DNA of 64,000 nt from Terebella lapidaria. Its lineage: Eukaryota; Annelida; Polychaeta; Terebellida; Terebellidae. Of this stretch, positions 1 through 64,000 are shown piece after piece. The stretch lies in the NCBI GenBank assembly GCA_949152475.1, contig OX424569.1, positions 30,921,950 to 30,985,949 on the forward strand, read 5' to 3'. Positions within the stretch are counted from its first letter, which is position 1; each line of letters begins with the position of its first letter. The position numbers and the translations under genes were made by a program. The notes under the pieces were generated by a model. That model did not search any database. It saw nothing but the letters and a program-made list of their open reading frames with translations, and was not told the DNA's origin.

Positions 1-239
1 GCCCCACCTAACAATAGGGAATACTGAAACACTCTCCCGAGGAATATATTCACAACACATAGGTAATACAATGAATATTAAAGTACTAGAATAACTATAT
101 ACATTTAAAGAACCTAGTAAAACGGAGAATACTTCTCAAACTAATACATATAATAAACACAAAGAACCAAGTCGGGTACGCTTACCCATAATATGCAAAT
201 AGTGTTTACACGGAATATTAACACGAAATATGTGACACC
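1..239. other. AT-rich sequence, no feature seen
   Basis: No long reading frame, terminal repeat or RNA-like structure is visible. The duplicated block begins at about position 240, where similarity to the 11.4 kb region starts. Confidence 0.4.
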
Positions 240-3200
240 ATCCCTTGCATACTTATTTTGTTACTTTATCGAGGACTTGCATGTATAATAAATGAATAGT
301 TTTAGAGAATAGTGTTAGTCATTAACCGCATAGAGTGGATGATTCACTCTGAAGTCAAGTTTTTAAATATTGGATAATGGACTTGGTTTTATTCACTCGG
401 AGTACCCTGTAACTGGGTATTGGTTCCATGTTGATGACATATAATAACGAATTTTATATTGAACAACTTATGAACTGGATGGAGGCGGAAGGGGACTCGA
501 TTATCAACGTATTAAATAAGACAGTATGACATGTAACAATCAAGTGCCCATGTGGCCATAGTGTTATTTTAACATTTACTGTCACACCCAAGGTTGCACA
601 ACATGCACAACCGGCGCCCGCTTTGAATTCATATTCCCACCACATTTACATACTATGAACGATCGTTCTCCACATACACAATGGTATTTGATGACGATTA
701 ATATTACCAATGTGGCATGCTTCACTTTCATCTTCCCAAAAAGTTTCAAATTAATCCTCCAGTTGTTTTCAAAATGGCATTTCAAAAATCTTAGCGAATT
801 CATTGAAATTTCTTTATTCGCCACATGTTTGAATCGAGCTTGTCCTAATTGCATGTACAGAAATATTGCACGTAGTATTCATAAATTTTAATTTTGCTCT
901 GTGGTCGAAAATCTCTGGCCGTGATGTCATAAAGGGAAACCAAGCTACCACGACTAATGTTCTTTCACCATTAATCAACATAAAAATACGACTATGTAAG
1001 ACATTACGTCAAGTTGCCTATCTAAATTGTAACCCATTAATGTTTTTGACGGCCATTAGGTATAAATGCTCTTAGCGGACTGGTACTTTATCATAAATAT
1101 GGCTTGGACGTAACCATGCTTAAAATTGATAATCCCTCTGTGGTACCTCTACCCACGTAGCTCTACCCTCTACCCTTTTTGTGTCATAAAGTTGTGTGTC
1201 ACTAACGTGCAAAATGATAAAACACATGAAGAGATGGAAATGTATTATTATTTGTGGCACCAGGACACGTAACCCACAACAAAACTTTCAAATGCCCTTT
1301 AGAAATCCAGTTAACGTAATGGGCCAATAAGAGTGACACAACTGCGCCCAGAACACAGAATTCCCAATGCAATGTCTGGAGTGTATTTAATTGTCTAGAA
1401 GCTCAGTTGTTCAAGTTCTAATTGATATAGTACAGTAGATATTAACATTGTGCACCAAACAGATCTGCAATGCTACGAATTTGGTGCGAGATGACAATTG
1501 CGACCATATATTTTTTACACCACTCTTTATGTTCCACGCGATTTTTTTCCTACAAAATGAATACACATAACAATTAACAAAAAAATAACAACGCACTGAA
1601 AATGTTTCCTCGTTGACTAGTATGGGGGCTCAATTAGGGAGCATACACTCCAAAAATCTCGAACTCAATGTTTACCTTCAAACAGAAGGCTGATCTAGAA
1701 AGACCCTTGGATCACAGTATCTGTTCATATCAATTATTGTATCTTAGATTCATTATTGTCGTCAACAAAATCTACTTCCATTTGTGTAATAGGTTTTCAG
1801 AGGCATGGAGTAGTTCGCAGTGTGAACAACATTTCTTCTAACTTTGACTAATTGAGCAATTGAAACTGGCCAACTGTAACGGATAAGGTATAATCGATAC
1901 CACTTTTCGCTATGCATGTCTACGTAATGCATGATATACCCACGTTTTTTTCCTTGATCCGTGCACTGGCTAAGACATAAGCTTGGCCATCTTGAAATGG
2001 ACGCTCATCTACGAGGCATTTTGTGTCAATTACGCACACATGAACAGCAAGTTAATTACACATAATCTCCGTCGCTTGCAGTGATCATTCAGTCATCAAT
2101 CATGTGACGACAACTCAATGAGTCTCCAGTTGCGCATTATTCAGAAGTCTCCATCCATTCTCCTCAAATTGTTCCTGAAGAATTGTTAGCTAAATGGAAT
2201 CGATCATACCATATAATTGAGATTTAGGTATTTCTGTAGAATAAGTACATGTATATTGTTGCACAGTTTGTATGCCTCGAAAACGAAAAATTCGTGGATT
2301 GGTTTCAGAAAGATGTCTCAGCTACACAATGTGTACTTTCCCATTGTCACGTTGTAATTTAGGGAATCTAGCCCCAGTAATCTACCATGTTATAGTACCC
2401 TGTTAACTCCGTCATAGATATATGTAAATTATCCAAAACAAAAATATTTGCAATATTTTGATGATACACTGGAGTTTTCTCGGGGCAGACAATGTGGAAT
2501 ATAGTTGAATCTACTATACAACAAATGAAATGAGCACCCATCTGGCCAACAAATTATTACAAAAACAATTTGAAATTGAATGATTCATGGTGTGATGTGA
2601 CAATCAGTGATGTGCCATATCAGGCATCATCTCGTTCCAGATAACAATCTTGAATAACGATCGATAAAAAATAAAGGACTACTTTCAAAACTTATAATTA
2701 CATATCCCAGGAGTGGGCATCCAACAAGAAATATTAAGACAAAAATAAAAATATCATAGCATGAAAGAAAGTATTAATATTAGGTCTTATATTGGCTTGA
2801 GCATAATCTCACGCTATTTTTTAACTTGGAATATTTACATTTCTAACCATCACATTATCTTTGAAGAACACTGCGATATAACATGAATGTTGTTTGTACA
2901 ATTGCTATCCATGTTTGTCTGTAACGACTATAACACAGTCCATTTCACCAATATAATATGAAACATATATCTATTAGTTCCCATTCTGTTGTTGGATATG
3001 AGTGAGTGTGCCACCAAACTACACTCATTTTCTGTTTTATCAGCGATAAATCAATGCGCCATGGACACCATGGGTGTTGATTAAAATCCAATTCTGAACG
3101 ACCGTTTGCACAGATAAGCTTCATCATTTCTGCAGAAATGTCCCCACATATCATCTGGTATTGCTGTATTGACATGCTTAGAGTTTTCAGAATAAAGATA

Positions 3201-3724
3201 GGAAATATGTTGAGTTGGAGAATGCAGATATGAGGGATATGGTATCCTTGCAAAGTATGTACTGTTTTTTTGCCTTGACCTATATTTGTTCTCCATTAGT
3301 TACATATTAAACATGTGAAAGATACTAATTCCATCAAGGAACCATTAGAAATACCATGGTTAGGAGTAGCAAAGTCAGGAACTCCGTAAATTGAACAAAA
3401 TGAATTTTCATAGTAAGCATGATAATGCTATCAGATCACTCTTAGTGCTTTACGTGTTATTGTCTTGAAGAACAAACAATAACATAGGGAGGACATATTC
3501 GTTGACATATATGAGGAAAATGACGTATTCCTTCTGGCAATATGGGAGTCATCTCAATATGGGAGTCATCTCCCATGTCTCTCAGCTGCGTGTTCGCCAC
3601 TTGGGCGCGCTACACATCAACTGTCCCATCACGAAAACACCATTTATTTGATATTCAATTGGTGGTCAAGTGCGAGATTCTCTGCAAGATATTGCAAGAT
3701 TTCAAGAATAATTGCCAGCAAATT
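240..3724. repeat. Segmental duplication, copy 1
   Basis: This block aligns by eye with 11425-15430. Shared landmarks include the 'TTGCATACTTATTTTGTTAC' stretch near 246 and 11428, the 'GCATAGAGTGG' stretch near 328 and 11940, and the 'GTCTCCAGTTGCGCATTATT' stretch near 2121 and 13723. Its part from about 805 onward is repeated directly downstream as copy 2, giving a tandem period of roughly 2.9-3.0 kb. Small indels and substitutions are scattered throughout. No conserved reading frame is shared by the copies, so this looks like non-coding duplication rather than a gene cluster. Confidence 0.75.
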
Positions 3725-6700
3725 GAAGTTTCTTTATTCGCCACATCTTTGAACCGAACTTGTCCTAATTTCATGTACAGAAATATTGCATGTAGTATTC
3801 ATAATTTTGCTTGATTTGCTCTGTAGTCGAGAATCTGTGGCCGTGATGTCATAAAAGGAAACCAAGCTACCACGACTGATGTTCTTTCACTATTAATCAA
3901 CATAAACACTATCTAAGACATTACGTCAAGTTGCCTATCCAAATTACTAATATGATAAAACAAATGAAGAGATGGAAATGTATTCTATTTTATGGCACCA
4001 GGACCCGTAACCCAAAACAAAACTTTCGAATGCCCTCTATAAAGCCATTTATTGTAATTGCCAATACGAGTAACACAACTGCGCCCAGAACACAGAATTC
4101 CCAACGCAATGTCTGGAGTGTATTTAATTGTCTAGAAGCTCAGCTGTTTAAGTGCTAAGGGATAAATTACAGTAGATATTAACATCGTGCACCATACAGA
4201 TCCTCCATGGTACGAATTTGGTGTGAGATGACAATTGCGGCCATATATATTTTACACCACCCTTTCTGTTCCACGTGATTGTTTTCCTACAAAATGAATA
4301 CACATAACAATTAACAAAAAACACACACGGAAAATGTTTCCCCGTTGACCATGTTGACTAGACTAGTATGGGGGTTGAATTAGGGAGCATACACTCCAAA
4401 AATCTCGAACTCAATGTTTACTTACAAACAGGAGGCTGATCTAGAAGCACCCTTGGATCACAGTATATATTTCATGTCTATTATTGTATCTTAGGTTATC
4501 GTTGTAGTCACCAAAGTCTACTTCGATTTGGGATAATAGTTTTTTTAGATGCATGGAGTAATTGTGCACAACATTATTCCTGACCTTTTGACTAATTCTA
4601 GTTGTCTAATTGAGAAATTCAAACTGGCCAACTATAACCAATCAAGTATAATCGATACCACACTTCGCAACGCATGTCCACGTTATACATAACACGATGA
4701 TACCATCCACTCAGTAGCCTGTCGGCTTGTGATTAGGTACTTATGTACTTGTCATATATCTATTCATGGGGTTTGTTTCGGATTTCTAAATTCTTTCATA
4801 GGTTGTTGGGCAGTTGTATGCTAATTCCATCAGGTGTACAGTAGAAACAACTACATCTAGCCCACTGTCTGCCCCTGATGACCCCAGTGTGTCGTTTGAT
4901 AAACTGTTTGGTCAGGCCTTCTTTCTATTGCAAAATGTTGTATTTTACATTTGTTATTGGAATCATCAACATTTGGCTGTATTGGTGGTAATAGATTGAT
5001 ACTTACATAATATAGCTAGATCTTTTTTCCTAGATCCGTGCACTGCCTGAGATATAAGCTTTGCCATCTTGAAATTGACGCTCATCTACAAGGCATATTG
5101 TGTCAATTACGCACTCACGAACAGCGAGTTAATTACACAGAATCTCCGTCACTGGCAGTGATCATTCAGTGATCAATCAGGTGACGACAACTCAATGAGT
5201 CTCCAGTTGCGCATTATTTAGGAGTCTCGATCCATTTTCTATTGAATTGTACTTCAAGAATTGTCAGCTACATGGAATCTAAATAATCCACTGAACTCAG
5301 ATTTGGATTTTCCATACTATTATTGCCGAAGTTTGCATGCCTCGAAAACGCATGTCTGCTGTCATGTCCTTCACAATCCAGATGTTGGTTTTATAAGATG
5401 TTTCTGTGCCAAAAATCGATTTCGGCTACAAAACGTGTACCTTCCCATCGTGAATGCCTTGTGACTGACAGCCACATGAAACAAAAGATGTTGACTATGT
5501 TATAACATGAAAAATAGGCCACTTTATTCATTGAACAGGAATGATGTGAAAACTCTAGTTGTCGGTATATATACTGGTCTGATGATCAATGTCACTTTGT
5601 TGTTAAAATCCACTCAGGGGAACCAAAACAGAAAACCCAACATCGATTACTTTCGGGATAAAAACGAAGCCCGGCCAAACCCTTATGTGCCAGACACACT
5701 AATGTATTATGGTTCAGAAAATGTGAAAATATAATTGTATCTACTTCACACCGGATGGAATGAGAACACACCTGCGTAACAACTTATTGGAAACAGCTTG
5801 GAATGGAACTTTATATCCTATACCTTACACAATAATATGGATCGCCCAACGAAACATTAACAAAAATAATTCTAACAAATGTATTCAAGTGTCATACTGG
5901 CTTTAGAATTATCTAACGCTATTAGTATTATGTAGGCATATTTACATTACTAACAAAGGGAACCACAACATTATCTTACAGGAACAGTGTGATATAACAT
6001 AAATGTTGTTTGCATGTTTGTTGTTCGCTCTGCTAACCAGTGACAAGATGTGTTTGTCTGTAACGACTATAACAGGGTCCATTTTACCAAATAAAAAAAA
6101 ACATTGTGTATATTTATTGATTCCCATTCTTTTGTTGAGGATATGATATGAGTTGTGCCATCGAACTACCCTGCAGCACGGAGAGTGTCTTTTTCATCAG
6201 CAATAAACACCCCTAAACCAATGCGTCATGGACACCCGAACGACCGTTCCAACAGATTAGCTGCATCTTTTCTGTAGAAATGTCCCCACATATCATCTGC
6301 TATTTTCTGTATTGACATGCTGAGGAATTTCAGAATAAAGATAGGATGTGCCTTGACTTGGAGAAGGCATATAAAAGGAAAATGGTAATTTTACATGCAG
6401 GTACTGCTCGGTTTAACTCATGTACTTGTCATATTTTTTCCCCTCCTATTACATATTTAAATATATAATAGGTACAAATTGCATCATGCGTGTAGTAGAA
6501 ACACCATGGTAATGAATAGCAAAGTCAGGAACTCGACAATTTGAACAAAATACAAGCATGGTAATGCTATCTGATCACTGTTAATGATGGAACTGTTAGT
6601 AATTGTCTATATATAAATGAGAAAATGACGGATTCCTTCTGGCAATATGGGAGTCATATCTTCCAGTGTCTATCAGCTGCTTCTACGCCACAGAAGTGTG

Positions 6701-7640
6701 AGATTCTGTGTATGATATTGCAAGCTTTCAATAATAATTGCCACTTCGTACTTATAACTGACCGGCGAATTAGACCTTGAAGCACCCGGTGCTAAACCTC
6801 GTACCTAATGTTCAAGACCAAAGTTATGATGTAATATTGTTGTGTGGAAGTGAATTCTCCAATAAAATGATATGTTTGTACCATAAGGGTATCATATCTT
6901 CTCTGATTTTCAACACGACTAAATGCAATCTGTATTTATGAAAGTGTTATTATTTAGGAAATTGCAAGGGCACATAAAAACACCAATATGCTCGGTGTTG
7001 TGGTCACAGTCACTTAGTGGAATGATGGTGTCCTGTGCATAATGATATCTAATTCATAAAGATGTATCAAACGACCTCGCATCCTTTTCATATCGGATCT
7101 GTGGTGTGAATACAGTACTAAGTAATTCACTCCCATATTCATTTCAATAGTTGTATGTGATCGTAGATTATTCAAAGGTGTATTAGTCAAATTAGAACTA
7201 TTGTTAACATGTTCGACTTCATCAAGAAGCATGCACGAGCAAACGAGAATGACATCGAAATTACCAGTTACTAAAAATGTTTTTGAAAAAGGCAAACAGC
7301 TTCACTCAACATAATTACAATGTGTAAATTGATTTGGATTTGATATATTGATTCTCAAAACAATTTTGTTGTTGAATATGTGGGTCAGTTACACTCCAAA
7401 ATACAAACACCTCAAAATAGTAAAATACATGGTGGTAACCTTTCGCTCTTGTAGCGCTTCCAAGGCATGAAAACGTCCTTGAACGTTCGTTAAAATATGG
7501 GATATATGTCACTAGAATTCAGTGCGGGTGACTCTAACGTCAGTTACCTGGCGGTCTTGAGTGGTATACTCTTCTATCCACAATAAACATTCATAAACCA
7601 ATGCACTGTGAGAAACAAATTATTTGTGAATGTCTCCAGA
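3725..7640. repeat. Segmental duplication, copy 2 plus right flank
   Basis: The junction is seen at about 3725, where the end-of-unit sequence ('...GAATAATTGCCAG') runs directly into the sequence found at about 800 in copy 1 ('GAAATTTCTTTATTCGCC'). The repeat unit ends near 6745. The following 0.9 kb (6750-7640) has no counterpart after copy 1 but matches 15430-15662 and 20709-21355 in copy 3. Copy 2 also carries a ~310-bp insert at 4700-5010 that copies 1 and 3 lack at the same place. Confidence 0.75.
4697..5012 (+). mobile_element. Single insert of the 364-bp repeat family
   Basis: The sequence from 'GATACCATCCACTCAGTAGC' to 'GGTAATAGATTGATACTTAC' matches the body of each 364-bp unit at 27.05-28.51 kb. 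At the equivalent place copies 1 (about 1935) and 3 (about 13535) run straight through, so this is an insertion after duplication. It lacks the ~54-bp linker found in the tandem array, which suggests that the body is the mobile unit. The family is unknown; it has no coding capacity and could be a SINE-like or MITE-like element. Confidence 0.6.
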
Positions 7641-7773
7641 GATCAGCTGCTTTTCGTACTCTTAGATGTCTACATACCAAGTCCTTATATTTTGGTTATT
7701 TGCAATTTTACTTTCAAGCCATTCTCTTGTTGTTCACGCTTTGTTTGACCTGCCATGTAAACTGCCCGCTGAT

Positions 7774-7800
7774 ATAAAAGGGTTGGAGACACAACCAGTT
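7774..7800 (+). promoter_or_regulatory. TATA-box-like core promoter candidate
   Basis: A TATAAAAG match at 7774-7781 is followed 24 bases later by a CCAGTT initiator-like sequence. There is no obvious downstream gene, so this may be chance or a relic promoter. Confidence 0.2.
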
Positions 7801-8792
7801 CTTACTTCTCCCGCAGTGTAAAAGACAAGCGGTTGTTAGGGACCACTTGAGATGCCGGATATATGTCTCCTTGGGACCGTAATGTCGCCCTTATCGTTAC
7901 ACTGAGAACTATTGTTCTGTGCTGATTTTGATAGTTACAGCGGGAACAACATTTTCCCACTTGCTGATGACGCAAGCAACATCCCAGCAGACAATTTAGC
8001 TATATTTTGGGTGGCTCCATACCATATTATATAATTCATCATTCGTGTTCCTACTCGGGAATTTGTCGTGAATTGTTTGATTTCTAAATGTTAATTTCAA
8101 TTATACTGTAGAATCTAATCTCCGTAGCTGCATTTAGGGAATGAGATGGGTAATATTATATTGTAAATAGTGTTCCGAATTCTATGTCTGATTTCGGCTG
8201 TTTTAATACTTTTTACGATCAATTATTTGTATATATGGCTAGAATATGCACTGAAATTATATGCCTATACGTTTTTGCAGTAATCTTAAAATCTGATGAT
8301 GCCAGTGTCAAGACACTTCTTCAGTTAAAAAGCATGGGAGTAGCAAGGAGTATGATAATAGAATACTATTGTATTATAGATACGCTACAGTTCTAAACAT
8401 TACGACATTAGGGTTGAAATATTTGGTTAATCAAGAGGACACTACGAACACAGTCTGTTGAAGTTGACATCTCCAAACGACGGACTAGCCGACAGGGTGA
8501 CCAATATTTATGTCATTCCTTTGAGCCCATGAGCCAATAACCTTGACGCTGTATCCAAGTTTTCCAGTTGATTGGTTATCGTTGAGCGACAGCTTCACAA
8601 GATTCAGTGAGGTGGACGTTTTCCTCATCACGAGATCAATGATAAATCATAACGTTCTGAAGACGCTGAATATACTTCTGGAAAAATTGTCTTTCCTCTG
8701 AAACACTCGTAATATATTTACCAAGCGAAAGTGCACTGTTGTTGCCATTGTATATATTCATCATGGATATTTGAGTATAAATTATCTATATT

Positions 8793-8878
8793 ATGTAGCG
8801 TTTATTTAGTGCGCGCGAGTAGTGACACCACGGTTATGACGCTGCAGTGTGGGCGGATCATAACGTCATAACGCTACA
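8793..8878. repeat. Nested inverted repeat
   Basis: TGTAGCG and, further in, GTTATGACG on the left pair with the continuous right arm CGTCATAACGCTACA. The left arm is interrupted by about 30 bases, giving a bulged hairpin. A second short TAGCG follows directly. Confidence 0.5.
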
Positions 8879-8977
8879 ATTGTAGCGGTATAGAGCGGTA
8901 GTGCTCTTGGGTGTGTAACTCGAAACATAAAACTTATCATTCCCAGTTGGGAATCATACATTTCAGTTTCCTCCAAC

Positions 8978-9054
8978 CATGATTAGCGGCTCTCCATGGC
9001 CTAGCGTTCCTCAACTCTTGGGCCGCTGATGGCTATTAGGGACCGCTAATCATG
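8978..9054. repeat. 12-bp perfect inverted repeat
   Basis: CATGATTAGCGG at 8978-8989 pairs perfectly with CCGCTAATCATG at 9043-9054. The 53-base spacer contains further partial copies of the GCCGCTGAT/TAGCGGC motif. It may be a small foldback element. Confidence 0.55.
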
Positions 9055-9289
9055 ATTTCGGGCCGAAGCATCATGAAGAATGTATAACGCCTTATAAAAT
9101 CACGTTAATGTTATGTTACCAACAACACACCAAACCAATGCAAATAAGGGTATTTATCGAAATCAGTTTCAAATTGTTTCCTGTCTGGGTAAAGGATGAG
9201 TTGCAGTTTCATTGTGCATAAGTGTTCATAATAACACCCACGTTCGTCTAGTGATCTGACTAGTTCTCTTCTGTTGATTTGCCTTTTAT

Positions 9290-10565
9290 GGCACAATTTG
9301 AGGTCTTTTGTACGCAGAATAATCAGTTTAATTTGCACAATGCATTGTCTGTTCATACAACTGATTTTGGACACAAACACACATGTCCAACTTTTTTTCC
9401 TTCTATCTCTGAATTAGAAGTCCAATTCCGATAATGCAAAAGCTTGATGGTATTGAAATTGGTGTCGTAACAAGGTAATTGAACCTTTGGATGGCATTGG
9501 TTCACAGTTTACGAGTACATTTGCACTGTTTCGTATTGGGCAGCCAACTTGGCGTGGCTGACCTATATTACAGTATTCAAAAGATCTGAACTTACTAGTG
9601 TTTGTCTATGACAAAGAAGAGTTTTGATTCGTTTGTCATGAAACCATACAATGCATGGAAAGGTTTGAGATCGAAATTATACATTTATGAATAATCAAAT
9701 TGCATCACAATATGATAAGCTTGTCAATTATAGTTTTTGTTTGTTTTATTCACAAGGCAAAGATGGCAAATAAATAACAAAGATTTTCAGATACGAAAAA
9801 CCCTCAATGGAATGATAAGGCACAATTTGAGGTCTTTTGTACGCAGGATAATCAGTTTAATTTGCACAATGCATTGTATGTTCATACAACTGATTTTGGA
9901 CACAAACACACATGTCCAACTTTTTTTCCTTCTATCTCTGAATTAGAAGTCCATTTTGACTTTTTAAACACACAGCTTAAACATACATCAAAATGTTTAA
10001 ACATACAGCTACTTAAGTAACTTGGTAAGCATTGTTTTTTTTATACCGATGAAACGCTGCCCTTGAGCGTCGACTTTATATTCGAATCACTAGATATTTA
10101 GAATATTGCAGTCAAAATAAATCTACCAGGGTCTCAAAATAGATCCAATGTTTGGAGTGCTATAGCAATTCCGATAATGCAAAAGCTTGATGGTATTCAA
10201 ATTGGCGTCGTAACAAGGTAATTGGACCTTTGGATGGCATTGGTTCACAGTTAACGAGTACATTTGCACTGTTTCGTATTGGGCAGCCAGCTTGGCGTGG
10301 CTGACCTATATTACAGTATTCAAAAGATCTGAACTTACTAGTGTTTGTCTATGACAAAGAAGAGTTTTGATTCGTTTGTCATGAAACCATACAATGCATG
10401 GAAAGGTTTGAGATCGAAATTATACATTTATGAATAATCAATTTGCATCACAATATGATAAGCTTGTCAATTATAGTTTTTGTTTGTTTTATTCACAAGG
10501 CAAAGATGGCAAATAAATAACAAAGATTTTCAGACACGAAAAGCCCTCAATGGAATGATAAGGCA
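9290..10565. repeat. Interrupted tandem duplication (A-B-A'-C-B')
   Basis: Segment A (about 9290-9422, 'GGCACAATTTGAGGTCTTTT') recurs at 9817-9953. Segment B (about 9422-9818, starting 'CCAATTCCGATAATGCAAAA') recurs at 10168-10563. A unique ~215-bp segment C lies between A' and B'. The copies are nearly identical, so the duplication is recent compared with the ~3-kb blocks. Confidence 0.75.
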
Positions 10566-11424
10566 GCAGATACAGATCAGTAAATCCACAAGAAAGTTAC
10601 CAACACTTACACAAAATGTGGTCGAAGGAGATTCTTGGAGATTTTCGAACGATTGAAGTTTGAGAGAACTTCGGGTAAAGCAAGGCGATTTCAGTGTCAA
10701 ACCAGAATATCAAGTGAAATAAATAGTGTTGAAAACTTTTATTTCAGTATTATCTAGAGGCATCGTGGTCTAGATAGCTCCAATACATTTCCTATGTACA
10801 ATGTGTGTAGATTCCGAGACCCCTTCACTCACGGGCCCTATCAGCGTCATCACAATTTGGTGTTACTTTTGACAGTAAGTTGACGCATTTCCGGCAATAT
10901 TTCGATCCGCATAGGAAAGGAATACTTTTTTCGAGGGATAATGTACATGGGATCTCAAATCTTCATAATCTGCAAAACCTTCCACATTACGTGACATAAG
11001 TATAATTCGAGAAACTGTGGTACACCCACAGCTCGCTGAATATAAATAAATTGGATTTGCTAGTTTTTAATGGAATTATATATTTAAGGTCACGGCCATA
11101 TCCTGTTACATATGGTCCTAATGGTGTCCATTTCCCACAAAACCTTGGACATATCTCGTCGATCACGGTACATAGCGTGCAGAACCATGAGCTTGGAAAC
11201 ACCTCTTTAATTGCAAGGCTATGACCGGAAAACTTCCGTTGTGGATAAAAATGTTGAAAAACTTGGTAATGACGTGTTTAAAATATTTGGAGGCGGAGGT
11301 TTCAATGTACAATTGCAGATTTTCACCAGAAATGTTCCTACAGTTCTGAGTGTTTGGGTATGTTCCGAATTACCCGCTATGTAGGACTACCAAAATATTT
11401 TAATAATTTAACTCGATAGAGTTC
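10566..11424. other. Unique AT-rich sequence, nothing recognised
   Basis: I see no gene, terminal repeat or RNA gene between the small tandem duplication and the start of duplication copy 3. Confidence 0.4.
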
Positions 11425-14400
11425 CCTTGCATACTTATTTTGTTACATTATCGAGGACTTGCATATATAGTCGGCGTCATTGGTCTGTGAGTGGTGGTTT
11501 TTCGGCGATTACTCAGTCAATATTTGAGAAAATCCGATGGAATTTTGACAGGTATGTTATCTTATGACCGCCTAACTAAGCATGCATTTTCGAGAAGATT
11601 GGATGCGAAGCAAAAAAGTTGGCCTATCTCGTTCATAGTAAAAATCTGGTGAAATCGGCTGTGGATCGTCCCCGATCGCCGTAGCATTTCTATAGATAAC
11701 GTTTTGACGTTTTCCTATTTCGTTATGTATAGGTCAAATAGGCTAACTTTTTTGTTTACACACCAATCTCTCCGAAAATTTATACCATATTAGGCGAGTA
11801 TAAAATAACACTCCTGCCAAAATTTCATCGGAATATACAAATTATTGACGGAATAATCGCGAAAAAACCACCGCTAACAGATCAATGACGCCGACTATAG
11901 TAAATGAATAGTTTCAGAGAATAGTGTTAATCATTAACCGCATAGAGTGGTGGATTCACTCTGAAGTCAAGTTTTTAAATATTGGATAATGGATTTGGTT
12001 TTGTTCGCTCGGAGTACTCTGTACCTGGATATTGGTTCCATGTTGATGATATATAATATTGAATTTTATATTGAACTACTTATGAACTGGATGGAGGCGG
12101 AAGGGGACTCGATTATCAACGTATTAAATAAGACATTATGACATGTAACAATCAAGTGTCCATGTGGCCATAGTGTTATTCTAACATTTACGGTCACACC
12201 CAAGGTTGCACAACCTGCGCCTGCTTTGAACTCCCATATTCCCATCACAATTACATACTATAAAGGATCGTTCTCAACATGCACAATGGTATTTGATGAC
12301 GTTTATTATTAACAATGTGGCATGCTTCGCTTTCATCTTCCTAAAAGTTTCAAATTAATACTCCAGTGGTTTCTGAAATGGCATCTCCGAAATCCCAGCG
12401 AATTCACTGAAATTTTTTTCATTCGCCAAATCTTTGAACCGAGCCTGTTCAATCATCATGTACAGAAATATTGCACGTAGTATTCATAAATTTTGCTTGA
12501 GTTGCTCTGTGGTCGAAACATTCTGGCTGTGATGTCATAAAGGAAAACCAAGCTTCCACGACTAATGTTCTTTCACCATTCATCAACATAAAGGTACGAC
12601 TATCTAAGACATTACGTCAGGTTGCCTATCTAAATTGTAACCCATTAATGTTCTGGATGGCCATTAGGTATGAATGCTCTTAGCGGACTGGTACTTTATC
12701 ATAAATATGGCTTGAACGTAACCATGCTTAAAATTAATAACCCCTGTGTGGTAGCTGTACCCAAGTAGCTCTACCCTCTACCCTTTTTGAGTCATAAAAT
12801 TGTGTGTCACTAACGTGCAAAATGATAAACCAAATGAGGAGCTGGAAATGTATTCTATTTGTGACATCAGCACACGTAACCGAGAACAAAACTTTCGAAT
12901 GCCCTTTAGAAAGCCAGTTAACGTAATAGGCCAATAAGAATGACACAACTGCGACCAGAACACAGAATTCCCAACGCAATGTCTGGAGTGTATTTAATTG
13001 TCTAGAAGCTCAGCTGTTTAAGTGCTAGAGGATCAATTACAGCAGATATTAACATCGTGCACCAAACAGATCCACGAATTTGGTGTAAGATGACAATAGC
13101 GACCATATGTATTTTACACTACCGATTCTGTTCCACGCGATTTTGTTTCTATAAAATGAATACACATAACAATTACCAAAAACATAACAATGCACTGAAA
13201 ATGTTTCCTCATTGACTAGTATGCGGGTTCAATTAGGGAGCAAACACTTCAAAAATCTCGAACTCAATGTTTACCTTCAAACAGGAGGCTGATCTAGGAG
13301 CACCCTTCGATCACACTATCTGTTCCATATCAATTATTGTATCTTAGGTTTATTATTGACGTCATCAAAATCTACTTCTATTTGTGCTAATAGGTTTTTA
13401 GAGGCATGAAGTAGTTCGCAGTGTGAACAACATTTTTCTAACTTTGACTAATTGAGCAATTGAAACTGGCCAACTATAACGGATGAAGTATAATCGATAC
13501 CACATATCCCTATGCATGTCTACGTAATACAGGGTATACCCAGGTCTTTTTTCCTAGATCCGTGCACTGGCTAAGACATAAGCTTGGCCATCTTGAAATT
13601 GACGCTCATCGACGAGGCTGTTTGTGCCAATTACGCACACACGAACAGCAAGTTAATTGCACAGAATCTCCGTCGCTTGCAGTGATCATTCAGTCATCAA
13701 TCAGGTGACGACAACTCAATGAGTCTCCAGTTGCGCATTATTTAGGAGTCTCGATCCATTTTCTTTGGAATTGTACTTCAAGAATGGTCAGCTACATGGA
13801 ATCAAATTAATCCACTGAACTCAGATTTGGGGTTTTCCATATTATTATTGCCGCAGTTTGCATGCCTCGAAAACGCATGTCTGCTGTCATGTCCTTCACA
13901 ATCCAGATGTTGGTTTTATAAGATGTTTATGTGCCAAAAATTGACTTCTCGGTTTCGGCTACAAAATGTGTACCTTCCCATCGTGAATGCCATTTGACAG
14001 ACAGCCACATGGAACAAATGATGTTGACTATGTTCTAACATAAAAAATAGGCCACTTTATTCATTGAACAGGAATGATGTAAAAACTCAATATATATACT
14101 ATACTATATATTCGTCAGTATATATACTGGTCTGATGACCAAAGTCACTTTGTTGTTGAAATCCACTCCGAGGAACCAACCATATGATATTTTACAAAAT
14201 TATAATATTCTACAAAATATGTATACAATATCTGGGTGATGGAAACAGAAAACCCAACATCGATTACATTCGAGATAAAAACCAAGCCCGGCCAAACCCT
14301 TATGTGCCAGACACACTGATGTCTTCTGGTTCAGAAAATGGGAAAATATAATTGTATCTACTTCACATCAGATGGAATGAGAACATATCTGCCTAACAAC

Positions 14401-15662
14401 GTATTGAAAAGAGCTTGGAATGAAACTTTATATCATATACCTTACACAATAATATGGATCGCCCAACGAAACATTAATAAATAAACAAAAATCATTCTAA
14501 CAAAGGTCTCCAAGTGTCATACTGACTTTAGAATAATCTAACGCTATTAGTATTATATATGTAGGCAGATTTACATTACTAACAAAGGGAACCACAACAT
14601 TATCTTACAGGAACAGTGTGATATAACATAAATGTTGGTTGCATGTTTGTTGTTCGCTCTGCTAACCAGTGACAAGATGTGTTTGGCTGTAACGACTATA
14701 ACAGAGTCCATTTTACCAAATAAAGAAAATCACAGTGTGTATTTTTATTGATTCCCATTCTTTTGTTGAGGATATGATATGAGTTGCGCCATCGAACTAC
14801 CCTGCAGCACGGAGAGTTTCTTTTTTATCAGCAATAAACACCCATAAACCAATGCGTCATGGACACCATGGGTATCATCCGACTGGTTCAAACCAATTCT
14901 GAACGACCGTTCCAACAGATTAGCTGCATCTTTTCTGTGGAAATGTCCCCACATATCATCTGCTATTGCTGTACTGACATGCTGAGGAATTTCAGAATAA
15001 AGATAGGATGTGCCTTGACTTGGAGAAGGCATATAAAAGGAAATAGGTAATTTTACATGCACGTACTGCTCGTTTTAACTCATGTACTTGTCATATTTGT
15101 TTTCCCTCCTATTACAATTTGAATATATATTAGGTACAAATTGCATCATGCGTGCAGTAGAAACACTATGGTAAGGAATAGCAAAGTCAGGAACTCGACA
15201 ATTTGAACAAAATACAGTTTTCATAGTAAGCATGGTAATGCTATCTGGTCACTGTTAATGCTGTACATGCTGTACTTGTTAGTAATTGTTCATATATAAA
15301 TGAGAAAATGACGGATTCCTTCTGACAATATGGGAGTCATATCTTCCAGTGCCTATCATCTGCTTCTCCGCCACAGAAGTGTGATATTCTGTGTATGATG
15401 TTGCAAGCTTTCAATGATAATTGCCACTTCGTACTTATGACTGACCGGCGAATTAGACCTAGAAGCACCCGGTTCAAAACCTCGTACCGAATGGTCAAGA
15501 CCGAAGTTATGATGTAATATTGTTGTGTGGAAGTGAATTCTCCAATAAAATGATAGGTTTGTGTCATAAGAGTATCATATCTTCTCCGATTTTCCACATG
15601 ACTGAATGCAATCTGTATTTATGATAGTATTATTATTCAGGAAATTGCATGGACACATAAAA
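11425..15662. repeat. Segmental duplication, copy 3 (left part)
   Basis: It is co-linear with copy 1 (from about 240) at its left and with copy 2 at its right, including the stretch that follows copy 2 at 6750-6990. Differences include the MITE at 11470-11895 and a ~63-bp AT-rich insertion at about 14178-14240. At 15662 the block is cut by the Gmr1-like retrotransposon and resumes at 20709. Confidence 0.75.
11470..11895. mobile_element. Foldback MITE with TATA target duplication
   Basis: The 426-bp element starts with GTCGGCGTCATTGGTCTGT and ends with the imperfect reverse complement, ACAGATCAATGACGCCGAC. The two arms stay complementary for close to 190 bases, so it is essentially a long imperfect hairpin. 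It is flanked by TATA at 11466-11469 and 11896-11899, and duplication copy 1 shows the empty site (single TATA at 284-287). It has no coding capacity, so it is a non-autonomous DNA transposon. TIR and TSD alone do not fix the superfamily. Confidence 0.85.
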
Positions 15663-15667
15663 ACCAC

Positions 15668-18600
15668 TGTCACAGATGTGGTGAGAAAGGACATATAGCG
15701 CCAAAATGCCAGGGACGGTCAAACCAAGATCGACAGTCCAGAGAATGTTTCATTTGTGGCTCTAAAGCTCATATAGCGAGAGATTGTAATAAGAAGCAAT
15801 CTGGCTTTGCTGCAGTTGATGATAATGATGAGGAATTGCAGAGTAACATAGACCATGTCGGTAACGCCTGTATACAACATTCTTTCCCCACAGGAGACCA
15901 TTGCCCATGCATAGGCAACGACAAGATAACTCTCGCATGTGGTAGACAGATTCCGTGTATGATGGGTGCATGCCAGAAAGCAGACAAGCGACGAGATTTG
16001 CCGTTAATGACGGGATTTGCAAACGATCAGCAAGTCGATGTACTCCGTGACACTGGATGCACGGGCGTAGTAATCAAAAAGTCACTGGTAAGACCTGACC
16101 AATTTGTCGATGACCATAGAGTATGCATGCTAATGGACGGTTCAATTCTGAAAGTCCAGTTAGCAAATGTAAATATTGATACTCCATATTATGTCGGCAC
16201 AGTGCAAGCCATGTGTATGGATAAACCTGTATATGACCTGGTCGTAGGTAACATACCTGGTGTTAGACCAGTGGAGTCGCCATTGTCAGATTGGAAACCA
16301 GCTATTGCTAATGCTGTGGTCACACGGGCTGATGCTCTGAAGATAAACAAAGCTATCAAACCACTGAAGGTATCGGATGATTGCAGTAATAAACAATTGG
16401 ATGTTAATTCGTTCTTGTCTCTCCAGCAGACTGACGCTGATGTTGCTAAACTCAAGGACAAAATCGAGAAAAGGAAGCGAGGCCATAAAATGGTCTGGTT
16501 TGGTCAGCATAACCATCTTCTCTACCGGTTTGCTCAAGACGTCAGTGGTAAAATAGATAAGCAGCTGATTATTCCTCAAAGCTTGCGTCAATCTGTCTTG
16601 AATACCGCACATTCCTCTATTTTAGCAGGACACATGGGGATCAAGAAAACGCTGAATCGGATCTTGGCATGTTTCTTCTGGCCAGGAATAGAAGGTGATG
16701 TTACGCGTTTCTGTAGATCCTGCGACATATGCCAACGTACAATCCCAAAGGGTAGAGTTACCAAAATTCCACTAGGAGATACACCAGTAATAAGTACACC
16801 ATTCAAAAGAGTTGCAGTTGACCTCGTTGGTCCCATACATCCTATATCAGAGTCTGGTTACAGGTACATCCTCACGCTAGTTGACATGTCCACTCGATAT
16901 CCAGAAGCCATCCCGCTCAAGAACATCACTACAGAATCGGTAGCAGAAGCATTGATTTCCATATTCAGTCGTGTCGGTGTTCCAGACGAGATGTTAAGTG
17001 ATCTTGGAACCCAGTTCACTTCCGATTTGATGAAAGAAATTACTCGTCTTCTCTCTATCCACAGGTTGACTACGACACCATATCACCCGATCGCAAATGG
17101 GTTAGTCCAGAGGATGAATGGAACGATCAAGGCAATGCTCAAGAAACTCACAGCAGAGAAGCCCAAAGATTGGGACAGATATCTGACGCCACTTCTGTTT
17201 GCCTATCGTGAGGTCCCTAATGAAACTACAGGCTTCTCCCCTTTCGAACTATTGTATGGTAGATCGGTTCGAGGGCCAATGCAGATACTAAAAGAGTGCT
17301 GGACGAAAGACGACATAGAGACTGAAACCAAACATGTCTATCATTATGTCTTAGATTTACAGAATAGGTTGGTCGAGACTTGTGAGCTGGCACGAAAAGA
17401 AACGGAAGCTGCAAAGACCAAGTACACGAAGTACTACAACGCGAAAGCAAGAGAACGTTCTTTCAAGGTTGGAGATGAAGTCCTCGTCATGCTACCAACT
17501 GACCTTAACAAACTTGTTTTGCAGTGGCGTGGACCTTTCAAGGTGTTGGAGAAGCGGTCCAAATACGACTACATGATTGATGTCAAGGGAAACAATAAGC
17601 TATTCCATGCTAATATGTTGAAGTTGTATGTCCGAAGGAATCCTGTGTCTGATGCAGATAATACTATGTCTGATTCAGTATTACAGATGACGTGCGCTGC
17701 TTCCATCCATGATTTTCATGATGACTTGCCCGACGATCAGCAAGAACTTTTCTGTGACCATGAAAAGTCCACTTCTAGATGGGTGATTGGCGAGAAACTG
17801 ACAGGTGAACAGAAACAAGAAATTGGTCAATTGCTCGATTCCTTCCAGGGAGTATTGTCAGATCAGCCCGGCTGTACGAATCTTATTGAACACAAGATTC
17901 ACGTCACCACGACTGAACCAGTTCGTGTAAAACCTTACCCAGTTCCTTTTGCAGTGCGACAAACGATCAACAAGGAAATAGACGACATGATGAAGCTTGG
18001 AGTAATAGAGCCATCTGAATCCCCTTATTCTGCTCCAATTGTACTCGTTAAGAAACCTGATGGTTCTAACAGATTTTGTATAGATTTCAGGCGCCTCAAT
18101 CTCATTACAGTGTTCGATCCAGAACCAATGAACAACCAACAAGACATATTTTCCCAGTTGAAGGATGACCATTACTTTAGCAAACTTGATCTCAGCAAGG
18201 GGTATTGGCAGATACAGATGCGAACCGAAGACAAAGAAAAGACTGCCTTCGTTGCTCCAGACAGAGGGTGTTATCATTTTGTACGGATGCCATTCGGATT
18301 GGTCAACTCCGGCGCCACGTTTGTCCGGATGATGCGAAAACTGCTAGCAGGTATGAAACACGTACATAGTTATATAGACGACATTCTGATCCATACTCGC
18401 ACATGGCCTGAACATGTTGAAGCTCTTAAAGAGTTGTTGCAGAGGTTGCGAGATGCTGGTCTCACTATCAAACCATCCAAGTGTCTGTTTGCTTTTGAAT
18501 CAATTGAGTATGTCGGTCACAAGTTATCCCACAACAGTGTTATGCCCATGGATGGTAATGTGGAGAAAGTGCGTAGGGCAAGCCGTCCTACTACTAAGAA

Positions 18601-19174
18601 GGAACTGCAGTCCTTCATTGGGTTGGTTACATATTATTCTAACCACATCGGTAATTTCTCAGATATTATTGCGCCACTGACTAGTCTTACAGCGAAATCT
18701 ATGCCAAAGACGTTGGAATGGACTTCTGAGCATGAGGCGTGTTTCTCCAGGTTGAAGGATCTTATCACTCGTAAGCCGATTCTCCAAGTCCCAGATTTTG
18801 GTAAGAGTTTCATTCTACAGGTAGATGCCTCTGATACGGGTATTGTAGGTGCCCTTCTTCAACGTCATGATGGAGAGTTGCGGCCTGTCGCTTTCACCAG
18901 TAGGAAACTACTACCTAGGGAGCGATGTTATGCAATCATCGAAAAGGAGTGCTTGGCAGTTGTACATGCGGTAAAGAAATTCCACGTTTATCTCTTTGGT
19001 AAGCAGTTTGTCTTGCAGACAGACCACCTCCCACTGGTATGCATGAACAAGAATAAGGTCGCGAATGACCGTATCATGCGGTGGGCTATGACATTACAAC
19101 CATATTCTATGCAAATCGAATATATCCGTGGTCGCGATAATGTGTTCGCAGACTTTTTGAGTCGGTATGCTTGA
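15668..19174 (+). CDS. Gag-NC/Pol of Gmr1-like element (5'-partial)
   Basis: The reading frame opens with two CCHC zinc knuckles (15668-15709 and 15746-15787), which bind RNA in the nucleocapsid. It continues without a frame change into pol. A DTG aspartic-protease motif lies near 16050. An integrase zinc-binding segment (H...CRSCDIC) is at about 16.63-16.74 kb, and the integrase core starting VDLVGPIHP at about 16.81-17.2 kb is followed by a C-terminal chromatin/DNA-binding region. Reverse transcriptase spans about 17.9-18.5 kb, with LDLSKGYWQI, FGLVNSGATF and the YIDD active-site box near 18.37 kb. RNase H (LQVDASDTG) spans 18.8-19.17 kb. It is a fossil of an LTR element, and no gag core precedes the knuckles. 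Confidence 0.85.
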   Translation, partial: CHRCGEKGHIAPKCQGRSNQDRQSRECFICGSKAHIARDCNKKQSGFAAVDDNDEELQSNIDHVGNACIQHSFPTGDHCPCIGNDKITLACGRQIPCMMGACQKADKRRDLPLMTGFANDQQVDVLRDTGCTGVVIKKSLVRPDQFVDDHRVCMLMDGSILKVQLANVNIDTPYYVGTVQAMCMDKPVYDLVVGNIPGVRPVESPLSDWKPAIANAVVTRADALKINKAIKPLKVSDDCSNKQLDVNSFLSLQQTDADVAKLKDKIEKRKRGHKMVWFGQHNHLLYRFAQDVSGKIDKQLIIPQSLRQSVLNTAHSSILAGHMGIKKTLNRILACFFWPGIEGDVTRFCRSCDICQRTIPKGRVTKIPLGDTPVISTPFKRVAVDLVGPIHPISESGYRYILTLVDMSTRYPEAIPLKNITTESVAEALISIFSRVGVPDEMLSDLGTQFTSDLMKEITRLLSIHRLTTTPYHPIANGLVQRMNGTIKAMLKKLTAEKPKDWDRYLTPLLFAYREVPNETTGFSPFELLYGRSVRGPMQILKECWTKDDIETETKHVYHYVLDLQNRLVETCELARKETEAAKTKYTKYYNAKARERSFKVGDEVLVMLPTDLNKLVLQWRGPFKVLEKRSKYDYMIDVKGNNKLFHANMLKLYVRRNPVSDADNTMSDSVLQMTCAASIHDFHDDLPDDQQELFCDHEKSTSRWVIGEKLTGEQKQEIGQLLDSFQGVLSDQPGCTNLIEHKIHVTTTEPVRVKPYPVPFAVRQTINKEIDDMMKLGVIEPSESPYSAPIVLVKKPDGSNRFCIDFRRLNLITVFDPEPMNNQQDIFSQLKDDHYFSKLDLSKGYWQIQMRTEDKEKTAFVAPDRGCYHFVRMPFGLVNSGATFVRMMRKLLAGMKHVHSYIDDILIHTRTWPEHVEALKELLQRLRDAGLTIKPSKCLFAFESIEYVGHKLSHNSVMPMDGNVEKVRRASRPTTKKELQSFIGLVTYYSNHIGNFSDIIAPLTSLTAKSMPKTLEWTSEHEACFSRLKDLITRKPILQVPDFGKSFILQVDASDTGIVGALLQRHDGELRPVAFTSRKLLPRERCYAIIEKECLAVVHAVKKFHVYLFGKQFVLQTDHLPLVCMNKNKVANDRIMRWAMTLQPYSMQIEYIRGRDNVFADFLSRYA

Positions 19175-19258
19175 GTCCGTATGAATGTGTCAATTAACGG
19201 TTTTAACACGTGTAACTTAACCTTAGATAAGTAACCTCTTTTTCAGGAAAGGGGGTGT

Positions 19259-19573
19259 TGTCACATAGTGACAATTTATAATATTTGGGGCATGTATATA
19301 TTCATTATTTTGCACCACACTGTAGCCAGTACCAGTACCATCCTTAGTTCGGTGACGTTTCCGCATGGTTCTGCCAGGTGTGAGGTATTGTGTGTTGTAC
19401 TGGCGTTGTCTGGTGAGTTGTCTGGTGAGTTGATTCGTCATATGACTGGGATTATATATTGTTCCATTTGCTCTGGTTAGGGTAAATGTTTCTATTTTTA
19501 GATCTTGTCCAATCTCATGTGTAGACGCGGCGCTGGGTGGCTCAGCAATATAAGTCAGGCATTCTTTGTAGTG

Positions 19574-19615
<42 letters not shown>

Positions 19616-20703
19616 GACAGAGACAGAGATAGAGATAGAGAGAGAAACAGAACAACTTGGATTGCAGACTGTGTGTCTGACGTGCAGCATGTGAAAGATG
19701 TGAACTGATATTGTGAAGCTGTTGGAAGCTATTTTGCCATTATGTTGGCGACGTCAATTTGTGGACGTATTTTGGAATTGTGAAATATTTGCGTTTGAGA
19801 TACTATTTGAGATGCTGCTGATTTGTTGATTATATTATTGTGGGAGCTGCATTGGGATTTTATATACCAGTTTTGGATATTGTGGTTTTACTGACCTAAA
19901 GAATGCCTGCCTGATTATTGCTGTGACCAGAGACCAGTGGCCGTGAGTATTCGTATCATTTTCTCATTTCATTCATGTCATTTGTACTGATTTTGTAGTA
20001 AATTACTACACGTAGTCTCGTAATATATGACCTTGAGGGTTATGTTATGATTCCAATAATGGTTCGGTCTACAAAACCTATGTTTTGTAAACAAATATTA
20101 CTACGGCATTTATTTCTGATTCCTAGTTTTCGTGTATATACCTGATGTTTGAGTCGTATTCGTGATTCATGGTGCCACTTCACCCTCCCTTTGTGTGACA
20201 AGTACCCTTGGTCGCGTCCAACAGATGAACATTCAGTAACTGCGTCCGCGCAACATTACGTCATGTGACCTCTCCGTGGGACTTCGTACTTCGTGGGATC
20301 GTCGTGGGATTGAAAACACCGTTGGAGTGACAGTGTGTGTGTGTGTGTAGGTGTGTTTGTAGGTGTGCATGTAAGTGTGTTGTGTTCTTGTACATTTCAT
20401 TGTTGTTGATTTTGAATTTTGATTTGTAATTGCTACTGAAACATAACCATTGAAATAGGTTCTGTCTAAATTGAAATTCGGAATATTGAACTTTGGAATC
20501 TGTATACATTGAGGAACGTTAATTGAGTATTGTATTGGTGTATTGCCGACAGAATATTGTGACATGATATTGTAAACCTGAACTTGTACATACTGTAAAT
20601 ATCTGCCTATTCATTAATACATTTTCATATATTATATCATTGATTGTTGCTTCTTCCATACATTACATCATTTCCACATTTCCGGGATCATACCATCTTG
20701 ACA
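19259..20703 (+). repeat. 3' LTR of the Gmr1-like element
   Basis: It starts at TGTCACATAGTGACA directly after the purine-rich tract AGGAAAGGGGG and ends at ATCTTGACA, giving TGTCA/TGACA terminal inverted repeats. At ~1,445 bp it is long for a gypsy LTR. It contains an AG microsatellite (about 19577-19645) and a GT microsatellite (about 20332-20350). The ACCAC target repeat follows directly. The start could also be placed 3 bases upstream (TGTTG). Confidence 0.75.
19577..19645. repeat. (AG)n/(AGAC) microsatellite inside the LTR
   Basis: An uninterrupted AG run grades into AGAC and AGAT variants. It accounts for the serine/leucine-rich and RERERE-type spurious reading frames on the two strands. 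Confidence 0.9.
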
Positions 20704-20708
20704 ACCAC

Positions 20709-21355
20709 AATATGCTCGGTGTGATGGTCACAGTCACTCAGCGCAATAATGGCGTCCTGTGCATAATGATATCTAACTCCTAAAGGTGTATTAAACGACC
20801 TCGCATTCTTCTCATATCGGATCTGTGGTGTGAATACAGTACTAAGTAATTCACTCCCATGTTTATCTCAATAGTTGTATGTGATCGTAGATTTTGTATT
20901 AGTCAAATTAGAAATATGTTTAACATGATAGACTTCATCAGGAGGAATGCAGGAGCAAACAAGAATCACATTTGTACAGTAACCGGTAATTTCAAACAGC
21001 TTCACTTATAATAATTACAACGTGTAAATTGATTTGTAGGAACCCGAATCATTTTACCACATGAGAAATTATTTAATATGCATACATTTTTTGTACATAT
21101 ATATTGATCCCCAATCCAATTTAGTATATGGATGAGTTACACCCCCAAACGTAAAATGCATGGTGGTAACGTTACGTTCCTGTAGCGCTTTCAAGGCAAC
21201 AAATTATGGGATACATTTGACTAGAATTCCCTGCGGGTGACTCAGTTAACATCATTATCAGGCGGTCTTGAGTGGTCTACTTTTATATCCGCAATAATCA
21301 TCCATAAACCAATGCACTATGAGAGACAAATTCCTTGTGAACGTATCAAGAGATC
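20709..21355. repeat. Segmental duplication, copy 3 (right part)
   Basis: Starting with AATATGCTCGGTG it continues exactly where 15662 broke off, matching 6984-7640. The match fades near 21355. Confidence 0.75.
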
Positions 21356-21699
21356 TAGGAACCTGCTCAATAGACGTGGAATCAATACCCAGTATTAAGT
21401 ATTCCGAGCTAACAAAACAGGGTCCGTTATCCAATCTCATAGTTCGGGGACAGAAAGTCATATCAGGCATACGGAGTGAGAGAAAACAAAAATGACAGGG
21501 AAACTCATGAACCCCCAAAATAGGCCATTAGGAGGTGAAATCAGGTGTTCAGGAAAGAGTGAGCATTTCCTGCCCCATTTCCTGCGCTGCACAATTATTA
21601 CCCCCGATATATAGCCAGGAACCCTTTTCCGACTCCCTGGGTCCATAGACAATCAGCTATTTGTCAGAGACCTTTTGCTGCTATTACCGGCGCAATGTG
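21356..21699. other. Unique sequence, nothing recognised
   Basis: No gene or repeat boundary is visible between the end of the duplication and the SINE. Confidence 0.35.
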
Positions 21700-21866
21700 A
21701 CTAGGATATGTGTAAATTTGGGAACACTGCCAATTGGGTACTCAATTATACAACTGAGTGAACCGAGACACACTGGTACACAGCCAACATAGCAGCGCCG
21801 CGGCTCGAACCAGCAACTCGCTGGTCACGAGACGAACGCCTGAACTGAATACGCTAACTGCCCCTA
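21700..21866 (-). mobile_element. tRNA-derived SINE
   Basis: On the minus strand a tRNA-like head begins at about 21864 (GGGGCAGTTAGCG). It has an A-box-like stretch (21839-21857), an anticodon-arm-like segment (CGTTCGTCTCGTGACC) and a perfect pol III B box, GGTTCGAGCC, at 21802-21811. This layout is typical of tRNA-derived SINEs, which are copied in trans by LINE machinery. The acceptor stem does not pair as in a real tRNA, so it is not a tRNA gene. The 3' end (about 21700) is uncertain. Confidence 0.65.
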
Positions 21867-22133
21867 AAACGGGGAAATAATATCGCGGTCAGTGAACGCT
21901 TTTTTTCCCTGCTGCTCCATATGTTCCTGTCAATTATACATGTTAAAAATGAAAGTAACACTTACATGTCCAAGCAATTGCTTTTTTTATTAAAATAATC
22001 CATCATTTACTGTGTTGATGATACTTATACAGGGACGGGTGAATTTGATTCCATGTGGACACGTTGCAGATCAGTCAATTCCATCTCCCCACAATGCAGA
22101 CTGCGAGTCGAAAGGTACATGCGAGTGTTGCTC

Positions 22134-22220
22134 GACTTGGGACTCATTCAGTTGCTTGCCCTTGATTGATGATCAAATGATCACTGCCAGTGACGTAGGT
22201 TTCGTGTGATTAACTTTCTG
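22134..22220 (-). repeat. Inverted partial copy of the duplication unit
   Basis: Read on the minus strand, this stretch matches about 2045-2125, 5120-5210 and 13650-13730 (shared TGATCACTGCCAGTGACG/TTAATCACAC landmarks). It shows that this part of the duplicated unit is, or contains, an interspersed repeat. Confidence 0.55.
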
Positions 22221-22739
22221 TTCCTGGACCTTAATTGGTACAAATCGCCTCATATATAAAGACTAATTTTTCCCTGATGACGAGGAGGACGCCTAAATTG
22301 GTCGTGAGACCAAGATAAACTGATTGCATTATGCATAAGGTACCGAACTATAGTGGGCATTTGTTCGTATGTAATGTGATTAGGTATGCAGTTTACTCGT
22401 TGTTCAGTCCTACAGAGAATGATGTGCATGATTTGAACCACACTAGTGAAATCAACACGATTCTTCGGGACCACCTGATTTTCGAAAAATCTATCTCGAG
22501 ATTCTATTGAAACTGGTAAAGGTGACACTGGTATCGCACAACCTTGATGTCTCCAGAGTAGTGTGTCTAGAAACAGATCTCGTCTGTCATAAAAACGTCC
22601 GGATCGAACCAATTACGGAAGGAATACACTTCCCAATCACCATTTTAAAGTGTACAAATTGATTGGATGAATGGTGTTTTAGGCCACTTCTGTTTATAGC
22701 ATCGGCTGAAACAGGCCGAGTAACCGCGTGGGGAGGAGC
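22221..22739. other. Unique sequence, nothing recognised
   Basis: No coding region or repeat boundary is seen here. A 120-codon open frame on the minus strand (22250-22612) has no recognisable motif. Confidence 0.35.
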
Positions 22740-22769
22740 AAGCTGAAGTTGGCTCCCGGTTACCGGTTA

Positions 22770-23574
22770 GGCCTAAAAAAATTAATTTTCTGTTTCTCGT
22801 CCTCCTATTTTTTCATAACTGGGTAGGGAGGAACTTTTCATTTCGCAAAAAAAAACCGTCCTCAGCTCAAGAGAAAATTGAGTAGGGAGGCACTTTTTAT
22901 GTTTTATTTTTGGTGGGACGACATTTCACACATATGAAAATAAATTTGATTTATTCGTTGATTAAAAAAACACTTGCGCACAGACGAATTCAAGCCCAAA
23001 TAAATCAAGCCTTTTGAATTGAAATCATGTGTCACATATGACTTTAATGATTTCATTTCTAGAGGCTTGATTTATTTGGGCTTGAAACCTCTTGGCCGGG
23101 CACATTGGATCTACTGGTGCGCCATCATTATAGCAGTCAGGACAGACAGGATGATACTGTGTACCAGTAGTATTATTATCAAAAACCGTCCGTTGATACT
23201 CTATTTCAATGATGAGTAATTGTTGAGAACCGTTCTATCAGGTAATATGTCCTTTGAAGTATAACATGAGGAATATAGTAAATCAATTCTTGATCACAAT
23301 TGTATATGTATTATTACATACTCGTAACCACATAAAATAACTGTGCTTGAAAACTGGTAGCGTCTTCGTCTCATTTGGCGGAGAGTGAAAACAAGGAGGT
23401 AAGTTAAATATATGCCTAAGTTGCATGCTGTGATTCGGTTTCTCGATCATCCACTATCCGGGCGGGAACACTTTTTATTTTTTAGTTGAGAATCGCAAAT
23501 GAAAAAAATCCGGGAGGCTGCTTTTGAACACAGGCGGGCGGGGACGAGAAACGGAAAATTAATTTTTTTAGGCC
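22770..23574. mobile_element. Harbinger-like non-autonomous DNA transposon (805 bp)
   Basis: The terminal inverted repeats start GGCCTAAAAAAATTAATTTT and stay complementary for about 35 bases (into TTCTCGTCC). They are flanked by TTA at 22767-22769 and 23575-23577. An inverted copy of the surrounding sequence at 33.23-33.31 kb lacks the element (empty site near 33282-33286). A 3-bp TTA duplication with GG-starting TIRs fits the PIF/Harbinger superfamily. No transposase is encoded, so it would depend on one in trans. Confidence 0.8.
22989..23086. repeat. Perfect 23-bp stem hairpin inside the MITE
   Basis: Positions 22989-23011 and 23064-23086 are exact reverse complements. A second inner stem, GAAATCAT/ATGATTTC, lies in the 52-base spacer. 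The overall size of about 98 nt resembles a miRNA precursor or a small foldback element nested in the MITE. Confidence 0.75.
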
Positions 23575-24030
23575 TTACCGTTTACTTTTCCATCGCAAAA
23601 TTGGCATACTGTGAATCGCGGTCTGTCTCATCATTGGTTTATTTTAACTGGCTCACAGGTACCCAAGACCCTTTGTGCCGGGCACAGACCCCACTGATAC
23701 CTTCCATAGGGTCAATAGTGATCGTTTGGAAGTGGTCATATGGTGGCACAAAGGGGATGGCATATGCCAATATGCCCAAAACCTCCAAAATGGCAAAATA
23801 TGAGTAACTGGCTCTCAGGTACCCAAGACCCCTTTGTGCTGGGCACTAACCCCACTGATATCTTCCATAGGGTCAATAGAGATCGTTTGGAAGTGGTCAT
23901 ATGGTGGCACAAAGGGGATGGAATATATGCCAATATGCCCAAAACCACCAAAAATGGCAGAAACAAATAAGTAACTGGCTCTTAGGTACCCAGGACCCCT
24001 TTGTGCCGGGCACAGACCCCACCAGGCATA
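23575..24030 (+). repeat. ~163-bp minisatellite, cluster 1
   Basis: Units start near TAACTGGCTCTCAGGTACCC at about 23650, 23805 and 23970, and share CATATGGTGGCACAAAGGGG and GGGCACAGACCCCAC. The first unit is preceded by the 'TACCGTTTAC...TTGGCATACTGTGAA' leader that is also present, inverted, at 33.2 kb. Confidence 0.8.
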
Positions 24031-24290
24031 GGTCAATTAACTTGGATTTTCAATTAATTAAATTACAATTAAATTATAAATCATGCAATTAAATTAAATT
24101 ACAATTAACACATTTCATCAAGTTAATTAATTTAATTACAATTAAATGACACATTTAATTAATTAAATTAACAATTACTTTCTGCATTACTGAAAGTTCT
24201 GATTAAAAGTTCCCTCGTAAAAAAGATGCGGATTAACAATCTTAAAAAGTATGTAATGTATGTATGCAGTATGTGTCCCTGTTTTGTTTT
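24031..24290. repeat. AATTAA-rich low-complexity tract
   Basis: Runs of AATTAAATTA and its permutations occupy about 24045-24180. A similar tract lies at 26440-26572. The pair brackets a ~2.5-kb segment that interrupts the minisatellite, so they may be ends of one insertion or a diverged simple repeat. Confidence 0.6.
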
Positions 24291-24294
24291 TTTA

Positions 24295-25640
24295 GGTTAC
24301 CGGACCTATGGTCCGATAACCTATTGTCGTGGCGTTGCGTCCGTCGTCCGTCCGTCGTCGTCGTCCGTCCACATTTTTATCTTACACACAATTTATTGAC
24401 ATCACAATTATTTATAAACATTGTGAATCATATATATTACATGAAACACCATCTGATAGATGTTTGCGTGTGCATTTTTAGTTTTTTGATTTTAAAATTT
24501 TTTTCGAAATGGCGGCCGCTTTCGTCGAAAAACGGTCAATTTTGAACTTTGACGGCCATTTTCTTGAAAACTGTCTGATCAGTTTTGAGTTTTTGGTTTC
24601 AAAAGATTCCCTCCATATACCTCTGTGATATGTATAAGTTTGGTTGCCCTTGAATCGCTGGTCTCCGTGTGGCGGCCATTTTGAATTTTTGACGAGTCGG
24701 CGAAAAATTGTTTTTTCGCCCCAGATCACATTACTATCCATTTTGGGCCATTTCTAGGCAAAAAAATTGTTCACCCTTTGAAAAAAATTTTGGACTTAGA
24801 AAATTTTCGGCACTTTTTTCCTTCATAATGGGAGCTGTCAGGACTGTACTCCTAGAGCGCCTGAAGATAGAGCTTAGAAATTGGCACTTTCAAATGGGAA
24901 ATCATATATGGCGACTTGTGTGGTGACCTTGAATTTGACCTTCGATGACCTTGAAAGGTCAAAACAGCCATTTTTTGGTAGAAAAATGCCAAAATTTGCA
25001 CCTTGTCTGTCATTTCTCGAAAACTGTCAGATCAGTTTTGAGAGTTTGGTTTCAAAAGATTCCCCTTATGTACCTTTATGATGTGTATGAGTTTTGTTGC
25101 CCTCGAATCGCCGATCTCCGTGTGGCGGCCATTTTGAATTTTTGACGAGTCGGCGAATATATGTGTGGTGACCTTGAATTTGACCTTTGATGACCTTGAA
25201 AGGTCAAAACAGCCATTTTGGGGTCAAAAAATGCCCAGATTCGCCTCTATAGATGAAATGCTTGCAGATAGAGCTCATGTTTGCATTATGAACATATAGG
25301 AAGACATACATGGCACAACTAATGATGACCTTGAACTTGATGTCAGATGACCTTGAGTGCCAAATGTCTGACTTGGAATGTGTAAATTGACCTGAGCGGC
25401 CTAAATGATTCCACCCAGATATATCTTTGTATTATGAACATATAGAATATCAAATGCCGCACACATACATGTAATGGTGACATCGAAGTTCACACGGATG
25501 ACCTTGATTGGTATATCTCAAGGTAATATGTTCCCACTGCGAACCTTGATTGGTAAATCTCAAGGTCTGTTACCTGCCTATGCTGCCATGGCCAAACCAG
25601 AATTGTCCGGTAACCTATCTTAGCCTTTGGGCTAATTTTT
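24295..25640 (+). mobile_element. Hairpin-ended AGGTCA-rich non-autonomous element
   Basis: The 5' end is a hairpin, GGTTACCGGACC-tat-GGTCCGATAACC (24295-24321), followed by a GTCC/GTCGTC microsatellite. The body has internally repeated modules (for example TGTGGCGGCCATTTTGAATT at about 24669 and 25122) and many TGACCTTGA motifs. The 3' end has CCGGTAACC, complementary to the 5' tip, and then a TTAGCC-TTTG-GGCTAA hairpin (25620-25635) with a T run. There is no coding capacity. Head hairpin, microsatellite, internal repeats and 3' hairpin together resemble non-autonomous Helentron relatives (HINE or pearl type). That assignment is inference. Confidence 0.6.
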
Positions 25641-26439
25641 TAGTATGATTATATTTCCAATAAAAAGGCAGTTTTGGATAGAAATACACATATATATATT
25701 TCCATGTGCTATATCTACCAGTCCCGTAAATGCTATTGTTTTTGTTTAGTATCTGCGCATAACATTTTGAAAATGCAAAGTTTTTGAAAAATATATCTGT
25801 GTCATATCTTGATTGCATATTTTAGGTCTTTTGTTTCGTAAGTTTGACCTCTGACCACAGTTCCAATGTTTTTAAATAGACAATCTATTGGACAATTTGA
25901 ATAAAGGCATTAAAAAAGAAGTTCCTTCATATATTTGCTGAAGGCTTGGAAATTTACATATGCACATACTGAACTTCAAATATATGTAGTAAACTTATAA
26001 GAGATGAACCCGATGTCCCGGCCACCTCTATTATATATACCTTTTTCCATAGGGTTCTTACGTTTGCGTGATGCTTTATGATAGAATCTCTAGCATCTCT
26101 ACAGGATCTCATGTCAGTTCAATATACTGTCCAGATCTAGATTACACAACCACACCACTGACTGTTAGTACTGGCATTTGACCTGACAACCTTGGCCAAT
26201 TAACCATTGTCTATGATCACTGAGTTTTCTGCCTTTGAATGCGGGTTTGAGATTTTAAGGAAATTATATCACCAAGATAAGCTACAGGATGGGCTTTTGT
26301 TTTGGGGAGAAGGGGTCCATTTATTGAGGAAGCCCTCATTGTCTGTGTGAGGGGGGGGGGGGGGGGGGGGTAGATTTTGTCTGGCCACCGCAAACAATGT
26401 GAACTATCAAATGTATAGTTGATGCTGGGAAACTGCAGA
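25641..26439. other. Spacer with a G20 homopolymer
   Basis: No gene is seen. A run of 20 G bases at 26351-26370 is the only striking feature. It could form G-quadruplex DNA, and its length may be affected by assembly error. Confidence 0.5.
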
Positions 26440-26572
26440 TTCAACTGGTCAATTAAACATATTTAGCAATTAAATTAAATTAACCCAAAAATGGAATTTA
26501 ATTAGTTAAATTAAATTAATTGAGTTAATTGAATCAATAAATTAACAATTAAAAAATTAAATTAACCCATGT
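26440..26572. repeat. AATTAA-rich low-complexity tract
   Basis: Same composition as 24045-24180. It ends where the minisatellite resumes with GGACCCCACTGATATC. Confidence 0.6.
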
Positions 26573-27045
26573 CTGGACCCCACTGATATCTTCCATAGGG
26601 TCAATAGGGATCATTTGGAAGTGGTCATATGGTGGCACAAAGGGGATAGCATATGCCAATATGCCCAAAACCACTAAACATGGCCAAAACGAATGAGTAA
26701 CTGGCTCTCAGGTACCCAAAACCCCTTTGTGCCGGGCACAGACCCCACTAATATCTTCCATAGGGTCAATAGAGATCGCTTGGAATTAGTCATATGGTGG
26801 CACAAAGGGGATGGCATATGCCAATATGCCAAAAAACACCAAAATGGCAAAAACGACTGAGTAACTGGCTCTCAGGTACCCAAGACCCCTTTGTGCCGAG
26901 CACAGACCCCACTAATATCTGTGCCGGGCACAGACCCCACTATGCCGGGCACAGACCCCACCCTGTGCCAGGCACAGACCCCACTAATATCCGGACACAG
27001 ACCCCACTATACATACCCGATTAATATCTAATATTTATCCTTACA
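26573..27045 (+). repeat. ~163-bp minisatellite, cluster 2
   Basis: Units begin at about 26698 and 26861. Downstream the array collapses to short GTGCCGGGCACAGACCCCAC sub-repeats (26915-27010) before the 364-bp array starts. Confidence 0.8.
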
Positions 27046-28513
27046 TTCATACCACTGAGCCGGTGTCACTGCTGGTGGACGTTAAGTCTGTCCCCGAGGA
27101 TACCATCAACTCAGTAGCCTTCGGGCTTGTGATTGGGTACTTTTGTACTTGTCATATATCTATTCCATGGGGTTTGTTTCGGATTTCTGAATTGTTTTCG
27201 TAGGTTGTTGGCCAGTTGTATACTAATTCCATCAAGTGTACAGTAGAAACAACTACATTTACCACACTGTCTGCCCCTGATGACGCCAGTGTGTCTTTTG
27301 ATAAGGTATTTGGTCGGGTTTTGTTTTGTATTGCAAAATGTTTTATTTTACGTTTGTTATTGGATCATCAAAGATTGGCTATATTGGTGGTAATAGATTG
27401 ATACTTTCATTCATACCACTGAGCCGGTGTCACTGCTGGTGGACGTTAAGTCTGTCCCCGAGGATACCATCAACTCAGTAGCCTTCGGGCTTGTGATTGG
27501 GTACTTTTGTACTTGTCATATATCTATTCCATGGGGTTTGTTTCGGATTTCTGAATTGTTTTCGTAGGTTGTTGGCCAGTTGTATACTAATTCCATCAAG
27601 TGTACAGTAGAAACAACTACATTTACCACACTGTCTGCCCCTGATGACGCCAGTGTGTCTTTTGATAAGGCATTTGGTCGGGTTTTGTTTTGTATTGCAA
27701 AATGTTGTATTTTACGTTTGTTATTGGATCATCAAAGATTGGCTATATTGGTGGTAATAGATTGATACTTTCATTCATACGACTGAGCCGGTGTCACTGC
27801 TGGTGGACGTTAAGTCTGTCCCCGAGGATACCATCAACTCAGTAGCCTTTTGGCTCGTGATTAGGTACTTATGTACTTGTCATATATCTATTCCATGGGG
27901 TTTGTTTCAGATTTCTGAATTGTTTTCGTAGGTTGTTGGGCAGTTGTATACTAAGTCCATCAGGTGTACAGTAGAAACAACTACATTTACCACACTGTCT
28001 GCCCCTGATGACGCCAGTGTGTCTTTTGATAAGGTATTTGGTCGGGCTTTGTTTCCATTGCAAAATGTTGTATTTTACGTTTGTTATTGGATCATCAAAA
28101 TTTGGCTGTATTGGTGGTAATAGATTGATACTTACAGTCATACCACTGAGCCGGTGTCACTGCTGGTGGACGTTAAATCTGTCCCTGAGAATATCATCAA
28201 CTCAGTAGCCTTTTGGCTTGTGATTAGGTACTTATGTACTTGTCATAAATACTTGTCATAAATCTATTCCATGGGGTTTGTTTCGGATTTCTGAATTGTT
28301 TTCGTAGGTTGTCTGGCAGTTGTATTCTAATTTCATCAGGTGTACAGTAGAAACAACTACATTTACCACACTGTCTGCCCCTGATGACGCCAGTGTGTCT
28401 TTTGATAAGGAATTTGGTCGAGCTTTGTTTCTATTGCAAAATGTTGTATTTTACGTTTGTTATTGGATCATCAAAATTTGGCTGTATTGGTGGTAATAGA
28501 TTGATACTTACAT
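27046..28513 (+). repeat. Four tandem copies of a 364-bp repeat
   Basis: Units start at about 27046, 27410, 27774 and 28138 (TTCATACCACTGAGCCGGTG). Each contains GGTGGACGTTAAGTCTGTCC and ends TAGATTGATACTT. The first two units are almost identical; the fourth has a small CATAAATACTTGT insertion. The array interrupts the 163-bp minisatellite, which continues at 28514. A lone copy lies at 4697-5012. The short 60-90 codon open frames inside are the same non-conserved frame repeated and are not treated as genes. Confidence 0.85.
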
Positions 28514-28850
28514 TCATAGGGCCAATAGGGATCGTTTGGAACTGGTCATATGGTGACACAGAAGGGATGACATATTTCAATGTACCAAAAACCACTAAAT
28601 ATGGCAAAAACGAATAAGTAACTGGCTCTCAGGTATATAGGACCCCTTGTTGCCGGGCACAGACCCCACTGATACCTTCCATAGGGTCAATAGGGATCGT
28701 TTGGAAGTGGTCATATGGTGGCAAAAAGGGGATGGCAGATATGCCAATTTGCCCAAAACCACCACAAATGGCAAAAACAAATAAGTAACTGACTCTCAGG
28801 TACCCAAGACCCTTTTGTGCCAGGCACAGATCCCACCCCAATAATATTCG
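28514..28850 (+). repeat. ~163-bp minisatellite, cluster 3
   Basis: Units at about 28618 and 28783 carry the same CAGGTACCCAAGACCC and GGTCATATGGTGGCA landmarks as clusters 1 and 2. Confidence 0.8.
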
Positions 28851-29556
28851 TTTTCAGAAGGGGAATCCTTCCGGACACTGTGTGCACACACACGAGAGAT
28901 TGGGATGAACGAAAATTCCCATACAGTGTTCCTCCAGTCATTATAATTTCCCCAACGTTTATGTCAAAAACAGTCTTGAAACCGCACACTATCAGGACAC
29001 CCTGACAGTCAAGAATGAGAGGCAACATGACTTCATATTTTCAACAGTAGCAAAATAGCGTGATGATGTATACCCAGACCTACTGTCGGCGGGTATTATT
29101 TTAAGCCGATTCTAAGAATATATGGTAATACTACGGGAATATTGAGATGAAGTTCAATAAATTTAAATATTATATTTCGCTGAATTACACTGACTCAGCA
29201 ATAATAATCAATTTTCTGCATGTAATGGGTAAAAAAAATGTAGGCCTATACACAATAAGGGGGATATACCGATACTGGCGTTAGCGACCTACATTTACTT
29301 GTAGGTTCAAGCTTTACGCAGTGACAATGTGCACGTCTGAGCACTTTATCTGTGCGTTCTGCAGTGGGAAAAACTGGACGGTCTACGATGGGTTAAGTCG
29401 ACCACCGATGTCGGGACCAACTGGACGCCTGTCTGAAGGCAAAATTGAACATCTGGTTTATGTACATCACAACTAAATTAGATCCACATTCGTTTTGTTA
29501 CCAAATGTGTTTGTGACCAACATATACCATTCCTTCTATATATACATGTAAGACCT
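28851..29556. other. Leader region upstream of the SGNH-like ORF
   Basis: No repeat family from the rest of the window is recognised here. A TATATATA stretch at about 29537-29544 lies ~60 bases before the probable ATG and could be a TATA element. Confidence 0.3.
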
Positions 29557-29601
29557 GTGCGATCAGAGATCGCTCGTGTTTACGGACGCCTGAAAGAGAC
29601 A

Positions 29602-30264
29602 ATGTTTAGGATTAACATTGTAGCCGACTCGAGAGGCCGAGGCCTAGAAATCTACATGAGAAATTACGAAAGCCATATTTTACATGCTGCTGATACAGAA
29701 GTAGTAGTCAAATGCGGTGTTGGTCTGGACAGCTTGGCAAAGGAGATTGAACGTCTCCAAACTAGTGTTAGAGGTGTCATCATTCCTGTATTGATTGGCG
29801 GAATATGTGATATCACAACAAAAACCGTGCATCAAAGCATGGAATATCCTAGGACGGGGGCAACGGAAAAAGTATGGAAACAATTGGAATCAGTTTGGGA
29901 TCGGTTCCCAGGAACCATAACGGCCACTATTCCACCAGTGGACCTGAACAAATGGAACAGAAGAAAATCGACAACATTATCCTCAGAACAAGATCAAAAG
30001 AAACTGGAAGCCGATATCGGAGAATTGAACACAAGAATTTTGGAGAGGGACGACAATGTTGATCTGCCACATATATGCCTCCACAAAACTGTTGCCGTAA
30101 ACTCCTTGAAGAAGAAAGGTCGGAGATGTAAAAGGATTGCGAAATTTGTGTCTAAAGACATGTATGACGAGGTACATCCATCAGTTAGTCTGAGGAATCG
30201 GTGGTTCAAACATATCTGCGAAGTCATAGAGGCTCACCTGAAGGCGAAACAACGTGTATGTTGA
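29602..30264 (+). CDS. SGNH-hydrolase-like protein
   Basis: A single-exon frame of 220 aa from the ATG at 29602; the frame is open upstream to 29557 but only from a GTG. Three conserved blocks of the SGNH/GDSL esterase fold are visible (numbered from 29557): VADSRGRG with Ser25 (nucleophile block), VLIGGICDIT around residue 80 (block III-like), and DEVHPS near residues 204-209 with the Asp and His of the triad. The C-terminus is Lys-rich. A substrate cannot be predicted. SGNH domains also occur in retroelement proteins (CR1/L2 ORF1, some Ngaro-like elements), so this may be a transposon-derived ORF. No RT or recombinase is visible nearby. Confidence 0.6.
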   Translation: MFRINIVADSRGRGLEIYMRNYESHILHAADTEVVVKCGVGLDSLAKEIERLQTSVRGVIIPVLIGGICDITTKTVHQSMEYPRTGATEKVWKQLESVWDRFPGTITATIPPVDLNKWNRRKSTTLSSEQDQKKLEADIGELNTRILERDDNVDLPHICLHKTVAVNSLKKKGRRCKRIAKFVSKDMYDEVHPSVSLRNRWFKHICEVIEAHLKAKQRVC

Positions 30265-30519
30265 GGGCATTGACGGCTATCAACGTTCCTATATTTGAAT
30301 GCTGATTGAAGAGACCGATCGAAGATGCATCAAAATGAAAAACAATCTCGGACACTTGTATCTCATTTGTGTAGGTAATGTTGAGCCCGGCATTGGTGGC
30401 TGTCAACTTGCCTGTAAATTGCTGAAAGGACGTACACTTATGAAGTGCAGAGAAAAGTAACCGGAAATAAATCATTATCGATTGTCAAGTTACTTGGTAC
30501 TAATGCCACATGATGAACA
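30265..30519. other. Downstream flank of the SGNH-like ORF
   Basis: No polyadenylation site or repeat boundary is certain here. 'AAATAAATC' near 30465 could serve as a poly(A) signal. Confidence 0.3.
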
Positions 30520-30900
30520 GGTGCACCTAATGCATGGTGACATTGAAGTTCACCAATATGACATTGATTGGTAAACCTCTAATTTGTATGTTACCTGCAA
30601 TGCATGAACCCAACATTGCCTGGTACATGTAACCTATCGTACCCCTCCCATTTTGCCTTCATAATTGGGAGCTGTGCAGACTGAACTTTTAGAACACTTC
30701 GGAATAGAGCTTGGACACTGGCGGTTTCAGTGGTGACCTTTAATTTCATCTTGAAAGCTCGAAAGGGTGTTTTTTGGTTTCTCAATTACCTCGAAGTGGT
30801 AGACATTATCTCGAAATCGTGTTTAAGTTTTGATGACATTGAATCGACAGTGTGCATGTGGCGGCCATGTCTGATTTCCTGATTTCTGAATTACAAAGAT
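30520..30900 (+). repeat. Diverged, permuted copy of the hairpin-ended element
   Basis: 30520-30640 resembles the 3' end of the 24.3-25.6 kb element (GGTGACATTGAAGTTCACC, GTTACCTGC, TGTAACCTAT). 30645-30900 resembles its middle (TTCATAATTGGGAGCTGT, GTGGCGGCCATG). The order is reversed compared with the intact copy, as expected from two adjacent insertions or a tandem copy. Confidence 0.5.
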
Positions 30901-31096
30901 CGCATACAGGAATACCAGCCTAGGATGAGGTCTACGTTCAAAAAGGTTTTCTGGTCGTCACCTTGATCTGGTTGAAGATTACGCCAAGCCTGACACACAC
31001 ATGATGGAATTTATCATCCCATCCTTATAGTTTTGTGCACATATTTACATCTCAATATGCCGGTGTTGATATTACAGCGTGCAGGGCAGGGGCATT

Positions 31097-31120
31097 CTGC
31101 CCGAGCACCTGGGCAGAAAA
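31097..31120. repeat. Short perfect hairpin
   Basis: TTCTGCCC at 31097-31104 pairs with GGGCAGAA at 31113-31120 around an 8-base loop. Its role is unknown. Confidence 0.5.
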
Positions 31121-31900
31121 AATCGTCCATTGAATAGGTCTTGTTCGCCGGCCTCCATTTCTATAATACCGACAATTTCTGGTGACACTGTGCTGTGGTG
31201 ATGACATTATCGATCTCTACATACATTTGAAGTAGGCCACAATGAGTCCAGTTGCTCCGATGATACCCTCACTCTCGTGATTAATACGAATATTGTAGAT
31301 GTTCTAATAATGTATTATTCAAATGGCGAACATCGCGAAAGTTTGCATTCAATCGAATCACAATATAAATTGAATGACATTATGTAAAGTTATTGACTAT
31401 CGTCCGCTCTTCGGGATCCTCGAGGATAGTCCTCTCACCAACGAGTCCTTGCGGACGCGCATCCGCTATTCCGGATCCTTGCGGCGGCGCCGCTCACCGG
31501 AGGTCGCTGCGGACACGGTAACCACTCTAGCATTAACGGTAACCAGGTAACAGCCCACCCGACACTCCCAGGCCTACAGACACCGTTCAGACACTGGTTC
31601 ATCACCACGGTGTTAACTGGAGGGGCCTGGCGAGCCGCGGTCTGCCTCGGGGACGGAACCCCGTACAGTCCGACATGCTGGCCAGAGCCTATGTCACACG
31701 TCCCGGGAAGGGAGAGAACTGGCGATCCACAGGGCTTGCGCCCCCGAGTCAGCAACTTGTCTCTCCCAGCCCGGGCCTCCCCATGGAAATCGTCCCCAGG
31801 GCTCTAGGAGCCCACTACTCGCGACCGGGGAACGCAAAGCTCATGGCGAGCCTTACGTGCGTCCTGTTCACTCTCTCTCGGACAATCTCCTCGATCGAGT

Positions 31901-31933
31901 AGCTTCCAGTGTATATATAATACACCACAAGCT
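31901..31933. repeat. 33-bp imperfect palindrome with TATA-like centre
   Basis: AGCTT-cca-GTGTAT-atata-ATACAC-cac-AAGCT is symmetrical apart from the two 3-base spacers. The centre reads TATATATAA and could act as a TATA element on either strand. Confidence 0.6.
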
Positions 31934-31994
31934 GTAGGACGCACGCGAGGTATAATCAAACCATTGTTATAGTTTACTGGAGCGTAAATTACAA

Positions 31995-32014
31995 TGCGTT
32001 GCCGTGGCAACGCA
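31995..32014. promoter_or_regulatory. RFX X-box-like palindrome
   Basis: TGCGTTGCC-GT-GGCAACGCA is a 9-bp perfect inverted repeat. Its core, GTTGCC-GT-GGCAAC, satisfies the RFX-family X-box consensus (GTNRCC, 0-3 spacer, RGYAAC). RFX factors drive ciliary and other genes in animals. Whether any gene here uses it is unknown. Confidence 0.45.
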
Positions 32015-32030
32015 CGCTCGAACGGATCGT

Positions 32031-32879
32031 GTCAAAACAAGGCCAAGAACGAAAAGGCCACATAAATGGCATGTATGTTTACAATCACCTGCCGCGTGCT
32101 TAGGGCAAAATCGCCACAATTATTTAAGTTATATGAATGCAAAAATGGTGATGTATATCTTTCAAAGGTAAAACATAGAACCTTTCCGATACTGAAATGA
32201 AATTATATTGCATATTTACATTTTACTGGCAATTAACAAACGAAGAAACCTCCGTATAAAGCCCTGTCCCACATGACAGACATTTGAATGTACAGGACCC
32301 TTATAACTGTCAAAGGAGTTCCCATTAACCATAATACCTCAATCAAACAGATAGTTCATGATCTGTACCATTTAATATTATTATATGAATGGTATGTGTG
32401 CATTATACTCTCATTAAAATATCTGCCGAAATATCTTTATCAATTGGATAATAATATTATAGATGGAGTACACATAGCCTGTTGTTAGTAAATATATTAT
32501 CCAATTGAAATGAATGCAGTCGATATATACACGACACATTCGTGAAGACCGACTTCTGAATACAACACGAACAATGTTTCAAGATGTAGGGCGCACTGAT
32601 GGTATATGATCCCAAAGTGTACATAAATTGTAACAGCTAAATCGTTGGCCTGAATCGCCTGAGAGAAAGTAATAACTGAAATTATATTGACAATATGAAA
32701 AGTGCAGTCTAGGTAAATATCTTTTTAGGATTGCATATATTGTATAAATAAAAATACTGCATCAAAAACTGAATATAGCCTTATATGGACATCTACAATA
32801 TTCGGGGGACCTACAGCAGTAAATGTATGTGAGAACACATTCCATAATGAATTGAAAAACCACAATTTTGAAATTATTA
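32031..32879. other. AT-rich spacer, nothing recognised
   Basis: No gene is seen. The TTATCCAATTG-type stretch near 32438 and its inverse near 32494 is the only weak inverted repeat. Confidence 0.35.
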
Positions 32880-33320
32880 TTTGGTTTGGTGCCCAGCACA
32901 AAGGGGTCTTGGGCACCTGAGAGGCAGTTATTTGTTCGTTTTTACCATTTTCGGTTGATGGCATGTTGGCATACGCCATCCCTTCTGTGCCACCATACGA
33001 CCTGCTCTGAAAGATGTATATTGAGTGTATGCACAATATTAGTGGAGTCTATGCTGTGTAACTGAGAGCCATTGACTTATTCGTTTTTGGCATATGCCAT
33101 CCCCTTTGTGCCACCATATGACCACTGCCAAGCGATTTCTATTGACCCTGTGGAAGGTATCAGTGGGGTCTGTACCCGGCACAAAGGGTCTTGGGTACCT
33201 GTGAGCCAGTTAAAATAAACCCAAAGATGAGACAGACCGCGATTCACAGTATGCCAATTTTGCGGTCGAATAAGTAAACGGTATTACCGGTAACCGGGAG
33301 CCAACTTCAGCTTGATGTGG
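32880..33320 (-). repeat. ~163-bp minisatellite and leader, inverted
   Basis: Read on the minus strand, it runs from AGCTGAAGTTGGCTCCCGG through the CCGTTTAC leader into two minisatellite units (near 33200 and 32920). This is the 22.74-24.03 kb arrangement without the 805-bp MITE. The two inverted copies bracket about 9 kb. Confidence 0.8.
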
Positions 33321-33396
33321 GCAAGAGACTTGCACTTGCTAAATGGACGACAGTGAAGCTCATACCAAGTAGCTGTTTGGGCCATAGCGTTTTATT

Positions 33397-33558
33397 ACTT
33401 GCCAGAATCTTCGATTTTGGCAAGTATGTTGGTCGGTTGGTTTGTGGGTTTATGTGTTTGTTACTTGCCAGAATCTTCGATTTTGGCAAGTATGTTGGTC
33501 GGTTGGTTTGTGGGTTTATGTGTTTGTTACTTGGCGAAATCTTCGATTTTCGCCAAGT
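33397..33558. repeat. Three 66-bp hairpin repeats
   Basis: Hairpins at 33397-33425, 33463-33491 and 33529-33558 have the form ACTTGCC...TTC...GGCAAGT. The first two are ACTTGCCAGAATC/GATTTTGGCAAGT. The third is ACTTGGCGAAATC/GATTTTCGCCAAGT, with changes on both arms that keep pairing. TTTGT/TATGT runs follow (33580-33620). Confidence 0.85.
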
Positions 33559-33739
33559 ATGTTGGTCACTCGCGGATGTTTGTCTGTTTGTTTGTTTGTA
33601 TGTATGTTTGTATGTCTGTGTGCGCTCTAGCGGCCACAGTTTTAACGCTAACTTCTCGAAACTTTTTCTATGGAAAGATATTCGCCCAAGGACGGAACCG
33701 CACGTTTTTGAAAAAAATCGGTCCATTGATGACGTCACC

Positions 33740-36700
33740 AAAAATCATTGAAAAATCGAAAAATCCCTATCTCTCATCATTGGCGAATTTTAAAAAATTC
33801 GCACAGCAGTCAAATTTGAACCGATTGTTCTGAAATTTGGTACACTGATATATGTTCATATTATCCATCAAACAACAAAGTTATACGTAGATCGGTTGAA
33901 CGTCAATGACGTCATGACGTAAAATGTCAATTTTTTAAATGGGACCATATATCGGAAAGTATTTGTCGTAGAGATAAGCGGATTGTACCATTAAAAAGCT
34001 CGTTGAATTCTGGTTCAGGAGGGGACTGTCCGATACTTTTCCGCCCTGATAGATTTTCCGCTATGACGTCATAAACGTAAGGCCTGTCATTCAAAACTTT
34101 GGACTTTTCAGCAAACATTCAAACATCCACAGTGCACTCAAATTTGAAGGTTTTGAATTGTAATTATGAGAACCTATGTGAAATATTAATATACAGCCAC
34201 ATACTAAGTTTCAACGCGCTACGTTCAACGTTAATGACGTCATGACGTAAAACGTCAATTTTAAAAATGGAGCTATATCTCGGAAACTATTCGTCGTACA
34301 GAGAAGCGGATTGCACCACTGGAAAGCTCGTTGAATTCTGGTTTAGGAGGGTACTGTCCGATACTTTTCCGTCATGATAGATTTTCCGCTATGACGTCAT
34401 AAACATAAGGCCTGTCATACAAAATTTTCGACTTTTCAGCAAACATTCAAACATCCACAATGCACTCAAATTTGAACGTTTTGAACTGTAATTATGAGAA
34501 CCTATGTGAAATATTATTATACAGCCCTATACCAAGTTTCAACGCGCTACGTTCAACGTCAATGACGTCATGACGTAAAACGTTAATTTTGAAAATGGGG
34601 CTATAGCTCGGAAACTATTCGTCGTACAGAGAAGCGGATTGCACCGCTGGAAAGCTCGTTGAATTCTGGTTTAAGAGGGTACTATCCGATACTTTGCCGC
34701 CATGATAGATTTTCCGCTATGACGTCATAAACGTAAGGCCTGTCATACAAAATTTTCGACTTTTCAGCAAACATTCAAACATCCACAGTGCACTCAAAGT
34801 TCAAGGTTTTGAATTGTAATTATGAGAACCTATGAGAAATATTATTATACAGCAATATACCAAGTTTCAACGCGTTACGTTCAACGTCAGTGACGTCATG
34901 ACGTAAAACGTCAATTTTGAAAATGGGGCTATATCTCGGAAACTATCCGTCATACAGAGAAGCGGATTGTACCACTGGACAGCTCATTGAATTCTGGTTT
35001 AAAAGGATACTATCTGATACTTTGCCGCCCTGACAGATTTTCCGCTATGACGTCATAAACGTAAGGCCTGTCATACAAAATTTTCGACTTTTCAGCAAAC
35101 ATTCAAACATCCACAGTGCACTCAAATTTGAAGGTTTTGAGCTGTAATTATGAGAACGTATGTGAAACACTAATTTACAGCAACATACCAAGTTTCAACG
35201 CGCTACGTTCAACGTCAATGACGTCATGACGTAAAACGTCAATTTTAAAAATGGAGCTATATCTCAGAAACTATTTGTCGTACAGAGAAGTGGATTGAAC
35301 CACTGGAAAGCTCGTTGAATTCTGGTTTAGGAGGGTACTGTCTGATACTTTTCCGCCATGATAGATTTTCCGCTATGACGTCATAAACGTAAGGCCTGTC
35401 ATTCAAAATTTTCGACTTTTCAGCAAACATTCAAACATCCACAGTGCACTCAAGTTTGAACGTTTTGAACTGTAATTATGAGAACCTATGTGAAATATTA
35501 TTATACAGCCTTATACCAAGTTTCAACGCGCTACGTCTAACGTCAATGACGTCATGACGTAAAACGTCAATTTTGAAAATGGGGCTATATCTCGGAAACT
35601 ATTCGTCGTACAGAAAAGCGAATTGCACCACTGGAAAGATCGTTGAATTCTGGTTTAAGGGGCTACTATCCAATACTTTGTCGCTCTGATAGATTTTCCG
35701 CTATGACGTCATAAACGTAAGGCCTGTCATACAAAATTTTCGACTTTTCAGCAAACATTCAAACACCCACAGTGCACTCAAATTTGAAGGTTTTGAACTG
35801 TAATTATGAGAACCTATGTAAAATATTAATATACAGCCATATGCCAAGTTTCAATGCGCTACGTTCAACGTGAATGACGTCATGACGTAAAACGTCAATT
35901 TTAAAAATGGGCTATATTTCTGAAAGTATTTGTCGCACAGAGAAGCGAATTGCACCACTGGAAAGCTCGTTGAATTCTGGTTTAGGAGGGTACTGTCTGA
36001 TACTTTTCCGCCATGATAGATTTTCCGCTATGACGTCATAAACGTAAGGCCTGTCATACAAGTTTTTCGGCTTTTCAGCAAAATTTCAAACAACCACATT
36101 GCACTCAATTTTGAAGGTAATAGACTGTAATTATGAGAACGTATGTGGAACTTTATTACCCAGCCATATACCGAGTTTCAACACGCTACGTGCAACGTCA
36201 ACGAAGTCATGACGTAAAACGTCAATTTTCACAATGGAGCTATATATCGATAGGTATTTGCCGTACAGAAAAGCGGATTGCACCATTGGAAAGCTCGTTG
36301 AATTCTGGTTTAGGAGGGTACTGTCCGATACTTTTCCGCCATGATAGATTTTCCGCTATGACGTCATAAACGTAAGGCCTGTCATACAAGTTTTTCGGCT
36401 TTTCAGCAAACTTTCAAACAACCACAGTGCACTCAATTTTGAAGGTAATAGACTGTAATTATGATAATGTATGTGGAACTTCATTACCCAGCCATATACC
36501 GAGTTTCAACACGCTACGTGCAACGTCAATGATGTCATGACGTAAAACGTCAATTTTCACAATGGAGCTATATATCGACAGGTATTTGTCGTACAGAAAA
36601 GCAGATTGCACCATTGGAAACCTCGTTGAATTCTGGTTTAGGAGGGTACTGTCCGATACTTTTCCGCCATGACAGATTTTCCGCTATGACGTCATAAACG

Positions 36701-37140
36701 TAAAGCCTGTCATACAAGTTTTTCGACTTTTCAGCAAACTTTCAAATATCCACAGGGCACTCAAATTTAAAGGTATTGAACTGTAATTATGAGAACTTAT
36801 GTGGAATACTGACATACAGCCATATACCAAGTTTCAACGTGCTACGTTCAACGTCAATGACGTCATGACGTAAAACGTCAATTTAAAAAAGGGCTATATA
36901 TCTGAAAGTATTTGTCGCACAGAGAAGCGGATGTGCACTCAAATATGAAGTTATTAGACTGTAATTATGGGAACCTATGTCGTATATTAATACCCATCCA
37001 TGTACCGAGTTTGAACACGTTACATTCAACAACAATGACGTCATGACGTCAAACGTCCATTTTCGAAATAGGATTGTATCTGGGTAAGTATTAATCCTTA
37101 ATGAAATGGATTACACCGTCGGAAACCTCATTCAATTATG
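33740..37140 (+). repeat. ~328-bp satellite array, about ten units
   Basis: The landmark CGCTATGACGTCATAAACGT recurs about every 327-330 bases (near 34058, 34388, 34716, 35043, 35373, 35700, 36027, 36354, 36684). Each unit also has CAATGACGTCATGACGTAAA, GAAAGCTCGTTGAATTCTGG and TCAGCAAACATTCAAACATC. Neighbouring units differ by scattered substitutions, so this array is older than the 2.75-kb repeats. No unit-to-unit conserved reading frame is present. Confidence 0.9.
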
Positions 37141-37213
37141 CTTAAAGTAGGCCACGCATGTAGAAAAAGATTTCGACAAGTTTGGCCTTTAGGCCAATGG
37201 TATCTCGTTTGTT

Positions 37214-37370
37214 ACTTGCCGGAATCTAAAGATTTCGGCAAGTATGTTGGTTGGTTGGTTTGTTACTTGCCGGAATCTGAAGATTTCGGCAAGTATGTTG
37301 GTTGGTTGGTTTGTTACTTGCCGGAATCTAAAGATTTCGGCAAGTATGTTGGTTGGTTGGTTTGTTTATG
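37214..37370. repeat. Three 51-bp hairpin repeats
   Basis: Hairpins ACTTGCCGGAATC-TAAA-GATTTCGGCAAGT start at about 37214, 37265 and 37316, joined by TATGTTGGTTGGTTGGTTTG. The middle one has TGAA in the loop. TTTG/TCTG runs follow. Confidence 0.85.
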
Positions 37371-38703
37371 GATTTGTCTGTCTGTTTGTACGTTTGTTTG
37401 TGCGCACTCTAGCGTCCACAGTTTTCGAGCTAACATCCCGAATCTTTTTTGATAGATAGGTATCCGCTCTGGGACGGGACCGCACGTTTTTGGAAAAAAT
37501 CGGTTCACTGATGACGTCACCAAAAATTTTTGAAAACTCAAAAAATCCCTATCTCTCATCATTGGCGACTTTTCAAAAATTCACACCACAGTCAAAATAC
37601 GACCGATACCTCTGAAATTTGACACACCGATATATGTTAATATCGTGCATCATACTGCGAAGTCGTATCTGGATCGGTTGAACGTCAATGACGTCACGAC
37701 GTGAAACGTCATTTTTCGAAGTGGGGCTATATATCGGAAAGTATTTGTCGTACAAAGAAGCGAATTGCACCATTGGAAAGCCCGTTGAATTCTGGTTTAG
37801 AAGGGTACTGTCCTATACTTTTCCGCCATGATAGATTTTCCGCTATGAAGTCATAAACGTAAGGCCTGTCATACCAATTTTTCGACTTTTCAGCAAACTT
37901 TCAAACATCCACAGTGCACTCAAATTTGAAGGTATTGAACTGTAATTATCAGAACGTATGTGGAATAATGATATCCAGTCATACACCAAGTTTCAACACG
38001 CTACGTGCAACATCAATGACGTCATGACGTAAAACGTCAATTTTCAAAACGTGCTATATATCGAAAAATATTTATCCTAGAGAGAAGCGAATTGCACCAT
38101 TGGAAAGCTCGTTGAATTCTGGTTTAGAAAAGTACTGTCCGATACTTTTCCGCCATGATAGATTTCCGCTATGACGTCATAAGCGTAAGGCCTGTCATAC
38201 CAATTTTTCGACTTTTCAGCAAACATTTAAACATTCACAGTACACTCAAATTTGAAGGTATTAGGCTGTAATTATCAGAACTCATGTGGAATAATAATAC
38301 CCAGCCATGCACCGAATTTCAACACGCTACGTGAAACGTCAATGACGTAAAACATCAATTTTCAAAATGAAACTATATTTTGGGAAGTATTGGTCGTACA
38401 GAGAAGCGAATTGCACCATTGGAAAGCTCGTTGAATTCTGGTTTAGGGAGGTAATGTCCGATACTTTTCCGCCATGACAGATTCCCGCTATGACGTCATA
38501 AACGTATCCATTCCGGCAAGTGTGTGGCCTATGGCCTCTCGGTTTGTTACTTGCCGGAATCTAAAGATTTCGGCAAGTATGTTGGTCGGTTGGTTACTTG
38601 CCGGAATCTAAAGATTTCGGCAAGTATGTTGATCGGTTTGTGGATGGATGTGTTTGTTACTTGCCGGAATCTAAAGATTTCGGCAAGTATGTTGGTCGGT
38701 TGG

Positions 38704-38737
<34 letters not shown>

Positions 38738-41700
38738 TGTTTATCTGTTAGTGCTCTACAGGTCGCAATTGTACGGTGATTGTTACGTTACTTGGGGTAT
38801 GTAATCTGTAGGATAATAGGCAGGCACCGCACACTTTTGGTGAGTCTAGGTCAAAGGTCAAGGTCAAGGTCAAGCAAAACGTCGAAAACACATAAGTGGC
38901 CATAACTCCAGTTCTAATTGTCGTAGAGACTTCAAATCAAGTGCATATGGTAGATATACTCGAGTTCTATCTTTTGTGACCTTGACCTTGACATTTGACC
39001 TTGACCTTGAGAAGTTCGCCTGAGGTCGAATATTTGACCTTGGAGGTCACCTCCTCCGATTTTCGATCTGATGCTTGGAAACGATGTCGGACCGGTCCCT
39101 TATGGTCAATGTCAATTTTTAGCGCGATCGGTCAATCCGTTATGACGTAATTGACGTTTCTATGGCAACGAAATCGGTCCCATTATAAGCGAAATTGCAT
39201 GTTTCAAGCTGTCCATGCTGATAAAAGCGTCAATAATGTGCGTAAAAATCTAATGATACACCTGTTTATAGCCAAGGACGAGTTCTTTTGTTCCGCGAAA
39301 TTTCAAGGTCAAACGTCGGAAGTCAAGGTCAATATTGACCCGCAAGTGAAAACCATGTAGGTCACTATATCTCAGGAAGTAAGCAAGATAGAGACACGAA
39401 AGTAAATCCACAGTATTGCACTCACTTAGCCTATCAACTTTTGTATTTACACCTAAGGCGTATGGCCGATAGCCTTTGCAAGCGCCTGAGGTCGAAGTTG
39501 ACCCAAAAAATGACCTTGACCTTGACCTTTCGCGAAAATATCGAGTAGTAACTCGTTTGAAAGGTCTTCGGGAGTAGTTTCGATATATGTTCTTATTTTT
39601 GGAATCTGACGTCATATGACGTCATAATGACGTGAAACGTGATTTTATCATACTTCAATTGATTGTTTACATGAGATGCATAAACCATTTATGATTATTG
39701 TTGATCCGGTGCTCTGGTAAGTATTGGGGATACCTACTGACGCTATTTGACAAATATCAGTTCAATAATTGCAGTGGTAATGGCCTAATTGACCTTTTTA
39801 TGACGGAAAATTGGAGAAAATTTCATTTGTTTGTCTTTTCATACTCATAGCGTCCACATTTGTTGCTTGATTCTTTTCAAATTTGATGTAGATATTCTGT
39901 AGGATAATGGCTCTTGACAGAATGATTTTGAGAAAAATAGCTCTGTTGATGACATCACAAAAGATCCGAATCCTATCAGTCTTTCATGACCACAAACTGC
40001 TTATGCTAGGAAAGAAATATAATACTTTTTTCAATGTTTTCCATCAACTATACAAAATCTAGAAAAATGCCATTACTCATATTTAAAATAACCAGATGCA
40101 TCAACTTTGCAAAAAATTCAAAGTCTTTGGTAAAAGTTCAAGGTCATTGCCAGCTATTCCGGCAAGTTAGTCGACTATGTCGGTTCATTTATGGATTTGT
40201 CTGTCTGTTTGTACGTTTGTTTGTGCGCACTCTAGCGTCCACAGTTTTCGAGCTAACATCCCGAAACTTTTTTGATAGATAGGTATCCGCTCTGGGACGG
40301 GACCGCACGTTTTTGGAAAAAATCGGTTCACTGATGACGTCACCAAAAAATTTTGAAAACTCAAAAAATCCCTATCTCTCATCATTGGCGACTTTTCAAA
40401 AATTCACACCACAGTCAAAATACGACCGATACCTCTGAAATTTGACACACCGATATATGTTAATATCGTGCATCATACTGCGAAGTCGTATCTGGATCGG
40501 TTGAACGTCAATGACGTCACGACGTGAAACGTCATTTTTCGAAGTGGGGCTATATATCGGAAAGTATTTGTCGTACAAAGAAGCGAATTGCACCATTGGA
40601 AAGCCCGTTGAATTCTGGTTTAGAAGGGTACTGTCCTATACTTTTCCGCCATGATAGATTTTCCGCTATGAAGTCATAAACGTAAGGCCTGTCATACCAA
40701 TTTTTCGACTTTTCAGCAAACTTTCAAACATCCACAGTGCACTCAAATTTGAAGGTATTGAACTGTAATTATCAGAACGTATGTGGAATAATGATATCCA
40801 GTCATATACCAAGTTTCAACACGCTACGTGCAACATCAATGATGTCATGACGTAAAACGTCAATTTTCAAAACGTGCTATATATCGAAAAATATTTATCC
40901 TAGAGAGAAGCGAATTGCACCATTGGAAAGCTCGTTGAATTCTGGTTTAGAAAAGTACTGTCCGATACTTTTCCGCCATGATAGATTTCCGCTATGACGT
41001 CATAAGCGTAAGGCCTGTCATACCAATTTTTCGACTTTTCAGCAAACATTTAAACATTCACAGTACACTCAAATTTGAAGGTATTAGGCTGTAATTATCA
41101 GAACTCATGTGGAATAATAATACCCAGCCATGCACCGAATTTCAACACGCTACGTGAAACGTCAATGACGTAAAACATCAATTTTCAAAATGAAACTATA
41201 TTTCGGGAAGTATTGGTCGTACAGAGAAGCGAATTGCACCATTGGAAAGCTCGTTGAATTCTGGTTTAGGGAGGTAATGTCCGATACTTTTCCGCCATGA
41301 CAGATTCCCGCTATGACGTCATAAACGTATCCATTCCGGCAAGTGTGTGGCCTATGGCCTCTCGGTTTGTTACTTGCCGGAATCTAAAGATTTCGGCAAG
41401 TATGTTGGTCGGTTGGTTACTTGCCGGAATCTAAAGATTTCGGCAAGTATGTTGGTCGGTTGGTTTGATTGATTGATTGATTGATTGATTGTTTGTTTAT
41501 CTGTTAGTGCTCTACAGGTCGCAATTGTACGGTGATTGTTATGTTACTTGGCGTATGTAATCTGTAGGATAATAGGCAGGCACCGCACACTTTTGGTGAG
41601 TCTAGGTCAAAGGTCAAGGTCAAGGTCAAGCAAAACGTCGAAAACACATAAGTGGCCATAACTCCAGTTCTAATTGTCGTAGAGACTTCAAATCAAGTGC

Positions 41701-44700
41701 ATATGGTAGATATACTCGAGTTCTATCTTTTGTGACCTTGACCTTGACATTTGACCTTGACCTTGAGAAGTTCGCCTGAGGTCGAATATTTGACCTTGGA
41801 GGTCACCTCCTCCGATTTTCGATCTGATGCTTGGAAACGATGTCGGACCGGTCCCTTATGGTCAATGTCAATTTTTAGCGCGATCGGTCAATCCGTTATG
41901 ACGTAATTGACGTTTCTATGGCAACGAAATCGGTCCCATTATAAGCGAAATTGCATGTTTCAAGCTGTCCATGCTGATAAAAGCGTCAATAATGTGCGTA
42001 AAAATCTAATGATACACCTGTTTATAGCCAAGGACGAGTTCTTTTGTTCCGCGAAATTTCAAGGTCAAAGGTCGGAAGTCAAGGTCAATATTGACCCGCA
42101 AGTGAAAACCATGTAGGTCACTATATCTCAGGAAGTAAGCAAGATAGAGACACGAAAGTAAATCCACAGTATTGCACTCACTTAGCCTATCAACTTTTGT
42201 ATTTACACCTAAGGCGTATGGCCGATAGCCTTTGCAAGCGCCTGAGGTCGAAGTTGACCCAAAAAATGACCTTGACCTTGACCTTTCGCGAAAATATCGA
42301 GTAGTAACTCGTTTGAAAGGTCGTCGGGAGTAGTTTCGATATATGTTCTTATTTTTGGAATCTGACGTCATATGACGTCATAATGACGTGAAACGTGATT
42401 TTATCATACTTCAATTGATTGTTTACATGAGATGCATAAACCATTTAGGATTATTGTTGATCCGGTGCTCTGGTAAGTATTGGGGATACCTACTGAAGCT
42501 ATTTGACAAATATCAGTTCAATAATTGCAGTGGTAATGGCCTAATTGACCTTTTTATGACGGAAAATTGGAGAAAATTTAATTTGTTTGTCTTTTCATAC
42601 TCATAGCGTCCACATTTGTTGCTTGATTCTTTTCAAATTTGATGTAGATATTTTGTAGGATAATGGCTCTTGACAGAATGATTTTGAGAAAAATAGCTCT
42701 ATTGATGACGTCACAAAAGATCCGAATCCTATCAGTCTTTCATGACCACAAACTGCTTATGCTAGGAAAGAAATATAATACTTTTTTCAATGTTTTCCAT
42801 CAATTATACAAAATCTAGAAAAATGCCATTACTCATATTTAAAATAACCAGATGCATCAACTTTGCAAAAAATTCAAAGTCTTTGGTAAAAGTTCAAGGT
42901 CATTGCCAGCTATTCCGGCAAGTTAGTCGACTATGTCGGTTCATTTATGGATTTGTCTGTCTGTTTGTACGTTTGTTTGTGCGCACTCTAGCGTCCACAG
43001 TTTTCGAGCTAACATCCCGAAACTTTTTTGATAGATAGGTATCCGCTCTGGGACGGGACCGCACGTTTTTGGAAAAAATCGGTTCACTGATGACGTCACC
43101 AAAAATTTTTGAAAACTCAAAAAATCCCTATCTCTCATCATTGGCGACTTTTCAAAAATTCACACCACAGTCAAAATACGACCGATACCTCTGAAATTTG
43201 ACACACCGATATATGTTAATATCGTGCATCATACTGCGAAGTCGTATCTGGATCGGTTGAACGTCAATGACGTCACGACGTGAAACGTCATTTTTCGAAG
43301 TGGGGCTATATATCGGAAAGTATTTGTCGTACAAAGAAGCGAATTGCACCATTGGAAAGCCCGTTGAATTCTGGTTTAGAAGGGTACTGTCCTATACTTT
43401 TCCGCCATGATAGATTTTCCGCTATGAAGTCATAAACGTAAGGCCTGTCATACCAATTTTTCGACTTTTCAGCAAACTTTCAAACATCCACAGTGCACTC
43501 AAATTTGAAGGTATTGAACTGTAATTATCAGAACGTATGTGGAATAATGATATCCAGTCATATACCAAGTTTCAACACGCTACGTGCAACATCAATGATG
43601 TCATGACGTAAAACGTCAATTTTCAAAACGTGCTATATATCGAAAAATATTTATCCTAGAGAGAAGCGAATTGCACCATTGGAAAGCTCGTTGAATTCTG
43701 GTTTAGAAAAGTACTGTCCGATACTTTTCCGCCATGATAGATTTCCGCTATGACGTCATAAGCGTAAGGCCTGTCATACCAATTTTTCGACTTTTCAGCA
43801 AACATTTAAACATTCACAGTACACTCAAATTTGAAGGTATTAGGCTGTAATTATCAGAACTCATGTGGAATAATAATACCCAGCCATGCACCGAATTTCA
43901 ACACGCTACGTGAAACGTCAATGACGTAAAACATCAATTTTCAAAATGAAACTATATTTCGGGAAGTATTGGTCGTACAGAGAAGCGAATTGCACCATTG
44001 GAAAGCTCGTTGAATTCTGGTTTAGGGAGGTAATGTCCGATACTTTTCCGCCATGACAGATTCCCGCTATGACGTCATAAACGTATCCATTCCGGCAAGT
44101 GTGTGGCCTATGGCCTCTCGGTTTGTTACTTGCCGGAATCTAAAGATTTCGGCAAGTATGTTGGTCGGTTGGTTACTTGCCGGAATCTAAAGATTTCGGC
44201 AAGTATGTTGGTCGGTTGGTTTGATTGATTGATTGATTGATTGTTTGTTTATCTGTTAGTGCTCTACAGGTCGCAATTGTACAGTGATTGTTACGTTACT
44301 TGGGGTATGTAATCTGTAGGATAATAGGCAGGCACCGCACACTTTTGGTGAGTCTAGGTCAAAGGTCAAGGTCAAGGTCAAGCAAAACGTCGAAAACACA
44401 TAAGTGGCCATAACTCCAGTTCTAATTGTCGTAGAGACTTCAAATCAAGTTCATATTGTAGATATACTCGAGTTCTATCCTTTGTGACCTTGACCTTGAC
44501 ATTTGACCTTGACCTTGAGAAGTTCGCCTGAGGTCGAATATTTGACCTTGGAGGTCACCTCCTCCGATTTTCGATCTAATGCTTGGAAACGATGTCGGAC
44601 CGGTCCCTTATGGTCAATGTCAATTTTTAGCGCGATCGGTCAATCCGTTATGACGTAATTGACGTTTCTATGGCAACGAAATCGGTCCCATCATAAGCGA

Positions 44701-45691
44701 AATTGCATGTTTCAAGCTGTCCATGCTGATAAAAGCGTCAATAATGTGCGTAAAAATCTAATGATACACCTGTTTATAGCCAAGGACGAGTTCTTTTGTT
44801 CCGCGAAATTTCAAGGTCAAAGGTCGGAAGTCAAGGTCAATATTGACCCGCAAGTGAAAACCATGTAGGTCACTATATCTCAGGAAGTAAGCAAGATAGA
44901 GACACGAAAGTAAATCCACAGTATTGCACTCACTTAGCCTATCAACTTTTGTATTTACACCTAAGGCGTATGGCCGATAGCCTTTGCAAGCGCCTGAGGT
45001 CGAAGTTGACCCAAAAAATGACCTTGACCTTGAGCTTTCGCGAAAATATCGAGTAGTAACTCGTTAGAAAGGTCTTCGGGAGTAGTTTCGATATATGTTC
45101 TTATTTTTGGAATCTGACGTCATATGACGTCATAATGACGTGAAACGTGATTTTATCATACTTCAACTGATTGTTTACATGAGATGCATAAACCATTTAT
45201 GATTATTGTTGATCCGGTGTTCTGGTAAGTATTGGGGATACCTACTGAAGCTATTTGACAAATATCAGTTCAATAATTGCAGTGGTAATGGCCTAATTGA
45301 CCTTTTTATGACGGAAAATTGGAGAAAATTTCATTTGTTTGTCTTTTCATACTCATAGCGTCCACATTTGTTGCTTGATTCTTTTCAAATTTGATGTAGA
45401 TATTCTGTAGGATAATGGCTCTTGACAGAATGATTTTGAGAAAAATAGCTCTATTGATGACGTCACAAAAGATCCGAATCCTATCAGTCTTTCATGACCA
45501 CAAACTGCTTATGCTAGGAAAGAAATATAATACTTTTTTCAATGTTTTCCATCAACTATACAAAATCTAGAAAAATGCCATTACTCATATTTAAAATAAC
45601 CAGATGCATCAACTTTGCAAAAAATTCAAAGTCTTTGGTAAAAGTTCAAGGTCATTGCCAGCTATTCCGGCAAGTTAGTCGACTATGTCGG
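37364..45691 (+). repeat. 2.75-kb higher-order tandem repeat, three copies
   Basis: Copies run about 37364-40189, 40190-42945 and 42946-45691. Each holds a TTTGTCTGTCTG head, about three 328-bp satellite units, two or three hairpin repeats (first copy three, the others two), a GATT microsatellite (7, 6 and 5 units), a ~1.4-kb segment rich in AGGTCA/TGACCT, and a broken hairpin half (GCTATTCCGGCAAGTTAGTC). Matching positions are offset by 2756 and 2752 bases, with only isolated differences visible. The small open frames recurring in each copy are by-products of the duplication. Confidence 0.9.
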
Positions 45692-45696
45692 TTCAT

Positions 45697-48019
45697 TTGT
45701 TTGTTTGTTTGTCCGTCTGTGAACCCTCTAGCGTCCACATTTCTTGCTTGATTATTTCCAAACTTGGTGTGCACATTCTGTAGGATAACGGCTCGCGACT
45801 GCACGATTTTGGTGATGCTAGGTCAAAGGTCAAGGTCAAGGTCACGCAAAACGTTGAAAACACATAAATGGTCATAACTTCGGTTCTAATGGTCCTAGAG
45901 ACTTCAAATCAAGTTCATATTGTAGATAAACTCGAGTTCTATCTTTTGTGACCTTGATTTCGACATTTGACCTTGACCTTGAGAAGTTCGCCTGAGGTCG
46001 AAGTCAAGGTCAAGTACGAAGGTCGGCGCAGCATATCGAGTAGTATATCGTTGGAAAGGTCTTGAGCCCCTGATTCCAGTGATATCTTATTTTTTGCGCT
46101 GCGACGTAAACTGACGTCACAATGACGTCATAAACGTCGAAAATCCGAAATTTCAAACATCGTCAATAGTGTATGGAATCCCTTGAAATTTGATATGCAT
46201 TTTGACAGCATTGACCTCTACGAACTCAAGTACAAAGGTCAAAGGTCAAGGTCAAGGTCATCGAAATCCCAGAAAAACACGTTTTCTGTAATAACATCCG
46301 TTTGAATCATCGTGGGTTCATGAAATTTGAACCATATCATTCAGAAGAGGTATATCAATCAGACAAATATGTCAATTCCATGATTGACCTCGAACTTTGT
46401 CTATAATCTGACAGAACTCAATCAGGACTCTATGAGGATTTTGGATTTTACAGATATTTTTTATGTTTTCATGGCTCCAATTTTTAATTATTTACTGAAC
46501 ATTCAATTCTAAAGCATTTCATGCAGTCAGTTGCAGTGTTATTTCTAGTTTATGGTCCACTTTTCACATTTGGAATAAATTGAAAACTCGCCAAGATATC
46601 AAAGTAGAAAGAGCAGTGGGGCGAATCTGATTCTCAATCCATTCACACAACAATAAGCTGTAGAAACGATAACCCCCTGTGGACATGTCTTCTTCTAAAT
46701 ATACACACTCGGTCACATAGTAGTACAGTATATCATGTCTAAATACAGTCTGTGTCAAGCGACAGGCCACTTTATATCAGAACTTTATTACTTGCCAGAA
46801 TCTTCGATTTTGGCAAGTATGTTGGTCGGTTGGTTTGTGGGTTTATGTGTTTGTTTGTTTGTTTGTTTGTTTGTCCGTCTGTGAACCCTCTAGCGTCCAC
46901 ATTTCTTGCTTGATTATTTCCAAACTTGGTGTGCACATTCTGTAGGATAACGGCTCGCGACTGCACGATTTTGGTGATGCTAGGTCAAAGGTCAAGGTCA
47001 AGGTCACGCAAAACGTTGAAAACACATAAATGGTCATAACTTCGGTTCTAATGGTCCTAGAGACTTCAAATCAAGTTCATATTGTAGATAAACTCGAGTT
47101 CTATCTTTTGTGACCTTGATTTCGACATTTGACCTTGACCTTGAGAAGTTCGCCTGAGGTCGAAGTCAAGGTCAAGTACGAAGGTCGGCGCAGCATATCG
47201 AGTAGTATATCGTTGGAAAGGTCTTGAGCCCCTGATTCCAGTGATATCTTATTTTTTGCGCTGCGACGTAAACTGACGTCACAATGACGTCATAAACGTC
47301 GAAAATCCGAAATTTCAAAGGGTCATAACATCGTCAATAGTGTATGGAATCCCTTGAAATTTGATATGCATTTTGACAGCATTGACCTCTACGAACTCAA
47401 GTACAAAGGTCAAAGGTCAAGGTCAAGGTCATCGAAATCCCAGAAAAACACGTTTTCTGTAATAACATCCGTTTGAATCATCGTGGGTTCATGAAATTTG
47501 AACCATATCATTCAGAAGAGGTATATCAATCAGACAAATATGTCAATTCCATGATTGACCTCGAACTTTGTCTATAATCTGACAAAACTCAATCAGGACT
47601 CTATGAGGATTTTGGATTTTACAGATATTTTTTATGTTTTCATGGCTCCAATTTTTAATTATTTACTGAACATTCAATTCTAAAGCATTTCATGCAGTCA
47701 GTTGCAGTGTTATTTCTAGTTTATGGTCCACTTTTCACATTTGGAATAAATTGAAAACTCGCCAAGATATCAAAGTAGAAAGAGCAGTGGGGCGAATCTG
47801 ATTCTCAATCCATTCACACAACAATAAGCTGTAGAAACGATAACCCCCTGTGGACATGTCTTCTTCTAAATATACACACTCGGTCACATAGTAGTACAGT
47901 ATATCATGTCTAAATACAGTCTGTGTCAAGCGACAGGCCACTTTATATCAGAACTTTATTACTTGCCAGAATCTTCGATTTTGGCAAGTATGTTGGTCGG
48001 TTGGTTTGTGGGTTTATGT
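45697..48019 (+). repeat. 1.17-kb tandem repeat, two copies
   Basis: 45697-46848 and 46849-48019 are nearly identical. The second has an extra GGGTCATAA near 47320. Each starts with a TTTG/TCCGTCTG run, carries AGGTCA-rich sequence and TGACGTCA sites, and ends with an ACTTGCCAGAATC hairpin. Confidence 0.9.
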
Positions 48020-50250
48020 GTTTGTTACTTGCCGGAATCTAAAGATTTCGGCAAGTATGTTGGTCGGTTGGTTTGTTTATGGATTTGTCTGTCTGTTTGT
48101 ACGTTTGTTTGTGCGCACTCTAGCGTCCACAGTTTTCGAGCTAACATCCCGAAACTTGTTTGATAGATAGGTATCCGCTCTGGAACGGGACCGCACGTTT
48201 TTGGAAAAAATCGGTTCACTGATGACGTCACCAAAAATTCTTGAAAACTCAAAAAATCCCTATCTCTCATCATTGGCGAATTTTCAAAAATTCAGACCAC
48301 AGTCAAAATGAGACCGATACCTCTGAAATTCGACACACCGATATATGTTAATATCGTGCATCATACTGCGAAGTCGTATCTGGATCGGTTGAACGTCAAT
48401 GACGTCACGACGTGAAACGTCATTTTTCGAAGTGGGGCTATATATCGGAAAGTATTTGTCGTACAGAGAAGCGAATTGCACCATTGGAAAGCCCGTTGAA
48501 TTCTGGTTTAGAAGGGTACTGTCCGATACTTTTCCGCCATGATAGATTTTCCGCTATGACGTCATAAACGTAAGGCCTGTCATATCAATTTTTCGACTTT
48601 TCAGCAAACTTTCAAACATCCACAGTGCACTCAAATTTGAAGGTATTGAACTGTAATTATCAGAACGTATGTGGAATAATGATATCCAATCATATACCAA
48701 GTTTCAACACGCTACGTGCAACGTCAATGACGTCATGACGTAAAACGTCAATTTTCAAAACGGGCTATATATCGAAAAGTATTTATCCTAGAGAGAAGCG
48801 AATTGCACCATTGGAAAGCTCGTTGAATTCTGGTTTAGAAGGGTACTGTCCGATACTTTTCCGCTATGACAGATTTTCCGCTATGACGTCATAAACGTAT
48901 GGCCTGTCATACCAATTTTTCGACTTTTCAACAAACTTCCAAACATCCACAGTGCACTCAAATTTGAAGGTATTAGAACATTATCATCAGAACATATGTG
49001 AAATGATAATACCCAGCCATATACCAAGTTTCAACACGCTACGTGCAACGGCGATGACGTCATGACGTAAAACGTCAATTTTCAAAATGGGACTATATAT
49101 CAAAAAGTATTTGTCGTACAGAGAAGCGAATTGCACCATTGGAAAGCCCGTTGAATTCTGGTTTAGAAGGGTACTGTCCGATACTTTTCCGCCATGATAG
49201 ATTTTCCGCTATGACGTCATAAACGTAAGGCCTGTCATAGCAATTTTTCGACTTTTCAGCAAACTTTCAAACATCCACAGTGCACTCAAATTTAAAAGTA
49301 TTAGGCTGTAATTATCAGAACTCATGTGGAATAATAATAATACCCAGCCATACATCGAGTTTCAACACGCTACGTGAAACGTCAATGACGTCATGACGTA
49401 AAACATCAATTTTCAAAATGGGTCTGTATATCGAAATGTATTTGTCGTACAGAGAAGCGAATTGCACCATTGGAAAGCTCGTTGAATTCTGGTTTAGGAA
49501 GGTACTGTCCGATACTTTTCTGCCATGATAATTTCTCCGCTATGACGTCATAAACGTAAGGCTTGTCACACCAATTTTTCGACTTTTCAGCAAATTTTCA
49601 AACATCCACAGAATTCTCAAATTTGGAGATATTGGACTGTAATCACGAGGACATATGTGGAATATTAATACCCAGCCATACACCGATCTTCAACACGTTA
49701 CGTTCAACGACAATGACGTCATGACGTCAATCATCAATTTTGGATATAAGGTTGTATCTCGGTAAGTATTTATCCTAGAGTGGAACTAATTACACCATCG
49801 GAAAGCTTGCTTAATTCTGCTTAAATTAGGACACGTGTGGTTTATTTCCGTCATAATCAATTTTTCGGTATGACGTCATAAACGTAAGGCCAGTCATACT
49901 TTTCAGCGAACTTTCAAGCATCCACATTGCACTCAAATTTGAAGCTATTCGAATGTAGTTTTGAGAACGTATGAGGAATAATAATACCCAACCAGTTACC
50001 AAGATTCAACACGCTACATAGAACGACAATGACGTCATAACATCAAACGTCAATTATCAAAATACGGCTGTATCTTGGTCAGCATCTACCATCGAGTGGA
50101 ACGGATTACACCATTGGAAAGCTCGTTCTATTCTGATCAAGGCAGGTTACGTGGGATTCTTTCACGCCATGATTAACTTTTCGTATGACGTCATAAACGT
50201 AGTTCTGCAATGCACAAATTCGGGGTTGACGAATAGTCAGTGACGTCATA
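48020..50250 (+). repeat. Hairpin plus 328-bp satellite array, right block
   Basis: A hairpin at about 48026-48055 and a TTTGTCTGTCTG run lead into roughly six satellite units that grow more diverged to the right. This suggests an array edge. Confidence 0.85.
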
Positions 50251-51770
50251 AACGTTAATTTTTCGAAATTTCTAACGGTCATAGTGTCCACAAATTTTGT
50301 TTGATTCTGATAAAATTCTGCAGGTATAATATATATATTCATGCACAGGCAATGTACAATTTTCGTGACTCAAGGTCAAAGGTCAAGGTCAAGATCAAGA
50401 CAAAGGTCAAAATCACATAAATGGCCATAATTGTGGAACTAATCGCCGTAGAGAGTTCAAACTAGGACCATGTTGTAGCATATCAAAAGGTCTTTCTTAT
50501 GTGTCTTTGAATGTGACCTGTGACCTTGACCTTGAGAAGTTCGCCATAGGTCAATGCCATGTACGAAGGTCAGCGCACCATATCAAATAGTATACCATTA
50601 GAAAGGTCTTGGTCTCCTGATTCGAGTGATATCTTATTTCAGGCCCTATGACATTCAGTGACATCACAAGGACGTCATGAACGTCAGATTTTCGAAATTT
50701 CAAAAAGCCAAATCCCAGAAAAAAACACATTCTTGGTAATAACTTCTGCTTGAATCTTTGAATCTTTGTATGAAATTTGAATTATATCATTCAGAACAGG
50801 CATGACTCTCAGACTTATATGTTATGTGCATGATATACCTTGAACTCGGTCAGAAAAATGAAGTCACATGAGCAAACTTTCAAGGTCAAGTATTGAAAAT
50901 CATTGAATGCAATCGGGCGTGTCAATTTCATGATTGATCTTGAACTTGGTCAGGAAAATAAGGTCATATGAGGAAAACTTCAAGGTCAAATTTTAAAACT
51001 AACTGAAACCTATCATGTAGTATATCAAATGAAAGGTCTTGATTCCCTGGTACATACTTTCTCATCAGTTTTGAGATGTGACGATTATTGACGTCACAGT
51101 GACGTCATAAACGTTAATGTTTCGAAATTTCAAACGGTCATAGTGTCCACAATGGCCTGCGACTGCACATTTTTGGTGATTCTAGGTCAAAGGTCAAGGT
51201 CACGCAAAATGTTAAAAACTAATAATGTTCAAACCAAGTTTATATTGTAGATAATCTCGAGTTCTATCTTCTGTGACCTTGACCTTGACTTTTGACCTTG
51301 ATCTTGGAAAGTTTGCCTGAGGCCAATGTCAAGGTCAAGTACGAAGGTCAGTGCACCATATCAAGTAGTACATCGTCAGAAAGGTCTTGAGCCCCTGATT
51401 CCAGTGATATCTTATTTTTAATGTAAACATATGCCAGTAGACCCTGTCATAGGCAAGATCAAGTATTTCCTGTTCACAAAATTTCAAAGTCAAAAGTGAA
51501 AGTCAAGCTCAATATTTACCTTTAGGTGGAAATCGAGTAGGTCATTAAATCTCAGAAACTAATGAAGACGGAAACACAAAAGTAAAACCAGAATGTAGCA
51601 CTCATATATACTAGCATCATTTGTATTTAGACCTAAGGGCCTATCGAAGTTGACCTCAAAAGTGACCTTGACCTTTGCTGAAAATATTAAGTAGTAGCTT
51701 GTTTGAAAGGCCTTTGAGATCGAATCCCTGATCTGGCGTTATTTTTGGGTTGGGACGTCATATGACTTCA
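50251..51770 (+). repeat. Diverged AGGTCA-rich segment
   Basis: It contains many AGGTCAAGGTCA and TGACCTTGACCTT stretches and partial matches to the AGGTCA-rich parts of the 2.75-kb and 1.17-kb repeats (for example 'GAGTTCTATCTT', 'CCCTGATTCCAGTGATATC'). Confidence 0.75.
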
Positions 51771-51779
51771 TTATGAATG

Positions 51780-52960
51780 GAAAGTCACTTTTTATTGATA
51801 TTTGGGACTTTCGGGTGTCAGATGCACAAAATTGTTTTATTCATTGCAAATTTGATGCTCGGATCTCATTCAACAATAACTATTTCAGCTGCTTGCAAAT
51901 TTCTGCATGATCCCATCACTGGTTGTGAATTAACTGAAGATCACTTGGGCGTGGGTATTACGTTTGAGGTCGAAGACATATAGCATTTTAAAGTGCATGC
52001 AAATTTGATGCTCGGAAAACAGCAAAATGGAAACCAATCACTATCCTCCTCGATGTTCGTCGTTTTCGGGGACAAAGAGCATCGTTATTTTTTTAGAAAA
52101 GCAACCAAAAATTTTGTTGTTTTCTCAGAATAATTGCGTTTCACCCGCCCGCTGATTGGAAACAAAAAATATTTACCTATTGACGTTTGAGGACGAAGAC
52201 ATATAGCATTTTAAAGTGCATGCAAATTTGATGCTCGGATCTCATTTAACAATAACTATTTGAGCTGCTTGCAAATTTCTGCATGATCCCATGACTGGTT
52301 GTGAATTAACTGAAGATCACTTGGGCGTGGGTATTACATTCAGCTTCATTTTTGTCTAATATCCATGGTTTTCTTGTATCAGACATTTCAGACAGAGGTT
52401 TCAATAAAATCAGACAGAGGTTTCAATAAAATTAGATGTGTTTTTTCTTCTTAACCCGTCATTTATTTTTTCTTCAAAAAGTAGCAGCCATCCATTGAAA
52501 ACACACAGGAAAAACCACAGACGTTTATTATAACGATCACATCTTTGTACACAAAGTAAGTCCTACCAAAATGTAAAATAAAGTATAGTGGAGCAGCCAT
52601 CCAGGGAAAAACACACAGGAAAAAACACAGACATTTATTATAACGATAACATCTTTGTTCACAAAGTAAGTCCTGCCAAAATGCAAAATAAATTATATTG
52701 GAACATCTGCTAAGCTTTTAAATACTTTATTGATAAACAACAGATAGGAAAACAGCAAACTGGAAACCAATCACTATCCTCCACGATGTTCGTCGTTTTC
52801 GGGGATAAAGAGCACCGTTTTTTTTTTAGAAAACCAACCAAAAATTTTGTTGTTTTCTCAGAATAATTGCGTTTCACCCGCCCGCTGATTGGAAACAAAG
52901 AATATTTACCTATTCACGTTTGAGGACGAAGACATATAGCATTTTAAAGTGCATGGATCG
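51780..52960. repeat. Local duplication cluster
   Basis: Three repeat pairs are seen. 51852-51962 matches 52228-52340 (TTTGATGCTCGGATCTCATT). 52015-52225 matches 52748-52955 (CTATCCTCC, TTCACCCGCCCGCTGATTGG). A ~107-bp unit at 52485-52591 recurs at 52592-52700 (GAAAAAACACAGAC-type stretch). No gene is recognised. Confidence 0.75.
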
Positions 52961-53514
52961 AAATTGGCAACACATGGATGACACACGTCACCTCAATTTA
53001 CACTTACCCCTGAACCTCATGCTTCTGCTTCAGATATAATCGGAATCGGTGTGCTTATAATTGAAATTAGTTTAAGCTTATCTTGAACAGAACTGGTGTT
53101 TGGCCATTACTCATTACTCACTTGTTTGTGATACAGCGTGAATGGATAAACTGTTTGTCAGATGAATAATAGGGCAATATCTGAACACTTAATGGTGTCG
53201 AGCCAACACATGTTTTAATAATACAGACACATGATGACAAGTGACGTGTCTTTGTCTGAGACAGCAACTCAAACGTTCGCTCTTGTATATTATCTGACTT
53301 TGTCAAATCAGTTATTCAAAAACTTTGGGCGTGTAATGGAACTACAAATATACTGGCCCTTTCATTATATTTTATTAAAAACAAATATTGTATGAACAAA
53401 ATCCCATAGAGATATGTCAAAATTGTATTTCTGACTGAGTACATTGCGTTTTTCAGTAAAACACATATCACACAATTTGACTAAGTATCCACAGGACAAT
53501 AAAAAAGCATTGGT
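52961..53514. other. AT-rich spacer, nothing recognised
   Basis: I see no gene, repeat boundary or RNA structure. Confidence 0.35.
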
Positions 53515-53516
53515 TT

Positions 53517-53660
53517 TTTCGGTACTCATCGGTACTCATCGGTACTCAGCCATTGAGTACTGGGTTTACATTGTACTCAATTACTCAATCATTGTACTCA
53601 AATACATTGTACTCAATGTAGCCATTGAGTACATCGGTACTCATCGGTAATCAGCCATTG
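53517..53660. repeat. GTACTCA/TGAGTAC motif cluster
   Basis: About a dozen copies of GTACTCA or its complement TGAGTAC, in both orientations, are packed into ~140 bases, with CATCGGTACTCATCGGTACT direct repeats and AGCCATTGA spacers. The motif allows many alternative foldbacks. Confidence 0.7.
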
Positions 53661-55550
53661 ATAACAATTATTCAGGTCCATTCGCTTGACTGTTCATATA
53701 TTCATAAGTGAAATTACCGATGCCAAGTCGATGCCAAGCCAAAGGCTCACCTAATGAATGGAAATGATGATTATGTGACATGATATCTCTTCGCTTACGG
53801 ACAACTCAATGCCACGCCAGAGGCTCAATGAATGACGATGGTGAATGGTGGTGAATAAAGATGGCGATATGTGTACATTTAAAGTTAACACATGCATCTA
53901 CATGAACAATCAGTCAATCGCAGAACTATACCAATCGGATTGCTGATTTGATCATATTCATCACTTATCATACTCGACACTGTCCTGGAAATTCCTGCAA
54001 AGCTTTATACAAACGCATCAATTATATAGTCAAACTTACTTTCATTGACACAAACAAATTGCAATAGGGGTCGTTCCTCAGTACAGTATGATTAAAGATT
54101 AATGACAAAGTTTCAGCAAAATATTTTATATTTTCTTCACAACAGGCCCACATCCCTCATCCATAATATACAATATTAAAAATACACCACAAAATACATA
54201 CATGAACAAATTATGTTACGTATCAATGCAATACCTGTAATGGACTTCAATGACATGAAGTCCATACGGTGCCATATTATAAAATAGTATATATGGTTCT
54301 CACAAGATATTATGTAATATAAATTATCTCTAAGATACATAACATTATTTATTATATTGATATTAATGTCTTTAATATACTGTAAGGATCTTTCCGTATT
54401 CAAACATTTTTTTGGCATCATTCTTTAGTGTACTCAGCCATTGATAAGTAAAATAAACCCATGGTCTTATGTGTTTCTGGACACAAAAATTTTTTACGTG
54501 TCACATTGTATAGCATTTTGTACATGAGTAATTATATATAAACTGAACATGAGCATTTTGCATAAGGTTATGATTCATGAACACCAAGATACACACCGCC
54601 ACAGTTGACAAAGAGACCCTACATACTCCAGTATACATCACAACTCGATATAGTCATGTGCTAGTTTATATCAAAATTACCTCCACCTTGAGTGGCGTTC
54701 CCAGGACTGAATTCATCTCTTTGATTGAGCAAAGCAAGACCTATCACAACAGGTATACATAAAACACACAATGTACACTATGACTCACGTATAATTAACA
54801 AGTAGAGGTCCAGGTTTAGAAAATAAGGCTATATCAAACTAATTACACAATTATCGCTCAAACTAATTACATAATTATCGCTCAAATTGCTCAACAACTT
54901 CCATGAAAACATTTGCTGTATCAGTCATCATTTCCCTTATTTTTTAACCGAATGAATATACATATCAAGAACAAATAGATAAATCTTGCTGAAGATATTG
55001 TGTATGCGGATCATTTTCTATACAAATGTGTTGATAAAAATCCATGATACAAACCAAAAAAATGTCCATTTATCATAGGATTTACATACCTCTTGGCAGG
55101 ATGATCAAAATATTTTTTAAACAAATCCACACGATTACTGATGCACTTCTATATTGCACCAGCAGGCGCAAATATCCCACTCCCCTCCCCGCCATTCCAC
55201 CCACCCCACTGCCCATATATAGAGCTTGCACAGAAAAAAACCCTGTGCAAGTTGCCTATCTCACAGAAGATCAGCTCACAAACCATTTCAATCTTACTGT
55301 TTGTTATTTGTGTACAATATTCTGACGTATGATCATCGTTATCAATAGACAGTTATTACACTTTATTTTACATCAAGTGATCCAGAAATGTAGAAAATAT
55401 ATCTGTAATATACAGAATGATAAATGTCCCCGGTATATAATTTTGTTAACGTTACACGGACATTTCAAGGAATCACAAAACGGGACTTGGTAATGGGTTA
55501 TTGAACATCACAGTGAATGATAAATATCTATGTATGATTTCCTTGTGCTG
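53661..55550. other. AT-rich intergenic sequence
   Basis: No coding region is supported. A pyrimidine-rich stretch (CCCACTCCCCTCCCCGCC, near 55180) and a short foldback of TGACATGAAGTCC type near 54245 are the only visible features. Confidence 0.35.
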
Positions 55551-55615
55551 TGACTTCATTTCGTGATCAGAACAATAAGTGTCATGTATATCAATAAGGA
55601 TGTCACTACGAGCAA
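55551..55615 (-). pseudogene. Remnant of a second Helentron endonuclease C-terminus
   Basis: On the minus strand this reads SDILIDIHDTYCSDHEMKS. That is clearly related to the end of the intact Helentron protein (NDTIIDVHDTYFSDHDMTF, encoded at about 55894-55950). It lies about 0.3 kb beyond the intact stop codon, and the frame around it is not preserved. It is either a relic of an older neighbouring Helentron or a partial tandem duplication of the gene's 3' end. Confidence 0.7.
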
Positions 55616-55879
55616 CACCCCATTTTGAGTAGCAATGTCAAATGCAAAAAAGACCAGTATCCTTCTGAACAGCAATTATCATCATCTCATCAAATGCAAC
55701 AAATACCAATAAATAACATATCGATAGATTTTTTTCCATTCCAAAATGGGATATGATAACTAAACACTGATCAATGTAATGCCACCAATAATATCAACAG
55801 ATAACAATTATTACAATAAATTGGATATTCATCATTTAACATCTCTCGGTTGAAATGCAAACCGAAAGTAAACATTTCA
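55616..55879. other. 3' flank of the Helentron ORF
   Basis: AT-rich sequence between the relic and the stop codon. The Helentron 3' terminus, expected to end in a short hairpin, could not be assigned. Confidence 0.3.
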
Positions 55880-58800
55880 TCACTTTGTGGACAGGAATGT
55901 CATATCATGATCAGAAAAATAGGTGTCATGTACATCAATAATAGTGTCATTCAATTTACACCTATTGTAGTATATGTGGTCAATTAGGGTACCTCTATCT
56001 GTAGTTGGTGTTGTAACCAGTTGATCAAATCCTAGCTCTGTCATTAAGTTCGTTAACTTGCTTTCAGGATTGACACTAAGATCATCGTTGAAATCCCCAA
56101 GAACAACTATCGGTGTATCAAGTGGCAATTTTTGCATTATAGTACGGAGCTTCTTGAGAAATTTTTCCAATTGAAAGGATGGTTTTCTGTAGACAAGAAC
56201 CACAGTCAACTGAACTGCCTCAAAAGTTACAACTTTACATTCCAACCCCTCAGTGTTCTCGGGTGTGTTATCCTTCCCTTGCAGTCCGTATTTTCCACAA
56301 ATCATGATTCCATGCATCCCGTCATGTACGTCTGTAGATGGAATGTTTTGTCTGAAAGCATTGTACCTGTACTTCTGACAGAAAGTGTCAATATTGTGCT
56401 CATTGACCAAATACGTTTCAGTGAAGCACATAACATCTACACGTTGTAATACTTCACTTGATCTGTCACTTAGTAAATCCGGGAGTTTCTTCAAAAAGTA
56501 CCGCACATTCAAATGTCCTACTGTTCTCCAGCCAGGCTCCTTGACATCCATTAGCTTCAAGCGTTCTTTTAGTATTGTGTTCCCTCGCATTTCTTCCATT
56601 TCAGTTTCTACTCTGTCATTGGCTTTGATCCCAACAGCATCAAAATTCACAATATATAAACCTTCCATAGTCTTTACACGGCTAAATGCTACATATGCTT
56701 GTCCTTTGCCAAAGCGTTTTGCTCCTTTCATGTTGACAACTATTGTATCAACTGTAAGACCTTGACATTTGTGAATCGTTACAGCCCATGCCAACGTGAG
56801 AGGAAACTGTCTTCTCGCAATTTGAGCACCTTTTTTGTTACCCTTTTCAAACCTCCCTTCATGTCTCTTGATTGGAACTGCATTTGGGTACTCATTTTCC
56901 CATTGACTGGTTCGAATAGCATTTCTACCAACTGTGTCATTATCAAATTTAACTAGGACAACTTGTGCCTTTCCATTCACATTTTTCACAATACATTCCA
57001 CTGTCCCGAGTACACCATTTACAAGACCATCCGCAGTGTCCACATTATATGTCAACATGACTCTTGCATGTTCTGCTAGTATCAAAACTGTATGCAATCC
57101 TGCCGTTTCTGAACGTTTTGATGATGCACGTATCGTTTCCAAATCAAGCTGACCAGTACTATCAGTCTTGTCGTCTGATGCATGAATATACGAAAGTTTT
57201 TCTTCGTTTGGCTCTAATTCTCTTAGTTTCTTCTCGTTTCTGTTGTCAACGTCAGCATTGTATGCAAAGACATGTAGTGCATCATGTGGATACGAAGGGT
57301 CATCCTCGGTTATCTCACGTCTTCGCAACATTGCAATATCAGCCTCGGTATGTTTTCCTACTCTGATACGACAAAGCATTTCAGCAAAAGCACCATCATC
57401 CTTTTGTCGCATAACTTCATCTAATTCATGCAGTCTGAAGTGGTCTTTCCAAATGTTGCCATTAAGCCGCTCAACAGGATCCCGAACAGGTTGGAAAATG
57501 TTAGACTGCTTCACTGGTGGAAGTTGATACATGTCTCCAACTGCTAGCACCGATACATTCCCGAAGACTGATTCTCCTGTTACACCTTTGATTTTCTCCA
57601 ATCTCTTGTGAATGTCTAGTAACATTTCTGATCCTACCATAGATATTTCATCAACGATCAGCAGATAAAGATTCTCGAGTTTGGATCTCAAACTATTCAG
57701 TTTATCAAATGATATTTGATCACACCCATACTTTTTAGTTTGCAATAGTAATGCAGAATGTATTGTCATTCCACCTATCTGGTAAGCAGCCACACCGGTT
57801 GGACCAAGCAAAAGTACGACAACATCGTATGGCGATATGGTGTTTATCATTCGTAGCAATCTTTTTGCATCTGACTGTATCAATTTGATCACGTGTGATT
57901 TCCCGACACCACCAGGTCCACTCAAAAATATGTGATATGGTTTGACTGGCTTATTTTCTCTTAGTGCTATCACTGTTTCCTTGCACCATTTCCTGTTGTA
58001 AAACACAATTTCTGCTTGTTTTTCATTCAACCCACGAACCATGCGTCTGTACTCGTCATCCTCTAATGTCTTTTTTTCAGCCTCTGCTTGATATCGTACA
58101 GTGATTTCAGACACATGTTGAGCATCAGGTCGTTCTATCATTGCTGCATTATCATCAAGATCTTCCTGGACAATATCTCTCTCAACATCAATGCCCTCGT
58201 TAACGTCTTGTAAATTATCATGTTCGACGCCCGGTGCAATATCTGCCCATACGTGTTCAGGTGGCCCAAGTCGTTCATTGTTTTCCACAGCCTGCTCTAT
58301 CAATTCTAAATTTTCAGTGAACTTTGTTTCATTTTCATGGATATATTCTTCAACTGCAAAATAGTGTGACGCATAGTCAGGATATTGCGCCAATAAGTCA
58401 GTGTCTTCATTTCTCCAGGGAAGAAACAACATCAGTTTTGCTCGATAGAAGTCACTCGGATTTTTTTCATGACTAAATTTGCGAAACCTGATGACAGCCT
58501 CACGCTTTCGCTTCTGCATGATGCCACCAGATTTTTTCAAGCGAATATACTTGGGGAGTTCTTTACGGTTTTCCATCTCATCTTCAATTTCTAACACAGT
58601 AGGAAGGCTGTCATCAGTGCACTCGTCAGGGTTTGCATAGCTAACTTTATAGTTACAAGCAAAATCTGCAAGGCAGATGTTCCCAACACAGTCTGGCCTC
58701 AGTGAGTATCTTTCAACAACATTACTCTGGAAAATATTTTCATCAGATTCCTCCAGTTCATCAAGTTGTTTTTGTGGCTTCAGAACCGCTGCTCTGTCAC

Positions 58801-61800
58801 ACATTTGGTCAGTATTCACAAACAGTACTTCTCTGCTGAATTTCTTCATTGGCATGGACAAAATGCGATATACAGCTTCTTGTGCACTGAGTTCACGATG
58901 ATTCAGAAAAACAGAACCCACACGCCGTAACATAGTCTTTATTTCCTGATCTTTATACTCTTTACAAACTTGTTTGAGAAGCTCTCCTATGCCTTTTTCA
59001 TTCTTTGTCATATATGCAGCTATGTACATAACACATGCATAAGCATCGATTATATATTGTACATCAATATTTGCCTGCCAAGCTTTCAAGACAGTGGAAT
59101 TGTAGGCGTTAACAGATGTTTCCTGGGGAGATCTTCTCAACATTACAGTTGTGCCTCTCTCTGAAACTTGTAATGCTTGTGTGTAATTTTCCAAAGAGAC
59201 CTCCGCCTTCGTCAAGATTTCGCTCATATTGGAATCTTTTGGAGTGTTCTCATCACAAACGACATTCTTAACTTTACTGAGAACATCTGAAGCATGCTCC
59301 TTCTTATTATTCGCCGTCTCAGGATCGTCGGGTTCTCTTGCAATGATTGTGAGTGGAGCTGGTGGTCTCGGGTAGTTAAATCTACAATATCCTTTTTTCT
59401 TGCAGTACGACGAATGAGTGTGTGTCTGCAACTTCTTCACCAGCTCTTTGAGACAAGGATCGTCTTCAGGAATTTCACAAGAAATATGTTTGTCAATGAA
59501 AGATGCAATCTGTTCATCTGAATTTACATTAATCTTTGGTGCATTTTTTACCCATAGCAGAGTGTGTGCATGGGGAGATCCACGAGCTTGAAATTCAATG
59601 CGAATGACATAGTCAACAATCTCTCCTAACGGTTGTGCATTAGATTTCAACACATCCTTGAACAAGAGCTCCAACCTGTACTGAAACTGTCTCGCAGCAG
59701 TCACTGGATTCCTTCTCAACCATTGTGATCTTTCAATGAAGGACAATTCTCGCACATCTTCATCACTCAAAGTTGTCCCATACTGTCTTGCTATCGTCTG
59801 TATGACATCAGGCCATTGCATGTCAGCAGCAGACACTGTGAAGAACCAAGTTGGTATCCCTAGCTGTCGAACCATGCCCAACACGTCATAAAAAACAGTT
59901 TGGAAGTAGGCTGGTGTTCCTCTTACGTTCTTTAACATTCTATATGCATGATCAGCTTTCATATAACCTTTCATTTGTTCAACACTTTTAACCATTCCAG
60001 CCGTTAGAGATTTTCCTTGAAAATTCTTTCCACTCGCTCTTCGAAAGATGTAATGGTTGATATCACTGGTTACTTGTTTGCATTCTGTGGCATACTGTGC
60101 ACTGAGGATGTATTCTATTGACCCAAACCGACCATCAAAATCAAGTAATCTTTGGTTGAAATACCTTCGTGGTGTCAGTTCACAGGGGCGCTCAGCTGTC
60201 ATTGCATTTGATCCATCCGGATATTTGTCTGGATTTGAGAGTTCTTCAAAGTTAGGATCACTAAGAAATGGCGTCGGTTTCTCGCCTTCAGCTGGAGCCA
60301 CACTGATTACTTTGTTCAGCAATTCAGGGTCTTCGTTCACCATGCTCGTTTCATATGGTAATCCACGTATTTTCGAAGCTTCTTCAAACGCTCGCTCATC
60401 TTCAGCTACCATCTCATCAGTCTCTTCATCACTATCAGAATCTCTGGTACTCATTTCTATCGCATTGTTGTAGGTTGCGCGGAATTTGGAGGATATACAT
60501 GGTTCAAAAATCACGTAATGTGATTGTGCAATCAATCCAAGGTGAATGACACGTGCACCATTGTTACCAGCTCTCGGTTTGACAATATGTACCACATCAG
60601 ATGAAGTTGCATGGATATTCACTGTCAAAGAGTACATGTCTGCTAGAGCTTGCAATATCACATTGTCACCCCAGAGACTTCCATTTTCAAGTTCATCAAG
60701 ATATCTGACCCACTGTACTTCTCTTTGTGAATCACGATCCTCTATGGCACTGATAACCATGTCCTCTATAGTTGGTTGTTCTGTGTCAGCATTGGACAAA
60801 TCATGATTTCCAATTCTTGCTGCTATAAAATCTATGTAGTGTTCTCGATTTTGCCGCATGAATTCAGAAATCTGGAAGCGCAACAAAGTAGGATTTGTAT
60901 CGGTAATACCAAGCAGTTCGAGGTGGTACCAAATTGCATAAAACATACAATTTCCATCTCCTGGTACATCGATAATATTCATATCGTTTTGCCTTGCCAT
61001 CATAGCTAGTTTATCATAATCATTCCGATCGGACTTGCCTATATCAGCCATAGACACAACTTCAAATGTGTTGTTTTTGGATGCTACTTGACGATCGTCC
61101 CCTTTGTGTATGTTGGATGTGCTTTCTTGCATATTTTTGTTTGGTTCTTTGTCCTTTGCTTCTTGCTCGTTTTCGATGCTTACTTGTCTGTCATCCGAAC
61201 TGAATGCTTGCCACAGCTCATTATCATCATTTTTAGCGTCTTCAACCCAACTGTCATTTATTTCTACTGTGCTATAATGTGGATTGTTTTCCTTCAACCA
61301 CCTAAGTGCATTCATCAGTACATCTGGTCTCACATGTTCATGTATGTAATGAGTAGAATGTTTCAGTTGCCTCTTAAGCTTCATTGGGACTATTTGAGAC
61401 TCTGATGGCAGCCGCGGCAGCAAGTGACAAACTGCATCTAGTTTTGAAGGCACGTTCACTGCTGGTCCATGTATCCCATATTGTTTGCCCCTTGGTAATG
61501 CAACCATTTTCATGAATGGGATTCTTTGGCAGATAAGTCTCAATTCTAACGGATTTAGGTCTTTCAGTTCACGTGGTTGTTCGACTAATGACAAATTATT
61601 AGCTTTGGACTGCGCAGGTAACTTTCCTTTTTTTAGAGTCAAATGGCATGTTCTGCAGATCCATTCATGATCATCATAAGATCTCAGTCGGAATGAAAGC
61701 ACCTCACTCAACAAAGCTTTGGAACACTTCTTATATTTTTCATCATTCAGACGAATGACTGTCATCCTGAAGAGCAATCTATGACATGAACAACATATAT

Positions 61801-62626
61801 AGTTAGCAGAATCCTTAACCTTATCAAGAAAACCACATACCACATCCTCATCCGTACTGTTTTTAATCTTACGCAAAGTTCTCTGACGCTTCCTCTGTTC
61901 AGCAGTTCTCAACTTTTTCTGCACTGGTGTTTCGCTTTCTATTTTATCCTTCTGAATCTTGACTTGTTTCTTAAGTCTATTTTCTTTCTTTTCAGATGTT
62001 TCTTTTTCAATCCGTTCTGCTTCTTGGCAACGTTTTTTGTCGAGTCTTAATTTTTTTTGTTCTGCTGTTTCTCTCTCACGAAAGTCCCTATTAATTCTTG
62101 ATTGTGCATCAATTCTTTGCCTCCTCTTTTCTATGGTTTCTTCTGCTCGCAATTCCCTTTGAAATTTCGCATCTTTATCATGTCTTAACCTTTTTTGTTT
62201 TTCTGTTTCTCTGTCTCTTAAGTTCATCTTAAATTTTGCATCTGTATCACGTCTTCTCAGTTTTTGTTCTATTGTTTCTTCATATCGCAATTGCCTCTGA
62301 ATATTTGCTTGTGTATCAAGTCTGCGCCGTTTTTGTTCTGTTGTTTCTTCAACTCGCAACTTCCTCTTACGTTCTGCTTGTGCATCTCGTCTTTGCTGTT
62401 TTTGTTCAATTGATTCTTTTACTCGCAACTCCCTTTGACTTTCTGCTTGTCGCACAACTCTCTGTTTTTTCTCCTCTGGCAATTCAGATTGTCGAATTGC
62501 TGAACGTCGTTTTCGTTCCTTCTCTAATCGCTCAACTTTCTCACTTGATGCTTCATTTTCTCGTAGTACCCTCATTCTAAGCTTTGTTTCCTTTCTCCTT
62601 TGGTCTGCACTTTTTCGCCTGGCCAT
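55880..62626 (-). CDS. Helentron Rep-helicase with OTU and AP-endonuclease domains
   Basis: An unbroken frame of ~2,248 aa starting at the ATG at 62626, in good context (AAAATGG). Residues 1-270 are Lys/Arg/Glu-rich with 23-residue repeats. A Cys-rich zinc-binding segment (CCSCH...WICRTCH) lies at about 280-330. An OTU cysteine protease lies at about 550-710 (DGNC with Cys560; His703). The HUH Rep domain has HAH at 1019-1021 and paired tyrosines Y1201/Y1205 (YIAAYMTK). A PIF1-type SF1 helicase has Walker A GGVGKS (Lys1576), Walker B VDEIS (Asp1659) and a C-terminal VAFSRVK. An AP-endonuclease-like domain fills about 2045-2248 (GDFNDD near 2178, SDHD near 2240). Such proteins nick and unwind DNA for rolling-circle transposition; OTU plus endonuclease marks the Helentron branch. 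All key motifs are present, so it may be active. Confidence 0.93.
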   Translation of the reverse strand: MARRKSADQRRKETKLRMRVLRENEASSEKVERLEKERKRRSAIRQSELPEEKKQRVVRQAESQRELRVKESIEQKQQRRDAQAERKRKLRVEETTEQKRRRLDTQANIQRQLRYEETIEQKLRRRDTDAKFKMNLRDRETEKQKRLRHDKDAKFQRELRAEETIEKRRQRIDAQSRINRDFRERETAEQKKLRLDKKRCQEAERIEKETSEKKENRLKKQVKIQKDKIESETPVQKKLRTAEQRKRQRTLRKIKNSTDEDVVCGFLDKVKDSANYICCSCHRLLFRMTVIRLNDEKYKKCSKALLSEVLSFRLRSYDDHEWICRTCHLTLKKGKLPAQSKANNLSLVEQPRELKDLNPLELRLICQRIPFMKMVALPRGKQYGIHGPAVNVPSKLDAVCHLLPRLPSESQIVPMKLKRQLKHSTHYIHEHVRPDVLMNALRWLKENNPHYSTVEINDSWVEDAKNDDNELWQAFSSDDRQVSIENEQEAKDKEPNKNMQESTSNIHKGDDRQVASKNNTFEVVSMADIGKSDRNDYDKLAMMARQNDMNIIDVPGDGNCMFYAIWYHLELLGITDTNPTLLRFQISEFMRQNREHYIDFIAARIGNHDLSNADTEQPTIEDMVISAIEDRDSQREVQWVRYLDELENGSLWGDNVILQALADMYSLTVNIHATSSDVVHIVKPRAGNNGARVIHLGLIAQSHYVIFEPCISSKFRATYNNAIEMSTRDSDSDEETDEMVAEDERAFEEASKIRGLPYETSMVNEDPELLNKVISVAPAEGEKPTPFLSDPNFEELSNPDKYPDGSNAMTAERPCELTPRRYFNQRLLDFDGRFGSIEYILSAQYATECKQVTSDINHYIFRRASGKNFQGKSLTAGMVKSVEQMKGYMKADHAYRMLKNVRGTPAYFQTVFYDVLGMVRQLGIPTWFFTVSAADMQWPDVIQTIARQYGTTLSDEDVRELSFIERSQWLRRNPVTAARQFQYRLELLFKDVLKSNAQPLGEIVDYVIRIEFQARGSPHAHTLLWVKNAPKINVNSDEQIASFIDKHISCEIPEDDPCLKELVKKLQTHTHSSYCKKKGYCRFNYPRPPAPLTIIAREPDDPETANNKKEHASDVLSKVKNVVCDENTPKDSNMSEILTKAEVSLENYTQALQVSERGTTVMLRRSPQETSVNAYNSTVLKAWQANIDVQYIIDAYACVMYIAAYMTKNEKGIGELLKQVCKEYKDQEIKTMLRRVGSVFLNHRELSAQEAVYRILSMPMKKFSREVLFVNTDQMCDRAAVLKPQKQLDELEESDENIFQSNVVERYSLRPDCVGNICLADFACNYKVSYANPDECTDDSLPTVLEIEDEMENRKELPKYIRLKKSGGIMQKRKREAVIRFRKFSHEKNPSDFYRAKLMLFLPWRNEDTDLLAQYPDYASHYFAVEEYIHENETKFTENLELIEQAVENNERLGPPEHVWADIAPGVEHDNLQDVNEGIDVERDIVQEDLDDNAAMIERPDAQHVSEITVRYQAEAEKKTLEDDEYRRMVRGLNEKQAEIVFYNRKWCKETVIALRENKPVKPYHIFLSGPGGVGKSHVIKLIQSDAKRLLRMINTISPYDVVVLLLGPTGVAAYQIGGMTIHSALLLQTKKYGCDQISFDKLNSLRSKLENLYLLIVDEISMVGSEMLLDIHKRLEKIKGVTGESVFGNVSVLAVGDMYQLPPVKQSNIFQPVRDPVERLNGNIWKDHFRLHELDEVMRQKDDGAFAEMLCRIRVGKHTEADIAMLRRREITEDDPSYPHDALHVFAYNADVDNRNEKKLRELEPNEEKLSYIHASDDKTDSTGQLDLETIRASSKRSETAGLHTVLILAEHARVMLTYNVDTADGLVNGVLGTVECIVKNVNGKAQVVLVKFDNDTVGRNAIRTSQWENEYPNAVPIKRHEGRFEKGNKKGAQIARRQFPLTLAWAVTIHKCQGLTVDTIVVNMKGAKRFGKGQAYVAFSRVKTMEGLYIVNFDAVGIKANDRVETEMEEMRGNTILKERLKLMDVKEPGWRTVGHLNVRYFLKKLPDLLSDRSSEVLQRVDVMCFTETYLVNEHNIDTFCQKYRYNAFRQNIPSTDVHDGMHGIMICGKYGLQGKDNTPENTEGLECKVVTFEAVQLTVVLVYRKPSFQLEKFLKKLRTIMQKLPLDTPIVVLGDFNDDLSVNPESKLTNLMTELGFDQLVTTPTTDRGTLIDHIYYNRCKLNDTIIDVHDTYFSDHDMTFLSTK
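62020..62460 (-). repeat. 69-bp coding minisatellite (23-residue repeats)
   Basis: Within the Helentron N-terminus about six 69-bp units encode variants of LRxEETxEQKxRRxDxxAxx. They predict a long, highly charged helix, possibly for nucleic-acid or nuclear binding. Units differ at synonymous and non-synonymous sites, so they are not a very recent expansion. Confidence 0.8.
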
Positions 62627-63055
62627 TTTCACTAGTTTAAGTGTATGTAAACAAATTATACACTACTTATAGGATTCCCAACGTATGTAAAATGAGAGTA
62701 CACTTATTATAATGTTAAACTTTCGTATTACCAAATTATTTTGAAAAGAGCAAATTATTTGGAAAAAAAAAACAGCTGTACTGGTTTTCACACAAAATAT
62801 CAGTTTCTATATGTATTGGTAGAAGCTTTTGAAGACAGATTAAATGTCGTTCGTTGTTTACTCTCAGATATTATCAGCTTATATTCGCATAGACTATCAG
62901 TGAATGTAGTCAATCAATAACAGGAAGCAGTAGAATTCTTTATTCTGCACGAGATAGATACAAATAGTCGAATAACTCGCAAGTTATGTACCAAAGTCCC
63001 CAGCCACAATATTTATGGAACGTTATGATCGTAATATAAATGGGACAGTCTGACG
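62627..63055. other. Helentron 5' flank / leader
   Basis: On the minus strand a TATAAGTA-like box near 62664-62671 lies ~40 bases upstream of the ATG. The element's 5' terminus probably lies within or just beyond this segment but has no unambiguous mark. Confidence 0.35.
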
Positions 63056-63068
63056 AATGTTGAATGAA

Positions 63069-63074
63069 TTTATT
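63069..63074 (-). terminator. Candidate poly(A) signal AATAAA
   Basis: AATAAA on the minus strand is about 490 bases beyond the TAA of the exon at 63559-63696. It would place the hairpin cluster inside that gene's 3' UTR. Confidence 0.3.
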
Positions 63075-63143
63075 TTTTTTTTCAACACAAGTCAATCAAT
63101 AATTCAGTCCACAAATTTGGGTTGGGCCGATGTCTGTTTCTCT

Positions 63144-63427
63144 CAAGGCCACACCTTGCCACTGATACTAAGTGACAAGTTTTTTGGCGTTACGGACGCC
63201 CTCAAGGCACACCTTCTGGTGATTCTCGAGCACAGGACCTTAACCTCGTTCCAGGTTAAGGCTGGAATCCAGCTACCTTGCACCACGCTGTGTGCAAGGT
63301 TTGTCCTCGGTGAGAGTTCCGAGTAGCTGTTATCTCTTGTTTAGTACGTCAAACAAAGAGACTAACTCACAAAGACCTTCTGAGAAATTGTGAGCTACCA
63401 CACAAAGCACCGTTCCGTGCAAAGTGT
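63144..63427. ncRNA. Run of consecutive hairpins, possible structured RNA
   Basis: In ~280 bases nearly every segment pairs with its neighbour. CAAGG/CCTTG (63144-63158); CTTGcCACT/AGTGaCAAG (63155-63179); GGCGT/ACGCC (63186-63200); 9-bp CCTTAACCT/AGGTTAAGG (63238-63261); GCTGGA/TCCAGC (63261-63273); 9-bp ACCTTGCAC/GTGCAAGGT (63275-63300); CTCGG/CCGAG (63306-63323). Next, GTAGCT/AGCTAC (63323-63398) encloses two more stems. Last, ACAC-aaa-GCAC/GTGC-aaa-GTGT (63400-63427). The hexaloop CGTTCC occurs twice. It is not a tRNA, and no known RNA family is recognised. Strand and transcription are unknown. Confidence 0.5.
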
Positions 63428-63558
63428 AGCTTGAAGAACACCGGAACAACAACAGCCTGAAAGAAAAAAAAATCTTATCAAGTTGCCACATCAGGTAAGA
63501 TTAATTTAATTACAATCTCGAAATATTTGCATTGTGTACAAAATACTACATGATTTTT

Positions 63559-63696
63559 TTAATGTACTAGTAACCCGAATCCAATGCATACACCACAAGT
63601 ACTGAAGTATCTCTTCTGTCTCAAGAACGTGTTTGCAGGGCTGTAGTCAACTGGAAGACCAGGACTGTAGTCAACTGCCGACGAGTCGAACGTGGT
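63559..63696 (-). CDS. Probable last coding exon of an unrecognised host gene
   Basis: On the minus strand a good acceptor (CATTCTTTTCAG) is followed by 45 codons and a TAA. The peptide begins TTFDSSAVDYSPG and contains a short internal repeat, VDYSPG/VDYSPA, whose two DNA copies differ partly at synonymous sites. That supports this frame. The C-terminus is hydrophobic (CGVCIGFGLLVH). It would be joined in phase 0 to the exon at 63862-63906 across a ~165-bp GT-AG intron. The product is not recognised; more exons must lie beyond the window. Confidence 0.45.
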   Translation of the reverse strand, partial: TTFDSSAVDYSPGLPVDYSPANTFLRQKRYFSTCGVCIGFGLLVH

Positions 63697-63861
63697 CTGA
63701 AAAGAATGACCATACATGTACATGATTTATCAGTACATTAGAATTGGTATCGCTGAATTAACCCAGAATAATGTATAGTTAATTTGTAGAGTTATATGGA
63801 CAACCACAGAATATGACGTACATTTATACTGAAAATCACAAAATATAATAAAGCAACTCAC

Positions 63862-63906
63862 AAGACAAACTCGGAAAGCTATCTCGGGAATGTCGATGCC
63901 ACAGAC
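63862..63906 (-). CDS. Probable 45-bp internal exon of the same host gene
   Basis: On the minus strand the acceptor TTTCTGTCCACAG precedes 15 open codons (VCGIDIPEIAFRVCL), and the donor CTT|GTGAGT follows. Frame 0 is the only one that stays open into the next exon. The gene is cut by the window edge. Confidence 0.45.
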
Positions 63907-64000
63907 CTGTGGACAGAAATCACAGGTTACAGCAGATGCCTAGTAATGTACTAGTAAATAGTGAGTGAAGAGTCCATTGTTGCAGTCAATCACACCTCCA

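Follow-up and report, generated by a model that had tools for sequence, protein, structure and literature searches.

An intact and probably recently mobile Helentron with an STPR-type repeat array, inserted in the left end of a relative in Terebella lapidaria

The transposase gene and its domains

The window, by which we mean the whole 64,000-nucleotide stretch of Terebella lapidaria DNA analyzed here (contig OX424569.1, positions 30,921,950 to 30,985,949), contains just three stop-to-stop frames that reach 200 amino acids. The longest of these (62662..55880, 2,260 amino acids from stop to stop) carries a transposase gene that is open from an ATG at 62626 through to a TGA, and the first-pass annotation was correct in describing an uninterrupted frame of about 2.25 k residues. 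Elsewhere in the window, on the plus strand at 15602-19174, there is an uninterrupted 1,190-aa retrotransposon frame in which integrase domains precede reverse transcriptase and RNase H, an order that we take to be that of Gmr1-like Gypsy elements. The transposase gene and its parts are as follows.

55880..62626, minus strand: transposase ORF, 2,248 aa in one uninterrupted frame
61868..62557, minus strand: 23-aa STPR-type repeat array, residues 24-253 (periodicity test and FMBP-1 5d23 profile match)
61646..61795, minus strand: CxxC pair, putative zinc finger, residues 278-327 (motif scan)
61247..61630, minus strand: DUF6570 domain, residues 333-460 (Pfam PF20209)
60512..60964, minus strand: OTU-like cysteine protease domain, residues about 555-705 (Pfam PF02338; C560 and H703 present)
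59003..60160, minus strand: HUH Rep endonuclease, residues 823-1208 (Pfam PF14214 at 823-1024; H1019/H1021 and catalytic Y1201/Y1205)
56651..57979, minus strand: PIF1-like SF1 helicase, residues 1550-1992 (Pfam PF05970)
55898..56524, minus strand: C-terminal AP-type endonuclease, residues 2035-2243 (Pfam PF03372 at 2056-2240)

Each Pfam match exceeds its curated cut-off: Helitron_like_N (1.6e-30), DUF6570 (PF20209, 2e-22), PIF1 (1e-20), Exo_endo_phos (PF03372, 1.3e-10, residues 2056-2240), and OTU (PF02338, 7.1e-6, 27.0 bits against a cut-off of 23.3, with the best stretch at 555-677). Among PDB sequences the helicase part matches PIF1 at 4.9e-34 and Helraiser (7lcc) at 5.9e-21. The domain profiles proposed as a check at first pass find Rep and helicase, and OTU and endonuclease too; the count of five modules falls short, as the protein also has the 23-aa repeat array, the CxxC pair (which we infer to bind zinc), and DUF6570.

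The key residues listed at first pass for the OTU, HUH, Rep tyrosine, Walker A/B, and endonuclease motifs are in place, with all 17 of the catalytic residues checked being present: D557/C560/H703 in OTU; H1019/H1021, Y1201/Y1205, and K1208 in Rep; Walker A K1576 and Walker B D1659/E1660 in the helicase; and N2040/E2070/D2178/N2180/D2239/H2240 in the endonuclease. Their functional roles are presumably those of the corresponding residues in each family. They are unchanged across 18 other aligned copies, the exception being a gap over three OTU columns in copy L014, the frame of which is broken by a stop. The sole NCBIfam match is a weak recD on the transposase helicase, under its cut-off, and nothing in 52-64 kb matches Rfam at gathering thresholds. 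We also note that the last endonuclease codons (55900-55949) are echoed 344 bases downstream at 55556-55605 with 84% identity, and this echo may be left over from another 3' end.

An N-terminal repeat array related to the FMBP-1 STPR domain

Residues about 24-253 of the transposase are built of head-to-tail 23-residue units, with identity within the array of 0.39 and 0.40 at lags 23 and 46, compared with a maximum of 0.21 in 2,000 shuffles. A profile from 11 copies matches the STPR structure of silkworm FMBP-1 (5d23) in register (E=3e-8, about 36 bits), and its second-best match reaches only 0.058. The single sequence of the array matches the FMBP-1 STPR at 0.0014, and the same sequence reversed, a control that parallels the single-sequence search and not the profile search, has no match at E up to 1. 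The array therefore has what defines an STPR, namely tandem 23-residue repeats related to those of FMBP-1. As the FMBP-1 STPR is a DNA-binding domain that is helix-rich once on DNA (PMC4821344), the array by analogy probably binds DNA in double-stranded form, and its target may be the element ends. No STPR model in Pfam, Rfam, or NCBIfam matches the transposase, and we found no paper in open-licence PubMed Central that contains Helitron together with the exact word STPR. The FMBP-1 site pattern is ATNTWTNTA; counted without a shuffled control, such sites are scattered across both elements with no clustering at the ends, and end binding gets no support from them.

Could the repeats be merely a basic coiled coil or a nuclear signal, and not an STPR DNA-binding domain? 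They are highly charged and of low complexity, their constraint is weaker than that of any other named domain (dN/dS 0.32-0.48 in comparisons with four copies), the FMBP-1 match is modest both for the single sequence and in profile bits, and the site pattern is not concentrated at the element ends. We are nonetheless doubtful of this explanation, against which stand the strict 23-residue period, the profile match in the FMBP-1 register with its distant runner-up, and the absence of a match for the reversed single sequence. Moreover, in the alignment copies differ by the gain or loss of complete 23-aa units; protein lengths across copies include 2202, 2226, 2249, 2271, and 2294. An STPR-type array thus remains our preferred reading, and it provides a specific and testable guess as to how ends are recognized.

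Element ends and insertion site

Sister copies and an empty site place the left end of the element at 48026 and its right end at 68082, 4,082 bases past the window (about 30990031 on the same contig, C16). The first-pass span of 55880..62626, offered as the whole Helentron, is the ORF only, and makes up one third of an element of 20,057 bp. The element, its left-end parts, and the adjoining sites are as follows.

48026..64000 in the window and on to 68082, plus strand (published Helentron-end orientation): Helentron element (sister copies and empty site)
48026..48057, plus strand: left end, with subterminal repeat ACTTGCCGGAAT at nt 2 and its inverted partner making a terminal hairpin
48058..48118, plus strand: GTTT-rich left-end microsatellite, the equivalent tract in relatives being a landing pad for other members
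48392..50201, plus strand: satellite-like array in which a 328-bp unit is repeated 5.6 times, close to the left end within the element (Tandem Repeats Finder)
47961..48025, plus strand: the host relative's remaining left end, with hairpin 47961-47989 and a microsatellite remnant
46790..46879, plus strand: paralogous empty site, at which the adjacent array unit carries the same left end without an insertion

The right end (ATGAACCGACATAGTCG... in the ORF sense) is sharp in all nine copies compared with sisters (seven of lineage B, described below, together with the studied element and copy L018), and on the ORF strand an A stands before the A of the right end in 9/9. The left end reads T-ACTTGCCGGAATC..., and its hairpin folds as single-stranded DNA at -10.4 kcal/mol (z -6.5); the right end alone has no stable fold (z -0.9). 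From the left end inward come the hairpin, the GTTT-rich microsatellite, and the 328-bp repeat array, and the right end has ATTCCGGCAAGT, then a palindrome, CGACTATGTCG, then GGTTCAT. The 12-bp subterminal inverted repeats (ACTTGCCGGAAT / ATTCCGGCAAGT) lie 1 nt from the left end and 21 nt from the right, the termini are TACTTG and GTTCAT, and the target is T|T. We dropped the assignment of the hairpin end as the 3' end, because the published HINE layout, with subterminal repeat, inverted partner, and microsatellite on the left, makes the hairpin end the left end; on our reading of this layout, the ORF is antisense to the published Helentron-end orientation.

Joined without the element, the flanks read GTTTGT|TTGTTTG with no target duplication and are identical at 85/85 bases to the uninterrupted neighbor unit (46879-46790), both the joined flanks and the adjacent unit containing (AAAC)6; beyond the right end, a further 369/369 bases are identical to the neighboring unit. 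The Helentron has therefore inserted into the left end of a non-autonomous relative, within its microsatellite; the relative is a 1.17-kb unit repeated in tandem. Divergence among other units in this array region is 1-3%, and array homogenization could also produce flank identity of 100%. The adjoining arrays (37200-48000) contain stacks of two or three hairpins and consist of 1.17-kb units that are 99.1% alike and, beside the Helentron, three 2.75-kb composite units, each 97.0-99.2% identical to its neighbor; one part of the composite unit shares 93.8% identity with 1.15 kb at the Helentron's left end, which makes these units its likely dependants. A second 328-bp satellite-like array (33391-36938, 9.3 copies), lying beside three hairpins in 66-bp units, is apparently a further family member, and about 65 kb past the window (C16, 31050227-31058251) three further insertions of the same right end are found in array units of this kind.

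Genomic copies and selection

Intact copies had been expected at first pass to be uncommon, which is not the case in this genome. A genome search, in which 21 of 2,402 candidates were scored, identified at least 21 long loci including the studied element, with 75-100% protein identity, and full-length open frames are present in 18 of the 21 scored; the others are L014, with a stop, L018, without the N-terminus, and L027, which is interrupted. Nineteen loci including the studied element were re-translated (16 intact, three not), the intact frames on C14 and C15 coming from the genome search alone, and two extra lineage B copies were detected only through DNA matches and ends. These counts may contain doubles, as small contigs C23 and C246 may be unmerged haplotypes; the copies on C2 and C23 agree at 99.5% across 9.76 kb that apparently lies wholly within the element.

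One group of copies, lineage B, has barely diverged. Its copies on C12 and C8 share 99.7% identity across 17,955 alignment columns, and three others are 99.6-99.7% identical to that on C12 over 8.3-9.9 kb, such that copies on different chromosomes are merely 0.3-0.4% divergent; the seven lineage B copies have seven unrelated right flanks (22-39/100 nt alike). Among four lineage B ORFs, dS is 0 to 0.003 and dN/dS is 0.27 to 1.6, with too few changes for a usable value. Near-identical sister copies on several chromosomes point to recent movement of the family, in agreement with the recent activity suggested at first pass, and the number of long loci contradicts a single old, diverged copy. The search then proposed for near-identical copies succeeds for the sister lineage and not for the studied ORF, whose nearest fetched relatives have about 93% DNA identity; no close whole-length descendant of this copy is seen, and its recency rests on the outer module (see below), flank identity, and the sister lineage.

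The transposase is under purifying selection. The studied ORF has dN/dS of 0.11-0.22 against ten copies (codons with gaps were dropped, and dS against L028, at 1.49, is near saturation), and by domain against five copies the values are 0.07-0.11 for Rep and 0.08-0.17 for the helicase, being low also in DUF6570 and highest in the linker 461-534 (0.55-0.93), followed by the STPR array. Purifying selection would also fit a domesticated host gene that is not a transposon, an explanation that we regard as scarcely credible for a multi-copy, dispersed sequence that is bounded by transposon ends, has an empty site, and belongs with a sister lineage whose near-identical copies are on several chromosomes.

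Mosaic structure of the studied copy

The right-hand part of the studied element resembles lineage B far more closely than its ORF does.

62932..64000 in the window and on to 68082, minus strand: outer module of about 5.15 kb, with 13 columns differing from lineage B before an abrupt change

Over the outer 5,150 nt there are only these 13 differences (99.7% identity); another mismatch follows at 5151 (window 62932), and from there identity drops to 75-93% per 500 nt, and dS between the studied ORF and lineage B is 0.38. Copy L018 shares the outer module at 99.7% (2.16 kb fetched), and its ORF is about 93% identical. We read the studied copy as a recent recombinant in which a lineage B-type outer module of 5.15 kb was joined to a more distant ORF, perhaps by template switching or conversion. 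A 47-base stretch at 63631-63677, in the outer module, matches tandem arrays spaced at about 185 bp on C13, C15, C16, and C17, and is possibly captured host sequence.

The abrupt switch to lineage B, together with the roughly 93% identity of the closest fetched ORFs, might be taken to mean that this copy, although intact in its ORF, is now immobile and kept similar via gene conversion, with lineage B the active source. We consider this a genuine possibility but not a probable one: the copy retains both ends, its hairpin, and every catalytic residue checked, the frame is without a stop, and the flank is 100% identical to the neighboring unit. Our preferred reading remains that of an intact Helentron that was probably recently mobile, as judged from sequence.

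Nested insertion and the origin of arrays

Family members often land in the left-end microsatellite of a relative or directly against its terminal hairpin. Among 350 exact right ends, 67 come directly after GGCAAGTA, the end of a relative's hairpin, and 133 after CAAACAA (200 in the two classes together, and 150 in neither), but the left-end tract is itself T-rich, and self-targeting is therefore not separable from a preference for T in these counts. A 23-base pattern locates 49 right ends lying 6-36 nt beyond CGCTAGAG, the mark of a relative's left end. Individual loci are more direct. At C8, non-element DNA is followed by the lineage B copy, then by the beginning of another element and, after about 850 unread bases, by four stacked hairpins, the outermost of which bears the tail ACACAAATAAACGAACAGACC seen on uninterrupted lineage B-type ends, and beyond the stack lies DNA that is 91% like the opposite flank over 57 bases. 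At C3, a left end resumes past a nested element and is then interrupted a second time, and at nine exact sites a complete left end stands against a residual lineage B-type tail. In all, 22 of the 37 lineage B-type tails were classed: nine run into a right end of the same type, seven into another right end, and six are uninterrupted left ends (gap 32-62). Serial nesting explains at least C8, C3, and the nine exact sites.

The 57-bp stretch that flanks the C8 insertion on both sides (L031 510-566 and L045 from 457, 91% alike) could be an old tandem repeat of the target or something else.

Arrays could also be generated by read-through of an end signal or by head-to-tail integration of circles, and such processes, with no nested insertion, might account for the position of the studied element too. 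Helitron arrays have been attributed to end bypass (PMC4067079), joined-end circles have been shown for Helraiser (PMC5876387), the repeat period of some arrays does not vary (1,515 bp on C1, for example), and the 67 right ends joined directly to GGCAAGTA look as precise head-to-tail junctions would. As a general explanation this seems unlikely to us, given the 133 right ends after CAAACAA, the 49 demonstrably within a relative's left end, the broken left ends that resume after the insert at the studied element, C8, and the nine exact sites, and the several different sequences of the abutting right ends in the seven lineage B copies. End bypass or joined circles may possibly lie behind part of the 67 hairpin-abutting ends. 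Under nested insertion, repeated events would yield head-to-tail arrays with left-end hairpins stacked on one side.

A further suggestion, which is speculative and in our estimate unlikely to hold, is that the family uses its own ends as a landing pad: the variable STPR array would bind the terminal repeats of relatives, integration would follow in the adjacent microsatellite, arrays would grow by serial nesting and not by end bypass, and gain or loss of 23-aa units would tune which ends are bound.

Interpretation and proposed mechanism

Taken together, a single intact transposase with several domains, precisely defined ends, the empty site, and the lack of target duplication indicate a complete Helentron. 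We think it very likely that this is a potentially autonomous member of a recently moved family, that the copy is recombinant, and that nesting builds the arrays around it. By extension from characterized Helitrons, with Helraiser as the source (PMC5876387), the Rep tyrosines would nick one strand at an element end, here at T|TACTTGCC or GGTTCAT|T, the PIF1 helicase would peel off the nicked strand, and an intermediate circle would form before the strand joins a TT dinucleotide. Perhaps the endonuclease opens the T-rich target strand, and the OTU domain may trim a polyprotein or act on host ubiquitin, although both roles are guesses. Since this family combines intact autonomous elements of little divergence with non-autonomous relatives, and its ends and an empty site are known exactly, it is well suited to tests of Helentron transposition, of what OTU and endonuclease do, and of whether Helentron arrays originate by nesting or end bypass.

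Comparison with known systems

The element is neither a canonical Helitron (Helitron1), having TACTTG/GTTCAT termini and a T|T target and not 5'-TC/3'-CTRR ends with an A|T target, nor a Helitron2, in which Rep-helicase occurs without the endonuclease that is present here. Helraiser, the bat Helitron, is not known to have a fused endonuclease and, as a canonical Helitron, has an A|T target, unlike the T|T of the studied element. Its Rep-helicase core is nonetheless similar (PDB 7lcc; PMC5876387), as the helicase match noted above illustrates. The Helitron2-type FoHeli elements of Fusarium oxysporum (PMC5148889) are like the studied family in recent activity and self-insertion, and some have hairpin ends or reversed ORFs; they differ, in the part of that report drawn on here, in having no endonuclease, a size of about 5-11 kb, and self-insertion given as single examples.

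Agreement is closest with Helentrons and HINE/DINE-1 elements (Thomas, Vadnagara and Pritham 2014, PMC4067079), the identity proposed at first pass. As in those elements, a two-tyrosine HUH Rep, a PIF1-like helicase, and a C-terminal fused AP-type endonuclease (PF03372, as above) are encoded in one frame; OTU is found in some Helentrons and is present here. A Ser in Rep motif 2, (V/I)ExQxRGSPHxH, is diagnostic of Helentrons (Thomas et al. 2014, PMC4067079, section 7), and in the studied transposase this motif reads IEFQARGSPHAH, with Ser between G and P and the RG-S-PHxH signature in common. Subterminal inverted repeats with a palindrome or stem-loop are likewise shared, including the hairpin at the end, as is insertion at TT without target duplication, demonstrated here by the empty site. 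Antisense ORFs are reported for a few Helentrons (PMC4067079; PMC5148889), and one in Drosophila ananassae has its ORF reversed relative to its ends (PMC4067079), as we find. The published repeat spacing is not reproduced, being 2-4 nt at 5' and 38-60 nt at 3' (PMC4067079) as opposed to 1 and 21 nt; we treat exact spacing as variable and not defining, and the order of parts agrees. An STPR array, which the studied element carries, is not mentioned in the portion of that paper used here.

A parallel in layout is Cg_HINE of the Pacific oyster (Vojvoda Zeljko et al. 2020, PMC7492417), which likewise has a left subterminal repeat with inverted partner and microsatellite, a right subterminal repeat and palindrome, satellite-like repeats between these modules, and a TT target without target duplication. 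To go by the cited part of that study, its authors could relate no autonomous element to Cg_HINE, whereas at this locus an autonomous element is present and one array unit shares 93.8% identity with its left 1.15 kb. The Terebella element is a known kind of element, with an overlooked DNA-binding-type repeat array and an unusually clear nested insertion.
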